A DNA stretch of 64,000 bases from an uncultured Alphaproteobacteria bacterium (GTDB taxonomy: Bacteria; Pseudomonadota; Alphaproteobacteria; Rhizobiales; Ancalomicrobiaceae): positions 1-64,000 of the forward strand of contig CALMFH010000065.1 in the NCBI GenBank assembly GCA_937864925.1, read 5' to 3'. Below, one piece after another: positions 1-64,000 of this stretch. The notes below the pieces were generated by a model. That model had not been told where the DNA came from, did no database searches, and was given only the letters and a program-made list of their open reading frames with translations. The position numbers and the translations under genes were made by a program. Positions within the stretch are counted from its first letter, which is position 1. The number at the start of each line of letters is the position of its first letter.

Positions 1-2
1 GC

Positions 3-893
3 GCCGGTTTTCGCGAGGATGTCGTCACCCCGGTCCGTCATCACCATCCGATGGTGCGTGCCGGCGAACCCGACGCCATGCTGCTGCTGATGCCGGCCTG
101 GACCGACACGGCCGCGTCCATCGCCGCCGAGGCGGTGACGGGCGTCAAGTTGGTGTCGGTGGTGCCGGGCAACGCCGGCCGTGGCCTGCCTTCGGTGATC
201 GGCACCTATGTGCTGATGTCCGGAGTGACCGGCGAACCGCTCGCCGTCCTCGACGGCACCCGCCTCACCCTGTGGCGCACCGCCGCCGCCTCGGCGCTCG
301 CCGCCGACTTCCTCGCCCGTGCCGACGCCGCACATCTGGTGATGGTCGGCGCCGGCGCACTCGCCGAACACCTGATCGAAGCGCACACCGCCATCCGCCC
401 GATTCGCCGTGTCTCGATCTGGAACCGCTCGTTCGACAAGGCGACCGCTCTCTCGGCGACCTTCGCCGGCCGCGGCTTCGAGGTCGTGGCGATCGCCGAT
501 CTCGACGCCGCCCTCGCCACGGCCGACGTCGTCTCCGCCGCCACCATGTCGGCGACGCCGCTGGTCCACGGTGCGGCGCTCCGCCCCGGCACTCACGTCG
601 ACCTCGTCGGCGGTTACACCCCGGCGATGCGCGAGGCCGACGATACGGCGATCGCGCGGGCCCGCGTCTACGTCGACACCCGCGCCGGGGCGCTGAAGGA
701 GGCCGGAGACCTGACACAGCCGATCGCCGCGGGCGTGCTGAAACCCGAGGACGTCGCCGGCGACCTCGCCGATCTCTGCCGCGGCCGCGTCGCCGGCCGC
801 AGTTCGCCCGACGAGATCACGCTGTTCAAATCGGTCGGCACGGCGCTCGAGGATCTCGTCGCGGCGCGGCTCGTCTGCGCCCGTGCGGCGTGA
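3..893 (+). CDS. Ornithine cyclodeaminase / mu-crystallin family protein (5' end outside window)
   Basis: The reading frame is open from the window edge (in frame from base 3, reading AGFREDVVTPVRHHHP before the first ATG at 51), so the N-terminus is cut off. The protein resembles the OCD/mu-crystallin family, NAD(P)-dependent enzymes that include ornithine cyclodeaminase, alanine dehydrogenase and ketimine reductases. The Rossmann signature is visible as VMVGAGALAEHLIEAH, followed by a basic segment (IRRVSIWNRS) suited to dinucleotide phosphate binding. A conserved C-terminal part reads GDLTQPIAAGVL and then ITLFKSVGTALEDL, both typical of the family. The exact substrate cannot be read from sequence. 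No operon partner is visible; the next gene starts about 107 bases downstream. Confidence 0.85.
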   Translation, partial: AGFREDVVTPVRHHHPMVRAGEPDAMLLLMPAWTDTAASIAAEAVTGVKLVSVVPGNAGRGLPSVIGTYVLMSGVTGEPLAVLDGTRLTLWRTAAASALAADFLARADAAHLVMVGAGALAEHLIEAHTAIRPIRRVSIWNRSFDKATALSATFAGRGFEVVAIADLDAALATADVVSAATMSATPLVHGAALRPGTHVDLVGGYTPAMREADDTAIARARVYVDTRAGALKEAGDLTQPIAAGVLKPEDVAGDLADLCRGRVAGRSSPDEITLFKSVGTALEDLVAARLVCARAA

Positions 894-941
894 CGCGGTT
901 TCCGATCGGATGGTACGGTTTCCCGGTGACATGCCGTGCCG

Positions 942-961
942 GATGGTTAACCATCGGTGAA
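942..961. promoter_or_regulatory. Palindrome with CtrA-like half-sites upstream of mepA
   Basis: A perfect 14-base palindrome, GATGGTTAACCATC (942-955), lies about 45 bases before the mepA start. Read as a CtrA box it is TTAA-N7-TGAA, seven of eight consensus bases. CtrA control of a cell-wall hydrolase would fit alphaproteobacterial biology, but this is inferred from sequence only. Confidence 0.3.
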
Positions 962-1000
962 GTTCCGTCGTGTCAGGATCGCCGGATCGATCCTCGCCGG

Positions 1001-1912
1001 ATGTCCGCCATGCGCCGTTTCGCCGTCGTTCTCTCCGTCCTCGTTGCCGCGTCGCCGGTTCTCGCCCAGGCGACCTTCGAGGAGACCAATGCCGAAATCG
1101 CCAAGGCGCGGGCCGAACTGCCGGCCGATGCCGCCAAGGTGCTGTTCGGGGGTGTCACCCGGCCGGCGCCGCTCGCCGCCCGCTCGATCGGCGGCTATGC
1201 CCGCGGCTGCCTCGCCGGCGCCACCGCCCTACCGGTCAACGGCAAGGCCTGGCAGGTGATGCGGCTGTCGCGCAATCGCAATTGGGGTCATCCCGCGCTG
1301 ATCACCTTCCTCGAACACTTCGCCGAGCGCGGCCGGAAGGTCGGATGGCCGGGGCTGCTCGTCGGCGACATGTCGCAGCCCCGCGGTGGCCCGATGATCA
1401 CCGGTCACGCCAGCCATCAGATCGGCCTCGACGCCGACATCTGGTTCCTGCCGATGCCGGAGCGCGAGCTGAGCCGCGCCGAACGCGAGACCATCTCGGC
1501 GGTGTCGATGGTCAAGATGGCGACCCGCGAGATCGACCCCGCGACCTGGACCCCGACCCGGATGGCGTTGGTTCGCGAAGCGGCCCTCGATCCGCACGTG
1601 GCGCGGATCTTCGTCCATCCGGCGATCAAGAAGGCGATGTGCGACGCGGCGACCGGCGATCGGGCCTGGCTCGGCAAAGTGCGCCCGTGGTACGGCCACA
1701 ACTACCACTTCCACGTCCGCCTCGCCTGCCCCGCGGGGACGGCGGACTGCAAGGATCAGGATCCCGCACCGGCGGGCGACGCCTGTGGCGCCGATCTCGC
1801 CTGGTGGCTGGGTCCGGAACCATGGAAGCCGTCACCGCCGGAAAAGCCGAGGCCGCCGCTCAAGCTCGCCGATCTGCCGCCGGCCTGCTCGCAGGTGATC
1901 GTCGCCGAGTGA
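1001..1912 (+). CDS. mepA: Penicillin-insensitive murein endopeptidase (MepA, M74 family)
   Basis: Predicted periplasmic zinc endopeptidase that cleaves cross-link bonds in peptidoglycan. About 303 aa if the ATG at 1001 is used; MRRF at 1010 is an alternative start. The N-terminus has a signal peptide (RRFAVVLSVLVAASPVLAQA). The MepA zinc and catalytic motifs are present: SRNRNWGHP, then GHASHQIGLDAD with its His and Asp, and GHNYHFHVRL near the C-terminus. Conserved cysteines surround the C-terminal region. The frame stays open far upstream (to 272), but this overlaps the preceding gene and lacks the signal peptide, so the short start is preferred. The gene is apparently monocistronic. Confidence 0.92.
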   Translation: MSAMRRFAVVLSVLVAASPVLAQATFEETNAEIAKARAELPADAAKVLFGGVTRPAPLAARSIGGYARGCLAGATALPVNGKAWQVMRLSRNRNWGHPALITFLEHFAERGRKVGWPGLLVGDMSQPRGGPMITGHASHQIGLDADIWFLPMPERELSRAERETISAVSMVKMATREIDPATWTPTRMALVREAALDPHVARIFVHPAIKKAMCDAATGDRAWLGKVRPWYGHNYHFHVRLACPAGTADCKDQDPAPAGDACGADLAWWLGPEPWKPSPPEKPRPPLKLADLPPACSQVIVAE

Positions 1913-1965
1913 GGCGCGGAAATCCGACATCCGCGCAACGCCCGAGCCGTGAGGTGCGAGGTGGG

Positions 1966-2511
1966 TCAGTGGGCGTCGCCGGCCGTGCCGTCGTGCGACG
2001 AGGCGGCGTGATGGGTCTCGAGGCGGTCCATGAAGGCCAGCGCGACACCGGAACCGACGAAGACGATGTGGATGATCACCATCCACTGGATGTCACGGTC
2101 GGTGTATTTCGGGATGTCCATGAAGATCTTGAGCAGATGGATGCCCGAGATAGCCACCATCGAGGCGATCAGCTTGAGCTTCAGGCCGGCGAAATCGACC
2201 TTGCCCATCCACTCCGGCTGGTCCTCGTGGCCGGCGAGGTCGATCTTGGAGACGAAGTTCTCGTAGCCGGAGAAGACGACGATCAGAAGCAGGTTGCCGG
2301 CGAGCGTCAGGTCGATCAGCGCCAGGAGCGCCAGGACCACGTCGCTCTCCGAGGCGTGCATCGCGTGCACCGCGAATTCGGCGAGTGACTGGATGAATTT
2401 GAACATCAGGATCAGCAGCGCGCCGATCAGGCCGACGTACATCGGCGCCATCAGCCAGCGACTGGCGAACAACCCACGCTCGATGTGATTCTCGACCATC
2501 TTTCTCACCAT
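1966..2511 (-). CDS. TIGR00645 / YqhA (UPF0114) family inner-membrane protein
   Basis: About 181 aa starting at MVRKMVENHIERGLFASRW, which matches the usual N-terminus of the YqhA/UPF0114 family; nine more residues are possible upstream. Three to four hydrophobic segments are visible (LMAPMYVGLIGALLILMF; VVLALLALIDLTLAGNLLLIVVF; LIASMVAISGIHLL; WMVIIHIVFVGSGVALAFM). The segment SGYENFVSKIDLAGHEDQPEWMGKVDF is the family's conserved core. The molecular function is unknown; it sits in the cytoplasmic membrane. The gene is transcribed leftward, away from the convergent mepA. Confidence 0.88.
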   Translation of the reverse strand: MVRKMVENHIERGLFASRWLMAPMYVGLIGALLILMFKFIQSLAEFAVHAMHASESDVVLALLALIDLTLAGNLLLIVVFSGYENFVSKIDLAGHEDQPEWMGKVDFAGLKLKLIASMVAISGIHLLKIFMDIPKYTDRDIQWMVIIHIVFVGSGVALAFMDRLETHHAASSHDGTAGDAH

Positions 2512-2563
2512 CGGCTCCTTCGCCCGCCGGGCCGGCATCGATCCGACCGTGGCGCATCGGTTA

Positions 2564-3520
2564 TCAGAGTTCGCTCAGGCCTGCCAGCACCTCGGCGACG
2601 TCCCGTCCGCGCGTGACGTAGAGTTCCTCGCCGAGCTCCAGCGCCTTCTTCGCCAGCTTGCGCCGGCGCCGGCCGATCGAGTCCAGGATCGCGGCGCGAC
2701 CCTCGCGCGGCCGCAGCAATCGTTCGTCGCGCTCGAGCCGATCGGAGAGCACGGCGAGATCGTGCTCCTCCCCGAGGATCTCGCCGAGCTCCTCGAGGTC
2801 ACGTTGGATGGCGGGGGTGGTGACCGTGGTCTCGATCGGCACCAGGGCGGAAAGGTGGCGCCGCTGTTTCACCCGCTTGCGCCAATCGTGCAGCGTTTCG
2901 ACGGTGAACCCCTCGCCGAGCTCGCGCCAGTCGCGCCGACCGCGGCGATAGGACGCGACCAGCGCCGCGGCGAGAAGGCGTCCGGCTTCGAAGCGATCGG
3001 GGAGCGAACGGGCATCGGCTTCGCTCGCCCTGAGTCTCGCCGCCACCTCTTCGAGCGGCGGCAGGGAACGATGGGCCTCGGCCCGCTCGACCTCCAGCCG
3101 CTCCACCAGGAGCCCGGCGGCGGCGACGTCGCGCCCCTCGGCGCGCGCCAGGATGCGGCGCGCCTCGAACACCGCCACGTCGGCTTCCCGCGCCCCGGAG
3201 AGCAGCCGTGCCGTGTCGCGCGCCTGGATCACCCGCGCTTCGCGATTGGCCCCCGGAACCTCGTCGAGAACGAAGAAGATGCTGCGTACCCGTTTGAGTC
3301 GGCGGCGTACCCGATGGATCGCCTCCTCCTTGGCGATCCCCGGATCGTCGAGCGCCTCGCGCGAGGTGACGATCTCGCCGATCAACACGCGCTTCAGCCC
3401 CTGCGCCAGCGTCTCGCCCGGTTCGAGCGCGAAGCGCCCCCTGCCCGCAGCATCCGGCGCCACTTCGAGTGGTGTGTCGTCGTAGGACAACGGACGCGGA
3501 TCGTCGTCGGGTCGGATCAT
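2564..3520 (-). CDS. CHAD domain-containing protein
   Basis: About 318 aa. CHAD domains are helical, rich in conserved His/Arg/Lys, and bind polyphosphate in studied members. The hallmark is visible as EEAIHRVRRRLKRVRSIFF, with a second basic helix DWRKRVKQRRH around residue 210. The chosen ATG (3520) is preceded by GGAGG at good spacing; an upstream ATG at 3559 has no such site. No CYTH/triphosphatase domain is fused and none is adjacent. A role in polyphosphate granule association is possible but inferred. The end lies about 50 bases from the YqhA-family gene, on the same strand. Confidence 0.85.
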   Translation of the reverse strand: MIRPDDDPRPLSYDDTPLEVAPDAAGRGRFALEPGETLAQGLKRVLIGEIVTSREALDDPGIAKEEAIHRVRRRLKRVRSIFFVLDEVPGANREARVIQARDTARLLSGAREADVAVFEARRILARAEGRDVAAAGLLVERLEVERAEAHRSLPPLEEVAARLRASEADARSLPDRFEAGRLLAAALVASYRRGRRDWRELGEGFTVETLHDWRKRVKQRRHLSALVPIETTVTTPAIQRDLEELGEILGEEHDLAVLSDRLERDERLLRPREGRAAILDSIGRRRRKLAKKALELGEELYVTRGRDVAEVLAGLSEL

Positions 3521-3783
3521 GATCGCGCCTCCGCTGACGTCGGGTCGAAGCCTTCGCATCCGAACGACATCCCGCCGTTGGCCGTTCGCCCGGTCCCGGC
3601 CGGCGATGGACGCGGCGGCGTCCTGCGATGGACTGCGAAGCCGAACATCTGCCTCCTCCCGCCCGGTTCACCACCGTGGGCGCACCCGGCAACCTCGCCG
3701 AACCGGTCGGCTCCGATCTCGTCCCCGAAGCGGCGACACCACCGATAGGGACCACCTTCGACGGTACCGTGACACCATCGCTC

Positions 3784-4101
3784 TCAGGGAACGATCCCGA
3801 TCGGGGCGGCCCGCCGTCGGCCGAGCGCGATCAGGACGGCGCCGAGGAGGCCGAGCAGGGCCCAGGTCGGCAGCGCCAACACCGTTCCCGTGACCGTCGA
3901 CCACGCCGACGCGCCGATCCGCCCCTCCACCATCCCGCGCAGTGCACCGAGCGAGGAGGGTGCCAATTCGCTCCAGGCGGCGAAGGCCGAGGTGATCACC
4001 GGCGCCGAGGCGGCGATCGACTTCATGCCGTCGACCACCGCGGCGACGAAACCGCCCGCCACCACCCACAATCCGACCATCCGCGAGATCGCCCTCAGCA
4101 T
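3784..4101 (-). CDS. Small two-helix membrane protein, unknown function
   Basis: 105 aa. Two hydrophobic stretches are visible, MVGLWVVAGGFVAAVVDGM near the N-terminus and TVLALPTWALLGLLGAVLIAL near the C-terminus, followed by a basic tail GRRRAAP. This suggests an inner-membrane protein with both ends on the same side. A GAGG ribosome-binding site precedes the ATG at 4101. I do not recognise a functional family with confidence. It lies alone between the CHAD gene and the malic enzyme gene, with no operon partner on its strand. Confidence 0.6.
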   Translation of the reverse strand: MLRAISRMVGLWVVAGGFVAAVVDGMKSIAASAPVITSAFAAWSELAPSSLGALRGMVEGRIGASAWSTVTGTVLALPTWALLGLLGAVLIALGRRRAAPIGIVP

Positions 4102-4551
4102 TCCGACCTCGTTCTCTTCCCATCCGACCGCTTCGCGACCGGATCACCATGATCTTGTCACCGTGACGACCACGCCACCGACGTCCTGCTCGCCGCCGAG
4201 GATCCGACCCGCCTCGACGGCAGGGTCGCCGGCCCCCGTGGCCGAATCCGTCCGCCCAAGGTGGGGTCGTTCCGTCGCCGCGGCAACCACTCGTCGATCG
4301 GACCCGACGTCGGGCGGCGATGTGTGCGATGCAACATGATTTGTCGCAGAAATTCAATCGATTACGCGCAATTTTCTGCGGGCCGCGTCGCTTGCGTCCC
4401 CCCGCGGCTCCGGTTAACGGTTGCGACGAGAGGTCGCAGGCGAAGAGACCGAGCCGTAGCCGCGACCGGTACCGAAGACGAGCGGGATCGCCGAGGTCGT
4501 GCGCCGTGTATGCGTCGCGCATTCCGAGCGCTCCGCGGAGGGGGGAACTCC
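4102..4551. other. Intergenic region before malic enzyme, with an inverted repeat
   Basis: No convincing gene. This divergent spacer should hold promoters for the small membrane protein (leftward) and malic enzyme (rightward). An imperfect inverted repeat occupies 4345-4380, arms CGCAGAAATT and AATTTTCTGCG, separated by 15 bases that are AT-rich for this genome. It could be an operator or a leader hairpin of maeB; there is no direct evidence for either. Confidence 0.4.
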
Positions 4552-6897
4552 ATGGCGATGGACGACATCTCGTCGGCGAAGGCCGACCACGCCACCCGCA
4601 GCCACAACGACGAACTCTCCGAAGCCGCGCTCTTCTTCCACAAGATGCCGCGACCGGGAAAGCTGGAGATCCAGGCGACCAAGCCGCTCGGCAATCAGCG
4701 CGATCTGGCGCTCGCCTATTCGCCGGGCGTCGCCGCGCCCTGCCTCGCCATCAAGGACGATCCCGACACCGCCGCCGACTACACCGCCCGCGGCAATCTG
4801 GTGGCGGTGATCTCCAACGGTACCGCCGTCCTCGGCCTCGGCAACATCGGGCCCCTGGCGTCGAAGCCGGTGATGGAGGGCAAGGCGGTCCTCTTCAAGA
4901 AGTTCGCCGACATCGACGTCTTCGACGTGGAGATCGACGCGCCGACGGTCGAGCGCATGGTCGACGTCGTCTCGGCGCTGGAGCCGACCTTCGGCGGCAT
5001 CAACCTCGAGGACATCAAGGCGCCCGAGTGTTTCGAGGTCGAGCGCATCCTGCGCGACAAGATGAAGATCCCGGTCTTCCACGACGACCAGCACGGCACC
5101 GCGATCATCGTCGCCGCCGCCGTGACCAACGGGCTGGAGATCGCCGGCAAGGCGATCGAAACCGTGAAGATCGTCGCCTCCGGCGCCGGCGCGGCGGCGC
5201 TCGCCTGCCTGAATCTGCTGGTCTCGCTCGGGGCACGGCGCGAGAACATCTGGGTCTGCGACCTCGAGGGTCTCGTCTACGAGGGTCGCACCACGCTGAT
5301 GGACCCCTACAAGGCGATCTATGCGAAAGCCACCGACAAGCGCACGCTGGCCGAGGTGATCGACGGCGCCGATGTCTTCCTCGGCCTCTCCGCCGGCGGG
5401 GTGCTGAAGCCGGACCTGTTGGAGAAGATGTCGGCGAAGCCGATGATCCTGGCGCTCGCCAATCCCACGCCGGAGATCATGCCGGATCTCGCCCGCAAGG
5501 TGCGGCCCGACGCCATGATCTGCACCGGGCGCTCGGATTTCCCCAATCAGGTCAACAACGTCCTCTGTTTCCCCTACATCTTCCGCGGCGCTCTCGACGT
5601 CGGCGCCACCGCGATCAACGAGGAGATGAAGCGGGCGGCGGTCGAAGCCATCGCCGGGCTCGCCCGCGAAGAGCCCTCGGAGGTGGCGGCGCGCGCCTAT
5701 GGCGGCGTCACCCACACCTTCGGGCCGGAATACCTGATCCCCTCGCCTTTCGATCAGCGTCTCATCCTGCGCATCGCTCCGGCGGTGGCCAGGGCCGCCA
5801 TGCGGACCGGCGTCGCCACCCGACCGATCGTCGATTTCGACGCCTACAACGATCGGCTCGTCCGCTTCGTCTTCCGCTCCGGACTGGTGATGAAGCCGGT
5901 GACGGCGGCGGCCAAGGCGGCCAAGGTCAAGAGCCGCATCGTCTACACCGACGGCGAGGACGAGCGTGTGCTGCGCGCCGCCCAGGTGTTGCTCGAAGAG
6001 GGCATCGCCGCACCGATCCTGATCGGCCGGCCCAAGGTGATCGAGACGCGCTGCGAACGCTTCGGTCTGAAGATCCGGCCGAACGTCGACCTCGAGGTGG
6101 TCGATCCGTCGCACGATCCGCGCTTCAACGACTATGCCTCGACCTATTTCGCCAAGGTCGGCCGCAAGGGCGTCACTCCGGACGGTGCCAAGACCATCGT
6201 GCGTTCCAACACCACGGTGATCGGCGCCATCGCGGTCGAACGCGGCGATGCCGATGCGCTGATCTGCGGCCTGGAAGGTGGCTTCATCCGCCACCTCAAG
6301 GTGGTCGGGGACGTCATCGGCCTGGAGAGCCCCGAGGACCACTTCGCCACCCTGTCGCTGCTCATCTCGCAGCGCGGCGCCTGGTTCCTCACCGACACCT
6401 ACGGCACCCCGGACCCGACGCCCGAGGAGATCGCCCGCACCACCATCCTCGCCGCTCGCCACATCCGCCGCTTCGGCCTGCCACCCAAGGCGGCGCTGCT
6501 GTCGGCGTCAAACTTCGGCTCGCGCGATCTCGTCTCCGCCCACAAGATGCGTGCGGCCCTCGCGATCGTGAACCGGCTGGAACCGAGCCTCGAGATCGAC
6601 GGCGAGATGCACGGCGACGCGGCGCTCAACACCGTCATGCGCGAGCGCGTCATGCCGGGTTCGCCGCTGAAGGGCGAGGCGAACCTGCTGGTCTTCCCCT
6701 CGCTCGACGCCGCCAACATCACCCTGAACCTGGTCAAGGCGATGACCGACGCTCTCCACGTCGGCCCGATCCTGCTCGGCGCGGCACGCGCGGCTCACGT
6801 CCTCACCCCCTCGGTGACCTCCCGCGGCGTCGTCAACATGTCGACGCTCGCCGCCGTCGAGGCCGCCTCGCGCGCCGCCGAGCATCCCACGAGGTGA
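4552..6897 (+). CDS. maeB: NADP-dependent malic enzyme with phosphotransacetylase-like domain
   Basis: About 781 aa, the usual size of the large two-domain bacterial malic enzyme that converts malate to pyruvate and CO2 with NADP+ reduction. The N-terminal malic domain covers roughly residues 20-430 ([36 protein letters not shown] as the nucleotide-binding fold; [11 protein letters not shown]). The C-terminal phosphotransacetylase-like domain covers about 450-770 ([41 protein letters not shown]). In characterised homologues that domain is regulatory rather than catalytic. The start at 4552 follows a purine-rich site (GGAGGGGGGAA). In a diazotroph this enzyme can feed pyruvate and NADPH; this is inference. 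Confidence 0.95.
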
Positions 6898-6922
6898 CCG
6901 AGATCCTTCGGCGCCACGAAAC

Positions 6923-6937
6923 TTAACCGTGCCTTAA
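6923..6937. promoter_or_regulatory. CtrA-type binding site upstream of the class A PBP gene
   Basis: The sequence TTAACCGTGCCTTAA is an exact match to the alphaproteobacterial CtrA full-site consensus TTAA-N7-TTAA. It is centred about 105 bases before the GTG start of the penicillin-binding protein gene, a distance compatible with direct control of its promoter. Cell-cycle control of cell-wall synthesis by CtrA is known in this class; binding here is inferred. Confidence 0.5.
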
Positions 6938-7034
6938 ATCGCCCGAATTAGCGTCGGATGAGGGGAATCACCGTGGGCACGGAGGTTCGCGGGCGGCGTG
7001 CGCGCGACGGCACGGTGCGGGGGCGGAGGTCGAG

Positions 7035-9302
7035 GTGGCGAAAGGGTCGCAGACCCGGCGGGATCCCGTCTTCGAGATGCCGGCCGACGAGCCGGATCGC
7101 CTCGATCTGCGGCTGAACCCGGAGGATCGCCCGACCGCCGGCCGCGGTCCGGTCCGTCGCCGCCCGGCTCATGCCCGCGGCAGCGGTCGGATCGAACCGG
7201 TCCTCGACATCACCGAACACGACATCACCGCCTCGCGCGACATCCCGAGCGTGCCGCGTGACGCCCCGCGCCGCCGGTCGCAGGCCCGCGCCGAAGACGA
7301 GGTCGAGGCCATGGAGGAGGAAGTCCCTCGCCGCCGTGATCACGGAAGCCGCCGCAAGGGCGGCCGGCCGCCGAGTGGTTTCGGCCACCTGGTTCGCCGG
7401 GTGCTCTACTGGTCGATCGTTCTCGGCATCTGGGTGGTGATCGGCGCCGGCGGCCTCGTCGTCTGGTACGGTGCCCGCCTGCCGCCGACCTCCGAATGGG
7501 CGGTGCCGAAGCGTCCTGCCAACGTCAAGATCGTCTCCGCCGACGGCAAGCTGGTCGGCAATCGCGGCGACACCGGCGGCGAGGCGGTGCGCCTCGCCGA
7601 CATGCCGCCGTGGCTGCCCGGCGCGGTGATCGCCATCGAGGACCGGCGTTTCCGCTCGCACTGGGGTGTCGATCCCGTCGGCCTCGCCCGCGCCGTCTTC
7701 GTCAACCTCACCCGGCGCGGCGTCTCTCAGGGCGGTTCGACCCTGACCCAGCAGCTCGCCAAGAACCTGTTCCTCACCCAGGAGCGTACCTTCGGCCGCA
7801 AGGTCCAGGAGGTGCTGCTGGCGCTGTGGTTGGAGCATGACTACTCCAAGGACCAGATCCTCGAGCTCTATCTCAACCGCGTCTACATGGGTGCCGGCGC
7901 CTATGGCGTCGATGCCGCGGCCCGGCGCTATTTCGGCAAATCGGCGCGCGAGGTGAACCCGATGGAGGCGGCGATGCTCGCCGGCCTCTTGAAGGCACCG
8001 TCGCGCTACGCCCCCTCGCACGATTCGGAGCGTGCCCGCGCCCGCGCCGAGGTGGTGCTCACCGCGATGGTCGAGACCGGGGTGTTGACCGCCGATCAGC
8101 GCGCCGCCGCGGTGGCGCAGCCGCGCATGACCTATGCCCGTGCCGACAACGGCTCGGAGAACTACGTCGCCGATTGGGTGATGGACCAGCTGCCGAGCTG
8201 GATCGGCGCCGTCGACAAGGACATCGTCGTCACCACCACCATCGACTCGTCTCTGCAGATGCTGGCCGAAGCGGCGCTGCAGGCCGGCCTCGCTCAGTTC
8301 GGCGACAAGAAGGACGTCAGTCAGGGCGCGGTGGTGTCGCTCGATCCGTCGGGCGCGGTCAAGGCGCTGGTCGGCGGCATCGACTATTCGAAGAGCCAGT
8401 TCAACCGCGCCATCCAGGCCAAGCGACAACCGGGCTCGACCTTCAAGCCCTTCGTCTATCTGGCGGCGATGGAGAAGGGCCTGACCCCCGACACCGTCCG
8501 TGTCGACGAGCCCTTCACCTGGAAGGGCTGGAGCCCGAAGAACTACGAGAAGGGCTTCAAGGGTCCGGTGACCCTCAAGGACGCCCTCGCCCAGTCGATC
8601 AACACCGTGGCGGCCAAGCTCGCCGTCGAGGTCGGCCCGCGCAACGTCGCCGACACCGCGATGCGCCTCGGCATCACCTCGCCGCTGATGGCGACGCCAT
8701 CGATCGCACTGGGCACCTCCGAGGTGACCCCGCTCGAGATCACCGCCGCCTTCGTGCCCTTCTCCAACGGCGGCCTCGGCGTCGTCCCCCACGTCGTCAC
8801 CCGCATCACCTCGGCCGACGGCAAGGTCCTCTACCAGCGCAAGGGTTCGGGCATCGGCCGGGTGATCGAGCCTGGCCCGCTCGCCGCGATGAACACCATG
8901 ATGGCCGAGACGCTCGCCACCGGCACCGCCAAGAAGGCGCAGATCCCCGGCTGGCCGGCGGCCGGCAAGACCGGCACCTCGCAGGAGTTCCGCGACGCCT
9001 GGTTCATCGGCTACACCGGCCTCTTGACCACCGGCGTCTGGCTCGGCAACGACGACGGCACCCCGACCAAGCGGGCGACCGGCGGTACGCTGGCGACGGT
9101 GGTGTGGCAACGCTTCATGCTCGACGCCCACCGCGGCCACCCGGCCGTGGCGATCCCGGGGGTGGGCGGAGGTGTTGTCACCGCGACCTCGGACGCCATG
9201 GGCTCCAAGGTGCGGCCCGACCCGGAAACGACGGGAACGACCGTCGCTCTGCCGCAGAAAACCCGCGACGGTGGGGATGCGCGAGGAATTTCTCAGCCCT
9301 GA
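7035..9302 (+). CDS. Class A penicillin-binding protein (PBP1A family)
   Basis: 755 aa bifunctional peptidoglycan synthase: transglycosylase plus transpeptidase, anchored in the inner membrane. A long basic, disordered cytoplasmic N-terminus (1-120) precedes one membrane helix (about 122-145). The GT51 domain shows AIEDRRFRSHWG with catalytic Glu near 202, then QGGSTLTQQLAKNLFL and LELYLNRVYMG. The transpeptidase domain shows the STFK active-site motif at Ser468, an SIN motif about 55 residues later, and KTGTS at Lys645. The GTG start has a strong GGAGGT site. Family members are often called mrcA/ponA or pbpC; the exact orthology is not resolved here. Confidence 0.93.
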   Translation: MAKGSQTRRDPVFEMPADEPDRLDLRLNPEDRPTAGRGPVRRRPAHARGSGRIEPVLDITEHDITASRDIPSVPRDAPRRRSQARAEDEVEAMEEEVPRRRDHGSRRKGGRPPSGFGHLVRRVLYWSIVLGIWVVIGAGGLVVWYGARLPPTSEWAVPKRPANVKIVSADGKLVGNRGDTGGEAVRLADMPPWLPGAVIAIEDRRFRSHWGVDPVGLARAVFVNLTRRGVSQGGSTLTQQLAKNLFLTQERTFGRKVQEVLLALWLEHDYSKDQILELYLNRVYMGAGAYGVDAAARRYFGKSAREVNPMEAAMLAGLLKAPSRYAPSHDSERARARAEVVLTAMVETGVLTADQRAAAVAQPRMTYARADNGSENYVADWVMDQLPSWIGAVDKDIVVTTTIDSSLQMLAEAALQAGLAQFGDKKDVSQGAVVSLDPSGAVKALVGGIDYSKSQFNRAIQAKRQPGSTFKPFVYLAAMEKGLTPDTVRVDEPFTWKGWSPKNYEKGFKGPVTLKDALAQSINTVAAKLAVEVGPRNVADTAMRLGITSPLMATPSIALGTSEVTPLEITAAFVPFSNGGLGVVPHVVTRITSADGKVLYQRKGSGIGRVIEPGPLAAMNTMMAETLATGTAKKAQIPGWPAAGKTGTSQEFRDAWFIGYTGLLTTGVWLGNDDGTPTKRATGGTLATVVWQRFMLDAHRGHPAVAIPGVGGGVVTATSDAMGSKVRPDPETTGTTVALPQKTRDGGDARGISQP

Positions 9303-9501
9303 ATGTCACCCTGATTGCATCGGGCATAAAGAAATCTGCATATCTCAACCGAAATACAACCGAAACGAGTGTACGGTTTGTTGAATCGATGAGCTGAAAA
9401 ACTAAGCTCAGGTTGTATCCGATGTCATGCTCCCGCAGGTTGCATAGTTTCCTGAGCTTCCGCATCTCCGGCGGCGGCGCCAAGTCGATAGGACACACCG
9501 C
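9303..9501. other. AT-richer spacer at the left edge of a low-GC insert
   Basis: No gene seen. Base composition drops relative to both neighbours. It contains a short inverted repeat, TGAGCT ... AGCTCA (9390-9410), with a nine-base A-rich loop, and a looser pair around 9347-9384 (TCAACCG ... CGGTTTGTTGA). These may be the terminator of the PBP gene or the edge of an acquired segment. Confidence 0.35.
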
Positions 9502-10455
9502 ATGTCGAAAGCCGGGTCGCTGGTCTTCTCGCGCGTCTGTGAGACGCAACTCGACGGAAGTTCGAGCCCCTTCGGTAGAATCGTCTGCAGGTTGTGGGAT
9601 GTCGCCCAGTCCGTCTACGAGAGTGCCCGGAGCCGTTGGACGAAGGGTAACGACGTCGAATTCCGCCGAGCCTCCAAAGGACGGTATCTGCACGGGTCCT
9701 TGAAGTTCTGTGAGGAGGTCTTCGAGAATCTGATCGAAAGTCGCTACGTCGAACGAGACGATATCGTCCGTTTCGGCCCGATCGGCTCCTGCTTCCGTTG
9801 GTGGCCGCCGCGCATTCGTGTGTCCTGCTCAGAAGTTCTCGCCGTTCTCCTGCACGAGAAGACGGTCGAACGCTGGACTGCCGAAGGCTGCTTGGAATCG
9901 AAGCTGAACGAGATCGGCAGTCTTGTTCAAAGGAGCTCGTCATCGCGAGCGACGACCAACCGCTTCCGGACCTATGTTCTATTCTATATTGCCGACGGGA
10001 AAGCGGTGACGCGGGACAAACGTCGCAATCGTCTGCTGTACATCAACTTTCATGAAACCTTTCCGATCGATCGCGTCGAGGAAGAGGCAAGTGAACGACG
10101 TGACCTGATCGTGCGCCTGTGCTACCTCTTCGGTCGAGAGACGGTCCGTCGCGCCTATTCCTGTGTCGGCGGCGATCTCGCGGCATTGAATGCCGTATTG
10201 GATACGATCCCCTTCGAAGAGAGTTCGCGTTCCGTGTACACCGAGTCCGCCAAGAACCTAGTCATCGGCACGGGGATCGCTTCGATCATCGGACTCGTCG
10301 GTGCACTCGGGGGATTGCTGTTCCTACCCCACGTGCGCGAGACCCAAGCCATCGTCGCGGCGATCGGCTTGGTTTCGACGTTGGGGATGATGGCGGCCGG
10401 TGAGGGCGCCGAGATCATTCTCGAGTCGGACGCCGGTACCGAAGAGAAATCGTGA
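9502..10455 (+). CDS. Unknown protein with C-terminal membrane hairpin
   Basis: 317 aa; I do not recognise a family. Residues 1-240 look soluble and charged, with several cysteines and tryptophans (SCFRWWPPRIRVSC) and a basic patch (TRDKRRNRLLYINFHETFP). Two hydrophobic segments close to the C-terminus (LVIGTGIASIIGLVGALGGLLFL and AIVAAIGLVSTLGMMAA) would form a membrane hairpin, with a short acidic tail. There is no strong ribosome-binding site before the ATG. Codon use is less GC-biased than in flanking genes, consistent with recent acquisition. It may pair with the small membrane ORF downstream. Defence or surface roles are possible but unsupported. Confidence 0.6.
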   Translation: MSKAGSLVFSRVCETQLDGSSSPFGRIVCRLWDVAQSVYESARSRWTKGNDVEFRRASKGRYLHGSLKFCEEVFENLIESRYVERDDIVRFGPIGSCFRWWPPRIRVSCSEVLAVLLHEKTVERWTAEGCLESKLNEIGSLVQRSSSSRATTNRFRTYVLFYIADGKAVTRDKRRNRLLYINFHETFPIDRVEEEASERRDLIVRLCYLFGRETVRRAYSCVGGDLAALNAVLDTIPFEESSRSVYTESAKNLVIGTGIASIIGLVGALGGLLFLPHVRETQAIVAAIGLVSTLGMMAAGEGAEIILESDAGTEEKS

Positions 10456-10563
10456 GCGACCGAAAGCAGTCTTAGAGGCTGAGGTCGTCTTCAGGTGACA
10501 GAGTGACTGCACAGAGAGCCGACACGCTCGTCGGATGATTGTGTGCGCTGAACTTCTCAAGCG

Positions 10564-10821
10564 GTGAATAATATGCCTTCTCCAGAAATCGGCCTTGGTA
10601 CGATGCTGATCAAAATGATTGGCGCCGTAACGAAATATAAAACAGTTATTTTGCTGTTGTTGGTCGCATTTTCTGCGCTTCTTGCTGCCTCGAAAATCGA
10701 TCCTGGATATAGCGGATTTATTGTATATTTGCTTTATTTGTCCAATTCGCTGTTTTCTATTGCAGCAATGGCCGCAGTTATCGAATTCCTTTTGGACCTT
10801 CGGAAGAAATGGTCGCGCTGA
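10564..10821 (+). CDS. Small AT-rich membrane protein, unknown function
   Basis: 85 aa from a GTG at 10564; an ATG at 10573 is an alternative. Two hydrophobic stretches are visible (TVILLLLVAFSALLAA and GFIVYLLYLSNSLFSIAAMAAVIEFLLDL), with a basic C-terminus (RKKWSR). The base composition is strikingly AT-rich for this genome (many aaa, att and tat codons). No clear Shine-Dalgarno is present, which lowers confidence. It follows the 317-aa unknown protein by 108 bases and ends 18 bases before the 3' end of folC on the opposite strand. The function is not known. Confidence 0.5.
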   Translation: MNNMPSPEIGLGTMLIKMIGAVTKYKTVILLLLVAFSALLAASKIDPGYSGFIVYLLYLSNSLFSIAAMAAVIEFLLDLRKKWSR

Positions 10822-10839
10822 CGAGCGCCGCTCCGACGC

Positions 10840-12159
10840 TCACACCACCTCGGTCCCGTTCTCCCTGAGCACCTCGCCCGCCAGATGCAGCGAGCCGCAG
10901 ATCAGGATGCGAGGCCGGTCCGTCTCGGCCGCCGCCGCGATCACCCGTAGCGCCTCGGCCACACCGCCGTGGATCGTTGCCACCAGCCCCGCGGCGCGGG
11001 CGGCTTCGGCGAGTGCTTCCGGGGCGCGGCCGGGGTGATCGCCGGTGACCGGCACGCAGGCGACGTGCTCGGCGAGGCCGGCGAAGGGGCGGAAGAAGCC
11101 GACCGGGTCCTTGGTCTCCAACATGCCGCAGACCAACCGCAACGGCCGCGGGGCCCGGCGGCCGAGATCGGCGAGCGTCGCGGCGATCACCGCGCCGGCA
11201 CCGGGATTGTGGCCCCCGTCGAGCCACACTTCGGCGCCGGGGACGAGATCGACCAGCGTGCCCGAACTCAGCCGCTGCATCCGCGCCGGCCAGTCGACGG
11301 TGACGAGACCCCGCTCGATCGCCGCCACCGGCACCGCGAGCCCACTCGCCTCCAGCGCCGCGATCGCTGTGCCGGCGTTCACCACCTGATGGGCGCCGAT
11401 GAGACGCGACGGCGGCAGGTCGAGGAGGCCGTGCTCGCCGCGGTAGACGAGGCGACCGTCCTCGAGGCTCGCCGTCCAGTCGCGCCCGCCGAGCGTCAGC
11501 GGCACCCCGGCGCGCGCCGCGGCGCGGTCCAGCACCGGCACCACCTCGTCGGCCTGCGGGCTCGCCACCACCGGCCGACCGCGTTCGACGATGCCCGCCT
11601 TCTCCCCGGCGATGGCGGTGAGCGTCGAGCCGAGGAACTTCTCGTGGTCGATCGAGATCGAGGTGATCACCGAGACGAGCCGGCCGCGGACCACGTTGGT
11701 GGCGTCGAGCCGGCCGCCGAGCCCGACCTCGAGCAGGGTGACGTCGGCCGGGTGCTCGGCGAAGAGCAGGAAGGCGGCGAGCGTCGTCAGTTCGAAGAAG
11801 GTGATCGGCTCGCCGCCATTGGCGGCCTCGGCCCGTTCGATCGCCTCGACCAGCATGGCGTCGCCGGCGAGCCGCCCGGAGACGCGGATGCGTTCGGCGA
11901 AACGCACGAGATGCGGTGAGGTGAAGGCGTGGACGGTCCGTCCCGACGCCTCGAGCATGGCGCGCAGATGCGCCGTCACCGAGCCCTTGCCGTTGGTCCC
12001 GGCGACGTGGATCGGCGGCGGGATCGCGAGGTGCGGGTCGCCGAGCCGGGCGAGCACCCGCGTCATCCGCTCCAACCCGAACTCCCACCCGGCGGGTATG
12101 GTCACCGCCATGCGGGCGAGGAGCGCAGCGAGCGAGGAGGAAGTGTCGGACGCGGTCAA
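10840..12159 (-). CDS. folC: Bifunctional folylpolyglutamate synthase / dihydrofolate synthase
   Basis: About 439 aa from a TTG at 12159, preceded by a GGAGA site; an ATG at 12111 would shorten it by 16 residues. The enzyme adds glutamate to dihydropteroate and folates. The Mur-ligase-like ATP site is HVAGTNGKGSVTAHL, followed by TSPHLVRFAERIRV and TLLEVGLGGRLDATNVV. Further motifs are SISIDHEKFLGST, VWLDGGHNPGAG and LVCGMLETKD. It is the last gene of the trpF-trpB-trpA-accD-folC block, starting 23 bases after accD, an arrangement common in Hyphomicrobiales. Confidence 0.93.
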   Translation of the reverse strand: MTASDTSSSLAALLARMAVTIPAGWEFGLERMTRVLARLGDPHLAIPPPIHVAGTNGKGSVTAHLRAMLEASGRTVHAFTSPHLVRFAERIRVSGRLAGDAMLVEAIERAEAANGGEPITFFELTTLAAFLLFAEHPADVTLLEVGLGGRLDATNVVRGRLVSVITSISIDHEKFLGSTLTAIAGEKAGIVERGRPVVASPQADEVVPVLDRAAARAGVPLTLGGRDWTASLEDGRLVYRGEHGLLDLPPSRLIGAHQVVNAGTAIAALEASGLAVPVAAIERGLVTVDWPARMQRLSSGTLVDLVPGAEVWLDGGHNPGAGAVIAATLADLGRRAPRPLRLVCGMLETKDPVGFFRPFAGLAEHVACVPVTGDHPGRAPEALAEAARAAGLVATIHGGVAEALRVIAAAAETDRPRILICGSLHLAGEVLRENGTEVV

Positions 12160-12182
12160 CGGCGGTCTCCGCGGTCGACGGC

Positions 12183-13070
12183 TCAGACGATGACGAGCGC
12201 GCCGCCGTTCTTCGTCACCGCCGGCTTCTTCATGAAGAGATGGGCGAGGCGCGACAGCGTGGCCCGGATCTCGTGACGATGCACGACCACGTCGACCATG
12301 CCGTGGTCGTAGAGATATTCGGAGCGCTGGAAGCCCTCCGGCAGTTTCTCGCGGATCGTCTGCTCGATCACCCGCGGCCCGGCGAAGCCGATCAGCGCTC
12401 CCGGCTCGGCGATGTGGACGTCGCCGAGCATGGCGTAGGAGGCGGTGACGCCGCCGGTGGTCGGATTGGTCAGCACGACGAAATAGGGCAGCCTCGCCCG
12501 CCGCAGCGCCTGCACCGCCACGGTGGTGCGCGGCATCTGCATCAGCGACAGGATGCCCTCCTGCATACGGGCGCCGCCCGAGGCGACGAACAGCACGAAG
12601 GGCGTGCCGCGCTCGCGGGCGGTCACCAGCCCGGTGACGATCGCCTCGCCGGCCGCCATACCGAGCGAACCACCCATGAATTCGAAATCCTGCACCGCCG
12701 CGGTCACCGGCAGTCCGTCGAGGGTACCGTGACCGACCTGAACGGCGTCCTCCTTGCCGGTCTTGGCGCGGGCGTCCTTGATACGGTCGCTGTAGCGGCG
12801 TTCGTCGCGGAACTTGAGCGGATCGGCGGTGACCGTCGGCAGCGCGATCGTCTCCCACTTGCCGCCGTCGAACAGCGTGTCGAGACGCGACTTCGCCGGC
12901 ATGCGCATGTGGTAGCCGGACGCGGGCACGACGAACTGGTTGGCCTCGAGGTCGCGATGGAACACCATCTCGCCGGTCTCGGGGCACTTGATCCACAGGT
13001 TCTCCGGCACCTCCTTCTTGGTCAGGAGGCTCTTGATCTTCGGTCGGACGACGTTGGTCAGCCAGTTCAC
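12183..13070 (-). CDS. accD: Acetyl-CoA carboxylase carboxyltransferase subunit beta
   Basis: 295 aa from a GTG start with a CGGAG site upstream. With AccA it transfers the carboxyl group from carboxybiotin to acetyl-CoA in fatty-acid synthesis. Crotonase-fold motifs are clear: [33 protein letters not shown] and [20 protein letters not shown]. The N-terminal segment, which carries a four-cysteine zinc ribbon in E. coli, retains only one cysteine ([15 protein letters not shown]). The same loss occurs in the rhizobial AccD sequences I know, so this is probably a lineage trait, not damage. It lies between trpA and folC. Confidence 0.95.
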
Positions 13071-13170
13071 TGGGTCGATACTCCGGACGTGGTCGATGCG
13101 GCGCGCGCACGCGCCGATCCCGATCTCATGCCGACCGCCGAGGACGCCGACGCGTCCGGCCGTCGAAGCC

Positions 13171-13251
13171 GCGCGAATTCCTCACCTGCATCTGAGGCAC
13201 GAGGAATTCGCGCAAGGAATGTCATCGGTCATCGTCGATGGCCGATGACAT
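13171..13251. terminator. Two strong inverted repeats after trpA
   Basis: Two tandem perfect palindromes fill the trpA-accD gap. The first has 13-base arms (GCGCGAATTCCTC / GAGGAATTCGCGC, 13171-13213); the second has 10-base arms (ATGTCATCGG / CCGATGACAT, 13219-13251) and abuts the trpA stop codon. No long T run follows in either direction. They could terminate or attenuate trp transcription before accD, or stabilise the trp mRNA. Confidence 0.55.
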
Positions 13252-14090
13252 CATTCCGCCGCGGCGCGCGCGGCCCTCACCCCCGAGGCGAGGTCGGTGA
13301 CGAGATCGCCGACCGCCGATACGGTCTTCGCCGTCGCTCGGCCGTCGGCATCGAGCGAGGCGGCGATCGCCGCCACCAGGGCCGAGCCGACCACCACGCC
13401 GTCGGCGTTGCGGCCGATCTCGCGGGCGGTCATGGCGTCGCGCACCCCGAAGCCGACGGCGACCGGCAGATCGGTGTGGCGCTTGATCCGACCGACCGCC
13501 CCGGCGACCTTCGCCGCATCCGGCACCGCCGAGCCGGTGATGCCGGTGATCGAGACGTAATAGACGAAACCGGAGGTGTTCGCGAGCACCGCCGGCAGAC
13601 GCTTGTCGTCGGTGGTCGGCGTGGCGAGGCGGATGAAGTTCAGGCCGGCGGCGAGCGCCGGCAGGCAGAGTTCGTCGTCGGCCTCCGGCGGCAGGTCGAC
13701 GATGATCAGTCCGTCGACGCCGGCGGTCTTCGCCTCGGCGACGAAATGCTCGGAGCCGCGGACGTAGATCGGGTTGTAGTAGCCCATCAGCACGATCGGC
13801 GTCGTCGTGTCGCTCTCGCGGAAGCGGCGGACGAGGTCGAGCGTCTTGGCCATCGTCTGGCCGCCCTTCAGCGCCCGTTGGCCGGCCGCCTGGATCGCCG
13901 GGCCGTCGGCCATCGGATCGGAGAACGGCATACCGAGTTCGATCACGTCGGCACCGGCGGCGGCGAGCGCCCGGGCGATGGCGAGCGACGTGTCGAGGTC
14001 GGGATCGCCGGCCATCACGAAGGTGACGAGCGCCGGACGGCCTTGCGCCGCACAGTCGGCGAAGCGGCGGGAGATGCGGGTTTCGGTCAT
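13251..14090 (-). CDS. trpA: Tryptophan synthase alpha chain
   Basis: About 279 aa from ATG at 14090; an ATG at 14102 overlapping the trpB stop (ATGA) is an alternative. It cleaves indole-3-glycerol phosphate to indole, passed to the beta subunit through a tunnel. TIM-barrel motifs include [11 protein letters not shown], the catalytic Glu in [27 protein letters not shown] with the catalytic Asp in [12 protein letters not shown], and the phosphate-binding [10 protein letters not shown] and GVVVGSALV. It lies directly after trpB and probably shares its transcript. Confidence 0.97.
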
Positions 14091-14098
14091 GGCGTCTC

Positions 14099-15337
14099 TC
14101 ACATCGTCTCGCCGAGATAACCGGCGACCGAGAACACGTCCTTGTCGCCGCGGCCGGAGAGGCAGACGACGATCGACTTATCCCGGTCCATGGTCGGCGC
14201 CATCTTCAGCACCTGGGCGAGCGCGTGGCTCGGCTCCAGCGCCGGGATGATGCCCTCGAGCTTCGAGCAGATCTGGAAGGCGTCGAGCGCCTCCTTGTCG
14301 GTCGCCGGCACGTAGCTGACGCGGCCGGTGTCGCGCAGCCACGAGTGCTCCGGCCCGACGCCGGGATAGTCGAGGCCGGCCGAGATCGAGTGGCCCTCGA
14401 GGATCTGGCCGTCATCGTCCTGGAGGAGATAGGTGCGGTTGCCGTGGAGGACACCGGGACGCCCGCCGGTCATCGAGGCGGCATGGCCGTTCTCGACGTC
14501 GATGCCGTGGCCGCCGGCCTCGACGCCGCAGATCTGAACCGACGCGTCGTCGAGGAACGGGTGGAACATGCCGATGGCGTTCGAACCGCCGCCGATGCAG
14601 GCGACCACCGCGTCGGGGAGCCTGCCCTTCTGAGCGAAGAACTGCTCCTTGGTCTCGGTGCCGATCACCGACTGGAAATCGCGCACCATCGCCGGATAGG
14701 GGTGCGGACCCGCCGCCGTGCCGATCAGGTAGTAGGTGTTCTCGACGTTGGTGACCCAGTCGCGCAGCGCTTCGTTCATCGCGTCCTTGAGCGTGCCGGC
14801 GCCGGAGGTCACCGGGGTGACCTCGGCGCCGAGCAGCTTCATGCGGAAGACGTTGGGCTTCTGCCGTTCGACGTCGACGGCGCCCATGTAGACCATGCAG
14901 GGCAGGCCGAAGCGGGCCGAGACGGTGGCCGAGGCGACGCCGTGCTGGCCGGCTCCGGTCTCGGCGATGATCCGCGTCTTGCCCATGCGGCGGGCGAGCA
15001 GGATCTGGCCGAGGCAGTTGTTGATCTTGTGGGAGCCGGTGTGGTTCAGCTCCTCGCGCTTGAACCAGATCTCGGCGCCGAATTTCCCGCCGGACTTCTC
15101 ACGGCAGAACTCGGTCAACCGCTCGGCGTAGTAGAGCGCGCTCGGCCGGCCGGCGTAGTGGGTCGACAGCGCCGCGAGCTCCGCCTTGAAGCTCGGATCG
15201 ACGCGGGCGTCTTCGTAGGCCTTCTCGAGCTCGAGGATCAGCGGCATCAACGTCTCGGCGACGAAGCGGCCACCGTAGATGCCGAAGAAGCCCCGGTCGT
15301 CCGGTCCGTTGCGCAGCGAATTGGACAGCGTGGTCAA
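14099..15337 (-). CDS. trpB: Tryptophan synthase beta chain
   Basis: About 412 aa from a TTG at 15337; no ATG is available before the conserved core [21 protein letters not shown] enzyme that condenses indole and serine to tryptophan. The PLP lysine lies in [14 protein letters not shown], and other hallmarks are [13 protein letters not shown] and the glycine-rich phosphate cradle [12 protein letters not shown]. The C-terminal SGRGDKDVF is also typical. The gene sits 16 bases after trpF and 8 bases before trpA, consistent with a single trpFBA transcript. Confidence 0.96.
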
Positions 15338-15353
15338 GGAAGCGAACCTCGGT

Positions 15354-16025
15354 TCAGGCGTCGGCCGGTCGACGGGACGTCGCGGCGGCGCGGGCGTTGC
15401 GGACGAAGGCGGCGATCTTCTCGGGGTCCTTGACGCCCGGTGCGCTCTCCACCCCCGACGACACGTCGACGGCGGAAACCCCCGTGACGGCGATCGCCTC
15501 CGCCACGTTTCCCGGATCGAGGCCCCCCGATAGCATGACCGGCCGACCCGGGTCGAGATCACGCACCAGCCGCCAGTCGAAGGGAAGGCCATTGCCGCCG
15601 GGCAGCGCCAGCGGCGTCTTCGGTGGCTTGGCGTCGAAGAGAAGGCGGGCGACGTGTGGCACGTAGGCCGGTACCACGGCGAGATCGGCGGCCTCGGCGA
15701 CGGGGATCGCCTTGATGAGGTCGAGGCCGGTTCGCACGCGGATCTCGGCGACCCGTTCGGGCGTCTCGTGGCCGTGGAGCTGGAGGAGATCGGGGGCGAG
15801 CCGCGTGGCGATCGCCTCGACCAGCGCATCGTCGGGGTCGACCGCCAGCGCGACGATCTTCGCCCGCCCGCGTGCCGGCGCGGCGAGCCGTACGGCTTCG
15901 TCGAGCGAAACGTTGCGCGGGCTCCTGGGGAAGAAGACGAAGCCGACGAGATCGGCACCGGCGGCGAGCGCGGCATCGACCGCGTCGTCCGTCTTCAGGC
16001 CACAGATCTTCACCTCGAGCGCCAT
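15354..16025 (-). CDS. trpF: Phosphoribosylanthranilate isomerase
   Basis: 223 aa, the normal length. It isomerises N-(5'-phosphoribosyl)-anthranilate in tryptophan synthesis. The catalytic cysteine is in VKICGLKT at the N-terminus and the general acid Asp in the C-terminal [28 protein letters not shown] and the phosphate-binding [11 protein letters not shown] are also present. The ATG at 16025 follows a GAGGAG ribosome-binding site. This is the first gene of the visible trpFBA-accD-folC set; the promoter should lie in the roughly 200-base spacer above 16025, where I saw no decisive motif. Confidence 0.95.
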
Positions 16026-16230
16026 CGTCGCCGTCGTCTCCTCGGGAGGGCGGCGATCAGTGCCACGCTACGCCGCATCTGTCCATCTTCGTGCGGAAAC
16101 CACGGGAGCACGGCCGCGCCTCGAGCCGCGTTCGGCCCGCTTCGCAGCGAGTGTTCGGAGTGCCGTCGCGATCGATGTCCCCGCCCGTGATCTCCGCTCG
16201 CCGGACGCACGAACGCCGCGAGGCGGCCGC

Positions 16231-16926
16231 TCACGCCGGCGGGCGACGCTGGATGAAGCCCCAGTACTTGTCCGGCCCCATCTTCAACTGGAAGCCGATA
16301 TCGAAATGGACGATGTCGCCGAAGCCGGTGCGCCGGATCAGGTCGAACAGCATACGCTGGCCGAACACCGAATAGTGATTGCGGTTGAGCTCGTGGCCGG
16401 CGACCGTGTCGGGGCAGGGCACTTCGATGTAGACGACCCCGCCGGGCTTCAACACGCGGAAGATCTCCGAAAGCGTGAAGAACGGCATGATCGAATGCTC
16501 GAGCACGTGCCGGCACCAGACCAGATCGAAGGTCTCGTCGGGGAAATCGAGGAAGGTCAGGTCCATCTCGACCGCGTCGTAGCCCAGCTCGCGGCAGATG
16601 CGCACGTCGTCGCCGATGGCGATACCGGTGGCGTTCAGGCGATCGGCGGCGAAGTGCTTCAGGGCCACGCCCTGACCGCAACCGATGTCGAGCACCCGGG
16701 CGCCCTCGGCGATCGGCCAGGCTTCCTTCACCCGCGCCCACACCCGCGCCGTGATGTCGGCGTGGAGGTTCGTCGGCGTTTCGGGATAGACGTCGCTCCA
16801 CAGTTTCCTGCAGAAGGCTTCGAGCCGGGCATATTTCGCCAACGGGTCGGTGGTCGCGGTCGTGGCCGTCGCGGCGGGGGCGGCCTTCGCCGTTGGCGCC
16901 GCCTTCTTCGGTATGGGCTTGGACAT
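16231..16926 (-). CDS. Class I SAM-dependent methyltransferase
   Basis: 231 aa. An Ala/Lys/Thr-rich, probably disordered leader (1-28) precedes a methyltransferase fold. Motif I is ARVLDIGCGQGVALKHF, the acidic motif II region is YDAVEMDLTFLDFPDETFDLVWCRHVLEH, and FFTLSEIFRVLKPGGVVYIEVP is the post-motif segment. The substrate is unknown. It starts 11 bases after the end of a GT4 glycosyltransferase gene and is surely cotranscribed with it, so methylation of a glycan or sugar-linked product is plausible. Confidence 0.85.
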   Translation of the reverse strand: MSKPIPKKAAPTAKAAPAATATTATTDPLAKYARLEAFCRKLWSDVYPETPTNLHADITARVWARVKEAWPIAEGARVLDIGCGQGVALKHFAADRLNATGIAIGDDVRICRELGYDAVEMDLTFLDFPDETFDLVWCRHVLEHSIMPFFTLSEIFRVLKPGGVVYIEVPCPDTVAGHELNRNHYSVFGQRMLFDLIRRTGFGDIVHFDIGFQLKMGPDKYWGFIQRRPPA

Positions 16927-16937
16927 CGGCGTCTCCG

Positions 16938-18128
16938 TCAGTCGAGATCCATGACGATGCGCTTCATCTCTCGGGCGGTGTCGCCCCAGGTGAGCGTCGA
17001 GAGGAAGTCCGCACCGGCGGCCCCACGGCGACGGGCCTCGATGCGATCGGCGTGAACCCGCTCCAGCGTCGCGACGATCTCCTCGACGTCGCTCTCGCCC
17101 CAGCCGGCGGTGCCGCCGACGCGAGCCCCGGCGCCACCCATCGGGTTCTGACGGGTCAGCGGCCAGCAGCGGTCGTCGCCGACGAGATCCATGTGGCCGG
17201 TGTTGGCGGAGAGGATGGTCGGCACGCCGCAGGCCATGCACTCCATGGCGACGAGATTGGTGCCACCCTCCGAACGGTTGGGGAACAGCGCCACGTCCAT
17301 CTCGCGCAGGATCGGCGGCATGAAGGCGTTGGGCACGGCGCCGAGATCGAGGAACTGGTGCTCCGGGATACCGTTGGCGCGCGCCCAGGCGACGGTGTCG
17401 ACCGCCTTGCCGGTGGCATCGTAGGGGATCGGCGTCGCCTTGCCCGACTGGTCGAGGGTTCGGGCGAACTGGACCCACGGGCTGTGCCAGGCGGTGACCA
17501 GCATCGCCTCCGGGTGGCGCCTGGCGAAGCGGGCGAAGGCGGCGACCACCAGGTCCTGCCCCTTGCGCAATTCGAGCTTGCCGCCCGAGAACACCAGGAA
17601 GCGATCACCCATCGTCCCGAGCTTCGGTGCCGGGTGGAACAGGCTCTGGTCGATGCCCTGGATGACGGTGGTGACGTTGGTCACCCCGTATTGGCGCAGG
17701 ACCTGCTCGTTCCAGGTCGAGCCGCAGACGATCAACGGGAAGGCGCGCGCGCGCGCCACCGTGTCGGCGTCGAGCTGCGGCGTCTCGAAGAAGACGACAC
17801 CGACCGTCGGCTTGCCCTTCAGCTGCACGCCGTGGGCGGCGGGGCTGACGCGGAAGTCGTTGCCCAGCGCCGCGAGCAGTGGCCCGTCGAGATCGAGCGA
17901 CCTGCCGGCCCGCGTCGCCAATTGGTCGGCGAGCCAGCGCGAACGGGTGACGAAACCGTCGAGAGAGAGCCGGCGCAGTTTGTCGACGGCGATCTGGCTC
18001 TCCTGGATCGGGAAGGAGCAGAAGGCCTCGAGCTCGGCGTCGCGCGCCCAGTGGAGCGCCAGATTGAGACCGTAGACGCCCCAGCCGAAGAAACTGGAGA
18101 TGCCCCAGTGGATCACCACGCGCCGCAT
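16938..18128 (-). CDS. GT4-family glycosyltransferase
   Basis: 396 aa with the GT-B fold expected of family 4. The N-terminus reads RRVVIHWGISSFFGWGVYGLNLALHW, a glycine-rich acceptor-side loop. The C-terminal nucleotide-sugar domain includes FLVFSGGKLELRKGQDLVVAAF, the DVALFPNRSEGGTNLVAMECMACGVP segment with the E-x7-E type motif, and ILSANTGHMDLV. It would transfer a sugar from an activated donor; donor and acceptor are unknown. It leads a two-gene operon with the methyltransferase. No other polysaccharide genes are nearby. Confidence 0.85.
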   Translation of the reverse strand: MRRVVIHWGISSFFGWGVYGLNLALHWARDAELEAFCSFPIQESQIAVDKLRRLSLDGFVTRSRWLADQLATRAGRSLDLDGPLLAALGNDFRVSPAAHGVQLKGKPTVGVVFFETPQLDADTVARARAFPLIVCGSTWNEQVLRQYGVTNVTTVIQGIDQSLFHPAPKLGTMGDRFLVFSGGKLELRKGQDLVVAAFARFARRHPEAMLVTAWHSPWVQFARTLDQSGKATPIPYDATGKAVDTVAWARANGIPEHQFLDLGAVPNAFMPPILREMDVALFPNRSEGGTNLVAMECMACGVPTILSANTGHMDLVGDDRCWPLTRQNPMGGAGARVGGTAGWGESDVEEIVATLERVHADRIEARRRGAAGADFLSTLTWGDTAREMKRIVMDLD

Positions 18129-18250
18129 GCCGACGAACCCCCGACACGAGCCCGCGTTTCCGCGCGAATCATTCGCGTGCCCGATCGATTCGATTTGTAT
18201 TCCGCCGCTGCGACGCCGTCGACGCCGCCCGCTCGGATCGGTCGGGGCGA

Positions 18251-19159
18251 TCAGCCCGCCGTCTCGTCGACCAACACCAGTTCGAAGGTCATCAGCACCG
18301 GGTTGAGACCGCGCGCCAGCCGACCCCGCGCCACGGCACCGCTCATGTCGACGAGCCCACCGTCGAGCATCGCCTGCACGACATCGCCGCCGCCGCCGAC
18401 GAGACGCCCGTCGGCGAGAAAGACCTCGGTGGCGAAGGGCAGGATCTCCTCGCCGCCGGCGAAGGCCGCCCCGATGGTCGAGCCGACGCCGCCTTCGATC
18501 CGCGCCCGCCGGATGCCCCGGTCGCGACAGAAGGCCTCGAGCGCCGTGGCGAAATCCTGGTTCGGCCTGAGCCGCAGCGCATGGGCGCTCTCCCGGTCGT
18601 CATCCCGCGCGCGTGTATCCGTCGCCACCGGCCCGAACACCGTGAAGCCGGTCTCCGCGTCCGGATCGGCGCGGAAGGTGGCGCCGTCGATGCCATAGGC
18701 CGCCAGCACCACGTCCTCGGCGACGATCGTCTCGTCCGCCAGCACGTGGCCGCCGTGCACCGTCCCGTCCGCCTCCTGCCAGATGCCGTGAGCGTGGAAC
18801 GCCGTCGCGTCGTCGCGTTGCCCGACCGTCATCGCCCCGGCGCGGAAGCGGCTGAGACCCGCCGGCCGGAAGGTCTCGGAATAGAAGGCGGCATGACGGT
18901 CGTCGCGCGGCGGCGCCGGCATGCAGTAGGCGAAGGGCGCAACCGCCAGCCCGTCGAGACGCACCGTTCCGCCCGCAGATCCTTCGTCGGCGAAGCATCG
19001 TGCGATCCCGGCGAGGAGCGGCTCGCCGGCGACGAGCTTCAGCTCGAAACGGCGCCCCCGGCAGGGAACCGCGACCAGCCGCTCCGCCGGTGCCGGCCCG
19101 GGCTGGCGCACCCGGGTCGGCCGGGAGGGCGTCCCTTTGGTCGGACCGACGACGCTCAC
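18251..19159 (-). CDS. PPC/DUF296 domain protein, likely duplicated domain
   Basis: About 302 aa from a GTG that overlaps the CoA-ligase stop codon (GTGA). It appears to hold two PPC (DUF296)-like halves: residues 25-150 (RFELKLVAGEPLLAGIARCFADEG, then MTVGQRDDATAFHAHGIW) and 180-300 (ALRLRPNQDFATALEAFCRDRGIRRARIEGGVGSTIGAAF, ending LARGLNPVLMTFELVLVDE). PPC domains occur in plant AT-hook proteins and in bacterial proteins of unclear role. Translational coupling to an acyl-CoA ligase and a thiolase suggests a role in an acyl-CoA pathway rather than DNA binding; this is inference. Confidence 0.75.
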   Translation of the reverse strand: MSVVGPTKGTPSRPTRVRQPGPAPAERLVAVPCRGRRFELKLVAGEPLLAGIARCFADEGSAGGTVRLDGLAVAPFAYCMPAPPRDDRHAAFYSETFRPAGLSRFRAGAMTVGQRDDATAFHAHGIWQEADGTVHGGHVLADETIVAEDVVLAAYGIDGATFRADPDAETGFTVFGPVATDTRARDDDRESAHALRLRPNQDFATALEAFCRDRGIRRARIEGGVGSTIGAAFAGGEEILPFATEVFLADGRLVGGGGDVVQAMLDGGLVDMSGAVARGRLARGLNPVLMTFELVLVDETAG

Positions 19160-20808
19160 GATGCACCCGTCTGTCGCTCGGCCGCGATCTCGGCCAGTAC
19201 GCCGCGCGCCTCGAGTTCTTCGCGCACCATGCGCTTCGGCACCTTGCCGTAGCCGGAGCGGGGAAGAGCGTCCCAGAAGACGAAGCGGCGCGGCATCTTG
19301 TAGCGTGGGATCTCGGCGGCGAGCGCCGCGGCGAGCCGCCCCTCGTCGATTTCCGCCCCCTCGCGGGCGACGCACACCGCCACCCCGACCTCGCCCCACA
19401 GCGGATCGGGCACCCCGAGCACCGCCACTTCGGCGATCTCCGGGAAGGTCAGGATCTTCTCCTCGATCTCGCGCGGATAGATGTTGGAGCCGCCGGAGAT
19501 GTACATGTCCGAGGCCCGACCGGTGAGGTAGACGAAGCCCTCCTCGTCGACATGGCCGAGATCGCCGGTGCGGAACCAGCCGTCGTGGAACGCCTTGGCG
19601 TTCGCCGCCGGGTCGTCGTAGTAGCCGGCGAAGACCGCCGGGCCGATGACGCAGATCTCGCCGGTCTCGTGCGGCCCGAGTTCGCGCCCGTCGGCGTCGC
19701 GGATCGAGATCTGCATGCCCGTCCTCGGATAGCCGCAGCTGCCGATGTGCGCCGCCGGCCCGTCGTCGAGCGTGTGCTCCCGCGTCGGCAGCACGGTGAT
19801 GTTGCCGGTCACTTCGCCGAGGCCGAAGTACTGGACCAGCACCGGCCCGAGGGTTGCGAGCGCCCGCTTCTGATCTTCGCGATACATCGGTGCCCCGGCG
19901 TAGATGACGTGCCTGAGGCTCGAATGGTCGTGTTCGCCGACCGAGGGGTGTTCGACCATCAGCTTCAGGATGGTCGGCACGGTGAAGAGATTGGTCACCC
20001 GATGCGTCGCGATCAGCCGCCACGCCTCGGCGACGTCGAACTTCTCCGAGGGCATCAGGATGGTCGGCGCGCCGCGCGCCAGGATGTTCAGGAAATGCAC
20101 CCCCGCCCCGTGGCTGAGCGGCGCCACCACCAGCGAGGCGTCGGCCTCGGTCGTCCCCGGCAGCAGGTCGGCGAGGTGGTTGGTGATCACGAAGGCCATC
20201 TGGCCATGGGTCAGCACCGCCGCCTTCGATCGCCCGGTGGTGCCCGAGGTGAAGAAGAACCAGCAGGGATCGTCGTGCTCGACCGCGGCTTCCGCGATCT
20301 CGGCGCCGCGATGGGCGGCGATGCGCTCGCCGACGTCGGCCTCGCCGAAGCCGGTGTCGCGCGCCGCCTCGTCGAAGCGCCAGACGAACTCGATCGTCGT
20401 CGCCTCGGCCGCGACGACGGCGGCATGCTCGGGGAAGTCGCCGTGGCAGAGGAAGCCACGGGCGCCGGCCGAGACGGCGAGCACCGCCACCTCCTTCGGC
20501 ATCAGCCGGAAATTCGCCGGGACCCACACCGCGCCGATGCGGAAGCAGGCGAACATCGACAGGATCATCTGCACGGTGTTCTTGGAATGGACGAGGACGC
20601 GGTCACCCTTGCCGATGCCGCGCGCCGTGAGCGCCCCGGCCAGAGCCTCCGCCTGCGCCGCCACCTCCGCCCAGGTCCAGGTCGCCTCGCCTTTGACGAA
20701 GGCGGTGTGGCGCGGCAGTCGCCGCGCCGTCTGAGTGAGGAGGTGGGTGAGGTTCATCACCCGCCGCGTGACCGGCGCGACGCCGCCGAGAGGTACGGTG
20801 TCGCTCAT
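19156..20808 (-). CDS. AMP-binding acyl-CoA synthetase/ligase
   Basis: 550 aa adenylate-forming enzyme that would activate a carboxylic acid with ATP and CoA. Motifs: WFFFTSGTTGRSKAAVLTHGQM (P-loop-like A3), YFGLGEVTGNITVLP (A5), GWFRTGDLGHVDEEGFVYLTGRASD (A7/A8), SGGSNIYPREIEEKIL, and the catalytic lysine region RSGYGKVPKRMV near the C-terminus. The acid is not known. Its ATG overlaps the thiolase stop (ATGA), and its own stop overlaps the GTG of the PPC protein, so the three genes are tightly coupled. Confidence 0.9.
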   Translation of the reverse strand: MSDTVPLGGVAPVTRRVMNLTHLLTQTARRLPRHTAFVKGEATWTWAEVAAQAEALAGALTARGIGKGDRVLVHSKNTVQMILSMFACFRIGAVWVPANFRLMPKEVAVLAVSAGARGFLCHGDFPEHAAVVAAEATTIEFVWRFDEAARDTGFGEADVGERIAAHRGAEIAEAAVEHDDPCWFFFTSGTTGRSKAAVLTHGQMAFVITNHLADLLPGTTEADASLVVAPLSHGAGVHFLNILARGAPTILMPSEKFDVAEAWRLIATHRVTNLFTVPTILKLMVEHPSVGEHDHSSLRHVIYAGAPMYREDQKRALATLGPVLVQYFGLGEVTGNITVLPTREHTLDDGPAAHIGSCGYPRTGMQISIRDADGRELGPHETGEICVIGPAVFAGYYDDPAANAKAFHDGWFRTGDLGHVDEEGFVYLTGRASDMYISGGSNIYPREIEEKILTFPEIAEVAVLGVPDPLWGEVGVAVCVAREGAEIDEGRLAAALAAEIPRYKMPRRFVFWDALPRSGYGKVPKRMVREELEARGVLAEIAAERQTGAS

Positions 20809-21977
20809 CGCGTCCGCTCCAGGATCGTGACATAGTTGGCGACCGCCGCCCCGCCCATGTTGAAGACCCCGGCGAGACGGGCCCCGTCGAGCTGCATGTC
20901 TCCGGCCTCGCCCGAGAGCTGCATCGCCGCCATGACGTGCTGCGACACTCCGGTGGCGCCGATCGGATGTCCGCGCGACTTCAAGCCGCCCGAGAGATTG
21001 ACCGGCAGCCGCCCGCCGCGCCGGGTCGCGCCCTCGCGGGCCGCCTTCCAGCCCTCGCCGGGGGCGGCGAGCCCCATCGCCTCGTATTCGATCATCTCGG
21101 CGACGGTGAAACAGTCGTGGGTCTCGACCAGATCGAGATCGTCGATCGTCAGCCCGGCGGCGGTCAGCGCCGCCCGCCACGCCCGATGGGCGCCGTCGAA
21201 GGCGATCGGGTCGCGGCGCGACAGCGGCAGGAAGTCGTTGGCCTGGACGCGGGCACGGATGGCGACGGCGCGGGCGAGGCTCGCCGCCGTCTCGGCATCG
21301 GCGATCACCAGCGCCGCTGCGCCGTCGGAGACGAGCGAGCAGTCGGTGCGCCGAAGTGGCCCGGCGACGAGCGGGTTCTTCTCCGACACGGTGTTGCAGA
21401 AGTCGAAGCCGAAGTCCTTGCGCATGTGGGCGTGAGGATTCCTCACCCCGTTCTCGTGGTTCTTGGCGGCGATCATCGCCAGCTCGGCGCTGCGGTCGCC
21501 GTGGCGTTGGAAATAGTGGGCGGCGATCTTGCCGAAGATGCCGGCGAACCCGGCGTCGACCATCGCCTCCTCCGGCCGATAGCAGGCGGAGAGCAGGATC
21601 TCGCCGACCGCCGCCGTCGGCGTCGCCGTCATCTTCTCGGCGCCCACCACCAACGCGATCCGCCCGCGCCCGCTCGCGATGAAGTCGCACGCCGCGTTGA
21701 GCGCCGCGGAGCCGGTGGCACAGGCGTTCTCGAGATGCACCGCCGGCACGTGACCGAGCTCGGGCACCGCCGTGCCCACCAGGGCCGCCTCGAAACCCTG
21801 GCGCGAGAAGCCGTTGTTGTAGCTGCCGACGGTGACCAGATCGACGTCGGCCGGCCCGATCCCGGCGTGATCGAGCGCCGCGCCGGCGACGCGGCCGATG
21901 AGGCTCTCGACGTCCGGGTCGTCGAGCTTGCCGAAGGGTGAGTGTGCCCAGCCGACGATGGCGGCGCTGTGGGGCAT
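20805..21977 (-). CDS. Thiolase-family protein (SCP2/acetyl-CoA acetyltransferase-like)
   Basis: 390 aa. Thiolase-fold enzyme of the SCP2-type branch: nucleophile cysteine in HLENACATGSAALNAA, histidine in ETHDCFTVAEMIEYEAMGL, and GGLKSRGHPIGATGVSQ with the C-terminal catalytic His. It would carry out or reverse beta-ketoacyl-CoA cleavage. A strong AGGAGG site precedes the ATG. It leads a leftward three-gene operon with an acyl-CoA ligase and a PPC-domain protein, a plausible carboxylic-acid degradation unit. The divergent neighbour is an FAD oxidoreductase. Confidence 0.88.
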   Translation of the reverse strand: MPHSAAIVGWAHSPFGKLDDPDVESLIGRVAGAALDHAGIGPADVDLVTVGSYNNGFSRQGFEAALVGTAVPELGHVPAVHLENACATGSAALNAACDFIASGRGRIALVVGAEKMTATPTAAVGEILLSACYRPEEAMVDAGFAGIFGKIAAHYFQRHGDRSAELAMIAAKNHENGVRNPHAHMRKDFGFDFCNTVSEKNPLVAGPLRRTDCSLVSDGAAALVIADAETAASLARAVAIRARVQANDFLPLSRRDPIAFDGAHRAWRAALTAAGLTIDDLDLVETHDCFTVAEMIEYEAMGLAAPGEGWKAAREGATRRGGRLPVNLSGGLKSRGHPIGATGVSQHVMAAMQLSGEAGDMQLDGARLAGVFNMGGAAVANYVTILERTR

Positions 21978-22189
21978 GGCTGTCCTCCTGTCGCGCCGTT
22001 TCAGCGATCCGGCCGGAAAGGCGGTGCTCGGCGTCTCGGTTCATCCCTCGGCCGAGGGGGCGGTGCCGCTCCTCGACGAGGCGCGATTGTAATCGTCGGC
22101 GGGATCGGCACAATCCGCCCGCTGCGAACGAAGCGCCGCCGCATCGCCGGGGGCACGTCCCCTCGAGGGACCATCCGAGCGGAGGGGAC

Positions 22190-23311
22190 ATGGCCGAGAC
22201 GGTCGACGTGGTCGTGGTGGGAGCCGGCGCGGTCGGGCTGGCGGTGGCGCGCGCCCTCGCCCTCGCCGGCCGCGAGGTCATGGTGCTGGAGGCCGAGGAC
22301 GCCATCGGCACCGGAACCACCGCCCGCAATTCCGAGGTGATCCACGCCGGTCTCTACTATCCTGCCGGCAGCCTCAAGGCGAAATTCTGCGTCGAGGGCC
22401 GACGCGCCCTCTATGCCTACGCCGCCTCCCGCGGCGTCGCCGCCGTGCCCGTCGGCAAGCTGATCGTCGCCACCGACGCGAGCCAATTGACGATCCTCGA
22501 CGACATCGCCGCCGCGGCGTGGACGAACGGCGTCGACGACCTCGTCCGCCTCGACGCCCCTGCCGCCGCCGAGCTCGAACCGGCGGTCAACTCTGTCGGC
22601 GCGCTCTTCTCCCCCTCCACCGGCATCCTCGACAGCCATGCCTACATGCTGGCACTCGACGCCGACCTCGAGACCGCCGGCGGCCTCGTCGCGCTGAAGA
22701 GCCCGGTCGTCGGCGGTCGAGCCACGGCCTCGGGGGTCGAACTCGACGTCGGCGGCGACGATCCGATCACGCTCGTCGCCCGGACGGTGGTGAACGCCGC
22801 CGGCCACGGGGCGCCGCGGCTCGCCGCGGCGATCGCCGGCATCGACACCGCGACGGTGCCCCGAGCCCGTCTCGCCAAAGGCAACTACTTCGCGCTCTCG
22901 GGGGTGCGCGCGCCGTTCCGCCACCTCGTCTACCCGGTTCCCGAGCCCGGTGGCCTCGGCATTCACGCCACCCTCGACCTCGGCGGCGCCGTGCGCTTCG
23001 GTCCCGACGTCGAATGGATCGATGCGCCCGACCTGACCGTCGATCCGGCGCGGGCGACACGCTTCTACGCCGCCATCCGTCGCTATTGGCCGGGATTGCC
23101 CGACGGCGCCCTACAGCCGAGTTTCGCCGGCCTCCGCCCGAAGATCACCGGCCCCGGCGAGCCCGCCGCCGATTTCGCCGTCCATGGCCCCGAGACCCAC
23201 GGCATCGCCGGTCTGTGGAACCTCTACGGCATCGAATCGCCGGGCCTCACCTCGTCGCTGGCGATCGCCGTCCATCTCGCCGGCGCCATCGCCGCCGAAG
23301 GTCGGCCGTAG
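22190..23311 (+). CDS. FAD-dependent oxidoreductase (L-2-hydroxyglutarate dehydrogenase-like, DAO family)
   Basis: 373 aa. The N-terminal dinucleotide fold is VDVVVVGAGAVGLAVARALALAGREVMVLEAE, followed by GTGTTARNSEVIHAGLYYPAGSLKAKFC, which is characteristic of the LhgO/L2HGDH group. The C-terminal part (FAGLRPKITGPGEP; GLWNLYGIESPGLTSSLAIA) also fits. It probably oxidises a 2-hydroxy acid and passes electrons to quinone, at the membrane surface. The ATG at 22190 follows GGAGGGG. It is divergent from the thiolase operon and is the last gene before the nif island. Confidence 0.87.
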   Translation: MAETVDVVVVGAGAVGLAVARALALAGREVMVLEAEDAIGTGTTARNSEVIHAGLYYPAGSLKAKFCVEGRRALYAYAASRGVAAVPVGKLIVATDASQLTILDDIAAAAWTNGVDDLVRLDAPAAAELEPAVNSVGALFSPSTGILDSHAYMLALDADLETAGGLVALKSPVVGGRATASGVELDVGGDDPITLVARTVVNAAGHGAPRLAAAIAGIDTATVPRARLAKGNYFALSGVRAPFRHLVYPVPEPGGLGIHATLDLGGAVRFGPDVEWIDAPDLTVDPARATRFYAAIRRYWPGLPDGALQPSFAGLRPKITGPGEPAADFAVHGPETHGIAGLWNLYGIESPGLTSSLAIAVHLAGAIAAEGRP

Positions 23312-23787
23312 TTCCACACCCCGGAAAGCAGAAAACCCCGGGGTGCGAGACGGTCGTCTCGGCATCCGGGGTTTCGCGCGAGGACCACCGTCGCCACCCC
23401 GCCACCCGCCAGTACATCCGTGGTCGGCGCGGTGGGGAGGGACGTCGTCCCCGAAGATCGTCGCGCGGCCGGCGTATCGCCGCTCGTCGAGATCGTCTGC
23501 GGACCACTCTGCGGGAACATCGTGAAGAAAATGTGAAGGCGGTGTGCGGGAAGAGGAAACGCCTCCCGCATCGGATCTCTGCGGGCGCTTCCCCACACCT
23601 CCGCTCCGGGCGTCGGCGGCGTGACGGTGGTGCCCCACCTGCGCGACCATTGTGCACCTGCGAGATGGGTTGCTCACAAATGCAGCGTGACATTTCGTCG
23701 GGCACGCCCCAGCATCTGCAGTATCCCGGACAGATCTTCCGGCATGAAAATTGCCGGAAAAGAGGGAGATCTGGAAGGAGAAGATCG
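23312..23787. other. nifA upstream region
   Basis: 476 bases with no convincing gene. Apart from the hairpin at 23333-23374, it holds a perfect 8-base inverted repeat TTCCGGCA-N7-TGCCGGAA (23737-23759), 28 bases before the nifA ATG. I found no TGGCAC-N5-TTGC element and no TGT-N10-ACA site, so nifA is probably not transcribed from a sigma-54 promoter here. The spacing and symmetry of the repeat suit an operator or a leader hairpin. Confidence 0.5.
23333..23374. terminator. Hairpin after the FAD oxidoreductase gene
   Basis: An interrupted inverted repeat starts 22 bases after the stop codon: outer arms AAACCCCGG / CCGGGGTTT and inner arms GAGAC / GTCTC, loop GGTC. The A-rich left edge and T-containing right edge make it a plausible, possibly bidirectional, terminator separating the housekeeping region from nifA. 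Confidence 0.6.
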
Positions 23788-25611
23788 ATGGGTATGCCCA
23801 CCGCCGCCGTATTCGGCGCGGGTGAGGATCGTCACGCCGATGCAACGTCTTCACCGCCGCCGCCCACCGAAGTCGGTGCCAAGGCGAATGTGGAGATGGC
23901 GCTGTTCGGGATCTATGAGATCTCGAAGATCCTGACCACGCCGGCACGCCTCGAGATCGCTCTGTCGAACGTCGTCAACGTCCTGACGTCGTTCCTCAGG
24001 ATGCGCTGTGGCATGATCGTCGTGCTCGACGATCCCGGCGAGATCGAGATCGTCGCTGCGGCCGGCTGGACGCGCCAGGGCGGCGGCCGTGCCATCGACA
24101 GCCTGCCGCGGACCGTCATCGATCGCATCGTCGCCACCGCGACCCCGCTCGTCGTCCACGACGTCGCCCACGACCCCCTCTTCGCCGGCGCCAAGGGGCT
24201 GGTGGCGGAGGCGACCGACGCCCGCGTCTCCTTCCTCGGGGTGCCGATCAAGGCGGCCGACAAAGTGGTCGGAACGCTCTCCATCGACCGCGTCTGGGAC
24301 GGACGCACCCGCTTCCGCATCGACGACGACCTGCGCTTCCTGTCGATGGTGGCCAATCTCGCCGGCCAGACGGTACGCCTCCACCGCATCCTCGCCGCCG
24401 ACCGTCAGCGCCTGCTCGACGAGCGCGGGGCATTGGAAAAAGCGCTCGGCAATGAACTCGAGGGTCGGGTCAAGGGTCCGCCGCCGAAGATCGCGGGCAT
24501 CGTCGGCGAGAGCGAACCGGTCAAGCGGGTGCTCGCCACCATCGCCGTGGTGGCGCGATCGAATTCGACCGTGCTGCTGCGTGGCGAGAGCGGCACCGGC
24601 AAGGAGCTCTTCGCCCGGGCGATCCACGATCTCTCGCCGCGCAAGGCGAAGCCCTTCATCAAACTCAACTGCGCCGCTCTGCCCGAGAGCGTGCTCGAAA
24701 GCGAGCTCTTCGGCCACGAGAAGGGCTCGTTCACCGGCGCCGTGGCGACGCGCGCCGGCCGCTTCGAGAGCGCCCACGGCGGCACGCTGCTGCTCGACGA
24801 GATCGGCGAGATATCGCCCGCTTTCCAGGCCAAGCTGCTGCGTGTCCTGCAGGAGGGCGAGTTCGAGCGGGTCGGCGGCAACAAGACGCTGAAGGTCGAC
24901 GTCCGCCTCGTCTGCGCCACCAACAGGAACCTCGAAGAGGCGGTGGCCAAGGGCGAATTCCGAGCCGATCTCTACTACCGCATCAACGTCGTGCCGGTGT
25001 TCCTGCCGCCGCTGCGCGATCGTCCCGGCGACATCCCCCATCTCGCCCGCGCCTTCGTCGAACGCTTCAACACCGAGAACGGCCGTCACCTGACCGTCGC
25101 CGCATCGGGCATGGAGATGCTCAAACGCTGCTACTTCCCCGGCAACGTGCGCGAGCTCGAGAACTGCGTCCGCCGTACCGCGACGCTCGCCCACGGCGAT
25201 CAGATCGTCGCCGCCGACTTCGCCTGTCACACCGGCACCTGCCTCTCCTCGCTCCTGTGGAAGAGCGCGCCGAAGCCGCCGGTCGCGCCGAACCCGATCG
25301 ACCAGTTGGCTTCGGGTGTCGTCACCGTGGCGCCGACACCCTCGTGGGGGGCACCGCCGGCCGTCGTCCCGGTCGCCCCGTCCGAGACGGCCGCCGTCGC
25401 GGCGACGGAGATCCCGTCGGGCCTGTGCGAACACGCCGCCGATCCCTCCTGCCCGGCACTGGGCGGCCGCCAGTCCGAACGCGACCGCCTGGTCGATGCC
25501 ATGGAGCGTTCCGGCTGGGTCCAGGCCAAGGCGGCCCGCCTCCTCGGGTTGACCCCCCGCCAGATCGGCTACGCCCTGAAGAAACACGACATCGAACTGA
25601 AGCGGTTCTGA
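23788..25611 (+). CDS. nifA: NifA, sigma-54-dependent activator of nitrogen-fixation genes
   Basis: 607 aa. An N-terminal GAF domain (about 45-195) is followed by an AAA+ sigma-54 interaction domain (about 235-455) with Walker A GESGTGKE (266-273), the sigma-54 contact loop as GSFTGA (usual form GAFTGA) and Walker [11 protein letters not shown]. Cys448, 460, 480 and 485 give the spacing C-x11-C-x19-C-x4-C, the metal-binding interdomain linker of oxygen-sensitive alphaproteobacterial NifA. A linker rich in Pro/Ala/Val leads to a Fis-type helix-turn-helix at the C-terminus ([23 protein letters not shown]). The ATG follows GGAAGGAG. No nifL is present, as expected for direct oxygen sensing. It should activate the sigma-54 promoters listed below. 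Confidence 0.97.
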
Positions 25612-25642
25612 GCGTCGATCTCCTCCTGTCGACGCCACGAGG

Positions 25643-25664
25643 CGGCCCGGAGCGATCCGGGCCG
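25643..25664 (+). terminator. Terminator hairpin between nifA and nifB
   Basis: Perfect 9-base stem CGGCCCGGA / TCCGGGCCG with loop GCGA, starting 31 bases after the nifA stop codon and followed by GTTCTC. It lies just before the NifA site of nifB, so it should insulate nifB from nifA read-through. Confidence 0.65.
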
Positions 25665-25689
25665 TTCTCATGTCCGGCATCGCCGTTCG

Positions 25690-25705
25690 TGTCGCACACC
25701 CGACA
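25690..25705. promoter_or_regulatory. NifA upstream activating site for nifB
   Basis: TGTCGCACACCCGACA matches the NifA consensus TGT-N10-ACA. It ends 75 bases before the -24 element of nifB. A second near-match (TGT-N10-GCA) lies at 25725-25740. Confidence 0.8.
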
Positions 25706-25779
25706 AGTGTGTCGACATCGCCGTTGTCGGTCTTCCGGCACGTAGCGAAAAATCGAGATGATTCAAGCGATGGAAGCGC

Positions 25780-25795
25780 TGGCACGGCCTTTGCG
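25780..25795 (+). promoter_or_regulatory. Sigma-54 (-24/-12) promoter of nifB
   Basis: TGGCACGGCCTTTGCG matches the RpoN consensus TGGCAC-N5-TTGC exactly, with GG and GC ten bases apart. It lies about 36 bases before the nifB ATG and should drive nifB-fdxN-LRV-nifZ-nifT and possibly the two deacylase-like genes beyond. Confidence 0.9.
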
Positions 25796-25831
25796 ATCTT
25801 CACCTCGAACCATACCGAGGGGAGTGGTCGT

Positions 25832-27316
25832 ATGAATCAGCCGATGATCTCACTCGACAGTCTGCTCCAGCCGATCGACATGCAGGCGCTCGAAACGACC
25901 GCGACATCGGGCGGCTGCGCCTCGTCGTCCTGCGGTTCGTCCGCCAAGCCCGACGACATGGACGCCGCCACCTGGGAGAAGATCAAGGATCATCCCTGCT
26001 ACTCCGAAGAGGCGCATCACTACTTCGCCCGGATGCACGTCGCCGTGGCGCCAGCCTGCAACATCCAGTGCAACTACTGCAACCGCAAGTACGATTGCGC
26101 CAACGAGAGCCGCCCGGGCGTCGTCTCCGAGAAGCTCACCCCCGATCAGGCGATGCGCAAGGTGGTCACGGTCGCCAACGAGGTACCGCAGCTCTCGGTC
26201 CTCGGTATCGCCGGCCCGGGCGACGCCTGCTACGACTGGAAGAAGACCAAGGCGACCTTCGCGGCGATCTCCAAGGAGATCCCCGACATCAAGCTGTGCA
26301 TCTCGACCAACGGCCTGGCACTGCCCGACCACGTCGACGAACTCGCCGAGATGAACGTCGACCACGTCACCATCACCATCAACATGGTCGATCCCGAGAT
26401 CGGCGCGAAGATCTATCCCTGGATCTACTACAACAAGCGTCGGTACGAAGGCGTCGAGGCAGCGCGCCTCCTGCACGAGCGCCAGATGCTCGGCCTGGAA
26501 ATGCTGACGGCGCGCGGCATTCTCACCAAGATCAACTCGGTGATGATCCCCGGCGTCAACGACGAACACCTCGTCGAGGTGAACAAGTGGGTGAAGGAGC
26601 GCGGCGCCTTCCTGCACAACGTCATGCCGCTGATCTCCGATCCCGCCCACGGCACGCACTACGGTCTGACCGGCCAGCGCGGGCCGACCGCGGCGGAACT
26701 GAAGGCACTCCAGGACCGGCTCGACGGCGGCGCCAAGCTGATGCGTCACTGCCGCCAGTGCCGCGCCGACGCCGTCGGCCTGCTCGGCGAGGATCGCGGT
26801 CAGGAGTTCACCCTCGACCAGCTGCCCGAAACCGTCACCTACGACCCGGCCAGGCGCGAAGCCTATCGCGAGGTCGTCGCCAAGGAGCGTGGCGACCACG
26901 TCGAGGCCAAGCAGGCGGCGGTGGCGGCGGTCAAGGAGGCCGGCACCGAGGCGAAGTTGCTCGTCGCCGTGGCCACCCAGGGCGGCGGCCGCATCAACCA
27001 GCATTTCGGCCACGCCAAGGAGTTCCAAGTCTACGAGGCGGGTCCGAAGGGCATCACCTTCGTCGGCCACCGCAAGGTCGAGGCCCAGTACTGCGAAGGC
27101 GGCTGGGGCGAGGACGCCACGCTCGACGGCGTGATCCAGGCCCTGGTCGGCGTCGAAGTGGTGTTGTGCTCGAAGATCGGCGACTGCCCGAAGGACATGC
27201 TGACGGCGGCCGGCATCCGCGCCACCGACGATTACGCCTTCGACTACATCGAGACGGCGATCGGCGCCCTCTATGCCGCCGAATTCGGCGTCGAGGCGAT
27301 TTCGGCGGTCGCCTGA
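25832..27316 (+). CDS. nifB: Nitrogenase cofactor biosynthesis protein NifB
   Basis: 494 aa radical-SAM enzyme that builds NifB-co, the 8Fe-9S-C precursor of the nitrogenase cofactors. The radical-SAM cluster is C-x3-C-x2-C at Cys76, 80 and 83 (ACNIQCNYCNRKYDC). Further conserved segments include VLGIAGPGDACYDWKKT, HVTITINMVDPEIG, KINSVMIPGVND and RHCRQCRADAVGLLGED. A NifX-like cofactor-binding domain forms the C-terminus (about 375-490, VAVATQGGGRINQHFGHAKEFQVYE). The start at 25832 follows GAGGGGAG. It is first in its operon and controlled by the sigma-54 element at 25780. Confidence 0.97.
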   Translation: MNQPMISLDSLLQPIDMQALETTATSGGCASSSCGSSAKPDDMDAATWEKIKDHPCYSEEAHHYFARMHVAVAPACNIQCNYCNRKYDCANESRPGVVSEKLTPDQAMRKVVTVANEVPQLSVLGIAGPGDACYDWKKTKATFAAISKEIPDIKLCISTNGLALPDHVDELAEMNVDHVTITINMVDPEIGAKIYPWIYYNKRRYEGVEAARLLHERQMLGLEMLTARGILTKINSVMIPGVNDEHLVEVNKWVKERGAFLHNVMPLISDPAHGTHYGLTGQRGPTAAELKALQDRLDGGAKLMRHCRQCRADAVGLLGEDRGQEFTLDQLPETVTYDPARREAYREVVAKERGDHVEAKQAAVAAVKEAGTEAKLLVAVATQGGGRINQHFGHAKEFQVYEAGPKGITFVGHRKVEAQYCEGGWGEDATLDGVIQALVGVEVVLCSKIGDCPKDMLTAAGIRATDDYAFDYIETAIGALYAAEFGVEAISAVA

Positions 27317-27399
27317 CCGTTCTCGTTTCCGGAGAGGGCGCGTCCGTCCGCTCCGGTGCTTCGTGGGTGTCGACGGAAGTTGGGCCGTCGTTCGCTCGC

Positions 27400-27439
27400 G
27401 CCGGGTCCGGTGGGTGATCACCGGACGGCCCCACCCGGC
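27400..27439 (+). other. Nested hairpin between nifB and fdxN
   Basis: Inner stem TCCGGTG / CACCGGA (27406-27412 with 27419-27425) lies inside an outer stem GCCGGG / CCCGGC (27400-27405 with 27434-27439). It sits 45 bases before fdxN and could stabilise or separate the nifB and fdxN messages. Confidence 0.45.
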
Positions 27440-27483
27440 GGATGACCGCCGACACGACGTGACGACCACAGGAGACAAGTCCC

Positions 27484-27675
27484 ATGGCCTTCAAGATCAT
27501 TGCCTCCCAATGCACCAGCTGCGGCGCCTGCGAGTTCGAATGCCCCTCCGCCGCCATCCGGATGAAGGGTGAGACCTACATCATCGATGCGGCCAAGTGC
27601 ACCGAATGCGACGGCATGGACACCCAACAGTGTGCCGCCGTCTGCCCGGTACCGAAGACCTGCATCAAGGCCTGA
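27484..27675 (+). CDS. fdxN: 2[4Fe-4S] ferredoxin, FdxN type
   Basis: 63 aa low-potential bacterial-type ferredoxin. The first cluster motif is [11 protein letters not shown] (Cys10, 13, 16, 20); the second is C-T-E-C with an insertion, then C-A-A-V-C (Cys39, 42, 50, 54), typical of nif-linked FdxN. Homologues next to nifB donate electrons for NifB-co synthesis or to nitrogenase reductase. An AGGAGA site precedes the ATG. It follows nifB by 167 bases with no sigma-54 element of its own, so it is probably in the nifB transcript. Confidence 0.93.
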
Positions 27676-27706
27676 GGCCGCGCGGCGACGCGAGAAGGGG
27701 CGCCGC

Positions 27707-28501
27707 ATGGCGGGATCCGAGAGCGAGCGCGCCGAACCGGTGCCCGAGCCGGTCGTCGAGGACGAGACGGTCGACTGGTTGGGCAATCCGGTGTCGTGCA
27801 AGGACTGCGCGCACGAGGAGAACCGACGCATCGGCTTGTGCGACCTCGGTCGCGCCTGCGTCAACGACCGGCGCGGCCGGCGGATCGAACGGTTCTTCGC
27901 CGCCGATCCCCGCCAGGCCGATCGTTATCTCGGCCATCCCTATTTCGAGGTCAGGACACTGGCGGCGAAATACGCCGGCCTGTTCCGCCTCCCGGTGTTG
28001 ATCGAGGACCCCGAGCCGGAGGTCCGGGCCATGGTGGCGTCGCGCCTGCCCAAGGTCAGGATCCGCGGTCTCGTCGCCGACCCCGATCGGCGGGTGCGGA
28101 TGGCCGTGGCGCGCCGGCTCGACGGCGACGATCTCGTGCCGTTGCTCGCCGATCTCGACTATGGCGTCCGCCTCGCCGCGGCGCGCAAGGCGGCGCCTGG
28201 ACTGCTCGTCCGTGTGTTGCACGATGCCGATGCCGAAATCCGTCGCGAGGCGGCGCGTCGCATCGACGATCATCTCCTCGTGGCGCTGGCCGCCGACGAG
28301 GATCCGACGGTCCGCCGGATCGTCGCCGAACGGATGCGGCCCGAGCATCTGACGCTCATGGCCGCGGACGAGGATGTGAGGGTGCGTTTCACCGTGGTGG
28401 AACGTTGCCCGGTCGCGGAGGCCGAGGGCTTCCTCGACGACGCGGAGGACGTGGTGCGTGAAGCCGCGCGCCGACGTCTCGACGAGATCGGAGGTGGATG
28501 A
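27707..28501 (+). CDS. Leucine-rich-repeat-variant (LRV) Fe-S protein of nif clusters
   Basis: 264 aa. The N-terminal part carries a four-cysteine cluster motif, C-x2-C-x10-C-x5-C (CKDCAHEENRRIGLCDLGRAC, residues ~36-56), the LRV FeS4 cluster domain. It is followed by about eight LRV helical repeats (EDPEPEVRAMVASRLP, ADPDRRVRMAVARRL, ADLDYGVRLAAARKA and so on). Such proteins sit after nifB/fdxN in several diazotrophs; the biochemical role is not settled. It starts 31 bases after fdxN and ends overlapping the nifZ start (ATGA). Confidence 0.85.
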   Translation: MAGSESERAEPVPEPVVEDETVDWLGNPVSCKDCAHEENRRIGLCDLGRACVNDRRGRRIERFFAADPRQADRYLGHPYFEVRTLAAKYAGLFRLPVLIEDPEPEVRAMVASRLPKVRIRGLVADPDRRVRMAVARRLDGDDLVPLLADLDYGVRLAAARKAAPGLLVRVLHDADAEIRREAARRIDDHLLVALAADEDPTVRRIVAERMRPEHLTLMAADEDVRVRFTVVERCPVAEAEGFLDDAEDVVREAARRRLDEIGGG

Positions 28502-28815
28502 TGGGGCTCGGACGCGAGGAAGAGGTCGAGATCCGCAAACCCCCGGTGTTCGAGCCGGGGGAGCGGGTTCGGGCTCGGCGCATGGTCAAGAACGACGGCA
28601 CCTATCCACGGAAGGAGATCGGCGAGCCGCTCGTGATGAAGGGCGACACCGGCTACGTCCGCGACATCGGCACCTTTCTGCAGATGTTCTGGATCTACGC
28701 GGTCGAATGGCCGGAGCGTCGCACCATCGTCGGCATGAGAGCCAAGGAACTGGTCAGCCTCGATCGCGAAGCGGAGGCGGAGCCCTGCGGCGATGACGTG
28801 GCCGCGGCGCATTGA
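28498..28815 (+). CDS. nifZ: NifZ-family protein
   Basis: 105 aa. NifZ assists maturation of the P-cluster in the MoFe protein. The conserved NifZ core is visible as PPVFEPGERVRARRMVKNDGTYP and GEPLVMKGDTGYVRDIGTFLQMFWIYAVEW. The ATG overlaps the stop of the LRV gene; a second ATG follows directly at 28501. Codons and spacing indicate translational coupling inside the nifB operon. Confidence 0.92.
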   Translation: MMGLGREEEVEIRKPPVFEPGERVRARRMVKNDGTYPRKEIGEPLVMKGDTGYVRDIGTFLQMFWIYAVEWPERRTIVGMRAKELVSLDREAEAEPCGDDVAAAH

Positions 28816-28890
28816 GCGACAGTTCCGGCCCTTCGGCCGGCGGCAGCGACCGAGCCCACGCCGGTCGCGCAACAGAGGGAAGCCGACGCG

Positions 28891-29103
28891 ATGAAGGTGA
28901 TGATCCGCAACACCCCCAAGGGCCTTTCGGCCTACCTCCCCAAGAAGGATCTCGAAGAGCCGATCGTCGAGATGGAGAAGGAAGGGATCTGGGGAGGCTC
29001 GGTGAAGATGAAGAACGGCTGGGTGCTGATCCTGCCCGAGATGCCGGCCGATACCAAGCTGCCGATCACCGTCAACGCCCGCAAGGTCGGCGACGACGAC
29101 TGA
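28891..29103 (+). CDS. nifT: NifT/FixU family protein
   Basis: 70 aa, the full length of NifT/FixU. The family signature is KVMIRNTPKGLSAYLPKKDLEE with a C-terminal GGSVKMKNGWVLILPEMP. The function is not established, and loss is usually tolerated in model diazotrophs. It begins 75 bases after nifZ and closes the recognisable nifB-type run; a 409-base repeat-containing spacer follows. Confidence 0.92.
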   Translation: MKVMIRNTPKGLSAYLPKKDLEEPIVEMEKEGIWGGSVKMKNGWVLILPEMPADTKLPITVNARKVGDDD

Positions 29104-29512
29104 GGGTCTCCGATCGCGTGCCGGGGATGACCGGGTGGGAGGTCCGCGATTCACCGGCGCGCCATCGCCCGAATCCGCCCTCACTCCGCCGTCATCGCCG
29201 GGCTCGACCCGGCAACCCGGCGGCGGTGCCGGTCGTGGCGATGCAGATGGGTCCCCGGGTCGAGCCCGAGGATGACGGGGGTGGAGAGGTTCGAGATCCG
29301 CCCTCGGCATGTCGTGAGGCATCGCCGCGGGCACCTCGCTGCTCCCCTCGCGGGAGAAGGGGAGGGCGGGGCGGCGGCGGAGGTTCCATCCGCCTCCGAG
29401 GAGAGGGGTGCCGGCGTGAGGATGTGACGATCGGGGGGCGAGCCACGGGGCTCGGCCATCGGACGACGACGACGAACGGGGCGCATCGCGCGCCGACGAC
29501 GAGGAGTGAAAG
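29104..29512. other. Spacer between nifT and the SIR2-like gene
   Basis: 409 bases without a gene. It contains a long imperfect palindrome (29189-29278, listed separately), then a second GC-rich repetitive stretch around 29338-29420 (CTCCCCTCGCGGGAGAAG). I found no sigma-54 element. The SIR2-like gene is therefore either read through from nifB or has an unrecognised promoter. Confidence 0.5.
29189..29278. repeat. REP-like intergenic palindrome
   Basis: Two 24-base arms (29189-29212 and 29255-29278) begin CCGTCATCGCCGGGCTCGAC and end GGTCGAGCCCGAGGATGACG, with two mismatches. This form, with a GTCAT edge and a core GGGCTCGACCCGG, is a common dispersed intergenic repeat in Alphaproteobacteria. 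It may act as an mRNA-stabilising or attenuating hairpin after nifT. Confidence 0.65.
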
Positions 29513-30394
29513 ATGACCATGACGGCCACCCGGACCGACCCGATCGTGCTCTCCGGCACGGCGGCCGAGGCGAAGCTCGCCGAGGTGCGCGCCGCCCTCC
29601 TCGCCGACCGGCTGGTGCCCTTCCTCGGCCCAGACGTACTCGCCACCGACGGGGCGGCGCTACCGTTCCCGGCGACCCCCGAGGCGATCGCCGCGGCGCT
29701 GAACAGCCGGGCTCCGGCGCCGTCACGCATCCGCAACTCGATGTGGTCGGTCGCCCAGTTCATCGAGCAGCGCCGCCATCGCAAGACCCTCGTCGGCTGG
29801 ATGGCGGAGATCTTCGCCCCGACCACGACGGCGCCGAAGTTGGTGCGTTTCCTCGCCGGGTTGCCGCTGTCGCTGGTGGTCGACACCTGGTACGACGGCA
29901 CCATCCGCGCCGCGCTGACGGCAGCCGGACGTGAGGACTGGATCGAGATCCAGGGTGTCACCCGCGCCGGCGAGAGCCGCGACATCTGGTACAAGGCCTA
30001 CGATCCGGCCGGCGCCGAGGTGCTGCCCGAGGTCGCGGAGGCGGCGAAGACCGTCCTCTACAAGCCGCACGGCGCCATCTCCCCGGCCAAGAACTTCCTC
30101 GTCGCCGACTCGGATTACGTCGAGGTGCTGACCGAGATCGACATCCAATCGCCGATCCCGGCGGTGGTGAAGGCGCGGCGCACCGCCCGTGGCTTCCTCT
30201 TCCTCGGCTGTCGCTTCCACGACCAGATGCTGCGCACCTACGCCAAACAGATCGCCAAGCGCTCGGCCGGCGGCCATGTCGCGGTCGCCGAGGTCGCCGG
30301 GCTGACGAAGAACGAACGCCGCTTCTACGCCGACCTGGGCGTCACCGTCCTCGACCTACCCCTCGGACGGGTCGTCGATCTTCTGATGGAGTGA
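29513..30394 (+). CDS. SIR2-like domain protein of the nif cluster
   Basis: 293 aa. It resembles the SIR2_2/SIR2-like group rather than classical sirtuins. The motif corresponding to GAG-x-S reads FLGPDVL (37-43), the histidine motif is YKPHGAIS (His186), and the C-terminal Rossmann strand reads GFLFLGCRFHDQM (227-239). Classical sirtuins remove acyl groups using NAD+; SIR2-like proteins of this group often hydrolyse NAD. With the changed GAG motif, activity is uncertain. It starts 409 bases after nifT with an AGGAG site and lies 55 bases before an HDAC-like gene, so the two probably form a unit. From memory, related proteins occur in other nif clusters. Confidence 0.75.
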   Translation: MTMTATRTDPIVLSGTAAEAKLAEVRAALLADRLVPFLGPDVLATDGAALPFPATPEAIAAALNSRAPAPSRIRNSMWSVAQFIEQRRHRKTLVGWMAEIFAPTTTAPKLVRFLAGLPLSLVVDTWYDGTIRAALTAAGREDWIEIQGVTRAGESRDIWYKAYDPAGAEVLPEVAEAAKTVLYKPHGAISPAKNFLVADSDYVEVLTEIDIQSPIPAVVKARRTARGFLFLGCRFHDQMLRTYAKQIAKRSAGGHVAVAEVAGLTKNERRFYADLGVTVLDLPLGRVVDLLME

Positions 30395-30449
30395 TCCGAC
30401 TGCGGACGCGCTAGACTGGCCTCGTCACCCGACTACGAGGCCGCTCGCC

Positions 30450-31481
30450 GTGAAATCCGTCCACTCGCCGCTCCATGCCGGTCACGCCGGTCAGACCGAA
30501 CTCGTCGCCGGCCGCATCCTGCCCGGCTTCGAACGGCCCGAACGGGCGGAGTTCGTCCGTGCCGCGGTCGAGCGCGCCGGCCTCGGTCCGATCCTCGAGC
30601 CGACGCCGCAGACCCTCGACGTCGCCCGGCGTGTCCACCGCCCCGACTACGTCGACTTCCTCCGTCAAGCCTGGGATCTTTGGGTCACCGCCGGCAACGA
30701 CGGCCCGGCGCTGCCCTTCGTCTGGCCGACGCGCGGCCTTCGCGACGATCTCAGACCGGAGAAGATCTCCGCCCTCCTCGGCTTCTATGCCTTCGACGGT
30801 GGTTCTGCCTTCGTCGCCGGCACCTGGGGCGCGATCGAATCCTCCTACGCCTGCGCCCTCACCGCCGCCGACATCGTGGCGGCGGGCGAGCGGGCGGCGT
30901 TCGCGCTCGCACGACCGCCCGGTCATCACGCCGGCCGCCGTACCGCCGGCGGTTACTGCTATCTCAACAACGCGGCCTGCGCCGCGGAGCGACTGCGTGA
31001 TCGCGGGGCGAAGCGTGTCGCCGTTCTCGATGTCGACTTCCACCACGGCAACGGCACCCAGGAGATCTTCTGGACCCGTGCCGACGTCGCGGTGGTGAAC
31101 CTGCACGGTGATCCGGCGACGGAATACCCCTATTTCCTCGGTGCCGCCGACGAGATCGGGGCAGGGCCGGGGGAGGGCTACAACCTCAATCTGCCGATGC
31201 CGCCGGGTACCGACTGGGCGGTCTGGAGTGAGGCGCTCGAGCGGGGATGTCGGCACATCGCCGAAGTCGGGGCAGAGGCGCTGGTCGTCTCGCTCGGGGT
31301 CGACACCTACGAGGGTGATCCGATCAGTCATTTCCGTCTGAAGACCGCCGATTATCCGGCGATCGGCGCGCGCATCGCCCGCCTCGGCCTGCCGACGGTG
31401 TTCGTGCTCGAGGGTGGTTACGCGGTCGCGGCGATCGGCGACAATGTCACCGGAGTCCTGACCGGGTTCGAATGTGCATGA
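30450..31481 (+). CDS. Histone deacetylase / acetylpolyamine amidohydrolase family protein
   Basis: 343 aa from a GTG. Zinc-dependent arginase-fold deacylase. The catalytic histidine pair is in RPPGHHAGR (His159, His160). Zinc ligands are Asp196 and His198 in VLDVDFHHGNGT and Asp285 in SLGVDTYEGDP. GGYCYLNNAACAAERL and the terminal LEGGYAV are also family hallmarks. All key residues appear intact, so activity is expected, on acetylpolyamines or acetyl-lysine. It lies directly after the SIR2-like gene and is convergent with the ferritin-like gene. Its presence inside a nif island is unusual. Confidence 0.85.
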   Translation: MKSVHSPLHAGHAGQTELVAGRILPGFERPERAEFVRAAVERAGLGPILEPTPQTLDVARRVHRPDYVDFLRQAWDLWVTAGNDGPALPFVWPTRGLRDDLRPEKISALLGFYAFDGGSAFVAGTWGAIESSYACALTAADIVAAGERAAFALARPPGHHAGRRTAGGYCYLNNAACAAERLRDRGAKRVAVLDVDFHHGNGTQEIFWTRADVAVVNLHGDPATEYPYFLGAADEIGAGPGEGYNLNLPMPPGTDWAVWSEALERGCRHIAEVGAEALVVSLGVDTYEGDPISHFRLKTADYPAIGARIARLGLPTVFVLEGGYAVAAIGDNVTGVLTGFECA

Positions 31482-31541
31482 CGAACTGCCCTGCCCGCTT
31501 GGTGCGAGCCGGGCATTTCGGTCGATCGGTCGGGCCGAGCC

Positions 31542-32021
31542 TCAGGCGTCGACCGGCAACGGCAGTCCGGCTGCGTGTGCGGCGATCCACTTCTCCAGCT
31601 CGCGGACGTGGCCCTCCTCCTCGTCGACGAACTCCGTGCACAGAGCCCGGATCTCGGGATCGTCGGTGACTGCGAGCACATGAGCATAGAAGGCGAGCCC
31701 GGCTTTCTCCGCCTCGAGCGCGATGGCGAGGGCGTCGTCGCGGGCGATGAACGGATCGGCCGCCCAGATCGCGGCGCGTTCCGGGCTCTCGCCCTGCGGC
31801 CAGTGGAACTCGTGCGGACCCAGCTCCGGGATCTCGCGGAAGCCGGCACGCGCCTTGGCGTCGCCCATGTGCAGGGCCGAATAATCGGAGAGGCGGCGGA
31901 AGAGCCTGGCCACCTCGGCGTTGCCGTAGGTGGCCATGGCGTCGGCGAGCTCGCCGAAGCGCAGCATCGCCTCCTCCTCCAGCTTGATGGCATAGGCGAG
32001 GAATTCCTCGACGTTCTTCAT
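31542..32021 (-). CDS. Ferritin-like / rubrerythrin-family protein
   Basis: 159 aa four-helix protein. Carboxylate residues suitable for a diiron site are seen in EEFLAYAIKLEEEAMLRFGELADAM, ADYSALHMGDAKAR-like helix 2, and IALEAEKAGLAFYAHVL ... FVDEEEGHVRELEKWI (E-x2-H motif EEGH). Family members handle iron, peroxide or oxygen. The ATG at 32021 has an AGGAGA site. It lies 60 bases after the FeSII-type ferredoxin gene on the same strand and probably shares its NifA-controlled promoter, suggesting protection of nitrogenase or iron supply. Confidence 0.78.
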   Translation of the reverse strand: MKNVEEFLAYAIKLEEEAMLRFGELADAMATYGNAEVARLFRRLSDYSALHMGDAKARAGFREIPELGPHEFHWPQGESPERAAIWAADPFIARDDALAIALEAEKAGLAFYAHVLAVTDDPEIRALCTEFVDEEEGHVRELEKWIAAHAAGLPLPVDA

Positions 32022-32081
32022 CGCGGGTCTCCTTGTCGGCGGCGCGAGCGGGCGGGGAGGCTCCCCGCCCACCCGAGGCGA

Positions 32082-32453
32082 TCACTCGGCGCCGCCGGGC
32101 TCGTCGCCGGCGAACTTCACCAGGATGTCCTGGTCGCGGACGATGGTCTGACAGGCGAGCCGATATTTCGGCATGACGTCGTCGGTCTCGGCCCGGGCGA
32201 TCTCGGCATGGGAGATCTTGCCGAGCGACTTCAGCAGGCTCTTCTCCTTGTCGGTGAGCATCGAGCCCATGGTCTTGCCGGTGAGTGTGACGATCTCGCA
32301 CAGGCACGAGCCGCACTCGCCGTCGCGGCATTCGAACGGGATCGGGATCTTGTGCTTCTCGGCGACCGACAGGATCGTGCCACGATCACCGGCGACGGCG
32401 TAGACCGTCACGTCCTTGTGGAGGAGGGGGGAAGAGAAGGTCACGTTGGCCAT
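32082..32453 (-). CDS. 2Fe-2S ferredoxin resembling FeSII (Shethna) protective protein
   Basis: 123 aa. The [2Fe-2S] ligands are Cys42, 47, 50 (FECRDGECGSCLC) and Cys101 (YRLACQTIV), with an extra Cys52. The order N-terminal FSSPLLHKDVTVYAVAG, then TMGSMLTDKEKSLLKSLGKI in mid-protein, then PKYRLACQTIVRDQDILVKF and a GEPGG-like tail resembles what I recall of the Azotobacter FeSII protein, which binds oxidised nitrogenase and shields it from oxygen. An ordinary electron-transfer ferredoxin is the alternative. It is divergent from nifH and has its own sigma-54-like element at 32552-32567. Confidence 0.75.
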   Translation of the reverse strand: MANVTFSSPLLHKDVTVYAVAGDRGTILSVAEKHKIPIPFECRDGECGSCLCEIVTLTGKTMGSMLTDKEKSLLKSLGKISHAEIARAETDDVMPKYRLACQTIVRDQDILVKFAGDEPGGAE

Positions 32454-32551
32454 GCGCGGAACTCCGCTTGCTGGATGGGGTCGGGCGCAAGCTCCTCCGA
32501 TGGATGCGGCCGTTCTCGGCCGCCGGATCGAGCGTCGCGTCGCACCTCCTC

Positions 32552-32567
32552 AGCAAGCGCTGCGCCA
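32552..32567 (-). promoter_or_regulatory. Sigma-54-like promoter of the FeSII-ferritin operon (leftward)
   Basis: On the minus strand the sequence reads TGGCGCAGCGCTTGCT, one mismatch from TGGCAC-N5-TTGC, with GG and GC ten bases apart. It lies about 100 bases before the FeSII-like start codon and about 95 bases from the NifA site at 32663-32678. Confidence 0.65.
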
Positions 32568-32662
32568 AGGCGGAAAGAGCGCGGTTTTCGGCGCCCTTTC
32601 GTCGTCCGGAGGCGGGCGCGCGCGCCGCACCCCCGCGCGTGGGGCGCGCCGTGTCGCGAAAT

Positions 32663-32678
32663 TGTCGGGGTACCGACA
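32663..32678. promoter_or_regulatory. NifA site 1 in the FeSII-nifH intergenic region
   Basis: TGTCGGGGTACCGACA fits TGT-N10-ACA with an extended symmetric core (TGTCGG/CCGACA). It is well placed for the leftward FeSII promoter (edge about 95 bases away) and lies about 160 bases from the nifH promoter. Confidence 0.8.
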
Positions 32679-32731
32679 GCCCCTGTCGCAGCCGGTTCCC
32701 CGGCGGGGTGCCGACACCGCTTGTCGGGAAA

Positions 32732-32747
32732 TGTCGGGGTCACGACA
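32732..32747. promoter_or_regulatory. NifA site 2 in the FeSII-nifH intergenic region
   Basis: TGTCGGGGTCACGACA fits TGT-N10-ACA. It ends 91 bases before the nifH -24 element, the usual distance for NifA activation through a DNA loop. Confidence 0.82.
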
Positions 32748-32838
32748 GCCGCCGTGGATACCGACATCGACGCCGATCGTTTTGACAACGCATTGAAAAA
32801 CAATGGCTTTGAAAAATCGCACGGCGCGCCGCGGCAGT

Positions 32839-32854
32839 TGGCACGAAGCTTGAA
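32839..32854 (+). promoter_or_regulatory. Sigma-54 (-24/-12) promoter of nifHDK
   Basis: TGGCACGAAGCTTGAA has a perfect -24 half and TTGA at -12 (consensus TTGC), so the strict GC at -12 is altered to GA. It lies about 94 bases before the nifH start codon. Confidence 0.8.
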
Positions 32855-32920
32855 AACCTTCCGATGCGAAGGCGGCGGAAGCTGCCGGACGGACGAACGG
32901 CATCGACGACCGATGCCTGA

Positions 32921-33832
<912 letters not shown>

Positions 33833-33839
33833 TCGATTT

Positions 33840-33866
33840 CGGGTCGCGGACCGGTTCCGCGACCCG
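33840..33866 (+). other. nifH-nifD intergenic stem-loop
   Basis: Perfect 11-base stem CGGGTCGCGGA / TCCGCGACCCG with a five-base loop, starting 8 bases after the nifH stop. A second short hairpin (GCCCC-TTCGC-GGGGC) follows near 33900. Such structures after nifH commonly stabilise its message and raise NifH over NifDK; here this is inferred. Confidence 0.65.
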
Positions 33867-33980
33867 ACCTTCGCCGGAGGACCCATCTCCATCGAACCGC
33901 CCCTTCGCGGGGCATGTGCCACGGCTCCGGACCGTGCATGGCGAAGCCTTGCCCGCCGGTCCGCCAAGAAGGGGGTTCCC

Positions 33981-35486
33981 ATGAGCCTCGATTATGAGAA
34001 CGACGGCGAACTGCACGCCAAGCTGATCGAGGAGGTTCTCGCTCAGTATCCCGACAAGTTCGCCAAGCGCCGCAAGAAGCACCTCTCCGTCGCGGCCGAT
34101 GCCGGCACCGAGGAGATCGAGGGTGAGGCCCAGGCGGTCACCGAGTGCGACGTCAAGTCGAACATCAAGTCGATCCCCGGCGTCATGACCATCCGCGGCT
34201 GCGCCTATGCCGGTTCCAAGGGCGTGGTGTGGGGTCCGATCAAGGACATGGTCCACATCAGCCACGGCCCCGTCGGTTGCGGCCAGTACTCCTGGTCCCA
34301 GCGCCGCAACTACTACATCGGCAACACCGGCATCGACACTTTCGTGACGATGCAGTTCACCTCCGACTTCCAGGAGCGTGACATCGTCTTCGGCGGCGAC
34401 AAGAAGCTCGAGCGCATCATCGACGAGATCGAGAACCTGTTCCCGCTCGCCAACGGCATCTCGATCCAGTCCGAGTGCCCGATCGGTCTGATCGGCGACG
34501 ACATCGAAGCGGTGTCGAAGAAGAAGGCCAAGGAGCACGACACCACCATCGTTCCGGTGCGTTGCGAAGGCTTCCGCGGCGTGTCGCAGTCGCTCGGCCA
34601 TCACATCGCCAACGACGCCATCCGCGACTGGGTCTTCGACAAGAAGGAACGCGAGGTCGTCACCACGCCCTACGACGTCAACGTCATCGGCGACTACAAC
34701 ATCGGCGGCGACGCCTGGGCCTCGCGCATCCTGCTCGAGAAGATCGGCCTGCGTGTCGTCGGCAACTGGTCGGGGGACGCCACCCTCGCCGAGGTCGAGA
34801 ACGCGGTCCACGCCAAGCTCAACCTCATCCACTGCTACCGTTCGATGAACTACATCTGCCGGCACATGGAAGAGAAGTACGACATCCCGTGGATGGAGTA
34901 CAACTTCTTCGGCCCGTCGCAGATCGCCATGTCGCTGCGCAAGATCGCCAAGCACTACGGCCCCGAGATCGAGGCCAAGGCGGAAGCGGTCATCGCCAAG
35001 TACCAGCCGCTGGTCGACAAGGTCATCGCCAAATACGGCCCGCGCCTGAAGGGCAAGAAGGTGATGCTCTACGTCGGTGGCCTGCGCCCCCGTCACGTGG
35101 TCAACGCCTACGAAGACCTCGGCATGGAGATCGCCGGTACCGGCTACGAGTTCGCCCACAACGACGACTATCAGCGCACCGGTCACTATGTGAAGAAGGG
35201 CACGCTGATCTACGACGACGTCACCGGCTACGAGCTCGAGAAGTTCATCGAGAAGGTGCGTCCGGATCTGGTCGGCTCGGGCATCAAGGAGAAGTACCCG
35301 GTGCAGAAGATGGGCATCCCGTTCCGTCAGATGCACTCCTGGGACTACTCCGGCCCCTACCACGGCTACGACGGCTTCGCGATCTTCGCGCGCGACATGG
35401 ATCTGGCGATCAACAACCCGGTCTGGGATCTGTTCGACGCCCCCTGGGCCGCCACGGACGCCCCGCTCGCCGCCGCGGCGGAGTGA
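33981..35486 (+). CDS. nifD: Nitrogenase MoFe protein alpha chain
   Basis: 501 aa. P-cluster cysteines are Cys74 ([11 protein letters not shown]), Cys100 ([10 protein letters not shown]) and Cys166 ([12 protein letters not shown]). FeMo-cofactor is ligated by Cys285 ([10 protein letters not shown]) and His452 ([12 protein letters not shown]). The conserved pocket segment [10 protein letters not shown] and the homocitrate/R-cluster region GGLRPRHVV are present. The length and residues are those of molybdenum nitrogenase, not VnfD or AnfD, which lack companions such as nifE/N here. It is the second gene of nifHDK. Confidence 0.99.
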
Positions 35487-35504
35487 TCCCCATCGCGGCG
35501 CGTT

Positions 35505-35524
35505 CCCTCCGCTCCGGCGGAGGG
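35505..35524 (+). other. nifD-nifK intergenic hairpin
   Basis: Eight-base stem CCCTCCGC / GCGGAGGG with loop TCCG, 18 bases after the nifD stop. No T-tract follows, so it is more likely a message-stability element than a terminator. Confidence 0.5.
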
Positions 35525-35656
35525 GACGGCGATCCGAACCCGACATCGACCCGACGACACTCCGCCGCGAGCCCCTCGCCCGCGCGAACCCTCGACCACA
35601 CCCTGAGAGGCACGTCCGCCGTATGGCGCGGAGGCCCTTAAGAGAGGTGACCAGAC

Positions 35657-37195
35657 ATGCCGCAGTCAGCCGATCGCGTGCTCGACCACGCTCCGCTCTT
35701 CCGCGAGCCCGAGTACCAGGAGATGTTCGCCCGCAAGCGCGCCGAGTTCGAATGCCCGGTGCCGGACGACAAGGTCGCCGAACAGGGCGAGTTCACCAAG
35801 ACCTGGGACTATCGCGAGAAGAACTTCGCCCGTGAATCCCTGGTGGTGAACCCGGCCAAGGCCTGCCAGCCGCTCGGTGCGGTCTTCGCCGCCGCCGGCT
35901 TCTCCCGGTGCATGAGCTTCGTCCACGGCTCGCAGGGCTGCGTCGCCTACTATCGCTCGCACCTCTCCCGTCACTTCAAGGAGCCGTGCTCGGCGGTGTC
36001 CTCGTCGATGACCGAGGACGCGGCGGTGTTCGGCGGCCTGCAGAACATGATCGACGGCCTCGCCAACTGCTCGGCGCTCTATCAACCCGACATGATCGCG
36101 GTGTCGACCACCTGCATGGCCGAAGTCATCGGCGACGACCTCCAGGGCTTCATCTCGAACGCCAAGAAGAAGGGCTCGGTGGCCGAGGACTTCCCCGTCC
36201 CCTATGCCCACACCCCGGCCTTCGTCGGCTCCCACGTCGACGGCTACGACAACATGATCAAGGGCATCCTGGAGAACTTCTGGAAGGGCGCCGAGCGCAC
36301 CCCCGGCACCGCGATCAACATCATCCCCGGCTTCGACGGCTACTGCGTCGGCAACAACCGCGAGCTGAAGCGCCTGCTCGACCTGATGGGCGTCGACTAC
36401 ACCTTCATCTCCGACGCTTCCGACCAGTTCGACACCCCCTCGGACGGTGAGTTCCGCATGTACGACGGCGGCACCACCATCGACGAGGTCAAGGCGGCGC
36501 TGAACGCCAAGGGCACGATCTCGCTGCAGTACTGGAACACCCGCAAGACGATGGACTATATCGCCGGCGAAGGCCAGGAGACCGCGACCTTCCACTACCC
36601 ACTCGGCATCCGCGCCACCGACGCCCTGCTGATGAAGGTCTCCGAACTCTCCGGCAAGCCGATCCCCGAAGCGATCCGCCTGGAGCGCGGCCGCCTCGTC
36701 GATGCCATGGCCGACAGCCAGTCGCACCTGCACGGCAAGAAATACGCGATCTACGGCGATCCCGATTTCGTCCAGGCGATGGCCCGCTTCGTCATGGAGA
36801 CCGGCGGCGAGCCGACCCACTGTCTGGCGACCAACGGCACCAAGGCCTGGGAAGCCGAGATGAAGGAGATGCTCGCGGCCGATCCCTTCGGCGCCTCGGC
36901 TCAGGTGTGGGCCGGCAAGGACCTCTGGCACCTGCGCTCGCTGCTCTTCACCGAACCGGTCGACTTCATGATCGGCAACTCCTACGGCAAGTACCTGGAG
37001 CGCGACACCGGCACGCCGCTGATCCGCCTGACCTTCCCGATCTTCGATCGTCACCACCACCACCGCTTCCCGCTGATGGGCTACCAGGGCGGCCTCAGGG
37101 TGCTGACGACGATCCTCGACAAGGTCTTCGACAAGCTCGACGCCGAGACCATCGTTGCCGGCGTCACCGACTACTCCTACGACCTCACCCGCTGA
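35657..37195 (+). CDS. nifK: Nitrogenase MoFe protein beta chain
   Basis: 512 aa. P-cluster cysteines Cys70 ([10 protein letters not shown]), Cys95 ([20 protein letters not shown]) and Cys153 ([12 protein letters not shown]) are intact, as are the NifK signature [17 protein letters not shown] and the C-terminal [16 protein letters not shown]. With NifD it forms the alpha2-beta2 MoFe protein. It follows nifD by 170 bases with an AGAGAGGTG ribosome site and is the last gene of nifHDK; a GC-rich hairpin lies 33 bases after its stop. Confidence 0.99.
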
Positions 37196-37227
37196 GGAGT
37201 GTCGGGAACCCGACGGTTCGCCACGAG

Positions 37228-37252
37228 ACGGCCGCCCTTCGCGGGCGGCCGT
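37228..37252 (+). terminator. Terminator-like hairpin after nifK
   Basis: Stem ACGGCCGCCC / GGGCGGCCGT with loop TTCGC, 33 bases after the nifK stop, followed by TCCG with no long T run. It is preceded by a small GTCGG/CCGAC hairpin that also resembles a NifA site with one mismatch (TGT-N10-ACG, 37200-37215). Confidence 0.6.
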
Positions 37253-37373
37253 TCCGCGTCTCGGCGGTCGCATTCGCGCCGGTGTCGCGGGGGCGCGTCG
37301 GTCGCTCGTGATTCGAAATTCCATCTTCCCGCCGATTAAACCGGCGTTCACCTCCTCCCCTTATCGTGAGGGG

Positions 37374-38063
37374 ATGGACATCACCTGGCGCCACGGCGAA
37401 GACCCGCTTTCGAAGATCCGCCTCGAGATCGCTCGATCTCGCGCCGGGGATTGCGGTCATCTCTTGAAGCCGCTCGCCGAACTCCACCTCGCCACCCGCG
37501 GCCGACCCGGCCACTACGACGGCGCACTCTATGCCGACACGGTGGCCGAACTCCTCGGGCCGGCGACGCTGTTCGAGCGCATGGCCTTCGCCGACACGGT
37601 CGCCGACGTCGGTGGACTGCCGTCGGCGGTTCTCGCCGCTCTGCTCGCCGACGTCTACCTGGTGTCGCGGCCGATCATCGAACGGGCGCGGCTCTCCGAC
37701 CACGAACTGATCACGGTGATGTTGAGGGATACGAGCGAATCGACCCTTCTCGTCATCGCCGGCCGTGCCGGGACCGGCATTCCGGTTACCGACCGTGTCG
37801 TCGAACACGGCTCCCTCAAGGTCTACCTGACCCTCGCCGCCAACGACGAAGCCAAACTGTCGTCGGCCACCTTCGCCCGCTTCTCCAATCTGACGGCGGC
37901 GCAGAACGACATGGATCTGGCGCTGGCCAAGCGCTCCGATCTGCCGGTCGAAATCGCCAAGGCGCTCTACCAGCGCATCTCCGAACGCAGCCTACGTCGC
38001 GTCGAGGAGATGATGATCCGCGACCGCAACCGCGCCCGCCGCTGTCTCGCCCTCGGCCGCTGA
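37374..38063 (+). CDS. DUF2336 domain-containing protein
   Basis: 229 aa alpha-helical protein that appears to match DUF2336, a domain of unknown function widespread in Alphaproteobacteria. Recognisable segments are GALYADTVAELLG, RMAFADTVADVGGLPSAVLAALLADVYLVSRPIIERARLSDHELI (HEAT-like helices) and RVEEMMIRDRNRARRCLAL. The ATG at 37374 follows GTGAGGGG. It lies between nifK and the nifE promoter and has no sigma-54 element of its own, so it may be read from nifHDK past the hairpin at 37228 or from its own promoter. A role in nitrogen fixation is not established. Confidence 0.7.
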   Translation: MDITWRHGEDPLSKIRLEIARSRAGDCGHLLKPLAELHLATRGRPGHYDGALYADTVAELLGPATLFERMAFADTVADVGGLPSAVLAALLADVYLVSRPIIERARLSDHELITVMLRDTSESTLLVIAGRAGTGIPVTDRVVEHGSLKVYLTLAANDEAKLSSATFARFSNLTAAQNDMDLALAKRSDLPVEIAKALYQRISERSLRRVEEMMIRDRNRARRCLALGR

Positions 38064-38093
38064 GCCGCTCCGGCCGCCGGTGACGCGGCTCTC

Positions 38094-38109
38094 TGGCACA
38101 CCCTTTGCT
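38094..38109 (+). promoter_or_regulatory. Sigma-54 (-24/-12) promoter of the nifE operon
   Basis: TGGCACACCCTTTGCT matches TGGCAC-N5-TTGC exactly. It lies 66 bases before the nifE ATG and should drive nifE-N-X-DUF269-CCE_0567-fdxB-nifQ. Confidence 0.9.
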
Positions 38110-38134
38110 CCAATCCTTCTCGACGACACCGCAT

Positions 38135-38150
38135 TGTCGGATACCCGACA
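38135..38150. promoter_or_regulatory. NifA-type site downstream of the nifE -24/-12 element
   Basis: TGTCGGATACCCGACA fits TGT-N10-ACA, yet lies 26 bases downstream of the -12 element and 25 bases before the nifE start, so it would fall within the transcribed leader. No matching site was seen in the about 150 bases upstream of the promoter. Confidence 0.7.
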
Positions 38151-38174
38151 AAGCCGACGAGAAGGGATCGAGAC

Positions 38175-39707
38175 ATGCTCTCACCCAAGGTCCAGGCGCT
38201 CTTCGACGAACCCGGTTGCGACAAGAACCGGGAGAAGGACGAGAAGACGCGCAAGAAGGGCTGTTCCAAGCCCTTGACCCCCGGCGCGGCCGCCGGCGGC
38301 TGTGCCTTCGACGGCGCCAAGATCGTGCTGCAGCCGATCACCGACGTCGCCCATCTCGTCCATGCCCCGCTCGCCTGCGAGGGCAACTCTTGGGACAACC
38401 GTGGCGCCGCCTCCTCGGGCCCGATGCTGTGGCGCACCTCCTTCACCACCGATCTGACCGAACTCGACGTGGTGATGGGCCAGGGCGAGCGGAAGCTCTA
38501 CAAGGCGATCCGCCAGATCGTCGAGGAACACGCCCCGCCGGCGATCTTCGTCTACGCCACCTGCGTCACCGCCCTGATCGGCGACGATCTCGACGCGGTG
38601 TGCAAGCATGCGACCGAGAAGTTCGGCACGCCGGTGATTCCGGTCCACTCCGCCGGCTTCGTCGGCTCGAAGAACCTCGGCAACAAACTCGCCGGCGAAG
38701 CGCTCATCGACCACGTCATCGGCACCCACGAGCCCGACGACGTCGGCCTAACCGACATCGTCATCCTCGGAGAGTTCAATCTCGCCGGTGAATTCTGGAT
38801 GGTGAAGCCGCTGCTCGATGAGCTCGGCATCCGCGTCCGCGCCTGCATCCCGGGCGATGCGCGCTATCTCGACGTGGCCTCCGCCCATACGGCGCGCGCC
38901 ACGATGATGGTATGCTCGACCGCCCTCATCGCCCTCGCCCGAAAGATGGAGGAGCGCTGGGGCATCCCCTATTTCGAGGGCTCGTTCTACGGCATCGCCG
39001 ACACCTCCGAGGCGCTGCGTCGGATCGCCGAGCTCCTCGTCGCACGCGGAGCCGATGCCGAGCTGATCGATCGCACCGAGGCGCTGATCGCGCGGGAGGA
39101 GGCGATCGTCTGGGCGAAGCTCGAGGCCTTCCGCACGCGGCTCGCGGGCAAGCGGGTGCTGCTCAACACCGGCGGCGTCAAGTCGTGGTCGGTCGCCTCG
39201 GCTCTGATGGAGATCGGCATCGAGATCGTCGGTACCTCGGTGAAGAAGTCGACCGAGGAGGACAAGGAGCGCATCAAGGCGCTGCTCGAGGACGAACACA
39301 AGATGTTCGAGGGGATGGCGCCGCGCGATCTCTACGCGCTGCTCGAGCGCCACGACGCCGACATCATGCTGTCCGGTGGCCGCACCCAGTTCATCGCGCT
39401 GAAAGCGCGCATGCCCTGGCTCGACATCAACCAGGAGCGCCACCACCCCTATGCCGGCTACGACGGCATGGTGGAACTGGTCACCCAGATCGACATCGCG
39501 ATCCGCAACCCGATCTGGGCCGAGGTGAACGCGCCGTCGCCCTTCGCCGACGACGGCACCGTGATCGGCGAGACGGTGATCGGGCGCGGCAGATCGGTCG
39601 GCGCGCCCGCCCGCCGTCCTGCCGAGCCCGCCGCCGAGGAGGCCGCCCCCGCCTACATCCACAAGAAGTTCGCCGCCTCAGGGTCCGGCGACGCCGACGA
39701 TTGCTGA
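38175..39707 (+). CDS. nifE: Nitrogenase FeMo-cofactor scaffold protein NifE
   Basis: 510 aa, a NifD paralogue. With NifN it forms the scaffold on which NifB-co is matured by adding molybdenum and homocitrate. The NifE-specific N-terminus (EPGCDKNREKDEKTRKKGCSK) and GGCAFDGAKIVLQPITDVAHLVHAPLACEGNSWDNR are clear; IYATCVTALIGDD-type and SFYGIADTSEALR segments follow. The C-terminus has an Ala/Pro/Glu-rich extension of about 45 residues. It lies 10 bases before nifN. Sigma-54 element upstream at 38094. Confidence 0.98.
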   Translation: MLSPKVQALFDEPGCDKNREKDEKTRKKGCSKPLTPGAAAGGCAFDGAKIVLQPITDVAHLVHAPLACEGNSWDNRGAASSGPMLWRTSFTTDLTELDVVMGQGERKLYKAIRQIVEEHAPPAIFVYATCVTALIGDDLDAVCKHATEKFGTPVIPVHSAGFVGSKNLGNKLAGEALIDHVIGTHEPDDVGLTDIVILGEFNLAGEFWMVKPLLDELGIRVRACIPGDARYLDVASAHTARATMMVCSTALIALARKMEERWGIPYFEGSFYGIADTSEALRRIAELLVARGADAELIDRTEALIAREEAIVWAKLEAFRTRLAGKRVLLNTGGVKSWSVASALMEIGIEIVGTSVKKSTEEDKERIKALLEDEHKMFEGMAPRDLYALLERHDADIMLSGGRTQFIALKARMPWLDINQERHHPYAGYDGMVELVTQIDIAIRNPIWAEVNAPSPFADDGTVIGETVIGRGRSVGAPARRPAEPAAEEAAPAYIHKKFAASGSGDADDC

Positions 39708-39717
39708 GGAGGATCCC

Positions 39718-41103
39718 ATGGCCCACGTCCTCCACTCCGAACAAGCCGCCTCCACCAATCCGCTGAAGTCGAGCCAGCCGCTCGGCGCCGCCTTCGCCTT
39801 TCTCGGCGTCGACGGCTGCGTGCCGCTGTTCCACGGCAGCCAGGGCTGCACCTCCTTTGCCCTCGTCCTCTTCGTCCGCCACTTCAAGGAGACGATCCCG
39901 CTGCAGACCACGGCGATGGACGAGGTCGCCACCATCATGGGCGGCGCCGACCACCTCGAGGAGGCGATCCTCAACCTGAAGACCCGCACCAGGCCGAAGC
40001 TGATCGGGGTGTGCACCACGGCCCTGGTCGAGACCCGCGGCGAGGACTTCGCCGGCGATCTGGCGATCATCAGGGCGCGGCGTGCCGAGGCGCTCGCCGG
40101 CACCGAGGTGGTGCTCGCCGCCACGCCGGACTTCGACGGCTCGATCGAGGAAGGTTGGTCGAAGGCGGTGGTCGCGATGATCGACGGCATCACCGCCCGC
40201 GTCTCCCCTCGCCGTGACCCCCGCCGCATCGCCGTGCTCCCCGGCTTCGACATGACCGTCGCCGACGTCGAGGAGATCCGCGAGACGATCGAGGCTTTCG
40301 GGCTCGAGCCGACCATCCTGCCCGACGTCTCCGGGGCGCTGGACGGCACCGTGCCGGGCAAGTGGATCCCGACCACCTACGGCGGCACCTCGGTCGACGA
40401 CATCCGTACCCTCGGCGAATGCGTCCATTGCCTCGCCATCGGCGAGAACCAGCGGGCGGCGGCGGAAAAACTGGCGGAAGTCGCCGACGTTCCCTACACG
40501 CTCTTCGCCTCGCTGACCGGCCTCAAGCCCTTCGACCGCTTCGTCACCGCGCTCTCCGAGCTCTCCGGCCGGCCGGTGCCGGCGAAACTGCGACGCCGAC
40601 GCTCGCAACTCGCCGACGCCCTCCTCGACGGGCATTTCCACTTCGGTGGAAAGAAGATCGCCATCGCCGCAGAGCCCGATCTCCTCCATCGCCTCGCCAC
40701 CTTCTTCGTCGGCATGGGCGCCGAGGTCACCGCCGCGGTGACCACCACCGGATCGTCGTCGATCCTGCGGCAGGTGCCCGCCGACGAGGTCGAGGTCGGC
40801 GATCTCGGCCTCTTCGAGAAACGCGCTCGCGGCGCCGATCTGCTCGTCACCCACAGCCACGGCCGTCAGGCGTCCGAGCGGCTCGGCATCCCGCTCTTCC
40901 GTGTCGGATTCCCGATCTTCGACCGGCTCGGCCCCCAGCACCGCTGCCACGTCGGCTATCGCGGCACCCGAGATCTGATCTTCGACGTCGCCAACCTCTT
41001 CCAGTCCGAGATCCACGAGCCCACCCCGGAGGGTCTGAACCCCCTCGCCAGACGAGAGAGAGCCCATGACAGCCGTCCGTCGCCTGAGCCTCGTCGCCAC
41101 TGA
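39718..41103 (+). CDS. nifN: Nitrogenase FeMo-cofactor scaffold protein NifN
   Basis: 461 aa, a NifK paralogue that completes the NifEN scaffold. Hallmarks are the start HSEQAASTNPLKSSQPLGAA, PLFHGSQGCTSFALVLFVRHFKE, TTAMDEVATIMGGADHLEEAI and the C-terminal RVGFPIFDRLGPQHRCHVGYRG. A GAGGAGG site lies before the ATG. Its last 38 bases overlap the nifX start in another frame, giving translational coupling. Confidence 0.98.
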   Translation: MAHVLHSEQAASTNPLKSSQPLGAAFAFLGVDGCVPLFHGSQGCTSFALVLFVRHFKETIPLQTTAMDEVATIMGGADHLEEAILNLKTRTRPKLIGVCTTALVETRGEDFAGDLAIIRARRAEALAGTEVVLAATPDFDGSIEEGWSKAVVAMIDGITARVSPRRDPRRIAVLPGFDMTVADVEEIRETIEAFGLEPTILPDVSGALDGTVPGKWIPTTYGGTSVDDIRTLGECVHCLAIGENQRAAAEKLAEVADVPYTLFASLTGLKPFDRFVTALSELSGRPVPAKLRRRRSQLADALLDGHFHFGGKKIAIAAEPDLLHRLATFFVGMGAEVTAAVTTTGSSSILRQVPADEVEVGDLGLFEKRARGADLLVTHSHGRQASERLGIPLFRVGFPIFDRLGPQHRCHVGYRGTRDLIFDVANLFQSEIHEPTPEGLNPLARRERAHDSRPSPEPRRH

Positions 41104-41563
41104 CGGGGAGACGCCCACCGCGCCGGACCGTCCGGCCGGTGCGGTGCGTGTCGCCATCGCCACCTCCGACATGAAGGGGCTGAATGCCCACTTCGGCTCG
41201 GCCCGGCGTTTCGCCGTCTACGACGTCACCAAGGAGGGGTGGAGCTTCGTCGAAGCGCTGGCCTTCGACGACGTCACCGAGGAGTCGGGCAACCACAAGA
41301 CCGACGGCGACGACCGCATCACGCCGAAGATCGCCGCGCTCACCGGCTGTCACCTTCTGTTCTGCCTGGCGATCGGCGGCCCCTCCGCCGCCAAGGTGGT
41401 CTCCGCCCGGATCCATCCGATCAAGGTACAGGCGCCGACCCCGATCGACGAGGTGCTGGAGCGGACCCGCACCATGCTCGACGGCACTCCGCCACCGTGG
41501 CTGCGCAAGGTGCTGGCGGAAGCCGGCGTCGCCCCGCCTAAGCCCGCCTTCGCCGACGACTGA
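41066..41563 (+). CDS. nifX: NifX, FeMo-cofactor precursor carrier
   Basis: 165 aa. NifX binds NifB-co and VK-cluster and shuttles them to NifEN. The conserved NifX/NafY-fold core is RVAIATSDMKGLNAHFGSARRFAVYDV and CHLLFCLAIGGPSAAKVVSARIHPIKV, followed by LERTRTMLDGTPPPWLRKVL. About 27 residues precede the core. Its ATG lies inside the 3' end of nifN (38-base overlap) with GAGAGAGAG as a ribosome site. It is 9 bases from the DUF269 gene. Confidence 0.96.
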   Translation: MTAVRRLSLVATDGETPTAPDRPAGAVRVAIATSDMKGLNAHFGSARRFAVYDVTKEGWSFVEALAFDDVTEESGNHKTDGDDRITPKIAALTGCHLLFCLAIGGPSAAKVVSARIHPIKVQAPTPIDEVLERTRTMLDGTPPPWLRKVLAEAGVAPPKPAFADD

Positions 41564-41572
41564 GGACCGACC

Positions 41573-42043
41573 ATGACCGTCACCGCCGACATCTCCGCCG
41601 ACGAGGCCGCTCTCGCGACCCCGTTCCTCGGGACTCTGGTGCGGCTCGTCCGCGCCGAGGACGCCTACGGCACCTGGGAGAAGCGCTCCGACGCCGATCT
41701 CCTGAAGGATTTCATCCTCACCAAGGAGCAGCGTCGCACCATCCCGATCATCGGCGATCCCGATCCCGACGTGCTGTGGCGGGTCGAGAAGTTCTATGCC
41801 GCCATCGGCCTCGCCATCGAGGCGGAAGCCGGCCACATCGCCTCACCGATGATGAAGATGAGTCACGAAGGCTTCGGCCGGGTGATCCTCACCGTCGGTC
41901 GGCTGGTGGTGCTGTCGAAGTCGCTGCGCGACGTCCACCGTTGGGGCCACGACGATCTATCGAAACTCGCCGAGGCCGGCACCGGAGCGGTCGGCGAAGC
42001 CTGCGAGATGATCGCCAGATTCCCGGAGGTCGCCGACTGGTGA
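41573..42043 (+). CDS. NifX-associated nitrogen fixation protein (DUF269)
   Basis: 156 aa DUF269 protein, almost always next to nifX in Mo-nitrogenase clusters. The family core is [49 protein letters not shown], followed by [18 protein letters not shown] and [28 protein letters not shown]. It is proposed to assist cofactor assembly; the mechanism is not known. It starts 9 bases after nifX in the nifE operon. Confidence 0.95.
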
Positions 42044-42212
42044 TCGCCGCCGGCGCGGTCCGGCCGCCCCGTGCCACGCCCTCATCCCCGGCGGGTTCGA
42101 GGTTCCGGCCTCTCGTGGCGGGACCGGACGGCGGATCGAGTGGGCCGATCCGCCGCGCCCGCCGGGGATGTCCACCACATCGCGTCGCGCCCGAGGACGA
42201 AGGAGTGAAGTC

Positions 42213-42416
42213 ATGACCGACGTCGCCACTCTGAAGGCCGAGATCAAGAAGCTCTCGGCCAAGGCGGTGAACGCCAAGATGAACCTGCACGACCTCTCGG
42301 AGGAACTGCCGGTCGGATGGAAGACCATACCCGAGGTCGCGCAGGCGACCTACGACGCCTATGCCGAACTCGAAGCGGCGCGGGCGCACCTGAAGAACCT
42401 GGAGGCCGCCGAATGA
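42213..42416 (+). CDS. CCE_0567-family metalloprotein (small nif helical protein)
   Basis: 67 aa helical-hairpin protein: TLKAEIKKLSAKAVNAKMNLHDLSEELPVGW, then ATYDAYAELEAARAHLKNL. It matches the CCE_0567 family of small proteins conserved between DUF269 and the nif ferredoxin. A characterised cyanobacterial member binds metal through histidine/acidic residues; the role in nitrogen fixation is unclear. GGAG precedes the ATG. Its stop overlaps the fdxB start (ATGA). Confidence 0.9.
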   Translation: MTDVATLKAEIKKLSAKAVNAKMNLHDLSEELPVGWKTIPEVAQATYDAYAELEAARAHLKNLEAAE

Positions 42417-42730
42417 CCGATTTCATCACCCGCGACGGGTCCGTCTGGATGCCGGAATACCTCGTCTCGATCGACGGCGCGACCTGCATCGGCTGCGGCC
42501 GCTGTTTCAAGGTCTGCTCGCGCGAGGTCATGCACCTCTACGGCGTCGACGACGAGGGCGAGATCCTCGGCAAGTGCGAGGAGGGCGAGGACGAGGACTT
42601 CGACGGCGAACTGAACCGCATGATCATGGTGGTCGACGCCGCCGGTGGCTGCATCGGTTGTGGTGCCTGTGCCCGCGTCTGCCCCAAGGGCTGCCAGAGT
42701 CACGTTGCGGCGGACAGGATCGCCGCCTGA
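42413..42730 (+). CDS. fdxB: Nif-specific ferredoxin III (FdxB)
   Basis: 105 aa ferredoxin with two [4Fe-4S] motifs: CIGCGRCFKVC at about residues 25-35 and CIGCGACARVCPKGC near 80-94, separated by an acidic insert (EEGEDEDFDGEL) usual in FdxB. The N-terminal FITRDGSVWMPEYLVSIDG is family-specific. It is thought to donate electrons for cofactor assembly or to nitrogenase reductase. Translationally coupled to the preceding CCE_0567 gene. Confidence 0.95.
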   Translation: MTDFITRDGSVWMPEYLVSIDGATCIGCGRCFKVCSREVMHLYGVDDEGEILGKCEEGEDEDFDGELNRMIMVVDAAGGCIGCGACARVCPKGCQSHVAADRIAA

Positions 42731-42818
42731 TCGCCGGCCGGGAGTCCGGTCCCGGATCGCCAGCCGCGATCGGCTTCGGCCCGCGGCCCGCGGTCTCACG
42801 GTAGCAGGGAGACGCCCC

Positions 42819-43475
42819 TTGTTCGATCGTCATCATTCGCTCTTCGCCATCGGCCGCCGGCCGAGCCGCGACGACACCGCGGCCTTCGATACCCACGTGC
42901 TGGCCTGCATCCTGGCCGCCGCCGCGAGCGAGGTCGATGCCGGGACCGGCGGTCTCCTGGCGGCGACCGGCCTCGACGCCCGGACGCTCGACCTGGTGCT
43001 CGATCGCTGGTTCCCTTTCGCCGACATCGAGACCTTCGACGTCGGTGAACCGGCGCCGCTCGAGGCGGAGGAGGAGATGCTGCTCGATCTGCTCCTCGCC
43101 CATGCCGCGGTGCGTCCCGACCGGCGGGTCGGCGAGCCGGACCTCTCCGCCATCCTCGCCCGCATGATCGCCCGGCGCGCCATGCGACCGGATCACCTGT
43201 GGCAGGACCTCGGCCTCTTCGATCGCTCGGAGCTCAACCGGCTGCTGGCGCGTCATTTCCCGACGCTCCACGCCGGCAACACCGCCGACATGAAGTGGAA
43301 GAAGTATTTCTACCGCAAACTCTGCGAGGCCGAGGGCTTCTCGCTCTGCACCGCGCCGAGTTGCGCCGCCTGTACCGATTTCGCCGCCTGCTTCGGCGCC
43401 GAGGATGGCGAGAGCCGCATGGCGAAGGCGCGCCGCGAGGTCGATCGGGCCGAGGTCCGCATCGCGGCGGAGTGA
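42819..43475 (+). CDS. nifQ: NifQ, molybdenum donor for FeMo-cofactor synthesis
   Basis: About 218 aa from a TTG start at 42819; no ATG fits before the conserved region. NifQ carries a Mo-Fe-S cluster and supplies molybdenum to NifEN. The C-terminal cluster motif C-x4-C-x2-C-x5-C is exact (LCTAPSCAACTDFAACFG), preceded by HFPTLHAGNTADMKWKKYFYRKLCEAEG. It follows fdxB by 88 bases, a gap containing a small CCGGGA/TCCCGG hairpin. It is the last gene of the nifE operon. Confidence 0.92.
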   Translation: MFDRHHSLFAIGRRPSRDDTAAFDTHVLACILAAAASEVDAGTGGLLAATGLDARTLDLVLDRWFPFADIETFDVGEPAPLEAEEEMLLDLLLAHAAVRPDRRVGEPDLSAILARMIARRAMRPDHLWQDLGLFDRSELNRLLARHFPTLHAGNTADMKWKKYFYRKLCEAEGFSLCTAPSCAACTDFAACFGAEDGESRMAKARREVDRAEVRIAAE

Positions 43476-43539
43476 GCGCGCCGACCATCGCGGTTTCCCG
43501 ATCCGTGGTAGTGTTCCACGACGATGGTGGAGGGGCGCC

Positions 43540-43668
43540 ATGGCGGGATCCGAGGATGGGGTGGCCGGGACGGCCGTTGGCGATCGTCTGGTTCACACGA
43601 AAGCGATCGGCATCCCCGAACGGGTGATCATGACCGCCCTCGGCGTCGTGCTGCTCGGCGTGCCGTGA
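43540..43668 (+). pseudogene. 5' fragment of a membrane-protein gene split by an in-frame TGA
   Basis: 42 codons starting at an ATG with an excellent site (GGAGGGGCGCC) and ending TGA. Two codons later the same frame restarts at 43675. The fragment ends RVIMTALGVVLLGVP, which looks like the first half of a membrane helix continued by KLMIA after the stop. The simplest reading is one original gene of about 190 codons (43540-44109) interrupted by a nonsense mutation. A sequencing error or two real genes are alternatives. Confidence 0.5.
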
Positions 43669-43674
43669 AAGCTT

Positions 43675-44109
43675 ATGATCGCCCCCGACCATCGGGCGAC
43701 CTCGCCGAAGCTCTGGCTGCTCGTCCTCTCCCTCGCGGCGGTGACGGGCGCCATCGCCCTCCTCATCGGCGGCATCACCGGGCCGACCTTCGTCACCGTC
43801 ATCGATTTCGAGCGCGGCATCGTCGAACGCTCGATGCGCGGCTCCTTCGGGTTCGGTCGCAGCCGGACCGCGACGCTCGACGACATCGACCGTATCGACA
43901 TCTCGCGTCTCCACATCGACTCGACCCATTCCCATCGCTGGGTGGTCGTCCTCAAACTGCGCCCCGGCGCCGGATCGAAGGCGCTGGAACTCGCCTCCTT
44001 CGGCACCCCCGAGCGCGCCGCCGCCTTCGCCGACGAGATCCGCGTCCGCATCGCTCGACGCTCCGCCGCCACGATCGAGACCGCGACCACCCCGCGCGAT
44101 GGTGCCTGA
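43675..44109 (+). CDS. Membrane protein with PH-like domain, unknown function (probably 3' part of a split gene)
   Basis: 144 aa. One clear membrane helix is near the N-terminus (LWLLVLSLAAVTGAIALLIGGI), then a soluble part with a beta-rich, PH-domain-like pattern (FVTVIDFERGIVERSMRG ... HRWVVVLKLRPG ... ALELASFGTPERAAAFADEIRVRIA). There is no ribosome-binding site in front of this ATG; the good one lies before the upstream in-frame fragment at 43540. It sits between nifQ and the iscA promoter, on the same strand as both, and is not a known nif gene. Confidence 0.5.
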   Translation: MIAPDHRATSPKLWLLVLSLAAVTGAIALLIGGITGPTFVTVIDFERGIVERSMRGSFGFGRSRTATLDDIDRIDISRLHIDSTHSHRWVVVLKLRPGAGSKALELASFGTPERAAAFADEIRVRIARRSAATIETATTPRDGA

Positions 44110-44174
44110 GGCGGCGCCCGACACCGCCGCGGCTGCCCTTTCGTCGTTCTTCCGACATGTCGCAAATCGGCCGT

Positions 44175-44190
44175 TGTCGGCTTTCGCACA
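44175..44190. promoter_or_regulatory. NifA site for the iscA-nifUSV operon
   Basis: TGTCGGCTTTCGCACA fits TGT-N10-ACA. Its edge is only 45 bases from the -24 element, closer than the 75-92 bases seen at nifB, nifH and fixA. Confidence 0.72.
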
Positions 44191-44235
44191 TCCGAGCGAG
44201 ATCAGAAAAGCACGTGATGTCAGATGGTTGATCTC

Positions 44236-44251
44236 TGGCACGTGTCTTGCG
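44236..44251 (+). promoter_or_regulatory. Sigma-54 (-24/-12) promoter of iscA-nifU-nifS-nifV-cysE-nifW
   Basis: TGGCACGTGTCTTGCG matches TGGCAC-N5-TTGC exactly, 39 bases before the iscA ATG. Confidence 0.9.
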
Positions 44252-44290
44252 AAACCGCTCTCGAACGAACTCGGGCAGGAGGATTCCGCG

Positions 44291-44611
44291 ATGATCCAGC
44301 TCACCGACAGTGCCGTCACCGCGGTCAAGACCGCGCTTTCCCGCGCCACCCGCCCGGCCGAGGGCCTGCGCATCATGGTCGAGGCGGGCGGGTGCGCCGG
44401 CTTCAAGTACATGATGGGCCTCGAGGCCGAGGCGCGCGACGGCGATGCCGTCATCGACCAGGGCGGCGTCAAGCTCTTCGTCGACGCCAATTCCCAGGCC
44501 CTCGTCTCGGGCATGACCGTCGACTTCGTCACCGGGCTCGAGAGCTCCGGCTTCGTCTTCGACAACCCGAACGCCAGCGCGAAGTGTTCGTGCGGCAAGT
44601 CGTTCGGCTGA
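44291..44611 (+). CDS. Nif-linked HesB/IscA-type iron-sulfur assembly protein
   Basis: 106 aa A-type carrier. The three conserved cysteines are in MVEAGGCAGFKYMMGLE and the C-terminal KCSCGK. Often called IscA-nif, IscN or HesB. It probably receives Fe-S clusters from NifU or carries iron for nitrogenase proteins. The ATG at 44291 follows AGGAGG. A longer in-frame extension to 44099 would run through the sigma-54 promoter and is rejected. It leads the operon ahead of nifU by 28 bases. Confidence 0.93.
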   Translation: MIQLTDSAVTAVKTALSRATRPAEGLRIMVEAGGCAGFKYMMGLEAEARDGDAVIDQGGVKLFVDANSQALVSGMTVDFVTGLESSGFVFDNPNASAKCSCGKSFG

Positions 44612-44639
44612 TTTCCCTGACGCGTAGGAGCACCGGCCC

Positions 44640-45665
44640 ATGTGGGACTACACGGACAAGGTCAAGGACTACTTCTTCAACCCCGTCAACGCCGGCGTGC
44701 TCGAGCATGCCAACGCGGTCGGCGAGGTCGGCGCCATCTCCTGCGGCGACGCGCTGAAGCTGATGATGCGGGTGAACCCCGAGACCGAAGTGATCGAGGC
44801 GGCGAAGTTCCAGACCTTCGGTTGCGGCTCGGCCATCGCCTCGTCCTCGGCGCTGACCGAGATCGTCCTCGGCAAGACCCTCGACGAGGCCCTGCGGATC
44901 TCCAACCAGGACATCGCCGACTTCCTCGGCGGTCTGCCGCCGGAGAAGATGCACTGCTCGGTGATGGGCTACGAGGCGCTCCAGGCGGCGGTCGCCGACT
45001 ATCGCGGTGTCGAATGGCGCGACGATCACGAGGAGGGCGCGCTGGTCTGCAAGTGCTTCGGCGTCGACGAGGGCATGATCGAGCGCGCGGTGCGTGGAAA
45101 CAAGCTGACGACGCCCGAGCAGGTCACCCACTACACCAAGGCCGGCGGGGGCTGTCTCACCTGCTTCGAGGGACTGGAGGCGGTGTTGGCGCGCGTCAAC
45201 GAGGAGATGGTGGCCGAGGGTCTGATCTCCTTCGACGAGGCCTATCGTATCGGCTCGATGGACGCTCGGACGCTGCGCCAGAAGACCCGGCCGAAAGGCG
45301 CCGAGACGTCGAAGGTCGAGGCGAAGCCGATCATCGCCCTCGCCGATCTCGAGCGGGCGGCGGCCGGCACCATGGTGCTGGAGAAGCCGGTCGAGGCGCC
45401 GGCGGTCGCGGCCCCGGCGGCTGCGCCGCGGCTCACCACGCTGCAGAAGATCAAGTTGATCGAGGAGACACTGGAGAGCATCCGGCCCTACCTCAAGCTC
45501 GACGGCGGTGACTGCGAGCTCGTCGACGTCGACGGCAACAACGTCATCGTCAAGCTTTCCGGCGCCTGCGTCGGCTGTCAGCAGGCCTCGATGACCGTCA
45601 ACGGCGTCCAGGAGAAGCTGATCGCCGCGACGGGGCTGCCGCTGAGGGTGATCCCGGTGAAGTGA
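44640..45665 (+). CDS. nifU: NifU, Fe-S cluster scaffold for nitrogenase
   Basis: 341 aa three-domain scaffold. The IscU-like N-terminus carries Cys in [21 protein letters not shown] and KMHCSVMGY. The central [2Fe-2S] domain has C-x-C (LVCKCFG) and C-x2-C (GGCLTCFEG). The C-terminal Nfu domain ends with CVGCQQAS after an Ala/Pro-rich linker (about 240-270). It receives sulfur from NifS and delivers [4Fe-4S] clusters to NifH and others. Directly upstream of nifS, same transcript. Confidence 0.98.
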
Positions 45666-45728
45666 GGCGAGCGGGCGGGGCTCGCCTGCGGCTCCGATCG
45701 AACGAACGACCCACGAGGAGAAATCCCC

Positions 45729-46934
45729 ATGACCACCCCGGTCTATCTCGACAACAACGCCACCACGCGCTGCGACGAGGCGGTGGTCGAGGCCATGCTG
45801 CCGTTCTTCACCGAGCAGTTCGGCAATCCCTCCTCGATGCACGCCTTCGGCGCCCGCGTCGGCGGGGCGGTGAAGGCCGCCCGCGCCCAGCTCCAGCGCC
45901 TCATCGGCGCCGAATTCGATCACGAGATCGTCTTCACCGCCGGCGGCACCGAGAGCGACAACATGGCGATCCTCTCGGCGCTGGAGATCGATCCGAACCG
46001 CGACGAGATCATCACCTCCGCCGTCGAGCATCCGGCGGTGCTGTCGCTCTGCGGCCACCTGGAGAAGACCCGCGGCATCAAGGTCCACGTCATCCCGGTC
46101 GACGGCCAGGGCCTTCTCGACATCGCCGCCTATCGCGCCGCGCTTTCGAGCAAGACCGCCATCGTCTCGATCATGTGGGCGAACAACGAGACCGGCACGA
46201 TCTTCCCGGTCGCCGAACTCGCCGAACTGGCCAAGGAGGTCGGCGCCCTCTTCCACACCGACGCGGTGCAGGCGGTCGGCAAGGTGCCGATCGACCTGAA
46301 GTCGACGGTGATCGACATGCTCTCTCTCTCCGGCCACAAGCTGCACGGCCCCAAGGGCATCGGCGCCCTCTACGTCCGCCGCGGCACCCGCTTCCGCTCG
46401 CTGATCAAGGGCGGCCACCAGGAGCGCGGCCGCCGCGCCGGCACCGAGAACACCCCGGGCATCGTCGGCCTCGGCAAGGCCGCCGAACTCGCCGCCCTCC
46501 ACATGGCGGACGAAGAGACCCGCGTCGCCGCCCTGCGCGATCGCCTGGAGAAGGGCCTGCTGCAGCGCATCCCCGCCTGCTTCGTCACTGGCAACCCCGC
46601 CGAGCGCCTGCCCAACACCTCGAACATCGCCTTCGAGTACATCGAGGGCGAGGGCATCCTGCTGCTCATGAACCGTGAGGGCATCGCCGCCTCGTCCGGC
46701 TCGGCCTGCACCTCCGGCTCACTCGAGCCGAGCCACGTGCTGCGCGCCATGAACATCCCCTACACCGCCGCGCACGGGGCGATCCGCTTCTCGTTCTCCC
46801 GCGACAACACCGACGCCGACGTCGATCGGGTGCTCGAGGTGATGCCCGGCATCATCGAGAAGCTCCGGGCCCTCTCGCCCTTCTGGCAGGGCGCCGACAA
46901 GGCGCCCGCGACCTTCGCGCCGGTCTACGCCTGA
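45729..46934 (+). CDS. nifS: NifS cysteine desulfurase
   Basis: 401 aa PLP enzyme that takes sulfur from cysteine for NifU. The PLP lysine lies in [17 protein letters not shown]; the persulfide-forming cysteine is in [17 protein letters not shown]. The N-terminus [21 protein letters not shown] and [16 protein letters not shown] are diagnostic of the NifS/IscS class. AGGAG precedes the ATG. It lies 63 bases after nifU and 19 before nifV. Confidence 0.98.
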
Positions 46935-46953
46935 GCCCGAGGGGAACCCGCCC

Positions 46954-48117
46954 ATGGCCCGCGTCCACCTCAACGACACGACGTTGCGCGACGGCGAGCA
47001 GGCTCCCGGCGTCGCCTTCTCGACGCCCGAGAAGGTCGAGATCGCCGAGGCGCTGGCGCGCGCCGGCGTTCCCGAGATCGAGGCCGGCACCCCGGCGATG
47101 GGCGTGGAAGAGGTCGAGGCGATCCGCGCCATCGTCGCCGCCCACCTGCCGCTCGACGTCATGGCCTGGTGTCGGATGACCGATGCCGATCTCGACGCGG
47201 CGAAGCGGGCAGGGGTCTCGACGGTCAACCTGTCGATCCCCGCCTCCGACGTACAGCTGGCCGCCAAGCTCGGCATCGACCGTGCCGAAGCGTTGCGGCG
47301 GATCGAGCGGACGGTCGCTCGGGCGCTCGACATGGGGCTCCGCGTCGCCATCGGCTGCGAGGACGCCTCACGCGCCGCGCTCGACCACCTCAAGGCGGTG
47401 CTCGCCACCGTCGAGCGGCTCGGCGCCTTTCGCATTCGTCTCGCCGATACGGTCGGTGTGCTCGACCCGTTCTCGACCCACGACATGGTCGCACGGCTCG
47501 TCGCCGAGACCGATCTGCCGCTCGAGATCCACACCCACGACGATCTCGGCCTGGCGACCGCCAATGCGCTGGCCGCGGTCAGGGCCGGCGCCACCCACGT
47601 CTCGGTGACGGTCGGCGGCATCGGCGAACGCGCCGGCAATGCCGCGCTCGAGGAACTGGCGCTCGCCTGCGAACGGCTCGGCCACCCGACCGGTATCGAC
47701 CTCGCCCAGCTCTGCGATCTCGCCGCGGTGGTCTCCACCGCCTCCGGCCGGCCGATCCATCCGCAGAAGGCGGTCGTCGGCGCCGACGTCTTCACCCACG
47801 AATCGGGCCTCCACGTCGCCGGCCTCCTGTGGAACCGCGACACCTACCAGGGCGTCGACCCGCGCGACCTCGGCCGCGACCACGGCTTCGCCATCGGCAA
47901 GCACTCCGGCCGCACCGCCATCGCCCATGCGCTGATGACCCGCGGCGTCGACCTCGACGATCGGGTCTATCCGCGTCTCCTCGCCCGGGTGAAGCGCTGG
48001 GCGATCCGCCACAAGCGGCCGCTGCCGACCGACCTCCTGATCGAGATGCACGACGATCTGATCGAAGACGATCTCGCCACCGGGACGCTCGGCGTCTTCG
48101 GCTGGGGCCGGGTGTGA
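46954..48117 (+). CDS. nifV: Homocitrate synthase NifV
   Basis: 387 aa. It condenses acetyl-CoA with 2-oxoglutarate to homocitrate, the organic ligand of FeMo-cofactor. The DRE-TIM motifs are [19 protein letters not shown] at the start, [19 protein letters not shown] with the metal-binding H-x-H, and [33 protein letters not shown] is also typical. It could be confused with 2-isopropylmalate synthase, but length and position after nifS favour NifV. Its stop overlaps a possible start (TGATG) of cysE. Confidence 0.96.
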
Positions 48118-48137
48118 TGGGCGAGGGGAGGGACGAG

Positions 48138-48977
48138 ATGACCGCGATCGACGCCTCGCAGGGGATCCCCGCCCGGGTGACGCCGAGCACGCCTTCGGTC
48201 CTCGCCATGATCCGCGAGGACATCGCCTGCGTGAAGGCGCGTGATCCCGCCGCCCGCTTCACCGCCGAGATCGTACTGACCTACCCCGGCGTCCACGCCA
48301 TCGTCTGGCATCGGCTGTCGCACGCCCTGTGGACGCGCCGCCGACGCTTTCCGGCGCGGTTCCTGTCGTGGCTGGGACGGTTCCTCACCAATGTCGACAT
48401 TCATCCCGGCGCCACCATCGGCCGGCGCTTCTTCATCGATCACGGCGCCGGCGTCGTCATCGGCGAGACCGCCGAGATCGGCGACGACGTCACCCTCTAT
48501 CACGGTGTGACGCTGGGCGGCGTCTCCTGGCGCCCCGGCAAGCGCCATCCGACGCTGGAGAACGGTGTGCTGGTCGGTGCCGGCGCCAAGATCCTCGGCC
48601 CGATCACGGTGGGGACGGGGGCGCGCATCGGCGCCAACTCCGTCGTCATCGAGGACGTGCCGCCCGAAATGACGGTGGCCGGCATCCCCGGCAAGATCGT
48701 CAAGGCGTCCTCCGACCGCCGCCGCATCGCCGGTCGCATCGATCTCGAACACCATCTGATGCCCGATCCGGTCGGCGAGGCCATTGCCGCGCTGGTCGAC
48801 CGCATCGAATTTCTGGAGATGCGGCTCGCCCGCCTGTCGGGCGAACGCCAACCCTCGGTCGACTTCGAAGTGCTGCCCGCCGCCGCATCGCGGGCCGCGA
48901 CCGAGCCCCGGACCGCGGCCGACCCGCGATCGTCCCCCCGTTCCGCCCCCCACTCGACCCACGGGAGCCCACCATGA
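48138..48977 (+). CDS. cysE: Serine O-acetyltransferase, nif-linked
   Basis: About 279 aa from ATG 48138 with GAGGGGAGGG upstream; an ATG at 48117 overlapping the nifV stop is an alternative. It makes O-acetylserine for cysteine synthesis, raising sulfur supply for NifS. The left-handed beta-helix hexapeptides are clear ([41 protein letters not shown]), as is the catalytic [19 protein letters not shown] disordered Pro/Ser/Arg-rich tail of about 35 residues ends the protein. Its stop overlaps the nifW start (ATGA). Confidence 0.94.
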
Positions 48978-49366
48978 CCGAGGACGTCTCCTCCTGCGAC
49001 ATCTCCAACGCCGTGGTGGTGAAGGACATTCTCCCCCGCCTGAAGCAGTGCTCCTCGGCCGAGGACTTCTTCGCCGAACTCAAGGTGAAGTACGACCCCA
49101 AGGTGCTCGGCCCGGCGCGGCTGCACATCCTCAAGCGGATGGGCCAACATCTGGCGAGCGAGGATTTCGAGGACATGCCCGACCGGGTCGTCGCCGCCCG
49201 CTGCCGCACTTTCCTGGAACGCGCCTACGAGGACTTCGTCACCTCCTCGCCCCTGAAGGAGCGGGTGTTCAAGGTCCTCAAGGATCACGACCCGTCCCGC
49301 CCGGTGAAGCCCGGCACCGCCTTCGTCGACTTCTCCGAGATCCTCGAGCCGATCTCCGAGACGTGA
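48974..49366 (+). CDS. nifW: NifW, nitrogenase-stabilising/protective protein
   Basis: 130 aa. NifW associates with MoFe protein and is needed for full activity, perhaps as oxygen protection or in maturation. The family segments [38 protein letters not shown] and [24 protein letters not shown] are intact. Translationally coupled to cysE (ATGA overlap). It is the last gene of the iscA operon, followed by a hairpin at 49413-49441. Confidence 0.95.
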
Positions 49367-49412
49367 GGCCGAACGGATCGATCGGTCGGTTCTGGCCGAA
49401 CGCGAAAAGGAA

Positions 49413-49441
49413 AGACGGGTGAATCGACGATCCACCCGTCT
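49413..49441. terminator. Hairpin after nifW
   Basis: Stem AGACGGGTG / CACCCGTCT with an 11-base loop, 46 bases after the nifW stop. It also lies beyond the end of the leftward small gene at 49503, so it may serve both strands. Only a weak T run follows. Confidence 0.5.
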
Positions 49442-49502
49442 CCTATCTGCCGAATCCCGAACGAGACCCGTCTGAACGACCACGTCCACTTTCTGGATGG
49501 GT

Positions 49503-49706
49503 TCAGTCGCCAAGCTTCTCCCAAGCTTGGTTGGATCCATTCCACTGAGCAACCGAACGCGTTCCGTCCGAATTGTGGATGATGCCCTGGATGCCATGGG
49601 ATGACGGAGGATTTCCGTCATTGGTCGAGCCGACGGTTCCCCATTTGTCGGTGCAGTACCCATTCTGGTTGTTCGTATTCGTGTCCTTGTCGAACCATCC
49701 GCTCAT
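49503..49706 (-). CDS. Small hydrophilic protein, unknown function
   Basis: 67 aa from ATG 49706, with GGGAG upstream; six more residues are possible (49724). It is rich in Asn, Gly, Asp, Ser and Trp (DKDTNTNNQNGYC; GSNQAWEKLGD), with one cysteine and no membrane segment. I do not recognise the family. Base composition is AT-rich compared with the nif genes on either side, and the 105 bases upstream of it are the most AT-rich stretch nearby. It may be foreign DNA between the nifW and fixA units. Confidence 0.5.
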   Translation of the reverse strand: MSGWFDKDTNTNNQNGYCTDKWGTVGSTNDGNPPSSHGIQGIIHNSDGTRSVAQWNGSNQAWEKLGD

Positions 49707-49829
49707 CTTCTTCGCTCCCTGCATTGAGTAGAAGAACAGTCCGATAGATGCGAAACGCTCAATGAAAGCGATTGCATTCGAGATTGAAATCGGAATATTT
49801 GGCGAAATTGTGTTCGATAAGAATAATAT

Positions 49830-50096
49830 TTATAGTTGTATTGGTGGTGTCGAAATCTGCAGTCGCCGATTGAGCGCCCCGTGGTGGGTCGCCCGCTCGT
49901 CGACGTGGGCGAGCACCGCTGGCGCCGCTGCCGCCACATGGCTCACCGCACGGTCTTTGCCCATGAAGGCGCAGATCGCGTCGAGGCCGTCGAACAACAT
50001 CAGCGTGGTGAATTGGATATCCTCGCCGAACGCGATCGACGGATAGGCGTCAACGTTGTCGTGGGCCGTCCTTCCGCGCCAGATGCGGCAGATCAT
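49830..50096 (-). pseudogene. Internally deleted antibiotic-biosynthesis-monooxygenase-like gene
   Basis: 88 codons on the minus strand. The first part, MICRIWRGRT-x5-DAY, matches the usual start of small ABM-fold monooxygenase-like proteins. It jumps straight to the usual second half (FTTLMLFDGLDAICAFMGKD ... PAVLAHVDERATHH). About 35-40 residues that normally lie between are missing, and the C-terminus runs into the AT-rich patch. This looks like a decayed copy, with deletion at about residues 17-25. The family call is by pattern from memory. Confidence 0.5.
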
Positions 50097-50208
50097 CGTC
50101 GGTCCCCAGGAGTCTCGAGAGCGCGACTACGATCCTTTCATGCCGGCCGCCTCGCGCAAGCGCCCCGGTCGGGTTATGGGATGGCTACGCCCCGTCCGGA
50201 GCCGCCTC

Positions 50209-50748
50209 ATGAGTCTCGACGGCAGCTGCCGTTTCGCCACCGCCTTCGGCCCCGTCGCCGTCGCCTGGACGGCGCGGGGGCTATCGCGCGTACGGCTGCT
50301 CGCCGAAGCGAACGCGGCCGACGCGGGTAGCGGCCGGGACGGACCTCTGCCCCCCGCCGTGGCCGAGGCGGTCGAGCTGCTCGCCGCCTACTTCGCCGGC
50401 GAAGTGGTCCACTTCTCGTCCCTCGTCCTCGACGAGACCGGCCTTTCGATCCTCGATGTCGCGATCTACCGGGAACTGCGCCGAGTGCCGCGCGGCGTGA
50501 CCGTCACCTACGGCGAACTCGCCGTCCGCGCCGGAGCACCGGGCGCGGCACAGGCGGTCGGCTCCGCCATGGCGCGCAATCCCTGGGTCGTCGTCGTCCC
50601 CTGCCACCGGGTGCTGGCGGCGGGTGGTGCCCTCGGCGGGTTCTCGGCGCCCGGCGGGGCGCGCACCAAGCGCCGGCTCCTTCGAATGGAGGGTGTCGAC
50701 CTCGACGGCGGGACGCCGATGCTGCCGGGACTGTTCGCCGACGATTGA
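50209..50748 (+). CDS. ogt: Methylated-DNA-protein-cysteine methyltransferase (Ogt/MGMT family)
   Basis: About 179 aa from ATG 50209, preceded by CGGAG; longer starts exist (50056, 50140) but add non-conserved residues. It repairs O6-alkylguanine by irreversible transfer to its own cysteine. The active site VVVPCHRVLAAGGALGGFSAPGG is intact, as is the winged-helix part (IYRELRRVPRGVTVTYGELAVRAGAPGAAQAVGSAMARNP). It sits alone between the nifW and fixA units and has no known link to nitrogen fixation. Confidence 0.88.
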   Translation: MSLDGSCRFATAFGPVAVAWTARGLSRVRLLAEANAADAGSGRDGPLPPAVAEAVELLAAYFAGEVVHFSSLVLDETGLSILDVAIYRELRRVPRGVTVTYGELAVRAGAPGAAQAVGSAMARNPWVVVVPCHRVLAAGGALGGFSAPGGARTKRRLLRMEGVDLDGGTPMLPGLFADD

Positions 50749-50769
50749 GCCGGCCACGCAACCACGCCC

Positions 50770-50785
50770 TGTCGGTTTTCCGACA
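50770..50785. promoter_or_regulatory. NifA site for fixABC
   Basis: TGTCGGTTTTCCGACA is a fully symmetric match to TGT-N10-ACA, 86 bases before the -24 element of fixA. It starts 22 bases after the ogt stop codon. Confidence 0.85.
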
Positions 50786-50871
50786 CGCCCGACACGAATG
50801 TCTCTCGCTCGCTCTTCCGGCGGCCGACGTGGTCGCCACTCAACTCGAGGGAAACACGATCTTTTCCCGCT

Positions 50872-50887
50872 TGGCACGCCCCGTGCT
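50872..50887 (+). promoter_or_regulatory. Sigma-54 (-24/-12) promoter of fixABC
   Basis: TGGCACGCCCCGTGCT has a perfect -24 half and GTGC at -12 (consensus TTGC), keeping GG-N10-GC. It lies 60 bases before the fixA ATG. Confidence 0.83.
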
Positions 50888-50946
50888 GAGGGAGATCCGA
50901 GGCCGGATGCGACCCACGCCGGCGAGGATTTCCGAGGAGGGGCGAC

Positions 50947-51798
50947 ATGCACATCGTCGTCTGCATCAAGCAGGTTCCCGACAGTGCGCAGATCCGCGTG
51001 CATCCGGTGACCAACACCATCATGCGCCAGGGCGTGCCGACCATCATCAATCCCTACGATCTGTTCGCGCTCGAGGCCGCCTTGCGGCTTCGAGACGAGC
51101 ACGGCGGCGAGGTCACGGTGCTGACCATGGGTCCGCCGATGGCCGAGGACTCCTTACGCAAGGCGCTGACCTACGGCGCCGATCGCGCCGTGCTCTTGAC
51201 CGATCGCTTCTTCGCCGGCTCCGACACGCTGGCCACCTCCTATGCGCTGGCCGCGGCGATCGCCAAGATCGGCGAGGTCTTCGGGCCACCCGAGATCGTC
51301 TTCACCGGCAAGCAGACCATCGACGGCGACACCGCCCAGGTCGGCCCCGGCATCGCCAAGCGACAGAACCTGTTGCAGCTGACCTACGTCTCCAAGATCG
51401 CCGAACTCGATCTCGCCGGCGGCAGCATCAAGGTCGAGCGGCGCGCCGAGGGCGGCATCCAGGTGTTGGAGACGAAGCTGCCGGTGCTGATCACCATGCT
51501 CGAGGGCACCAACGACATGCGCCGCGGCTCGATGGCCGATGCGCTCAGGGCCGCCCGCGCCGAGATCGTCACCTGGTCGGCCAAGGACGCCGGCATCGAG
51601 GACATCCTGAAGTGCGGCCTGCGCGGCTCGCCGACGGTGGTCAAGCGCGTCTTCGCGCCGTCGCCCCGCGCCGAGAAGGCCAAGCAGATCGAGCTGCAGC
51701 CGGCGGCGATCGACACCGCCGACGGGCTCCTCGCCGAGATCTTCGGCCGCCTGCCGGCGCTCGAGCACGAACTCGTCGAACTCCACGAAACGCTCTGA
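50947..51798 (+). CDS. fixA: FixA, electron-transfer flavoprotein beta-like subunit
   Basis: 283 aa. FixA and FixB form an ETF-type complex that bifurcates electrons from NADH to quinone and to ferredoxin/flavodoxin for nitrogenase. The ETF-beta start [18 protein letters not shown] and [38 protein letters not shown] are typical; [19 protein letters not shown] is the FAD/AMP-site motif. GAGGAGG precedes the ATG. First gene of fixABC under the sigma-54 element at 50872. Confidence 0.97.
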
Positions 51799-51817
51799 GA
51801 ACGGGAGGCCCAGCCCC

Positions 51818-52924
51818 ATGTCGACTGCACCTGCCGCTCCCGCCGCCGCCGGCGGCCGCGCCGGAATGAAGAAGGAGCTCTCCGAACACTTCAAGGCCTA
51901 CAAGGGCGTCTGGGTGTTCATGGAGGTCGAACGCGGCGTCGTCCATCCCGTGTCGTTCGAGCTGCTCGGCGAGGGCCGCAAGCTCGCCGACCAACTCGGC
52001 GTCGACCTCGCCGGCGTCGTCCTCGGGCCGAAGGGCGAGGGCACCGACCACGCCATCGCCGAGACCTTCGCCTATGGCGCGGACCTCGTCTATCTGATGG
52101 AAGACCCGCTGCTGACGGACTATCGCAACGAGCCCTTCTCCAAGGGCCTCACCGATCTCGTCGACACCTACAAGCCCGAGATCCTGCTGCTCGGCGCCAC
52201 GACGCTCGGCCGCGATCTCGCCGGCTCGGTGGCGACGACGTTGCTCACCGGCCTCACCGCCGACTGCACCGAACTCGCCGTCGATGCCGACAAGTCGCTC
52301 GCCGCGACCCGGCCGACCTTCGGCGGCTCGCTCCTGTGCACCATCTACACCCTGAACTTCCGCCCGCAGATGGCCACCGTCCGTCCGCGCGTCATGTCGA
52401 TGCCGGCCCGCCGGGAAAAGCCGATCGGCCGCGTGGTGACCCACCCGTTGAACATGGCGGAAGAGGACATCGTCACCAAGATCCTGTCCTTCGTCGCCGA
52501 CCGTCAGACCGGCAAGGTCAACCTCGCCTACGCCGACATCGTCGTCGCCGGCGGTCTCGGTCTCGGCGCCATCGAGAACATGCAGCTGGTCAAGAACCTC
52601 GCCGCCGCACTCGGCGCCGAATACGGCTGCTCGCGGCCGATCGTGCAGAAGGGCTGGATGCCCGCCGAACGGCAGATCGGCCAGACCGGCAAGACCATCC
52701 GGCCGAAGCTCTACATCGCCGCCGGCATCTCCGGGGCGATCCAGCACCGCGTCGGCGTCGAGGGCGCCGACCTGATCGTCGCCGTCAACACCGACAAGAA
52801 CGCGCCGATCTTCGACTTCGCCCATGTCGGTGTCGTCACCGACGCGATCCGCTTCCTGCCCGCCCTCACCGAGGCCTTCGTCCGGCGCCTCTCTCCCCAC
52901 AACCGCGACCGGCTCGCCGGCTGA
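51818..52924 (+). CDS. fixB: FixB, electron-transfer flavoprotein alpha-like subunit
   Basis: 368 aa. The C-terminal FAD-binding domain of ETF-alpha is evident: [73 protein letters not shown], with the usual [17 protein letters not shown]. The N-terminus carries an Ala/Pro-rich leader and the [18 protein letters not shown] start of the alpha domain. Lies 19 bases after fixA and 24 before fixC. Confidence 0.97.
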
Positions 52925-52948
52925 CGCTCGACGACGAGGAGATCGACC

Positions 52949-54256
52949 ATGATCGACGAGAGGTTCGACGCCATCGTGATCGGTGCGGGCATGGCCGGCA
53001 ACGCCGCCGCCTACACCATGGCCTCGCGTGGCCTGAAGGTGCTGCAGCTCGAGCGCGGCGAATATGCCGGCTCGAAGAACGTGCAAGGGGCGATCATGTA
53101 CGCCTCCATGCTGGAGAAGATCATCCCCGACTTCCGCGAGGATGCGCCACTCGAGCGCCACATCATCGAACAGCGCTTCTGGATGATGGACGACCGCAGC
53201 CACACCGGCATGCAGTACCGCTCCGACGACTTCAACGAGGACAAGCCGAACCGCTATACCATCGTCCGGGCGCAGTTCGACAAGTGGTTCTCGAGGAAGT
53301 GCCGTGAGGTCGGGGTCACGGTGCTGACCGAGACCACCGTGACCGACCTGCTGGTCGACAGTTCCGGCAAGGTCCTCGGCGTCAAGACCGACCGAAAGGG
53401 CGGGGCGATCCAGGCCGACGTCGTCGTCCTCGCCGAAGGCGTCAACGGCCTACTCGGCACCCGCGCCGGGCTCCGCGAGCCGCCGAAGCCGGAAAACGTC
53501 GCCCTGGCGGTCAAGGAGATGCACTTCCTCCCCGCCGAGACGATCGAGAGCCGCTTCAACCTCAAGGGCGACGAAGGCTGTGTCGTCGAAGCCGCCGGCA
53601 CCATCACCAAGGGCATGACCGGCCTCGCCTTCCTCTACACCAACAAGGAGAGCATCTCGGTCGGCATCGGCTGTCTGATCTCCGATTTCGCCGAAACGAG
53701 AGAGAGCCCCTACACGCTGCTCGAGACCTTCAAGTCGCATCCCTCGATCGCACCGCTGCTCGCCGGCTCGGAGGTCAAGGAGTACGCCGCTCACATGATC
53801 CCCGAGGGCGGCTTCAAGGCGATCCCGCAGCTCTACGGCGACGGCTGGGTGGTGGTGGGCGACGCGGCCCAACTCAACAACGCCATCCATCGCGAGGGCT
53901 CCAACCTCGCCATGACCTCCGGCCGCCTCGCCGGCGAGGCGATCCACCGCCTCAAGGCCGGGCGCCAACCGATGACCAAGGACAACCTGAAGCTCTACAA
54001 GGAACTCCTGGACGACAGCTTCGTCATGAAGGACATGAAGAAATACAAGGACATGCCGGCGCTGCTCCACACCAACTCGGCCAATTTCTTCATGAGCTAC
54101 CCGCAGTTGATCTCTCAAGCCGCGCAGAACTTCCTGCGCGTCGACGGCACGCCGAAGATCGACATGGAGAAGACGACGATGCGCGCCTTCATCGCCAAGC
54201 GCTCGCGCCTCGGCCTGATCTCCGATGCGGTGAAACTCGCCTTCGCCTGGCGGTGA
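52949..54256 (+). CDS. fixC: FixC, ETF-quinone oxidoreductase-like flavoprotein
   Basis: 435 aa. The FAD motif is [31 protein letters not shown]. FixC-type features include [36 protein letters not shown] and [32 protein letters not shown]. With FixX it carries electrons between the FixAB bifurcating complex and quinone at the membrane. It is followed by an unusual 289-base gap before fixX. Confidence 0.97.
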
Positions 54257-54310
54257 GGGCGGTACCGGTCGATCGCGGCCGGCCAGATACCCGGCATCGC
54301 GTGGGGTCGC

Positions 54311-54346
54311 CTCTTCCCTTCTCCCGCAAGGGGAGAAGGGAAGAGG
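54311..54346. repeat. Intergenic palindrome between fixC and fixX
   Basis: Near-perfect 15-base stem CTCTTCCCTTCTCCC / GGGAGAAGGGAAGAG around GCAAG. This purine/pyrimidine palindrome is of a kind dispersed through rhizobial genomes. It interrupts what is normally a compact fixABCX operon. The rest of the 289-base gap holds no gene. Confidence 0.6.
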
Positions 54347-54429
54347 GCGGCGTTTCCCGCATGTCCCCGGTGACCAGGGTTCGGTGGTCGGTGTCGAAAG
54401 CCTCGCCGTGAGCGCCCTACCGCCGGAAC

Positions 54430-54446
54430 CGGCATGGAACTCGCAT
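54430..54446 (+). promoter_or_regulatory. Weak sigma-54-like element upstream of fixX
   Basis: CGGCATGGAACTCGCAT keeps GG-N10-GC but deviates at several consensus bases. A degenerate NifA-like site (TGT-N10-ACC) lies downstream at 54503-54518. fixX may therefore have its own weak promoter, but it may equally depend on read-through from fixC. Confidence 0.25.
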
Positions 54447-54545
54447 AGACCCAGTGAGGCCGGCGCGTCCGGTCTGAAACCCGACAATCCTCGCGGGCTC
54501 CCTGTCGGACACCGGACCCGCACCGCTCACTCGGAGGACGGAACC

Positions 54546-54842
54546 ATGACGGTCGCAACCGAGACCCGCGTCGAGGACAAGCTCTACCAGAACCGCTATC
54601 TGGTCGACGCCGGCCGCCCGCACATCCGGGTGCTGCCGCACGACAAGCCGAGCCCGGCGCTCCTGTCGTTGACTCGGGTCTGCCCGGCCAAGTGCTACGA
54701 GGAGAACGACAAGGGCCAGGTCGAGATCACTCCCGACGGCTGCATGGAATGCGGCACCTGCCGGGTGCTGTGCGAGGCCTCGGGCGAGATCGAATGGAAC
54801 TACCCGCGCGGCGGCTACGGCGTGCTGTTCAAGTTCGGCTGA
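54546..54842 (+). CDS. fixX: FixX ferredoxin-like protein
   Basis: 98 aa ferredoxin-like subunit of the FixABCX complex. The cysteine motifs are CPAKCYEEN and [35 protein letters not shown], which is highly characteristic of FixX. A CGGAGGA ribosome site precedes the ATG at 54546. It is displaced 289 bases from fixC by a repeat-containing spacer. It is convergent with the sugar kinase gene, 96 bases away. Confidence 0.96.
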
Positions 54843-54938
54843 GCCGCGGCCGGATCGACCGAGCCCGCCGCGATCGTCTCGGCGTGGATTTCCGCTTCTC
54901 GGAAGACGTGGAGACCCGCTCCCGTCGTCCGGCTGCGG

Positions 54939-55865
54939 TCATCCCGCCAGTTCCGCCCGCCGCGGCAGGTCGGCCCCGCGTCGCGTGCAGGTGAGCGCCG
55001 CCGCCGCGCAGGCGAACCCGAGGATCTCGGCGAGGGTGTCGCGTCCGATCCGCCCGAGCTCGTCGATCGACAGGTGGCCCCGATCGGCGAGCGCCGTCAG
55101 CAGTGCCGCCTGGAACGTGTCACCGGCTCCGACCGTGTCGACGACCACGACCGGCTTCGCCGGGCGATCGACCCGGCCGGTCGCCGTCCAGGCCGAGACG
55201 CCCTCGCCACCGCGGGTGACCACGACGAGCCGGACACCGGCCGCCAGCCATCGCCCGGCCGGGACGGCGGGATCGACGCCGGGCCAGAGATGGGCGAGAT
55301 CCTCGTCGCTGACCTTGATCAGATGGCAGTGCGGCACCATCCGTGCGAAGAGGCCGCGCCAGATCTCCGGGTCCGGTTCGACCGTCGGCCGGACGTTGGG
55401 ATCCCAGGAGATCACCGCCCGCCTGCTCTCTCGCCGCGCCAGCGCCACGAGCGTCGAGGCGGTCGGCTCGACCACCATCGAGTAGGACCCGAAGTGATAG
55501 GCCGCCGCCTCCGGCACCCGGTCGAGCGTGTCGAGCCCGAGCGAGCGGTCCGCCGCCCCGTGGCCGTAGAAGGCGTAGTCCGGAACTCCGTTCGGCCTGA
55601 GGCCGACCAGGGCCAGCGTGGTGGGCGCGTCGAGCCGGACCGTGGGTCCGAGATCGACCCCCTCGTCGGCCAGACCGCGGGCGAGGCGATCGCCGAGGAT
55701 GCCGGTCGAGATCCCGCCGAAGAACGCGGCGGGCGTGCCGAGCCGCGCCAGGCCGATCGCGACGTTGAAAGGCGATCCGCCCATGCGTGCGTCGAGCGCC
55801 GATCCGGTCGGCGTCGAGCCGGCCTCGTAGACGTCCATCAGAGCTTCGCCGGAGACCACGATCAT
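54939..55865 (-). CDS. PfkB-family carbohydrate kinase (fructokinase-like)
   Basis: About 308 aa from ATG 55865. The N-terminal GEALMDVYEAG and MGGSPFNVAIGLARLGTPAAFFGGIS are typical of bacterial fructokinases; the C-terminal ATP/anion-hole motif is VVVDTVGAGDTFQAALLTALAD with the catalytic Asp. Fructose produced from mannitol or sorbitol by the dehydrogenases across the regulator would be phosphorylated here, giving it a clear place in the polyol pathway. It lies 97 bases after the SorC regulator gene on the same strand. Confidence 0.88.
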   Translation of the reverse strand: MIVVSGEALMDVYEAGSTPTGSALDARMGGSPFNVAIGLARLGTPAAFFGGISTGILGDRLARGLADEGVDLGPTVRLDAPTTLALVGLRPNGVPDYAFYGHGAADRSLGLDTLDRVPEAAAYHFGSYSMVVEPTASTLVALARRESRRAVISWDPNVRPTVEPDPEIWRGLFARMVPHCHLIKVSDEDLAHLWPGVDPAVPAGRWLAAGVRLVVVTRGGEGVSAWTATGRVDRPAKPVVVVDTVGAGDTFQAALLTALADRGHLSIDELGRIGRDTLAEILGFACAAAALTCTRRGADLPRRAELAG

Positions 55866-55962
55866 GGTGAGTTCTCCTCTGTGAGGCGCCCGCCGCCCGA
55901 GGCCGGACATCCGGGCGACGGTCGGGGGTGCAAGTTGGCTGCGGCGGGCGGACCGGCGCTGC

Positions 55963-56928
55963 TCAGTCGGTCCGGCCGAGCAGTGCTTCCGCGGTCGCCT
56001 CGTCGGTGATCAGGCCGTTGATCAACGGTTTCGTCAGGGCGGCGCGTAGCGGCTCGACCTTCGAGACGCCGACCGCCACCGCGATACAGAGCCGGGACGT
56101 GAGATCGGACAGCGGCGCGCTCATCACCCGGGCGTTGCTCAGGCCTTCGATCGGGTTGCCGCTGCGATCGAAGGCCCAGCCGGTGATCTCTCCGACCGCA
56201 CCGGCATCGCGCAGTGCATCGAGCTCCACCTGCGACAGGAACCCGTCCTTGAGCAACGGCGCGTCCGGTCCGACCCCGGCGATGCCGACGAAGACAGTCT
56301 CCGCCTGTTCGATCAGCCTGAGATTGGAGAGGATCAGCGGTTGGCGCGACAAGGTCTCGCGCTCCTCCGCCGACGAGGCGATGACCGGCACCGGGAAAGG
56401 GTAGCAGCGCGCCTTGGTCTTGTCGGCGATGTTGTAGATCACCGCGAAATAGGCCGCCGCACCGTCCGGCGCGATGTTGCCGGTCATCGACACGATCTTG
56501 TGCTGCGAACAGTCGAACGGCGACATCTGCTCGACCGCCGCCTTGAGGGTCCGGCCGGTCCCGATGCCGAGCGTCAGCGGTGCCGCGGAGCGCAGGTGCC
56601 GTTCGAGGTGGGCGGCGGTCGCGTGCCCGACGCCGATCAGCGATTCGGGATGTTCCGGATCGGTCGGCACCACCTCGGCGAGACGCAGTCCGTACCGCCG
56701 CTCCAGCTCGGTTGCGAGCGACAGGCAGCGGGCGATCGGATGATCCAGCTCGAATTTGATCAACCGCTCGGAGATCGCCAGCGACACCAGCCGCTGGGCG
56801 CTCTGGCGCGACACGCCGAGCTTGGTGGCGATCTGATCCTGGGTGTTGCCGGCGATGTAGTAGAGCCAGCCGGCGCGTGCCGCGTCCTCGAGCCTGCCGT
56901 TCTCTTCGCCGCTTCGCTGCGCCGCCAT
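55963..56928 (-). CDS. SorC-family sugar-binding transcriptional regulator
   Basis: About 321 aa from ATG 56928. The N-terminal HTH is AARAGWLYYIAGNTQDQIATKLGVSRQSAQRLVSLAISERLIKFEL, followed by a SorC/DeoR-like effector domain (LTLGIGTGRTLKAAVEQM; PVPVIASSAEERETL; GIAGVGPDAPLLKDGFL). Regulators of this class sense a phosphorylated sugar or polyol. It is divergent from the polyol transport operon, which begins after a palindrome-rich control region, and probably controls both directions. Confidence 0.9.
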   Translation of the reverse strand: MAAQRSGEENGRLEDAARAGWLYYIAGNTQDQIATKLGVSRQSAQRLVSLAISERLIKFELDHPIARCLSLATELERRYGLRLAEVVPTDPEHPESLIGVGHATAAHLERHLRSAAPLTLGIGTGRTLKAAVEQMSPFDCSQHKIVSMTGNIAPDGAAAYFAVIYNIADKTKARCYPFPVPVIASSAEERETLSRQPLILSNLRLIEQAETVFVGIAGVGPDAPLLKDGFLSQVELDALRDAGAVGEITGWAFDRSGNPIEGLSNARVMSAPLSDLTSRLCIAVAVGVSKVEPLRAALTKPLINGLITDEATAEALLGRTD

Positions 56929-57302
56929 CACACACTCCCGCTCCGGCCCCGACGCCGCGGCCCGAACAGAGCATCGCCTCCGCCGAGGTGTCAAGAACGT
57001 CGAGACCTCGAGTATTCGCACGAGAACTCAGAGAAATTTCAACATCGGAGGCTTCGCCGACGATGGCCGCCACGCCGACCGGCGCCGAATTGTTTTGCGA
57101 TGCAACAAATTCGGGTCGCGACGAGGTGACGCTGCAGTGCAGCGAGGAATCTCCATTGACAGTCTACTATAAGTGAGTAATTACTCAAGCCATGAGCAAA
57201 TGCTCTATGACAAGGGAGCCCACGCCGGGCAACGGACGCGGAGCTCCGGTTTTCCCCGCTCGATGGTCCACGAGCGACCGTCGCCGGGTCAGGGAGGGTC
57301 GA
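56929..57302. promoter_or_regulatory. Divergent control region of the polyol locus
   Basis: 374 bases without a gene. It contains a symmetric element near 57089-57110 (TTGTTTTGC-GAT-GCAACAA), a perfect 14-base palindrome TGAGTAATTACTCA (57174-57187) and GAGCA-AA-TGCTC (57194-57205). A possible sigma-70 promoter is TTGACA (57156-57161), 16 bases, TAATTA (57178-57183), which would overlap the first palindrome. These are good candidates for SorC-family operators. Confidence 0.55.
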
Positions 57303-58613
57303 ATGACACTGAGATCGGTCTTGTTGGGCATGTCCTCGCTGTTCGTGCTGGTCTCCGCCGCCGGGGCCGAGACGCTCACCGTCGCGACCGTAAACAACGG
57401 CGACATGGTCCGCATGCAGAAGCTGACCGGGGATTTCACCGCCAGGTACCCCGACATCAAGGTCGAGTGGGTGACGCTCGAAGAGAACGTCCTGCGCCAG
57501 AAGGTGACCACCGACATCGCCACCAAGGGTGGCCAGTTCGACGTGTTGACCATCGGCACCTACGAGGTTCCGATCTGGGCCAAGCAGGGCTGGCTCGTCG
57601 CTCTCGACAAGCTCGGTGCCGGCTATGACGTCGACGACCTCTTGCCGGCGATCCGCTCCGGTCTCTCCGCCGACGGCAAGCTCTACGCCGCGCCGTTCTA
57701 CGGCGAGAGTTCGATGGTGATGTACCGCACCGACCTCTTCGCCAAGGCCGGGCTCACCATGCCGGCGGCCCCGACCTGGGACTTCGTCGCCGAGGCGGCC
57801 CGCAAGATCACCGACAAGCCCGGCGAGGTCTACGGCATCTGCCTGCGCGGCAAGGCCGGTTGGGGTGAGAACATGGCGTTCCTCACCGCCACCTCGAATT
57901 CCTTCGGCGCCCGCTGGTTCGACGAGAAGTGGCAGCCGCAGTTCGGCTCCGCCGAGTGGAAGACGACGCTCGACTTCTACGTCAAGCTGATGAAGGACGC
58001 CGGCCCTCCGGGGGCCTCGTCGAACGGCTTCAACGAGAATCTGGCGCTGTTCCAGTCCGGCAAGTGCGGCATGTGGATCGACGCCACCGTCGCCGCCTCC
58101 TTCGTCTCCAACCCGAAGGAATCGAAGGTCGCCGACAAGGTCGGCTATGCGCTCGCCCCCGACACCGGCCTCGGCAAACGCGGCAACTGGCTGTGGGCCT
58201 GGTCGCTGGCGGTCCCCGCCGGCTCCAAGAAGACCGAAGCGGCGCAGAAGTTCATCGCCTGGGCGACCTCCAAGGACTACCTCGCCCTGGTCGCCTCGAA
58301 GGAGGGTTGGGCCAACGTCCCGCCCGGCACCCGCGCCTCGCTCTACGCCAATCCAGAGTACCAGAAGGCGGCGCCCTTCGCCAAGATGACGCTCGACAGC
58401 ATCAACTCGGCCGACCCGACCCGTCCGACGGTCAAGCCGGTGCCCTATGTCGGCGTCCAGTTCGTCGCCATTCCGGAGTTCCAGGGCCTCGGCACCGCCG
58501 TCGGCCAGCAGTTCTCCGCCGCGCTCGCCGGCCAGAAGTCGGTCGACGACGCGCTCAAGGCGGCCCAGGACCTCGCCGTCCGCGAGATGACCAAGGCCGG
58601 CTACATCAAGTGA
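57303..58613 (+). CDS. smoE: Sorbitol/mannitol ABC transporter, substrate-binding protein
   Basis: 436 aa extracytoplasmic binding protein of the family-1 type. Signal peptide RSVLLGMSSLFVLVSAAGAE, cleaved near residue 22. The body shows GGQFDVLTIGTYEVPIWAKQGWL, AAPFYGESSMVMYRTDLFAKAGL and GKCGMWIDATVAASFV, typical of the SmoE/mannitol-binding group. The substrate is inferred from the downstream sorbitol and mannitol dehydrogenases. The ATG at 57303 follows AGGGAGGG. It is followed by strong hairpins in a 234-base gap. Confidence 0.9.
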   Translation: MTLRSVLLGMSSLFVLVSAAGAETLTVATVNNGDMVRMQKLTGDFTARYPDIKVEWVTLEENVLRQKVTTDIATKGGQFDVLTIGTYEVPIWAKQGWLVALDKLGAGYDVDDLLPAIRSGLSADGKLYAAPFYGESSMVMYRTDLFAKAGLTMPAAPTWDFVAEAARKITDKPGEVYGICLRGKAGWGENMAFLTATSNSFGARWFDEKWQPQFGSAEWKTTLDFYVKLMKDAGPPGASSNGFNENLALFQSGKCGMWIDATVAASFVSNPKESKVADKVGYALAPDTGLGKRGNWLWAWSLAVPAGSKKTEAAQKFIAWATSKDYLALVASKEGWANVPPGTRASLYANPEYQKAAPFAKMTLDSINSADPTRPTVKPVPYVGVQFVAIPEFQGLGTAVGQQFSAALAGQKSVDDALKAAQDLAVREMTKAGYIK

Positions 58614-58618
58614 GATCC

Positions 58619-58690
58619 TCCCCCCTCCCGGACAACGGGAGGTGACCTCGGTCGGGGCCGCGACCCGAAGTCTCCGGCCCCGACCACTTC
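58619..58690 (+). other. Two hairpins between the binding-protein and permease genes
   Basis: First hairpin CCTCCCG-GACAA-CGGGAGG starts about 10 bases after the stop; the second has arms GTCGGGGCCG / CGGCCCCGAC. Such structures after a binding-protein gene usually lower expression of the permeases relative to the binding protein by attenuation or selective mRNA stability. Confidence 0.55.
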
Positions 58691-58847
58691 CTCCGGCACG
58701 GCGAACGCGGTGTCGCGCAGGAGATCCGGTTCCGACGGGTGGCGGTCGGTCGGCCGCCTCCCGGCGTCGCGCGGCGGGCGATGCCCGTCGTTGTTCGCTT
58801 CGGCGGGATCGCAGCCGACGCCCACCGCCTCATCCGGGAGGTCGCTC

Positions 58848-59720
58848 ATGTCCACGCAACACTCCAGGGCCGCGGCTCGCCTGCTGGTGGCGCCTTCGGT
58901 CGTCCTCCTGTTCCTGTGGATGATCGTGCCGCTGGCGCTGACCGTCTGGTTTTCGTTCGAGCGCTTCAATCTCCTGATGCCGGCGACACGCGAGTGGATC
59001 GGGCTGACCAACTACCGCTTCTTCCTCACCGATCCGGCCTTCTTCGCGGCGATCCTCAACACGCTCTTGATCGTCGTCGGCGTGCTGGCGATCACCATCG
59101 TCGGCGGTATCCTTCTGGCGCTGCTGCTCGATCGGCCGATGTTCGGCCAGGGCATCGTCCGCCTGCTGGTCATCGCTCCGTTCTTCGTCATGCCCACCGT
59201 TTCGGCGCTGGTGTGGAAGAACATGTTCATGAACCCGGTGAACGGTCTCCTCGCCTGGCTGCAGAAGGCGGTCGGCATGGCGCCGCACGACTGGCTGGCG
59301 ACCACCCCGCTCTTCGCCGTGATCGTCATCGTCGCCTGGCAGTGGCTGCCCTTCGCCACCCTGATCCTGTTGACCGCGCTGCAGTCGCTCGACGAGGAGC
59401 AGCGTGAGGCGGCCGAGCTCGACGGTGCCGGGGCGATCGCCCGCTTCCGCTTCATCGTGCTGCCGCACCTGTCGCGGGCGATCACCGTGGTGATCCTGAT
59501 CCAGACGATCTTCCTCCTGTCGGTCTTCGCCGAGATCCTGGTCACCACCAACGGCGGCCCCGGCACCGACAGCACCAACATCGCCTTCCTCGTCTATGCA
59601 CAGGCGCTGCTGCAGTTCGACGTGGGTGGCGCCTCCGCCGGCGGCATCGTCGCCGTCGTCCTCGCCAACATCGTGGCCTTCTTCCTGATGCGGATGATCG
59701 GCCGGACGCTGGAGGGCTGA
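58848..59720 (+). CDS. smoF: Polyol ABC transporter permease (MalF-type)
   Basis: 290 aa inner-membrane permease with about six helices (AARLLVAPSVVLLFLWMIVPLALTVWF at the N-terminus). The EAA loop for ATPase contact is EQREAAELDGAGAIARFRFIVLP. The ATG at 58848 follows GGGAGG. It pairs with the next permease (4 bases apart) to form the membrane channel for sorbitol/mannitol uptake. Confidence 0.9.
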   Translation: MSTQHSRAAARLLVAPSVVLLFLWMIVPLALTVWFSFERFNLLMPATREWIGLTNYRFFLTDPAFFAAILNTLLIVVGVLAITIVGGILLALLLDRPMFGQGIVRLLVIAPFFVMPTVSALVWKNMFMNPVNGLLAWLQKAVGMAPHDWLATTPLFAVIVIVAWQWLPFATLILLTALQSLDEEQREAAELDGAGAIARFRFIVLPHLSRAITVVILIQTIFLLSVFAEILVTTNGGPGTDSTNIAFLVYAQALLQFDVGGASAGGIVAVVLANIVAFFLMRMIGRTLEG

Positions 59721-59723
59721 GCC

Positions 59724-60554
59724 ATGGCACGCCGCGTGACCGTGACGCAGAAGCTGGGCTTCACCGCACTCGCCTGGGGCGTCGGGATGCTCCTGTTCTT
59801 CCCGATCCTGTGGACGGTCCTGACCTCGTTCAAGACCGAGGCCGAGGCGGTCGCCTCGCCGCCCTCCTTCCTGTTCTTCGACTGGACGCTGGAGAACTAC
59901 ACCGAGGTGCAACACCGCTCGAACTACGTCCGCCACTTCCTCAATTCCGTGGTGATCTCGCTCGGCTCCACGGTGATCGGCCTCATCATCGCCGTCCCCG
60001 CCGCCTGGGCCATGGCCTTCCAGCCCGCCAAGCGCACCAAGGACCTGCTGATGTGGATGCTCTCCACCAAGATGATGCCGCCGGTCGGCGTCCTGGTGCC
60101 GATCTACCTCATCTTCCGCGACCTGGAGCTGCTCGACACCCGGCTGGGCCTGACCGTCGTCCTGACCCTCATCGACCTGCCGATCATCGTCTGGATGCTC
60201 TACACCTACTTCAAGGAGATCCCCGGCGAGATCCTGGAGGCGGCGCGCATGGACGGCGCCGGACTATGGGCCGAGATCGTCCACGTCCTCACCCCGATGG
60301 CGGTTCCCGGCATCGCCTCGACGCTGCTCCTCAACGTCATCCTCGCCTGGAACGAGGCCTTCTGGACGCTGAACCTGACGGCGGCCAAGGCGGCCCCGCT
60401 GACTGCCTTCATCGCCTCCTATTCCAGCCCCGAGGGGCTCTTCTACGCCAAGCTCTCCGCTGCCTCGACCATGGCGATCGCCCCCATCCTGATCCTGGGT
60501 TGGTTCTCCCAGAAGCAGTTGGTCCGCGGTCTCACCTTCGGCGCCGTCAAGTGA
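59724..60554 (+). CDS. smoG: Polyol ABC transporter permease (MalG-type)
   Basis: 276 aa, six predicted helices starting [25 protein letters not shown]. The EAA motif is [28 protein letters not shown]. The C-terminus [16 protein letters not shown] is the common end of MalG-type permeases. It follows smoF by 3 bases and precedes the ATPase gene by 10 bases. Confidence 0.9.
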
Positions 60555-60564
60555 GGACACTCCC

Positions 60565-61566
60565 ATGGGAAGCATCGTTCTGCGACAGGTCGAGAAGGTC
60601 TTCGGCGACGTCACCGTCATCCCGCCGATCGACCTCGAGATCGCCGACGGCGAGTTCGCGGTCTTCGTCGGCCCCTCCGGCTGCGGCAAGTCGACCCTGC
60701 TGCGCCTGATCGCCGGGCTCGAGGACGCCACCGCCGGCACCATCTCGATCGACGGCCGCGACGCCACCGACCTCGCCCCGGCGAAGCGCGGCCTGTCGAT
60801 GGTGTTCCAGTCCTATGCCCTCTATCCGCACATGAGCGTGCGCTCGAACATCGCCTTCCCGCTCAAGATGGCGGGTCTCGCGCAGGCCGACATCGACGCC
60901 AAGGTGAAGGCCGCCGCCGAGACGTTGAACCTCGGCGACTATCTCGACCGAAAGCCCAAGCAGCTCTCCGGCGGTCAGCGTCAGCGCGTCGCCATCGGTC
61001 GGGCGATCGTCCGCGAGCCCTCGGCCTTCCTCTTCGACGAACCGCTGTCGAACCTCGACGCGGCGTTGCGGGTGCAGATGCGGCTGGAGATCTCCCAGCT
61101 CCATCAGAAGCTGAAGACCACCATGGTCTACGTCACCCACGATCAGGTCGAGGCGATGACCATGGCCGACAAGATCGTCGTCCTGAACAAGGGTCGGATC
61201 GAACAGGTCGGCTCGCCGCTCGAGCTCTATCGCCGGCCCGCCAACCGTTTCGTCGCCGGCTTCATCGGCTCGCCCAAGATGAACTTCGTCGGCGGCGCCA
61301 TCGCTGCCGCCCACGGCGCCGCCACCATCGGCATCCGGCCGGAGAACCTCGCGGTGTCGCGCGACGCCGGCGATTGGCTAGGCACCATCGTCGTCGCCGA
61401 ACACCTCGGCTCCGACACCTTCCTCCACATCGCCACCGACGCGGCCGGCACGCTGACCATCCGGGTCTCCGGTGAAGTTCCCGTCCATCACGGCGACCGG
61501 GTCTTCGTCACCCCCGATGCGAGCGCGCTGCACCGCTTCGACGACAAGGGGATCGCCATCCGATGA
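60565..61566 (+). CDS. smoK: Polyol ABC transporter ATPase (MalK/UgpC type)
   Basis: 333 aa. Walker [10 protein letters not shown], signature [16 protein letters not shown], Walker [15 protein letters not shown] and the switch [19 protein letters not shown] are intact. A C-terminal TOBE-type regulatory domain (about 235-333) includes [10 protein letters not shown]. It energises the SmoEFG importer at the inner membrane. Its stop overlaps the start of the dehydrogenase gene (ATGA). Confidence 0.93.
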
Positions 61567-62336
61567 GACGTCTCGCCGACAAGTCCGCCCTGATCACCGG
61601 CTCCGCCCGCGGCATCGGCCGCACCTTCGCCGAAGCCTATGTCCGCGAGGGCGCCACCGTCGCCATCGCCGACGTCAACATCGAACGCGCCGAGGCGGCG
61701 GCCCGCGACATCGGCCCGGCGGCTTGGGCCGTCCGCATGGACGTCACCGATCAGACCTCGATCGCCGCCGCCATCGCCGCCGTCGAGACCCGCACCGGCG
61801 GCCTCGACATCCTGGTCAACAATGCCGCCCTCTTCGATCTCGCCCCCATCGTCGAGATCACCAGGGCGAGCTACGACCGCCTCTTCGCCGTCAACGTCGC
61901 CGGCACGCTCTTCACCCTGCAGGCGGCGGCGCGCGCCATGATCGCCCGCGGTCGCGGTGGCAAGATCATCAACATGGCGAGCCAGGCCGGGCGTCGCGGT
62001 GAGGCGTTGGTCGCGGTCTACTGCGCCACCAAGGCGGCGGTGATCTCGCTCACTCAGTCCGCCGGGCTCGACCTGATCGGGCACCGCATCAACGTCAACG
62101 CCATCGCTCCCGGTGTCGTCGAGGGCGAGCATTGGGACGGCGTCGATGCTCTGTTCGCCAGGTACGAGCACCGGCCGATCGGCGAGAAGAAGCGCTTGGT
62201 CGGCGAGGCGGTGCCCTACGGCCGGATGGGGACGGCGGAAGATCTCGTCGGCATGGCGATCTTCCTGGCGTCCGGCGAAAGCGACTACGTCGTCGCCCAG
62301 ACCTACAACGTCGATGGCGGCAATTGGATGAGCTGA
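61563..62336 (+). CDS. smoS: Sorbitol (L-iditol 2-) dehydrogenase-like SDR
   Basis: 257 aa short-chain dehydrogenase. NAD motif [39 protein letters not shown]; active site [22 protein letters not shown] with Tyr-x3-Lys; C-terminal [10 protein letters not shown]. In polyol operons this gene is sorbitol dehydrogenase, oxidising D-sorbitol to D-fructose with NAD+. It is translationally coupled to smoK. Confidence 0.9.
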
Positions 62337-62393
62337 GGATCCGCGCGTCGCTCTCCGGCGGCGCCGTGTATCGTCGATCACCTGGAGATGAAG

Positions 62394-63872
62394 ATGGTCA
62401 TCGCGCTTTCGTCGTCGACGCTCGACCGCCTGCCGGCCGGCGTGACCCGCCCGACCTATTCGCGCTCCGACCTCTCGGCCGGTATCCTCCACTTCGGCGT
62501 CGGCAATTTCCACCGCGCCCATCAGGCCGTCTATCTCGACCTGCTGATGAGCGCCGGCAAGGCGCACGACTGGGCGATCGTCGGCGCCGGCGTTCGGCCC
62601 TCCGACACGGCGATGCGCGATGCGCTCGCCGCCCAGGACTGGTTGACCACTCTGGTCGAACTCGGCGATGAGCCGGCCTCGGCCCGGGTGATCGGCCCGA
62701 TGATCGACTTCATCCCCGTCGACGACCGCGACCGGCTGATCGCCACCCTCGCCGCCCCCGAGATCCGCATCGTCTCGCTGACCATCACCGAGGGTGGCTA
62801 TTTCCTCGATTCGGCGACCGGCCGTTTCGACGCCCGCCACCCCGACATCGTCGCCGACGCCACCCGGCCGGACGATCCCCACACCGTCTTCGGCCTGATC
62901 CTGAAGGGCCTGCGTGCCCGCCGCGCCGCCGGCGTCGCGCCCTTCACCGTGATGTCCTGCGACAACATCCCCGGCAACGGTGAGGTGACGCGACAGACCC
63001 TCGCCGGCCTCGCCACCCTCTCCGACCCGGTCTTCGCCGACTGGATCGAGGCGGAGGTCGCCTTCCCCAACGGCATGGTCGACCGCATCACTCCCGCCAC
63101 CACGGACCGCGAGCGCCATGCCCTCGAGGCCGACTTCGGCCTCCACGACAATTGGCCGGTGTTCTGCGAGCCCTTCAAGCAGTGGGTGTTGGAAGACCGC
63201 TTCCCGCTCGGCCGCCCGTCGTTCGAGGAGGTCGGCGTCACCTTCGTCGACCACGTCGCGCCGTGGGAATTGATGAAGATCCGCATCCTCAACGGCGGTC
63301 ATGCGGCGATCGCCTATCCGTCGGCGCTGATCGGCATCCACTTCGTCCACGACGCCATGGCCCATCCGCTGATCGCCGCCTTCCTCGACAGGCTCGAGTT
63401 GACCGAGATCGTGCCGATCGTCCCGCCGGTGCCCGGAACCGACCTCGTCGCCTACTACCGGCTGATCGCCGAGCGGTTCGCCAATCCCAAGATCGGCGAC
63501 ACCATTCCCCGGCTCTGCCAGGACGGCTCGAACCGGCAGCCGAAGTTCATCGTGCCGTCGCAGCGCGATCGGCTGGCCAAGGGGCTCGCGGTCGACGGAC
63601 TGGCGCTGGTCTCGGCGCTGTGGTGTCGGTATTGCGCCGGAACAGACGACGCCGGCCGGCCGATCCCGCCCAACGACGAGTCGGCGGAGCGACTGAAGGC
63701 CCTGGCATCGGCCGCGAAGACCGTGCCGGTCGCCTTCCTCGACGGGCTCGGCGACGTCTTCGGCGACGTCGCGTCCGCACCGGCCTTCCGCGAACGCTTC
63801 TCCCACCACCTCGGTGACTTGTGGGATCGCGGAACTCTCGCGGTTCTGACAGACTGGGTGCGTGGCGACTGA
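62394..63872 (+). CDS. mtlK: Mannitol 2-dehydrogenase
   Basis: About 492 aa from ATG 62394, which has GGAG at six bases; ATG 62388 adds two residues. Long-chain polyol dehydrogenase oxidising D-mannitol to D-fructose. The N-terminal fold is AGILHFGVGNFHRAHQAVYLD; the catalytic K-x4-N-x2-H motif is KIRILNGGHAAIAYPSALIG. VMSCDNIPGNGEVTRQTL and FPNGMVDRITPAT are family hallmarks. It follows smoS by 57 bases. Fructose from this and smoS would go to the PfkB kinase at 54939. Confidence 0.93.
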   Translation: MVIALSSSTLDRLPAGVTRPTYSRSDLSAGILHFGVGNFHRAHQAVYLDLLMSAGKAHDWAIVGAGVRPSDTAMRDALAAQDWLTTLVELGDEPASARVIGPMIDFIPVDDRDRLIATLAAPEIRIVSLTITEGGYFLDSATGRFDARHPDIVADATRPDDPHTVFGLILKGLRARRAAGVAPFTVMSCDNIPGNGEVTRQTLAGLATLSDPVFADWIEAEVAFPNGMVDRITPATTDRERHALEADFGLHDNWPVFCEPFKQWVLEDRFPLGRPSFEEVGVTFVDHVAPWELMKIRILNGGHAAIAYPSALIGIHFVHDAMAHPLIAAFLDRLELTEIVPIVPPVPGTDLVAYYRLIAERFANPKIGDTIPRLCQDGSNRQPKFIVPSQRDRLAKGLAVDGLALVSALWCRYCAGTDDAGRPIPPNDESAERLKALASAAKTVPVAFLDGLGDVFGDVASAPAFRERFSHHLGDLWDRGTLAVLTDWVRGD

Positions 63873-63884
63873 CGGGACGAGGGC

Positions 63885-64000
63885 ATGGCTCGACATCTCT
63901 GCGCCGTCGACGTGGGGACGAGCAGTGCACGCGTCGGCGTCTTCGACGAACACGGCCGGATGACGGCCTCGGCCGAGCATCCGGTGCAGATCCAGCGGCC
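63885..64000 (+). CDS. FGGY-family carbohydrate kinase, 5' end only (xylulokinase-like)
   Basis: Only about 38 codons are in the window. The start ARHLCAVDVGTSSARVGVFDEHGR is the N-terminal phosphate-binding loop of FGGY kinases (D-x-G-T-S-S). It is 12 bases after mtlK in the same operon, where a xylulokinase or ribitol/xylulose-type kinase is common. The substrate cannot be read from this fragment. Confidence 0.75.
   Translation, partial: MARHLCAVDVGTSSARVGVFDEHGRMTASAEHPVQIQR

Follow-up and report, generated by a model that had tools for sequence, protein, structure and literature searches.

A nif-linked SIR2-like gene of an alphaproteobacterium belongs to a nitrogen-fixation gene family and adjoins a lineage-specific gene of acetylpolyamine-amidohydrolase type

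Nif-linked proteins of the PnfA, Msi351, ZMO1821 and Rcc03262 kinds have so far been reported separately, as hypothetical, sirtuin-like or presumed deacetylase proteins. PnfA (PST1325) of Pseudomonas stutzeri A1501 is a 31.7 kDa protein encoded by a nif-linked, NifA- and sigma-54-dependent gene, and the mutant showed 23% nitrogenase activity with an unchanged nifH transcript (PMC2820453). The same authors reported it to be similar only to proteins of diazotrophs and described a second subfamily that is about 20% identical (PMC2820453); elsewhere PnfA is labelled 'SIR2 family protein' (PMC11332353). Growth on nitrogen-free semisolid medium was retained in the pnfA mutant. In Mesorhizobium loti R7A, the sirtuin-like and NifA-regulated Msi351 is encoded at the end of the operon nifB-fdxN-nifZ-fixU(nifT)-msi351, and an msi351::lacZ mutant was fully effective in symbiosis (PMC3538637). 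The operon of R. capsulatus is given as nifB1-rcc03265-nifZT-rcc03262, and rcc03262, the gene in the matching position, is NifA-dependent. For Zymomonas mobilis, ZMO1821 is reported to rise during N2 fixation, Nif proteins are reported to be acetylated, and ZMO1821 was proposed to be a deacetylase (PMC8600466). We placed PST1325, Msi351, ZMO1821 and Rcc03262 by synteny and annotation.

The window studied here, a stretch of 64,000 nucleotides from an uncultured member of the Ancalomicrobiaceae, carries a SIR2-like and an HDAC-like gene 3' of nifB-fdxN-LRV-nifZ-nifT and 5' of nifHDK (Table 1). Both open reading frames are real, are 55 bases apart and belong to the families that a preliminary description of this DNA had named. 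The genes lie where that description had put them, and its interpretation is partly supported: the link of the SIR2-like gene to nitrogen fixation is borne out, and the two-enzyme acylation module it had proposed is not supported.

Table 1. Features of the nif island in the window
Feature	Position	Strand	Basis
Putative NifA upstream activator site TGT-N10-ACA before nifB	25690..25705	+	pattern match
Putative sigma-54 -24/-12 promoter of nifB operon, TGGCACGGCCTTTGC	25780..25794	+	exact match
nifB	25832..27316	+	ORF; label by sequence and gene order of annotated records
4Fe-4S ferredoxin, fdxN position	27484..27675	+	ORF and family match
LRV_FeS leucine-rich-repeat-variant 4Fe-4S protein	27707..28501	+	PF05484/PF01816
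nifZ	28498..28815	+	PF04319, E 2.3e-29
nifT	28891..29103	+	TIGR02934, E 1.2e-29
Long palindrome, nifT/SIR2-like gap	29170..29300	+	RNA fold -85.3 kcal/mol, z -6.2
SIR2-like protein, 293 aa, ATG start	29513..30394	+	ORF and SIR2_2 PF13289
Acetylpolyamine-amidohydrolase-type zinc deacetylase (HDAC-like), 343 aa, GTG start	30450..31481	+	ORF, PF00850, 6phr, 3q9b
Rubrerythrin/ferritin-like protein	31542..32072	-	PF02915, E 6.3e-9
2Fe-2S ferredoxin, divergent from nifH	32082..32453	-	PF00111, E 1.9e-11
nifH	32948..33832	+	ORF; label by sequence and adjacency to nifD
nifD	33981..35486	+	TIGR01282, 857.7 bits, above cut-off
nifK	35657..37195	+	ORF; label by sequence and position

Candidate NifA and sigma-54 sites for an operon from nifB to the SIR2-like gene were found, as patterns, before nifB only; the TGT-N10-ACA pattern occurs seven times in the window against 2.85 expected, and with up to two mismatches the next downstream match to the sigma-54 pattern is at 31844. 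Between 29000 and 32000 no sigma-70-type promoter was found. NifT and the SIR2-like gene are separated by a 409-base gap, in which the palindrome has a self-complementary match at 29186-29281. The 55-base gap in front of the HDAC-like gene contains no sigma-54-like site and forms a hairpin with a z of -2.4, which by eye was not seen in the corresponding gaps of loci L127 and L128. The SIR2-like protein is a putative product of a NifA/sigma-54-driven nifB operon. A search of the genome for DraT (PF07357) gave no matches, and the controls likewise gave none.

At E ≤ 0.001 the SIR2-like protein matches a single Pfam family, SIR2_2 (PF13289, E 1.3e-20), and its gene is the only SIR2_2 match of the genome; no NCBIfam model matches this protein or the HDAC-like one. 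Among the relatives, homologues are present in all 15 genomes with nifD above the cut-off and in none of the 26 genomes lacking it. The corresponding counts are 7/13 versus 0/372 in a sample of the class and 14/39 versus 1/260 in a sample of the phylum, with some genomes shared between the samples. The sole carrier scored as a counter-example, G648, has no nifD above the cut-off; it shows a nifE-like match and a short nifD-like fragment that contains a stop. The numbers of genomes with nifD and without a SIR2-like match (6/13 in the class, 25/39 in the phylum) should be taken as maxima, because G479, a member of a remote subfamily, escaped the profile search and was caught by a query from its own subfamily. 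In one class, three of the 78 genomes carry this remote subfamily; nifD exceeds the cut-off in two of them, and the third has a nifE-like match. G395, a genome of the same family as the window, has a nifE-like match, no nifD above the cut-off and no SIR2-like gene.

The gene neighborhood points in the same direction. In 102 of the 111 SIR2-like loci with room for it, NifT precedes the gene on its own strand by no more than 700 bases, and a nif gene is present in 112 of the 113 stretches around the homologues, some loci in both counts being one contig entered twice. In the annotated R. etli plasmid p42d and a Lotus Mesorhizobium plasmid, the SIR2-like gene is part of a nif operon. The co-occurrence with nifD, the place in the nif operon and the NifA-dependence of the R. 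capsulatus gene support a connection of the SIR2-like gene with nitrogen fixation. Confined to nitrogenase genomes and located in nif operons, it is a member of a family of nitrogen-fixation genes that had been recorded before in other species (PnfA/Msi351 type), and PnfA is probably a member as well, judged by annotation, size, restriction to diazotrophs and its place beside nifH.

The HDAC-like protein also matches a single Pfam family at E ≤ 0.001, Hist_deacetyl (PF00850, E 1.7e-65), and aligns with the structures 6phr (E 2.9e-113) and 3q9b (E 1.9e-102). The metal ligands noted earlier, Asp196, His198 and Asp285, are indeed present, together with His159, His160 and Tyr324, so that the set of zinc ligands and catalytic residues is complete. 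Residues 291-293 read PIS, and PIS in place of the PEG gatekeeper marks the acetylpolyamine amidohydrolases of bacterial deacylase cluster 4 (PMC11532494). The protein therefore looks, by its residues, like an enzyme of this type, and an activity on acetylpolyamines may be expected. Its reading as an ordinary histone-deacetylase-type gene of this genome was rejected; the two other such proteins, C236 and C115, reach identities of no more than 37% and 33%, and these over part of the length. The polyamine context of homologues outside nif regions is thin: among nine contexts (L109-L115, L241, L242), two have a full solute-binding transporter set, one of these also with aguB, and for L110 and L112 there is just a match resembling an ABC ATPase. 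Acetylpolyamine terms in connection with nif were absent among the literature matches listed.

The HDAC-like genes located beside nif group in one clade (support 100/99) and keep their position in six genomes of three genera, with 71-85% identity to the window protein. Homologues with at least 48% identity are found in 10/15 relatives with nifD and 8/26 without it (p 0.03, uncorrected for kinship). We suppose that the gene encodes a separate, active acetylpolyamine amidohydrolase and that it settled between the nifB operon and nifH in a single lineage made up of Siculibacillus and its near relatives. The gene may have no tie to nitrogen fixation, as a hitchhiker that serves polyamines in general and is expressed by read-through; this is only slightly less probable than an even chance. 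The single clade, the gap without a sigma-54-like site and the homologues in genomes lacking nifD agree with this, but the place beside nif genes is retained across the three genera, and polyamines may play a part in N2-fixing growth.

For the SIR2-like protein, the predicted model (mean pLDDT 86.1) comprises a SIR2 Rossmann fold and a small helical part, as in the SIR2_2 NADase effectors ThsA, DSR2 and KomC. The best structural matches are DSR2 (Z 18.8), SPARSA (18.5), ThsA (18.4), KomBC (18.2) and Avs5 (17.1), which superpose over 244-252 residues with an rmsd of 3.2-3.5, and Foldseek gave a TM of about 0.6. In the model, the fold is thus that of the antiphage SIR2 NADases. Canonical sirtuins appear further down the list (Z 12-13), for which reason a kinship with them is conceivable. 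A phmmer search against PDB sequences gave no match up to E 5, and the family profile gave weak matches (best E 7.2e-5). The most conserved block, residues 199-212, is modelled at pLDDT <50, and statements on the pocket therefore rest on the sequence.

In the profile alignment to ThsA, Trp126 takes the position of the Asn of TTNYD, and His186 that of the His of K-x-HG. Neither Trp126 in this position nor the acetylpolyamine amidohydrolase type of the HDAC-like protein had been noticed in the preliminary description. From 101 extracted sequences (including the window), 63 remained after merging identical ones; nine remote members were added, and removal of sequences with at least 85% identity to an earlier row reduced these 72 to 48, loci L206-L225 being left out. 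Catalytic Asn and His are kept together in none of the 48 non-redundant members (0/72 distinct ones), and in four further plasmid proteins the pair is likewise incomplete. Asn is replaced by Trp in 43/48 members (W-type); the other five have the Asn (N-type) and all lack the His. His186 is kept in 37/48, and some W-type members, such as that of R. etli CFN 42, are without it too. The strongly conserved motifs of the family are PxLGP, WYD, DSDYVEVLTEIDIQxPIP and GCRFxDQ. Sirtuins usually carry GAG where residues 39-41 of the window protein read G-P-D, as the preliminary description had correctly observed, and their zinc-binding module consists of four Cys. Since C233 is the only Cys, this module has no room in the SIR2-like protein. 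Compared with a canonical deacylase of the CobB type, the Asn/His pair, GAG and the zinc module are thus all missing and His186 is present; compared with SIR2_2 NADase effectors, the pair is broken by Trp126.

The loss of Asn, the altered GAG and the single Cys make NAD chemistry or lysine deacylation, as had been proposed for the SIR2-like protein, unlikely, and the same holds for its reading as a deacetylase, an idea in print for ZMO1821. If the protein were an active NADase or NAD-dependent lysine deacylase, steering nitrogenase or NifA via acetylation or NAD, this would fit the nif-operon location, the NAD-binding fold, the frequent His186 and the findings reported for ZMO1821 (PMC8600466). 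However, besides the residues named above, the single Pfam match is SIR2_2, N112A or H152A each abolishes NAD cleavage and binding in ThsA (PMC7272460), and the zinc module, absent from SIR2_2 proteins, is described as required for sirtuin deacetylation (PMC12700824). We regard such an enzyme as improbable. Another chemistry on a nucleotide is possible, because the retention of His186 exceeds the needs of an inert site.

We favor instead, with a probability of about 0.55, a pseudo-sirtuin, a nif-linked accessory factor of SIR2 fold without the catalytic pair, next to a separate, lineage-specific acetylpolyamine amidohydrolase. The SIR2-like protein would most likely neither hydrolyse NAD nor deacetylate. 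Its strongly conserved, reshaped pocket might accommodate a Nif client or a nucleotide, and the protein may help nitrogenase at a stage later than transcription and only in certain growth conditions, depending on oxygen or the respiratory state. It is not essential, since the msi351 mutant is effective and the pnfA mutant grows on nitrogen-free semisolid medium. More tentatively, an antiphage-type NADase fold may have been domesticated, with its site rebuilt in two ways (W-type and N-type) into a non-catalytic pocket that helps to keep nitrogenase active under oxygen or respiratory stress. Such a rebuilt pocket could bind a maturation client of nitrogenase, or it could take up a nucleotide or redox signal.

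It is very unlikely that both proteins form one module, deacylating the same nif targets by two chemistries. The two genes are direct neighbors in the window genome (G000), G385 and G394 and one or two ORFs apart in G386 and G392, and the clade and the distribution of HDAC-like homologues also speak for a connection. But just 5/15 relatives with nifD have an HDAC-like gene in the 2 kb that follow the SIR2-like gene, on which account the single module was rejected. Seven (G387, G388, G389, G391, G393, G398, G408) lack it there, including G388, a congener of G394 and G397. G397 has it on a different contig and not in the 4.8 kb beyond the SIR2-like gene, and the contigs of G412 and G421 stop after that gene. 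Other genes also occupy this spot. The proximity is therefore specific to one lineage, a small group of related bacteria. Wherever the two genes are close together, they lie in a nif island, and the pair does not occur mainly outside nif clusters. Of the joint role in nitrogen fixation suggested earlier, the tie of the SIR2-like gene to nifD has held up in the relatives, but that of the pair has not, as it is limited to one clade and HDAC-like genes also occur without nifD. Least credible is a guard or defence effector watching for phage attack on nif-expressing cells, as the fold common to DSR2, ThsA, KomC and Avs5 and weak PADLOC matches to ThsA (best E 2.2e-8) are opposed by the missing catalytic pair, the nif surroundings, the NifA-dependence in R. 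capsulatus and a single-domain protein that has no sensor domain and no defence partner in the stretch of eight genes examined, which begins with fdxN and ends with the 2Fe-2S ferredoxin.

The label 'undescribed' no longer applies, since genes of the SIR2-like kind have been named in the literature, where their mutants and their regulation by NifA are also described; as an acylation module the pair shrinks to the local synteny of one lineage. Treated as one family in which the antiphage SIR2 fold goes with a catalytic pair that is nowhere intact, these genes count against the published deacetylase reading and turn experiments toward the binding of ligands and clients. With one strong mutant phenotype (P. 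stutzeri, if PnfA belongs to the family) and one absent (M. loti), the role of this conserved nif gene is directly testable.

Like the window gene, pnfA is nif-linked, called SIR2 family and restricted to diazotrophs; unlike it, pnfA is divergent from nifH, as is the remote locus L101 of this analysis, and does not follow nifT. The gene order of msi351 equals that of the Mesorhizobium loci examined here, the likeness being one of synteny and annotation, but its operon is without the LRV gene. Rcc03262 and ZMO1821 are likewise SIR2-like products of nif clusters that were found under N2-fixing conditions. With ThsA, DSR2 and KomC, the window protein shares the predicted whole-chain fold (Z 18.2-18.8) and the His of K-x-HG, and it differs in the exchange of Asn for Trp, the lack of a sensor domain and the nif context. 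The HDAC-like protein resembles 3q9b, 6phr and P. aeruginosa PA1409 over its full length, with common catalytic residues and PIS, but unlike them it is encoded in a nif island.

The SIR2-like gene of the window goes with nitrogenase, and not the converse. Among 41 relatives, a protein query found it in exactly the 15 genomes with nifD over the model cut-off (in one of them, G412, as a remote match of 26% identity) and in none of the 26 nifD-negative ones. The latter include three members of the same family, one of which (G395) has a nifE-like hit, with nifD not over the cut-off. In the class sample all seven matches (385 genomes) belong to the 13 nifD-positive genomes, and in the phylum sample, which was covered by profile search, 14 of the 15 matches (299 genomes) are found among the 39 nifD-positive genomes; the remaining one is in G648, which shows a nifE-like hit together with a short, stop-containing piece resembling nifD. 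Fisher tests, which ignore kinship and were applied to samples overlapping in genomes, gave p-values of 1.6e-11 (relatives), 7.3e-12 (class) and 5.4e-13 (phylum). Since 6 of 13 (class) and 25 of 39 (phylum) nifD-positive genomes are without a match, the gene is an accessory one; both counts are maxima, as G479 escaped the profile search and was picked up by a query from a remote subfamily. This remote form is present in 3 of 78 genomes of the class of G479, two with nifD over the cut-off and G479 itself with a nifE-like hit. Two rhizobial genomes, G421 (contigs C1526 and C1537) and G648 (C47 and C54), carry extra partial matches to the nif-SIR2 profile (65-103 positions, one with stops), which are perhaps relics of duplicated nif regions.

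As to genomic position, nifT lies at most 700 bases upstream on the same strand in 102 of the 111 loci with room for it, and 112 of 113 loci (some contigs having been fetched twice) contain a nif gene, the single exception being a contig end. The protein matched 74 plasmid records; six were opened and all six places are nif regions, including one (H60) where the match is unannotated and flanked by nifT and nifZ. The remote subfamily (L101, L227, L228, L229 and L236) shares approximately 24% identity with the window protein and has DINRD where the others have WYD, and Met, Val or Leu for the His. With the remote-subfamily protein as query, 72 of 72,556 plasmid records were matched, from largely the same genera; the best 20 are all from Rhizobium and 19 of them are annotated as SIR2 family protein. 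The ORFs that follow the SIR2-like gene vary between sister genomes, their resemblances being judged by eye (see table).

Coordinates of the features in the window and in related loci
Locus	Feature	Position (strand)	Remark
Window	TGT-N10-ACA site	25690-25705		pattern match, 5' of nifB
Window	Putative sigma-54-type site	25780-25794	exact match, 5' of nifB
Window	nifT-SIR2 gap	29104-29512	409 bases
Window	SIR2-like gene	29513-30394 (+)	293 residues; single Pfam match SIR2_2
Window	HDAC-like gene	30450-31481 (+)	343 residues; single Pfam match Hist_deacetyl
Window	Ferritin-like and 2Fe-2S ferredoxin genes	31542-32453 (-)	between HDAC-like gene and nifH
Window	302-aa ORF	37155-38063	between nifK and nifE
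L126	Cu/Zn-superoxide-dismutase-like ORF	11085-11651	after SIR2-like gene
L131	FMN-reductase-like and shikimate-dehydrogenase-like ORFs	10922-12528	after SIR2-like gene
L129	Shikimate-dehydrogenase-like ORF alone	10890-11777	after SIR2-like gene
L101	Remote SIR2-like gene	2967-3743
L227	Remote SIR2-like gene	9451-10167

The nif island is that of a Siculibacillus-like alphaproteobacterium: the closest genus-named contig is from Siculibacillus sp. MAG9 (L127; SIR2-like protein 77% identical), and the identity is 71% for both Siculibacillus lacustris (L131) and Pinisolibacter aquiterrae (L129). The pair of SIR2-like and HDAC-like genes noticed in the preliminary description is indeed present downstream of nifB-nifT. 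On the same strand and ahead of it lie nifB, the genes of a 4Fe-4S ferredoxin and an LRV_FeS protein, nifZ and nifT; it is followed by the ferritin-like and 2Fe-2S genes on the opposite strand and then by nifHDK. The pairing of the ferritin-like with the 2Fe-2S gene is conserved in several relatives (L089, L090, L091, L092, L108), and the 2Fe-2S ferredoxin sits at a place that might be expected for FdxD. Between the putative sigma-54-type site before nifB and the end of the HDAC-like gene, a pattern search allowing up to two mismatches revealed no other sigma-54-like site. Only exact sites carry weight, since two-mismatch sites are no commoner in the window than by chance (45 found, 43.8 expected); of a shorter exact pattern there are five versus 1.3 expected. 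The gap between nifT and the SIR2-like gene contains a near-perfect palindrome of 131 bases (-85.3 kcal/mol, z -6.2 by RNA folding). Since the corresponding gap is short in many relatives, it looks like an inserted extragenic palindrome.

In view of its active site, the SIR2-like protein is unlikely to use NAD or to deacylate lysines. The AlphaFold2 model (37 sequences, mean pLDDT 86.1) has the predicted fold of antiphage SIR2 domains, with the best chains of DSR2 (Z 18.8), SPARSA (18.5), ThsA (18.4), KomBC (18.2) and Avs5 (17.1) matching almost the full length, whereas canonical sirtuins reach only Z 12-13; Foldseek TM-scores are about 0.6. A profile search with weak E-values aligned W126 to the Asn of the ThsA motif TTNYD and H186 to the His of K-x-HG. 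Among 48 sequences of less than 85% identity, this place is held by Trp in 43, of which 37 keep the His, and by Asn in five, in which Met, Val or Leu replaces the His; none has both residues. Four further plasmid proteins all have Trp, and two of them lack the His. In an unrooted tree the Asn type is a single deep clade, and the Trp-bearing sequences without His, that of R. etli CFN 42 among them, are scattered over several places; the tree tool's count of a single group for them is an artefact of omitted unlabelled rows. In ThsA, N112A and H152A each abolish NAD cleavage and NAD binding, and H152A also disturbs oligomerisation (PMC7272460). The zinc module, described as a requirement for deacetylation by canonical sirtuins and as missing from SIR2_2 proteins (PMC12700824), has no place here, the window protein having one Cys. 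Classical NAD chemistry has very likely been lost. We read the many invariant residues of the family, including the acidic block D199-D210 (placed without confidence in the model), as a pocket apparently kept for a function other than NAD hydrolysis; the protein may perform a different reaction on a nucleotide.

The HDAC-like protein, judged by its sequence, is probably a polyamine-type enzyme. Its top PDB matches are acetylpolyamine amidohydrolases (6phr, E 2.9e-113; 9gkz; 3q9b, E 1.9e-102), and it possesses the catalytic residues together with a PIS motif. In a survey of bacterial deacylases this motif marks the polyamine-deacetylase cluster, whose enzymes can in addition remove acetyl groups from some lysine peptides (PMC11532494). 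PA1409 and PA0321 are described as polyamine deacetylases (PMC4784309). A Pararhizobium homolog outside nif (62%) lies between a solute-binding ABC transporter and aguB (N-carbamoylputrescine amidase), and that of Rhizobium sp. BG4 has matching transporter genes without an aguB hit; this set was not found in the other seven contexts (L109-L115), including the two nearest by tree.

Of the joint function in nitrogen fixation that had been suggested for the pair, the part concerning the SIR2-like gene is supported, and the partnership is not. HDAC-like homologs of at least 48% identity occur in 10 of 15 nifD-positive and also in 8 of 26 nifD-negative relatives (p 0.03, kinship ignored). In G000, G385 and G394 the gene comes immediately after the SIR2-like one; G386 and G392 have it within 2 kb, with one or two ORFs in between. 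In G397 it is absent from the 4.8 kb after the SIR2-like gene and is located on another contig beside ferritin-like and 2Fe-2S genes. In seven nifD-positive relatives the visible stretch after the SIR2-like gene lacks it, and the contigs of G412 and G421 break off there. The six nif-linked genes form a single clade (100/99). G388, congeneric with G394 and G397, has just a 54% homolog elsewhere, so loss or re-arrangement is likely in that genome.

We give a probability of roughly 0.55 to the whole proposal of an accessory role of the SIR2-like protein beside a separate HDAC-like enzyme. By promoter pattern and analogy, NifA and sigma-54 would drive the genes from nifB to nifT, and transcription would run on into the SIR2-like gene, an effect that the palindrome might damp. 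The SIR2-like protein would neither consume NAD nor remove acyl groups; its rebuilt pocket might bind a nucleotide or a Nif client, through which the protein would support nitrogenase at a stage after transcription. This would matter in microaerobic or nitrate-respiring growth, provided that PnfA of P. stutzeri is of the same family, and, judging from Msi351 of M. loti, not in nodules. The HDAC-like enzyme would recycle acetylated polyamines and share only the neighbourhood.

The SIR2-like gene belongs to a kind already in print. By synteny, annotation and size we connect it to four published genes. Rcc03262 of R. capsulatus lies 3' of nifT and was detected in the wild type and not detected in a nifA double mutant. 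The Msi351 mutant is described as fully effective (PMC3538637). ZMO1821, in the Zymomonas nif island, is up under N2 fixation, and its authors propose a deacetylase (PMC8600466; PMC8594446). PST1325 (pnfA), elsewhere termed 'SIR2 family protein' (PMC11332353), is divergent from nifH and NifA/sigma-54-dependent, with similarity reported only to diazotroph proteins. A non-polar mutation brought activity down to 23% of the wild type and left the nifH transcript unaltered; under anaerobic conditions the mutant's activity resembled that of the wild type, nitrate-supported fixation was absent, and growth still took place on semisolid medium free of nitrogen (PMC2820453). A figure legend on Rhodovulum nif operons likewise places a SIR2-like gene after nifT (PMC9412634). 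In the literature covered, mostly titles and abstracts, we met no statement of a joint family, an antiphage-type fold or the missing catalytic pair, which are results of the present analysis. Within the remote subfamily, the gene of L101 is divergent from nifH, like the published pnfA.
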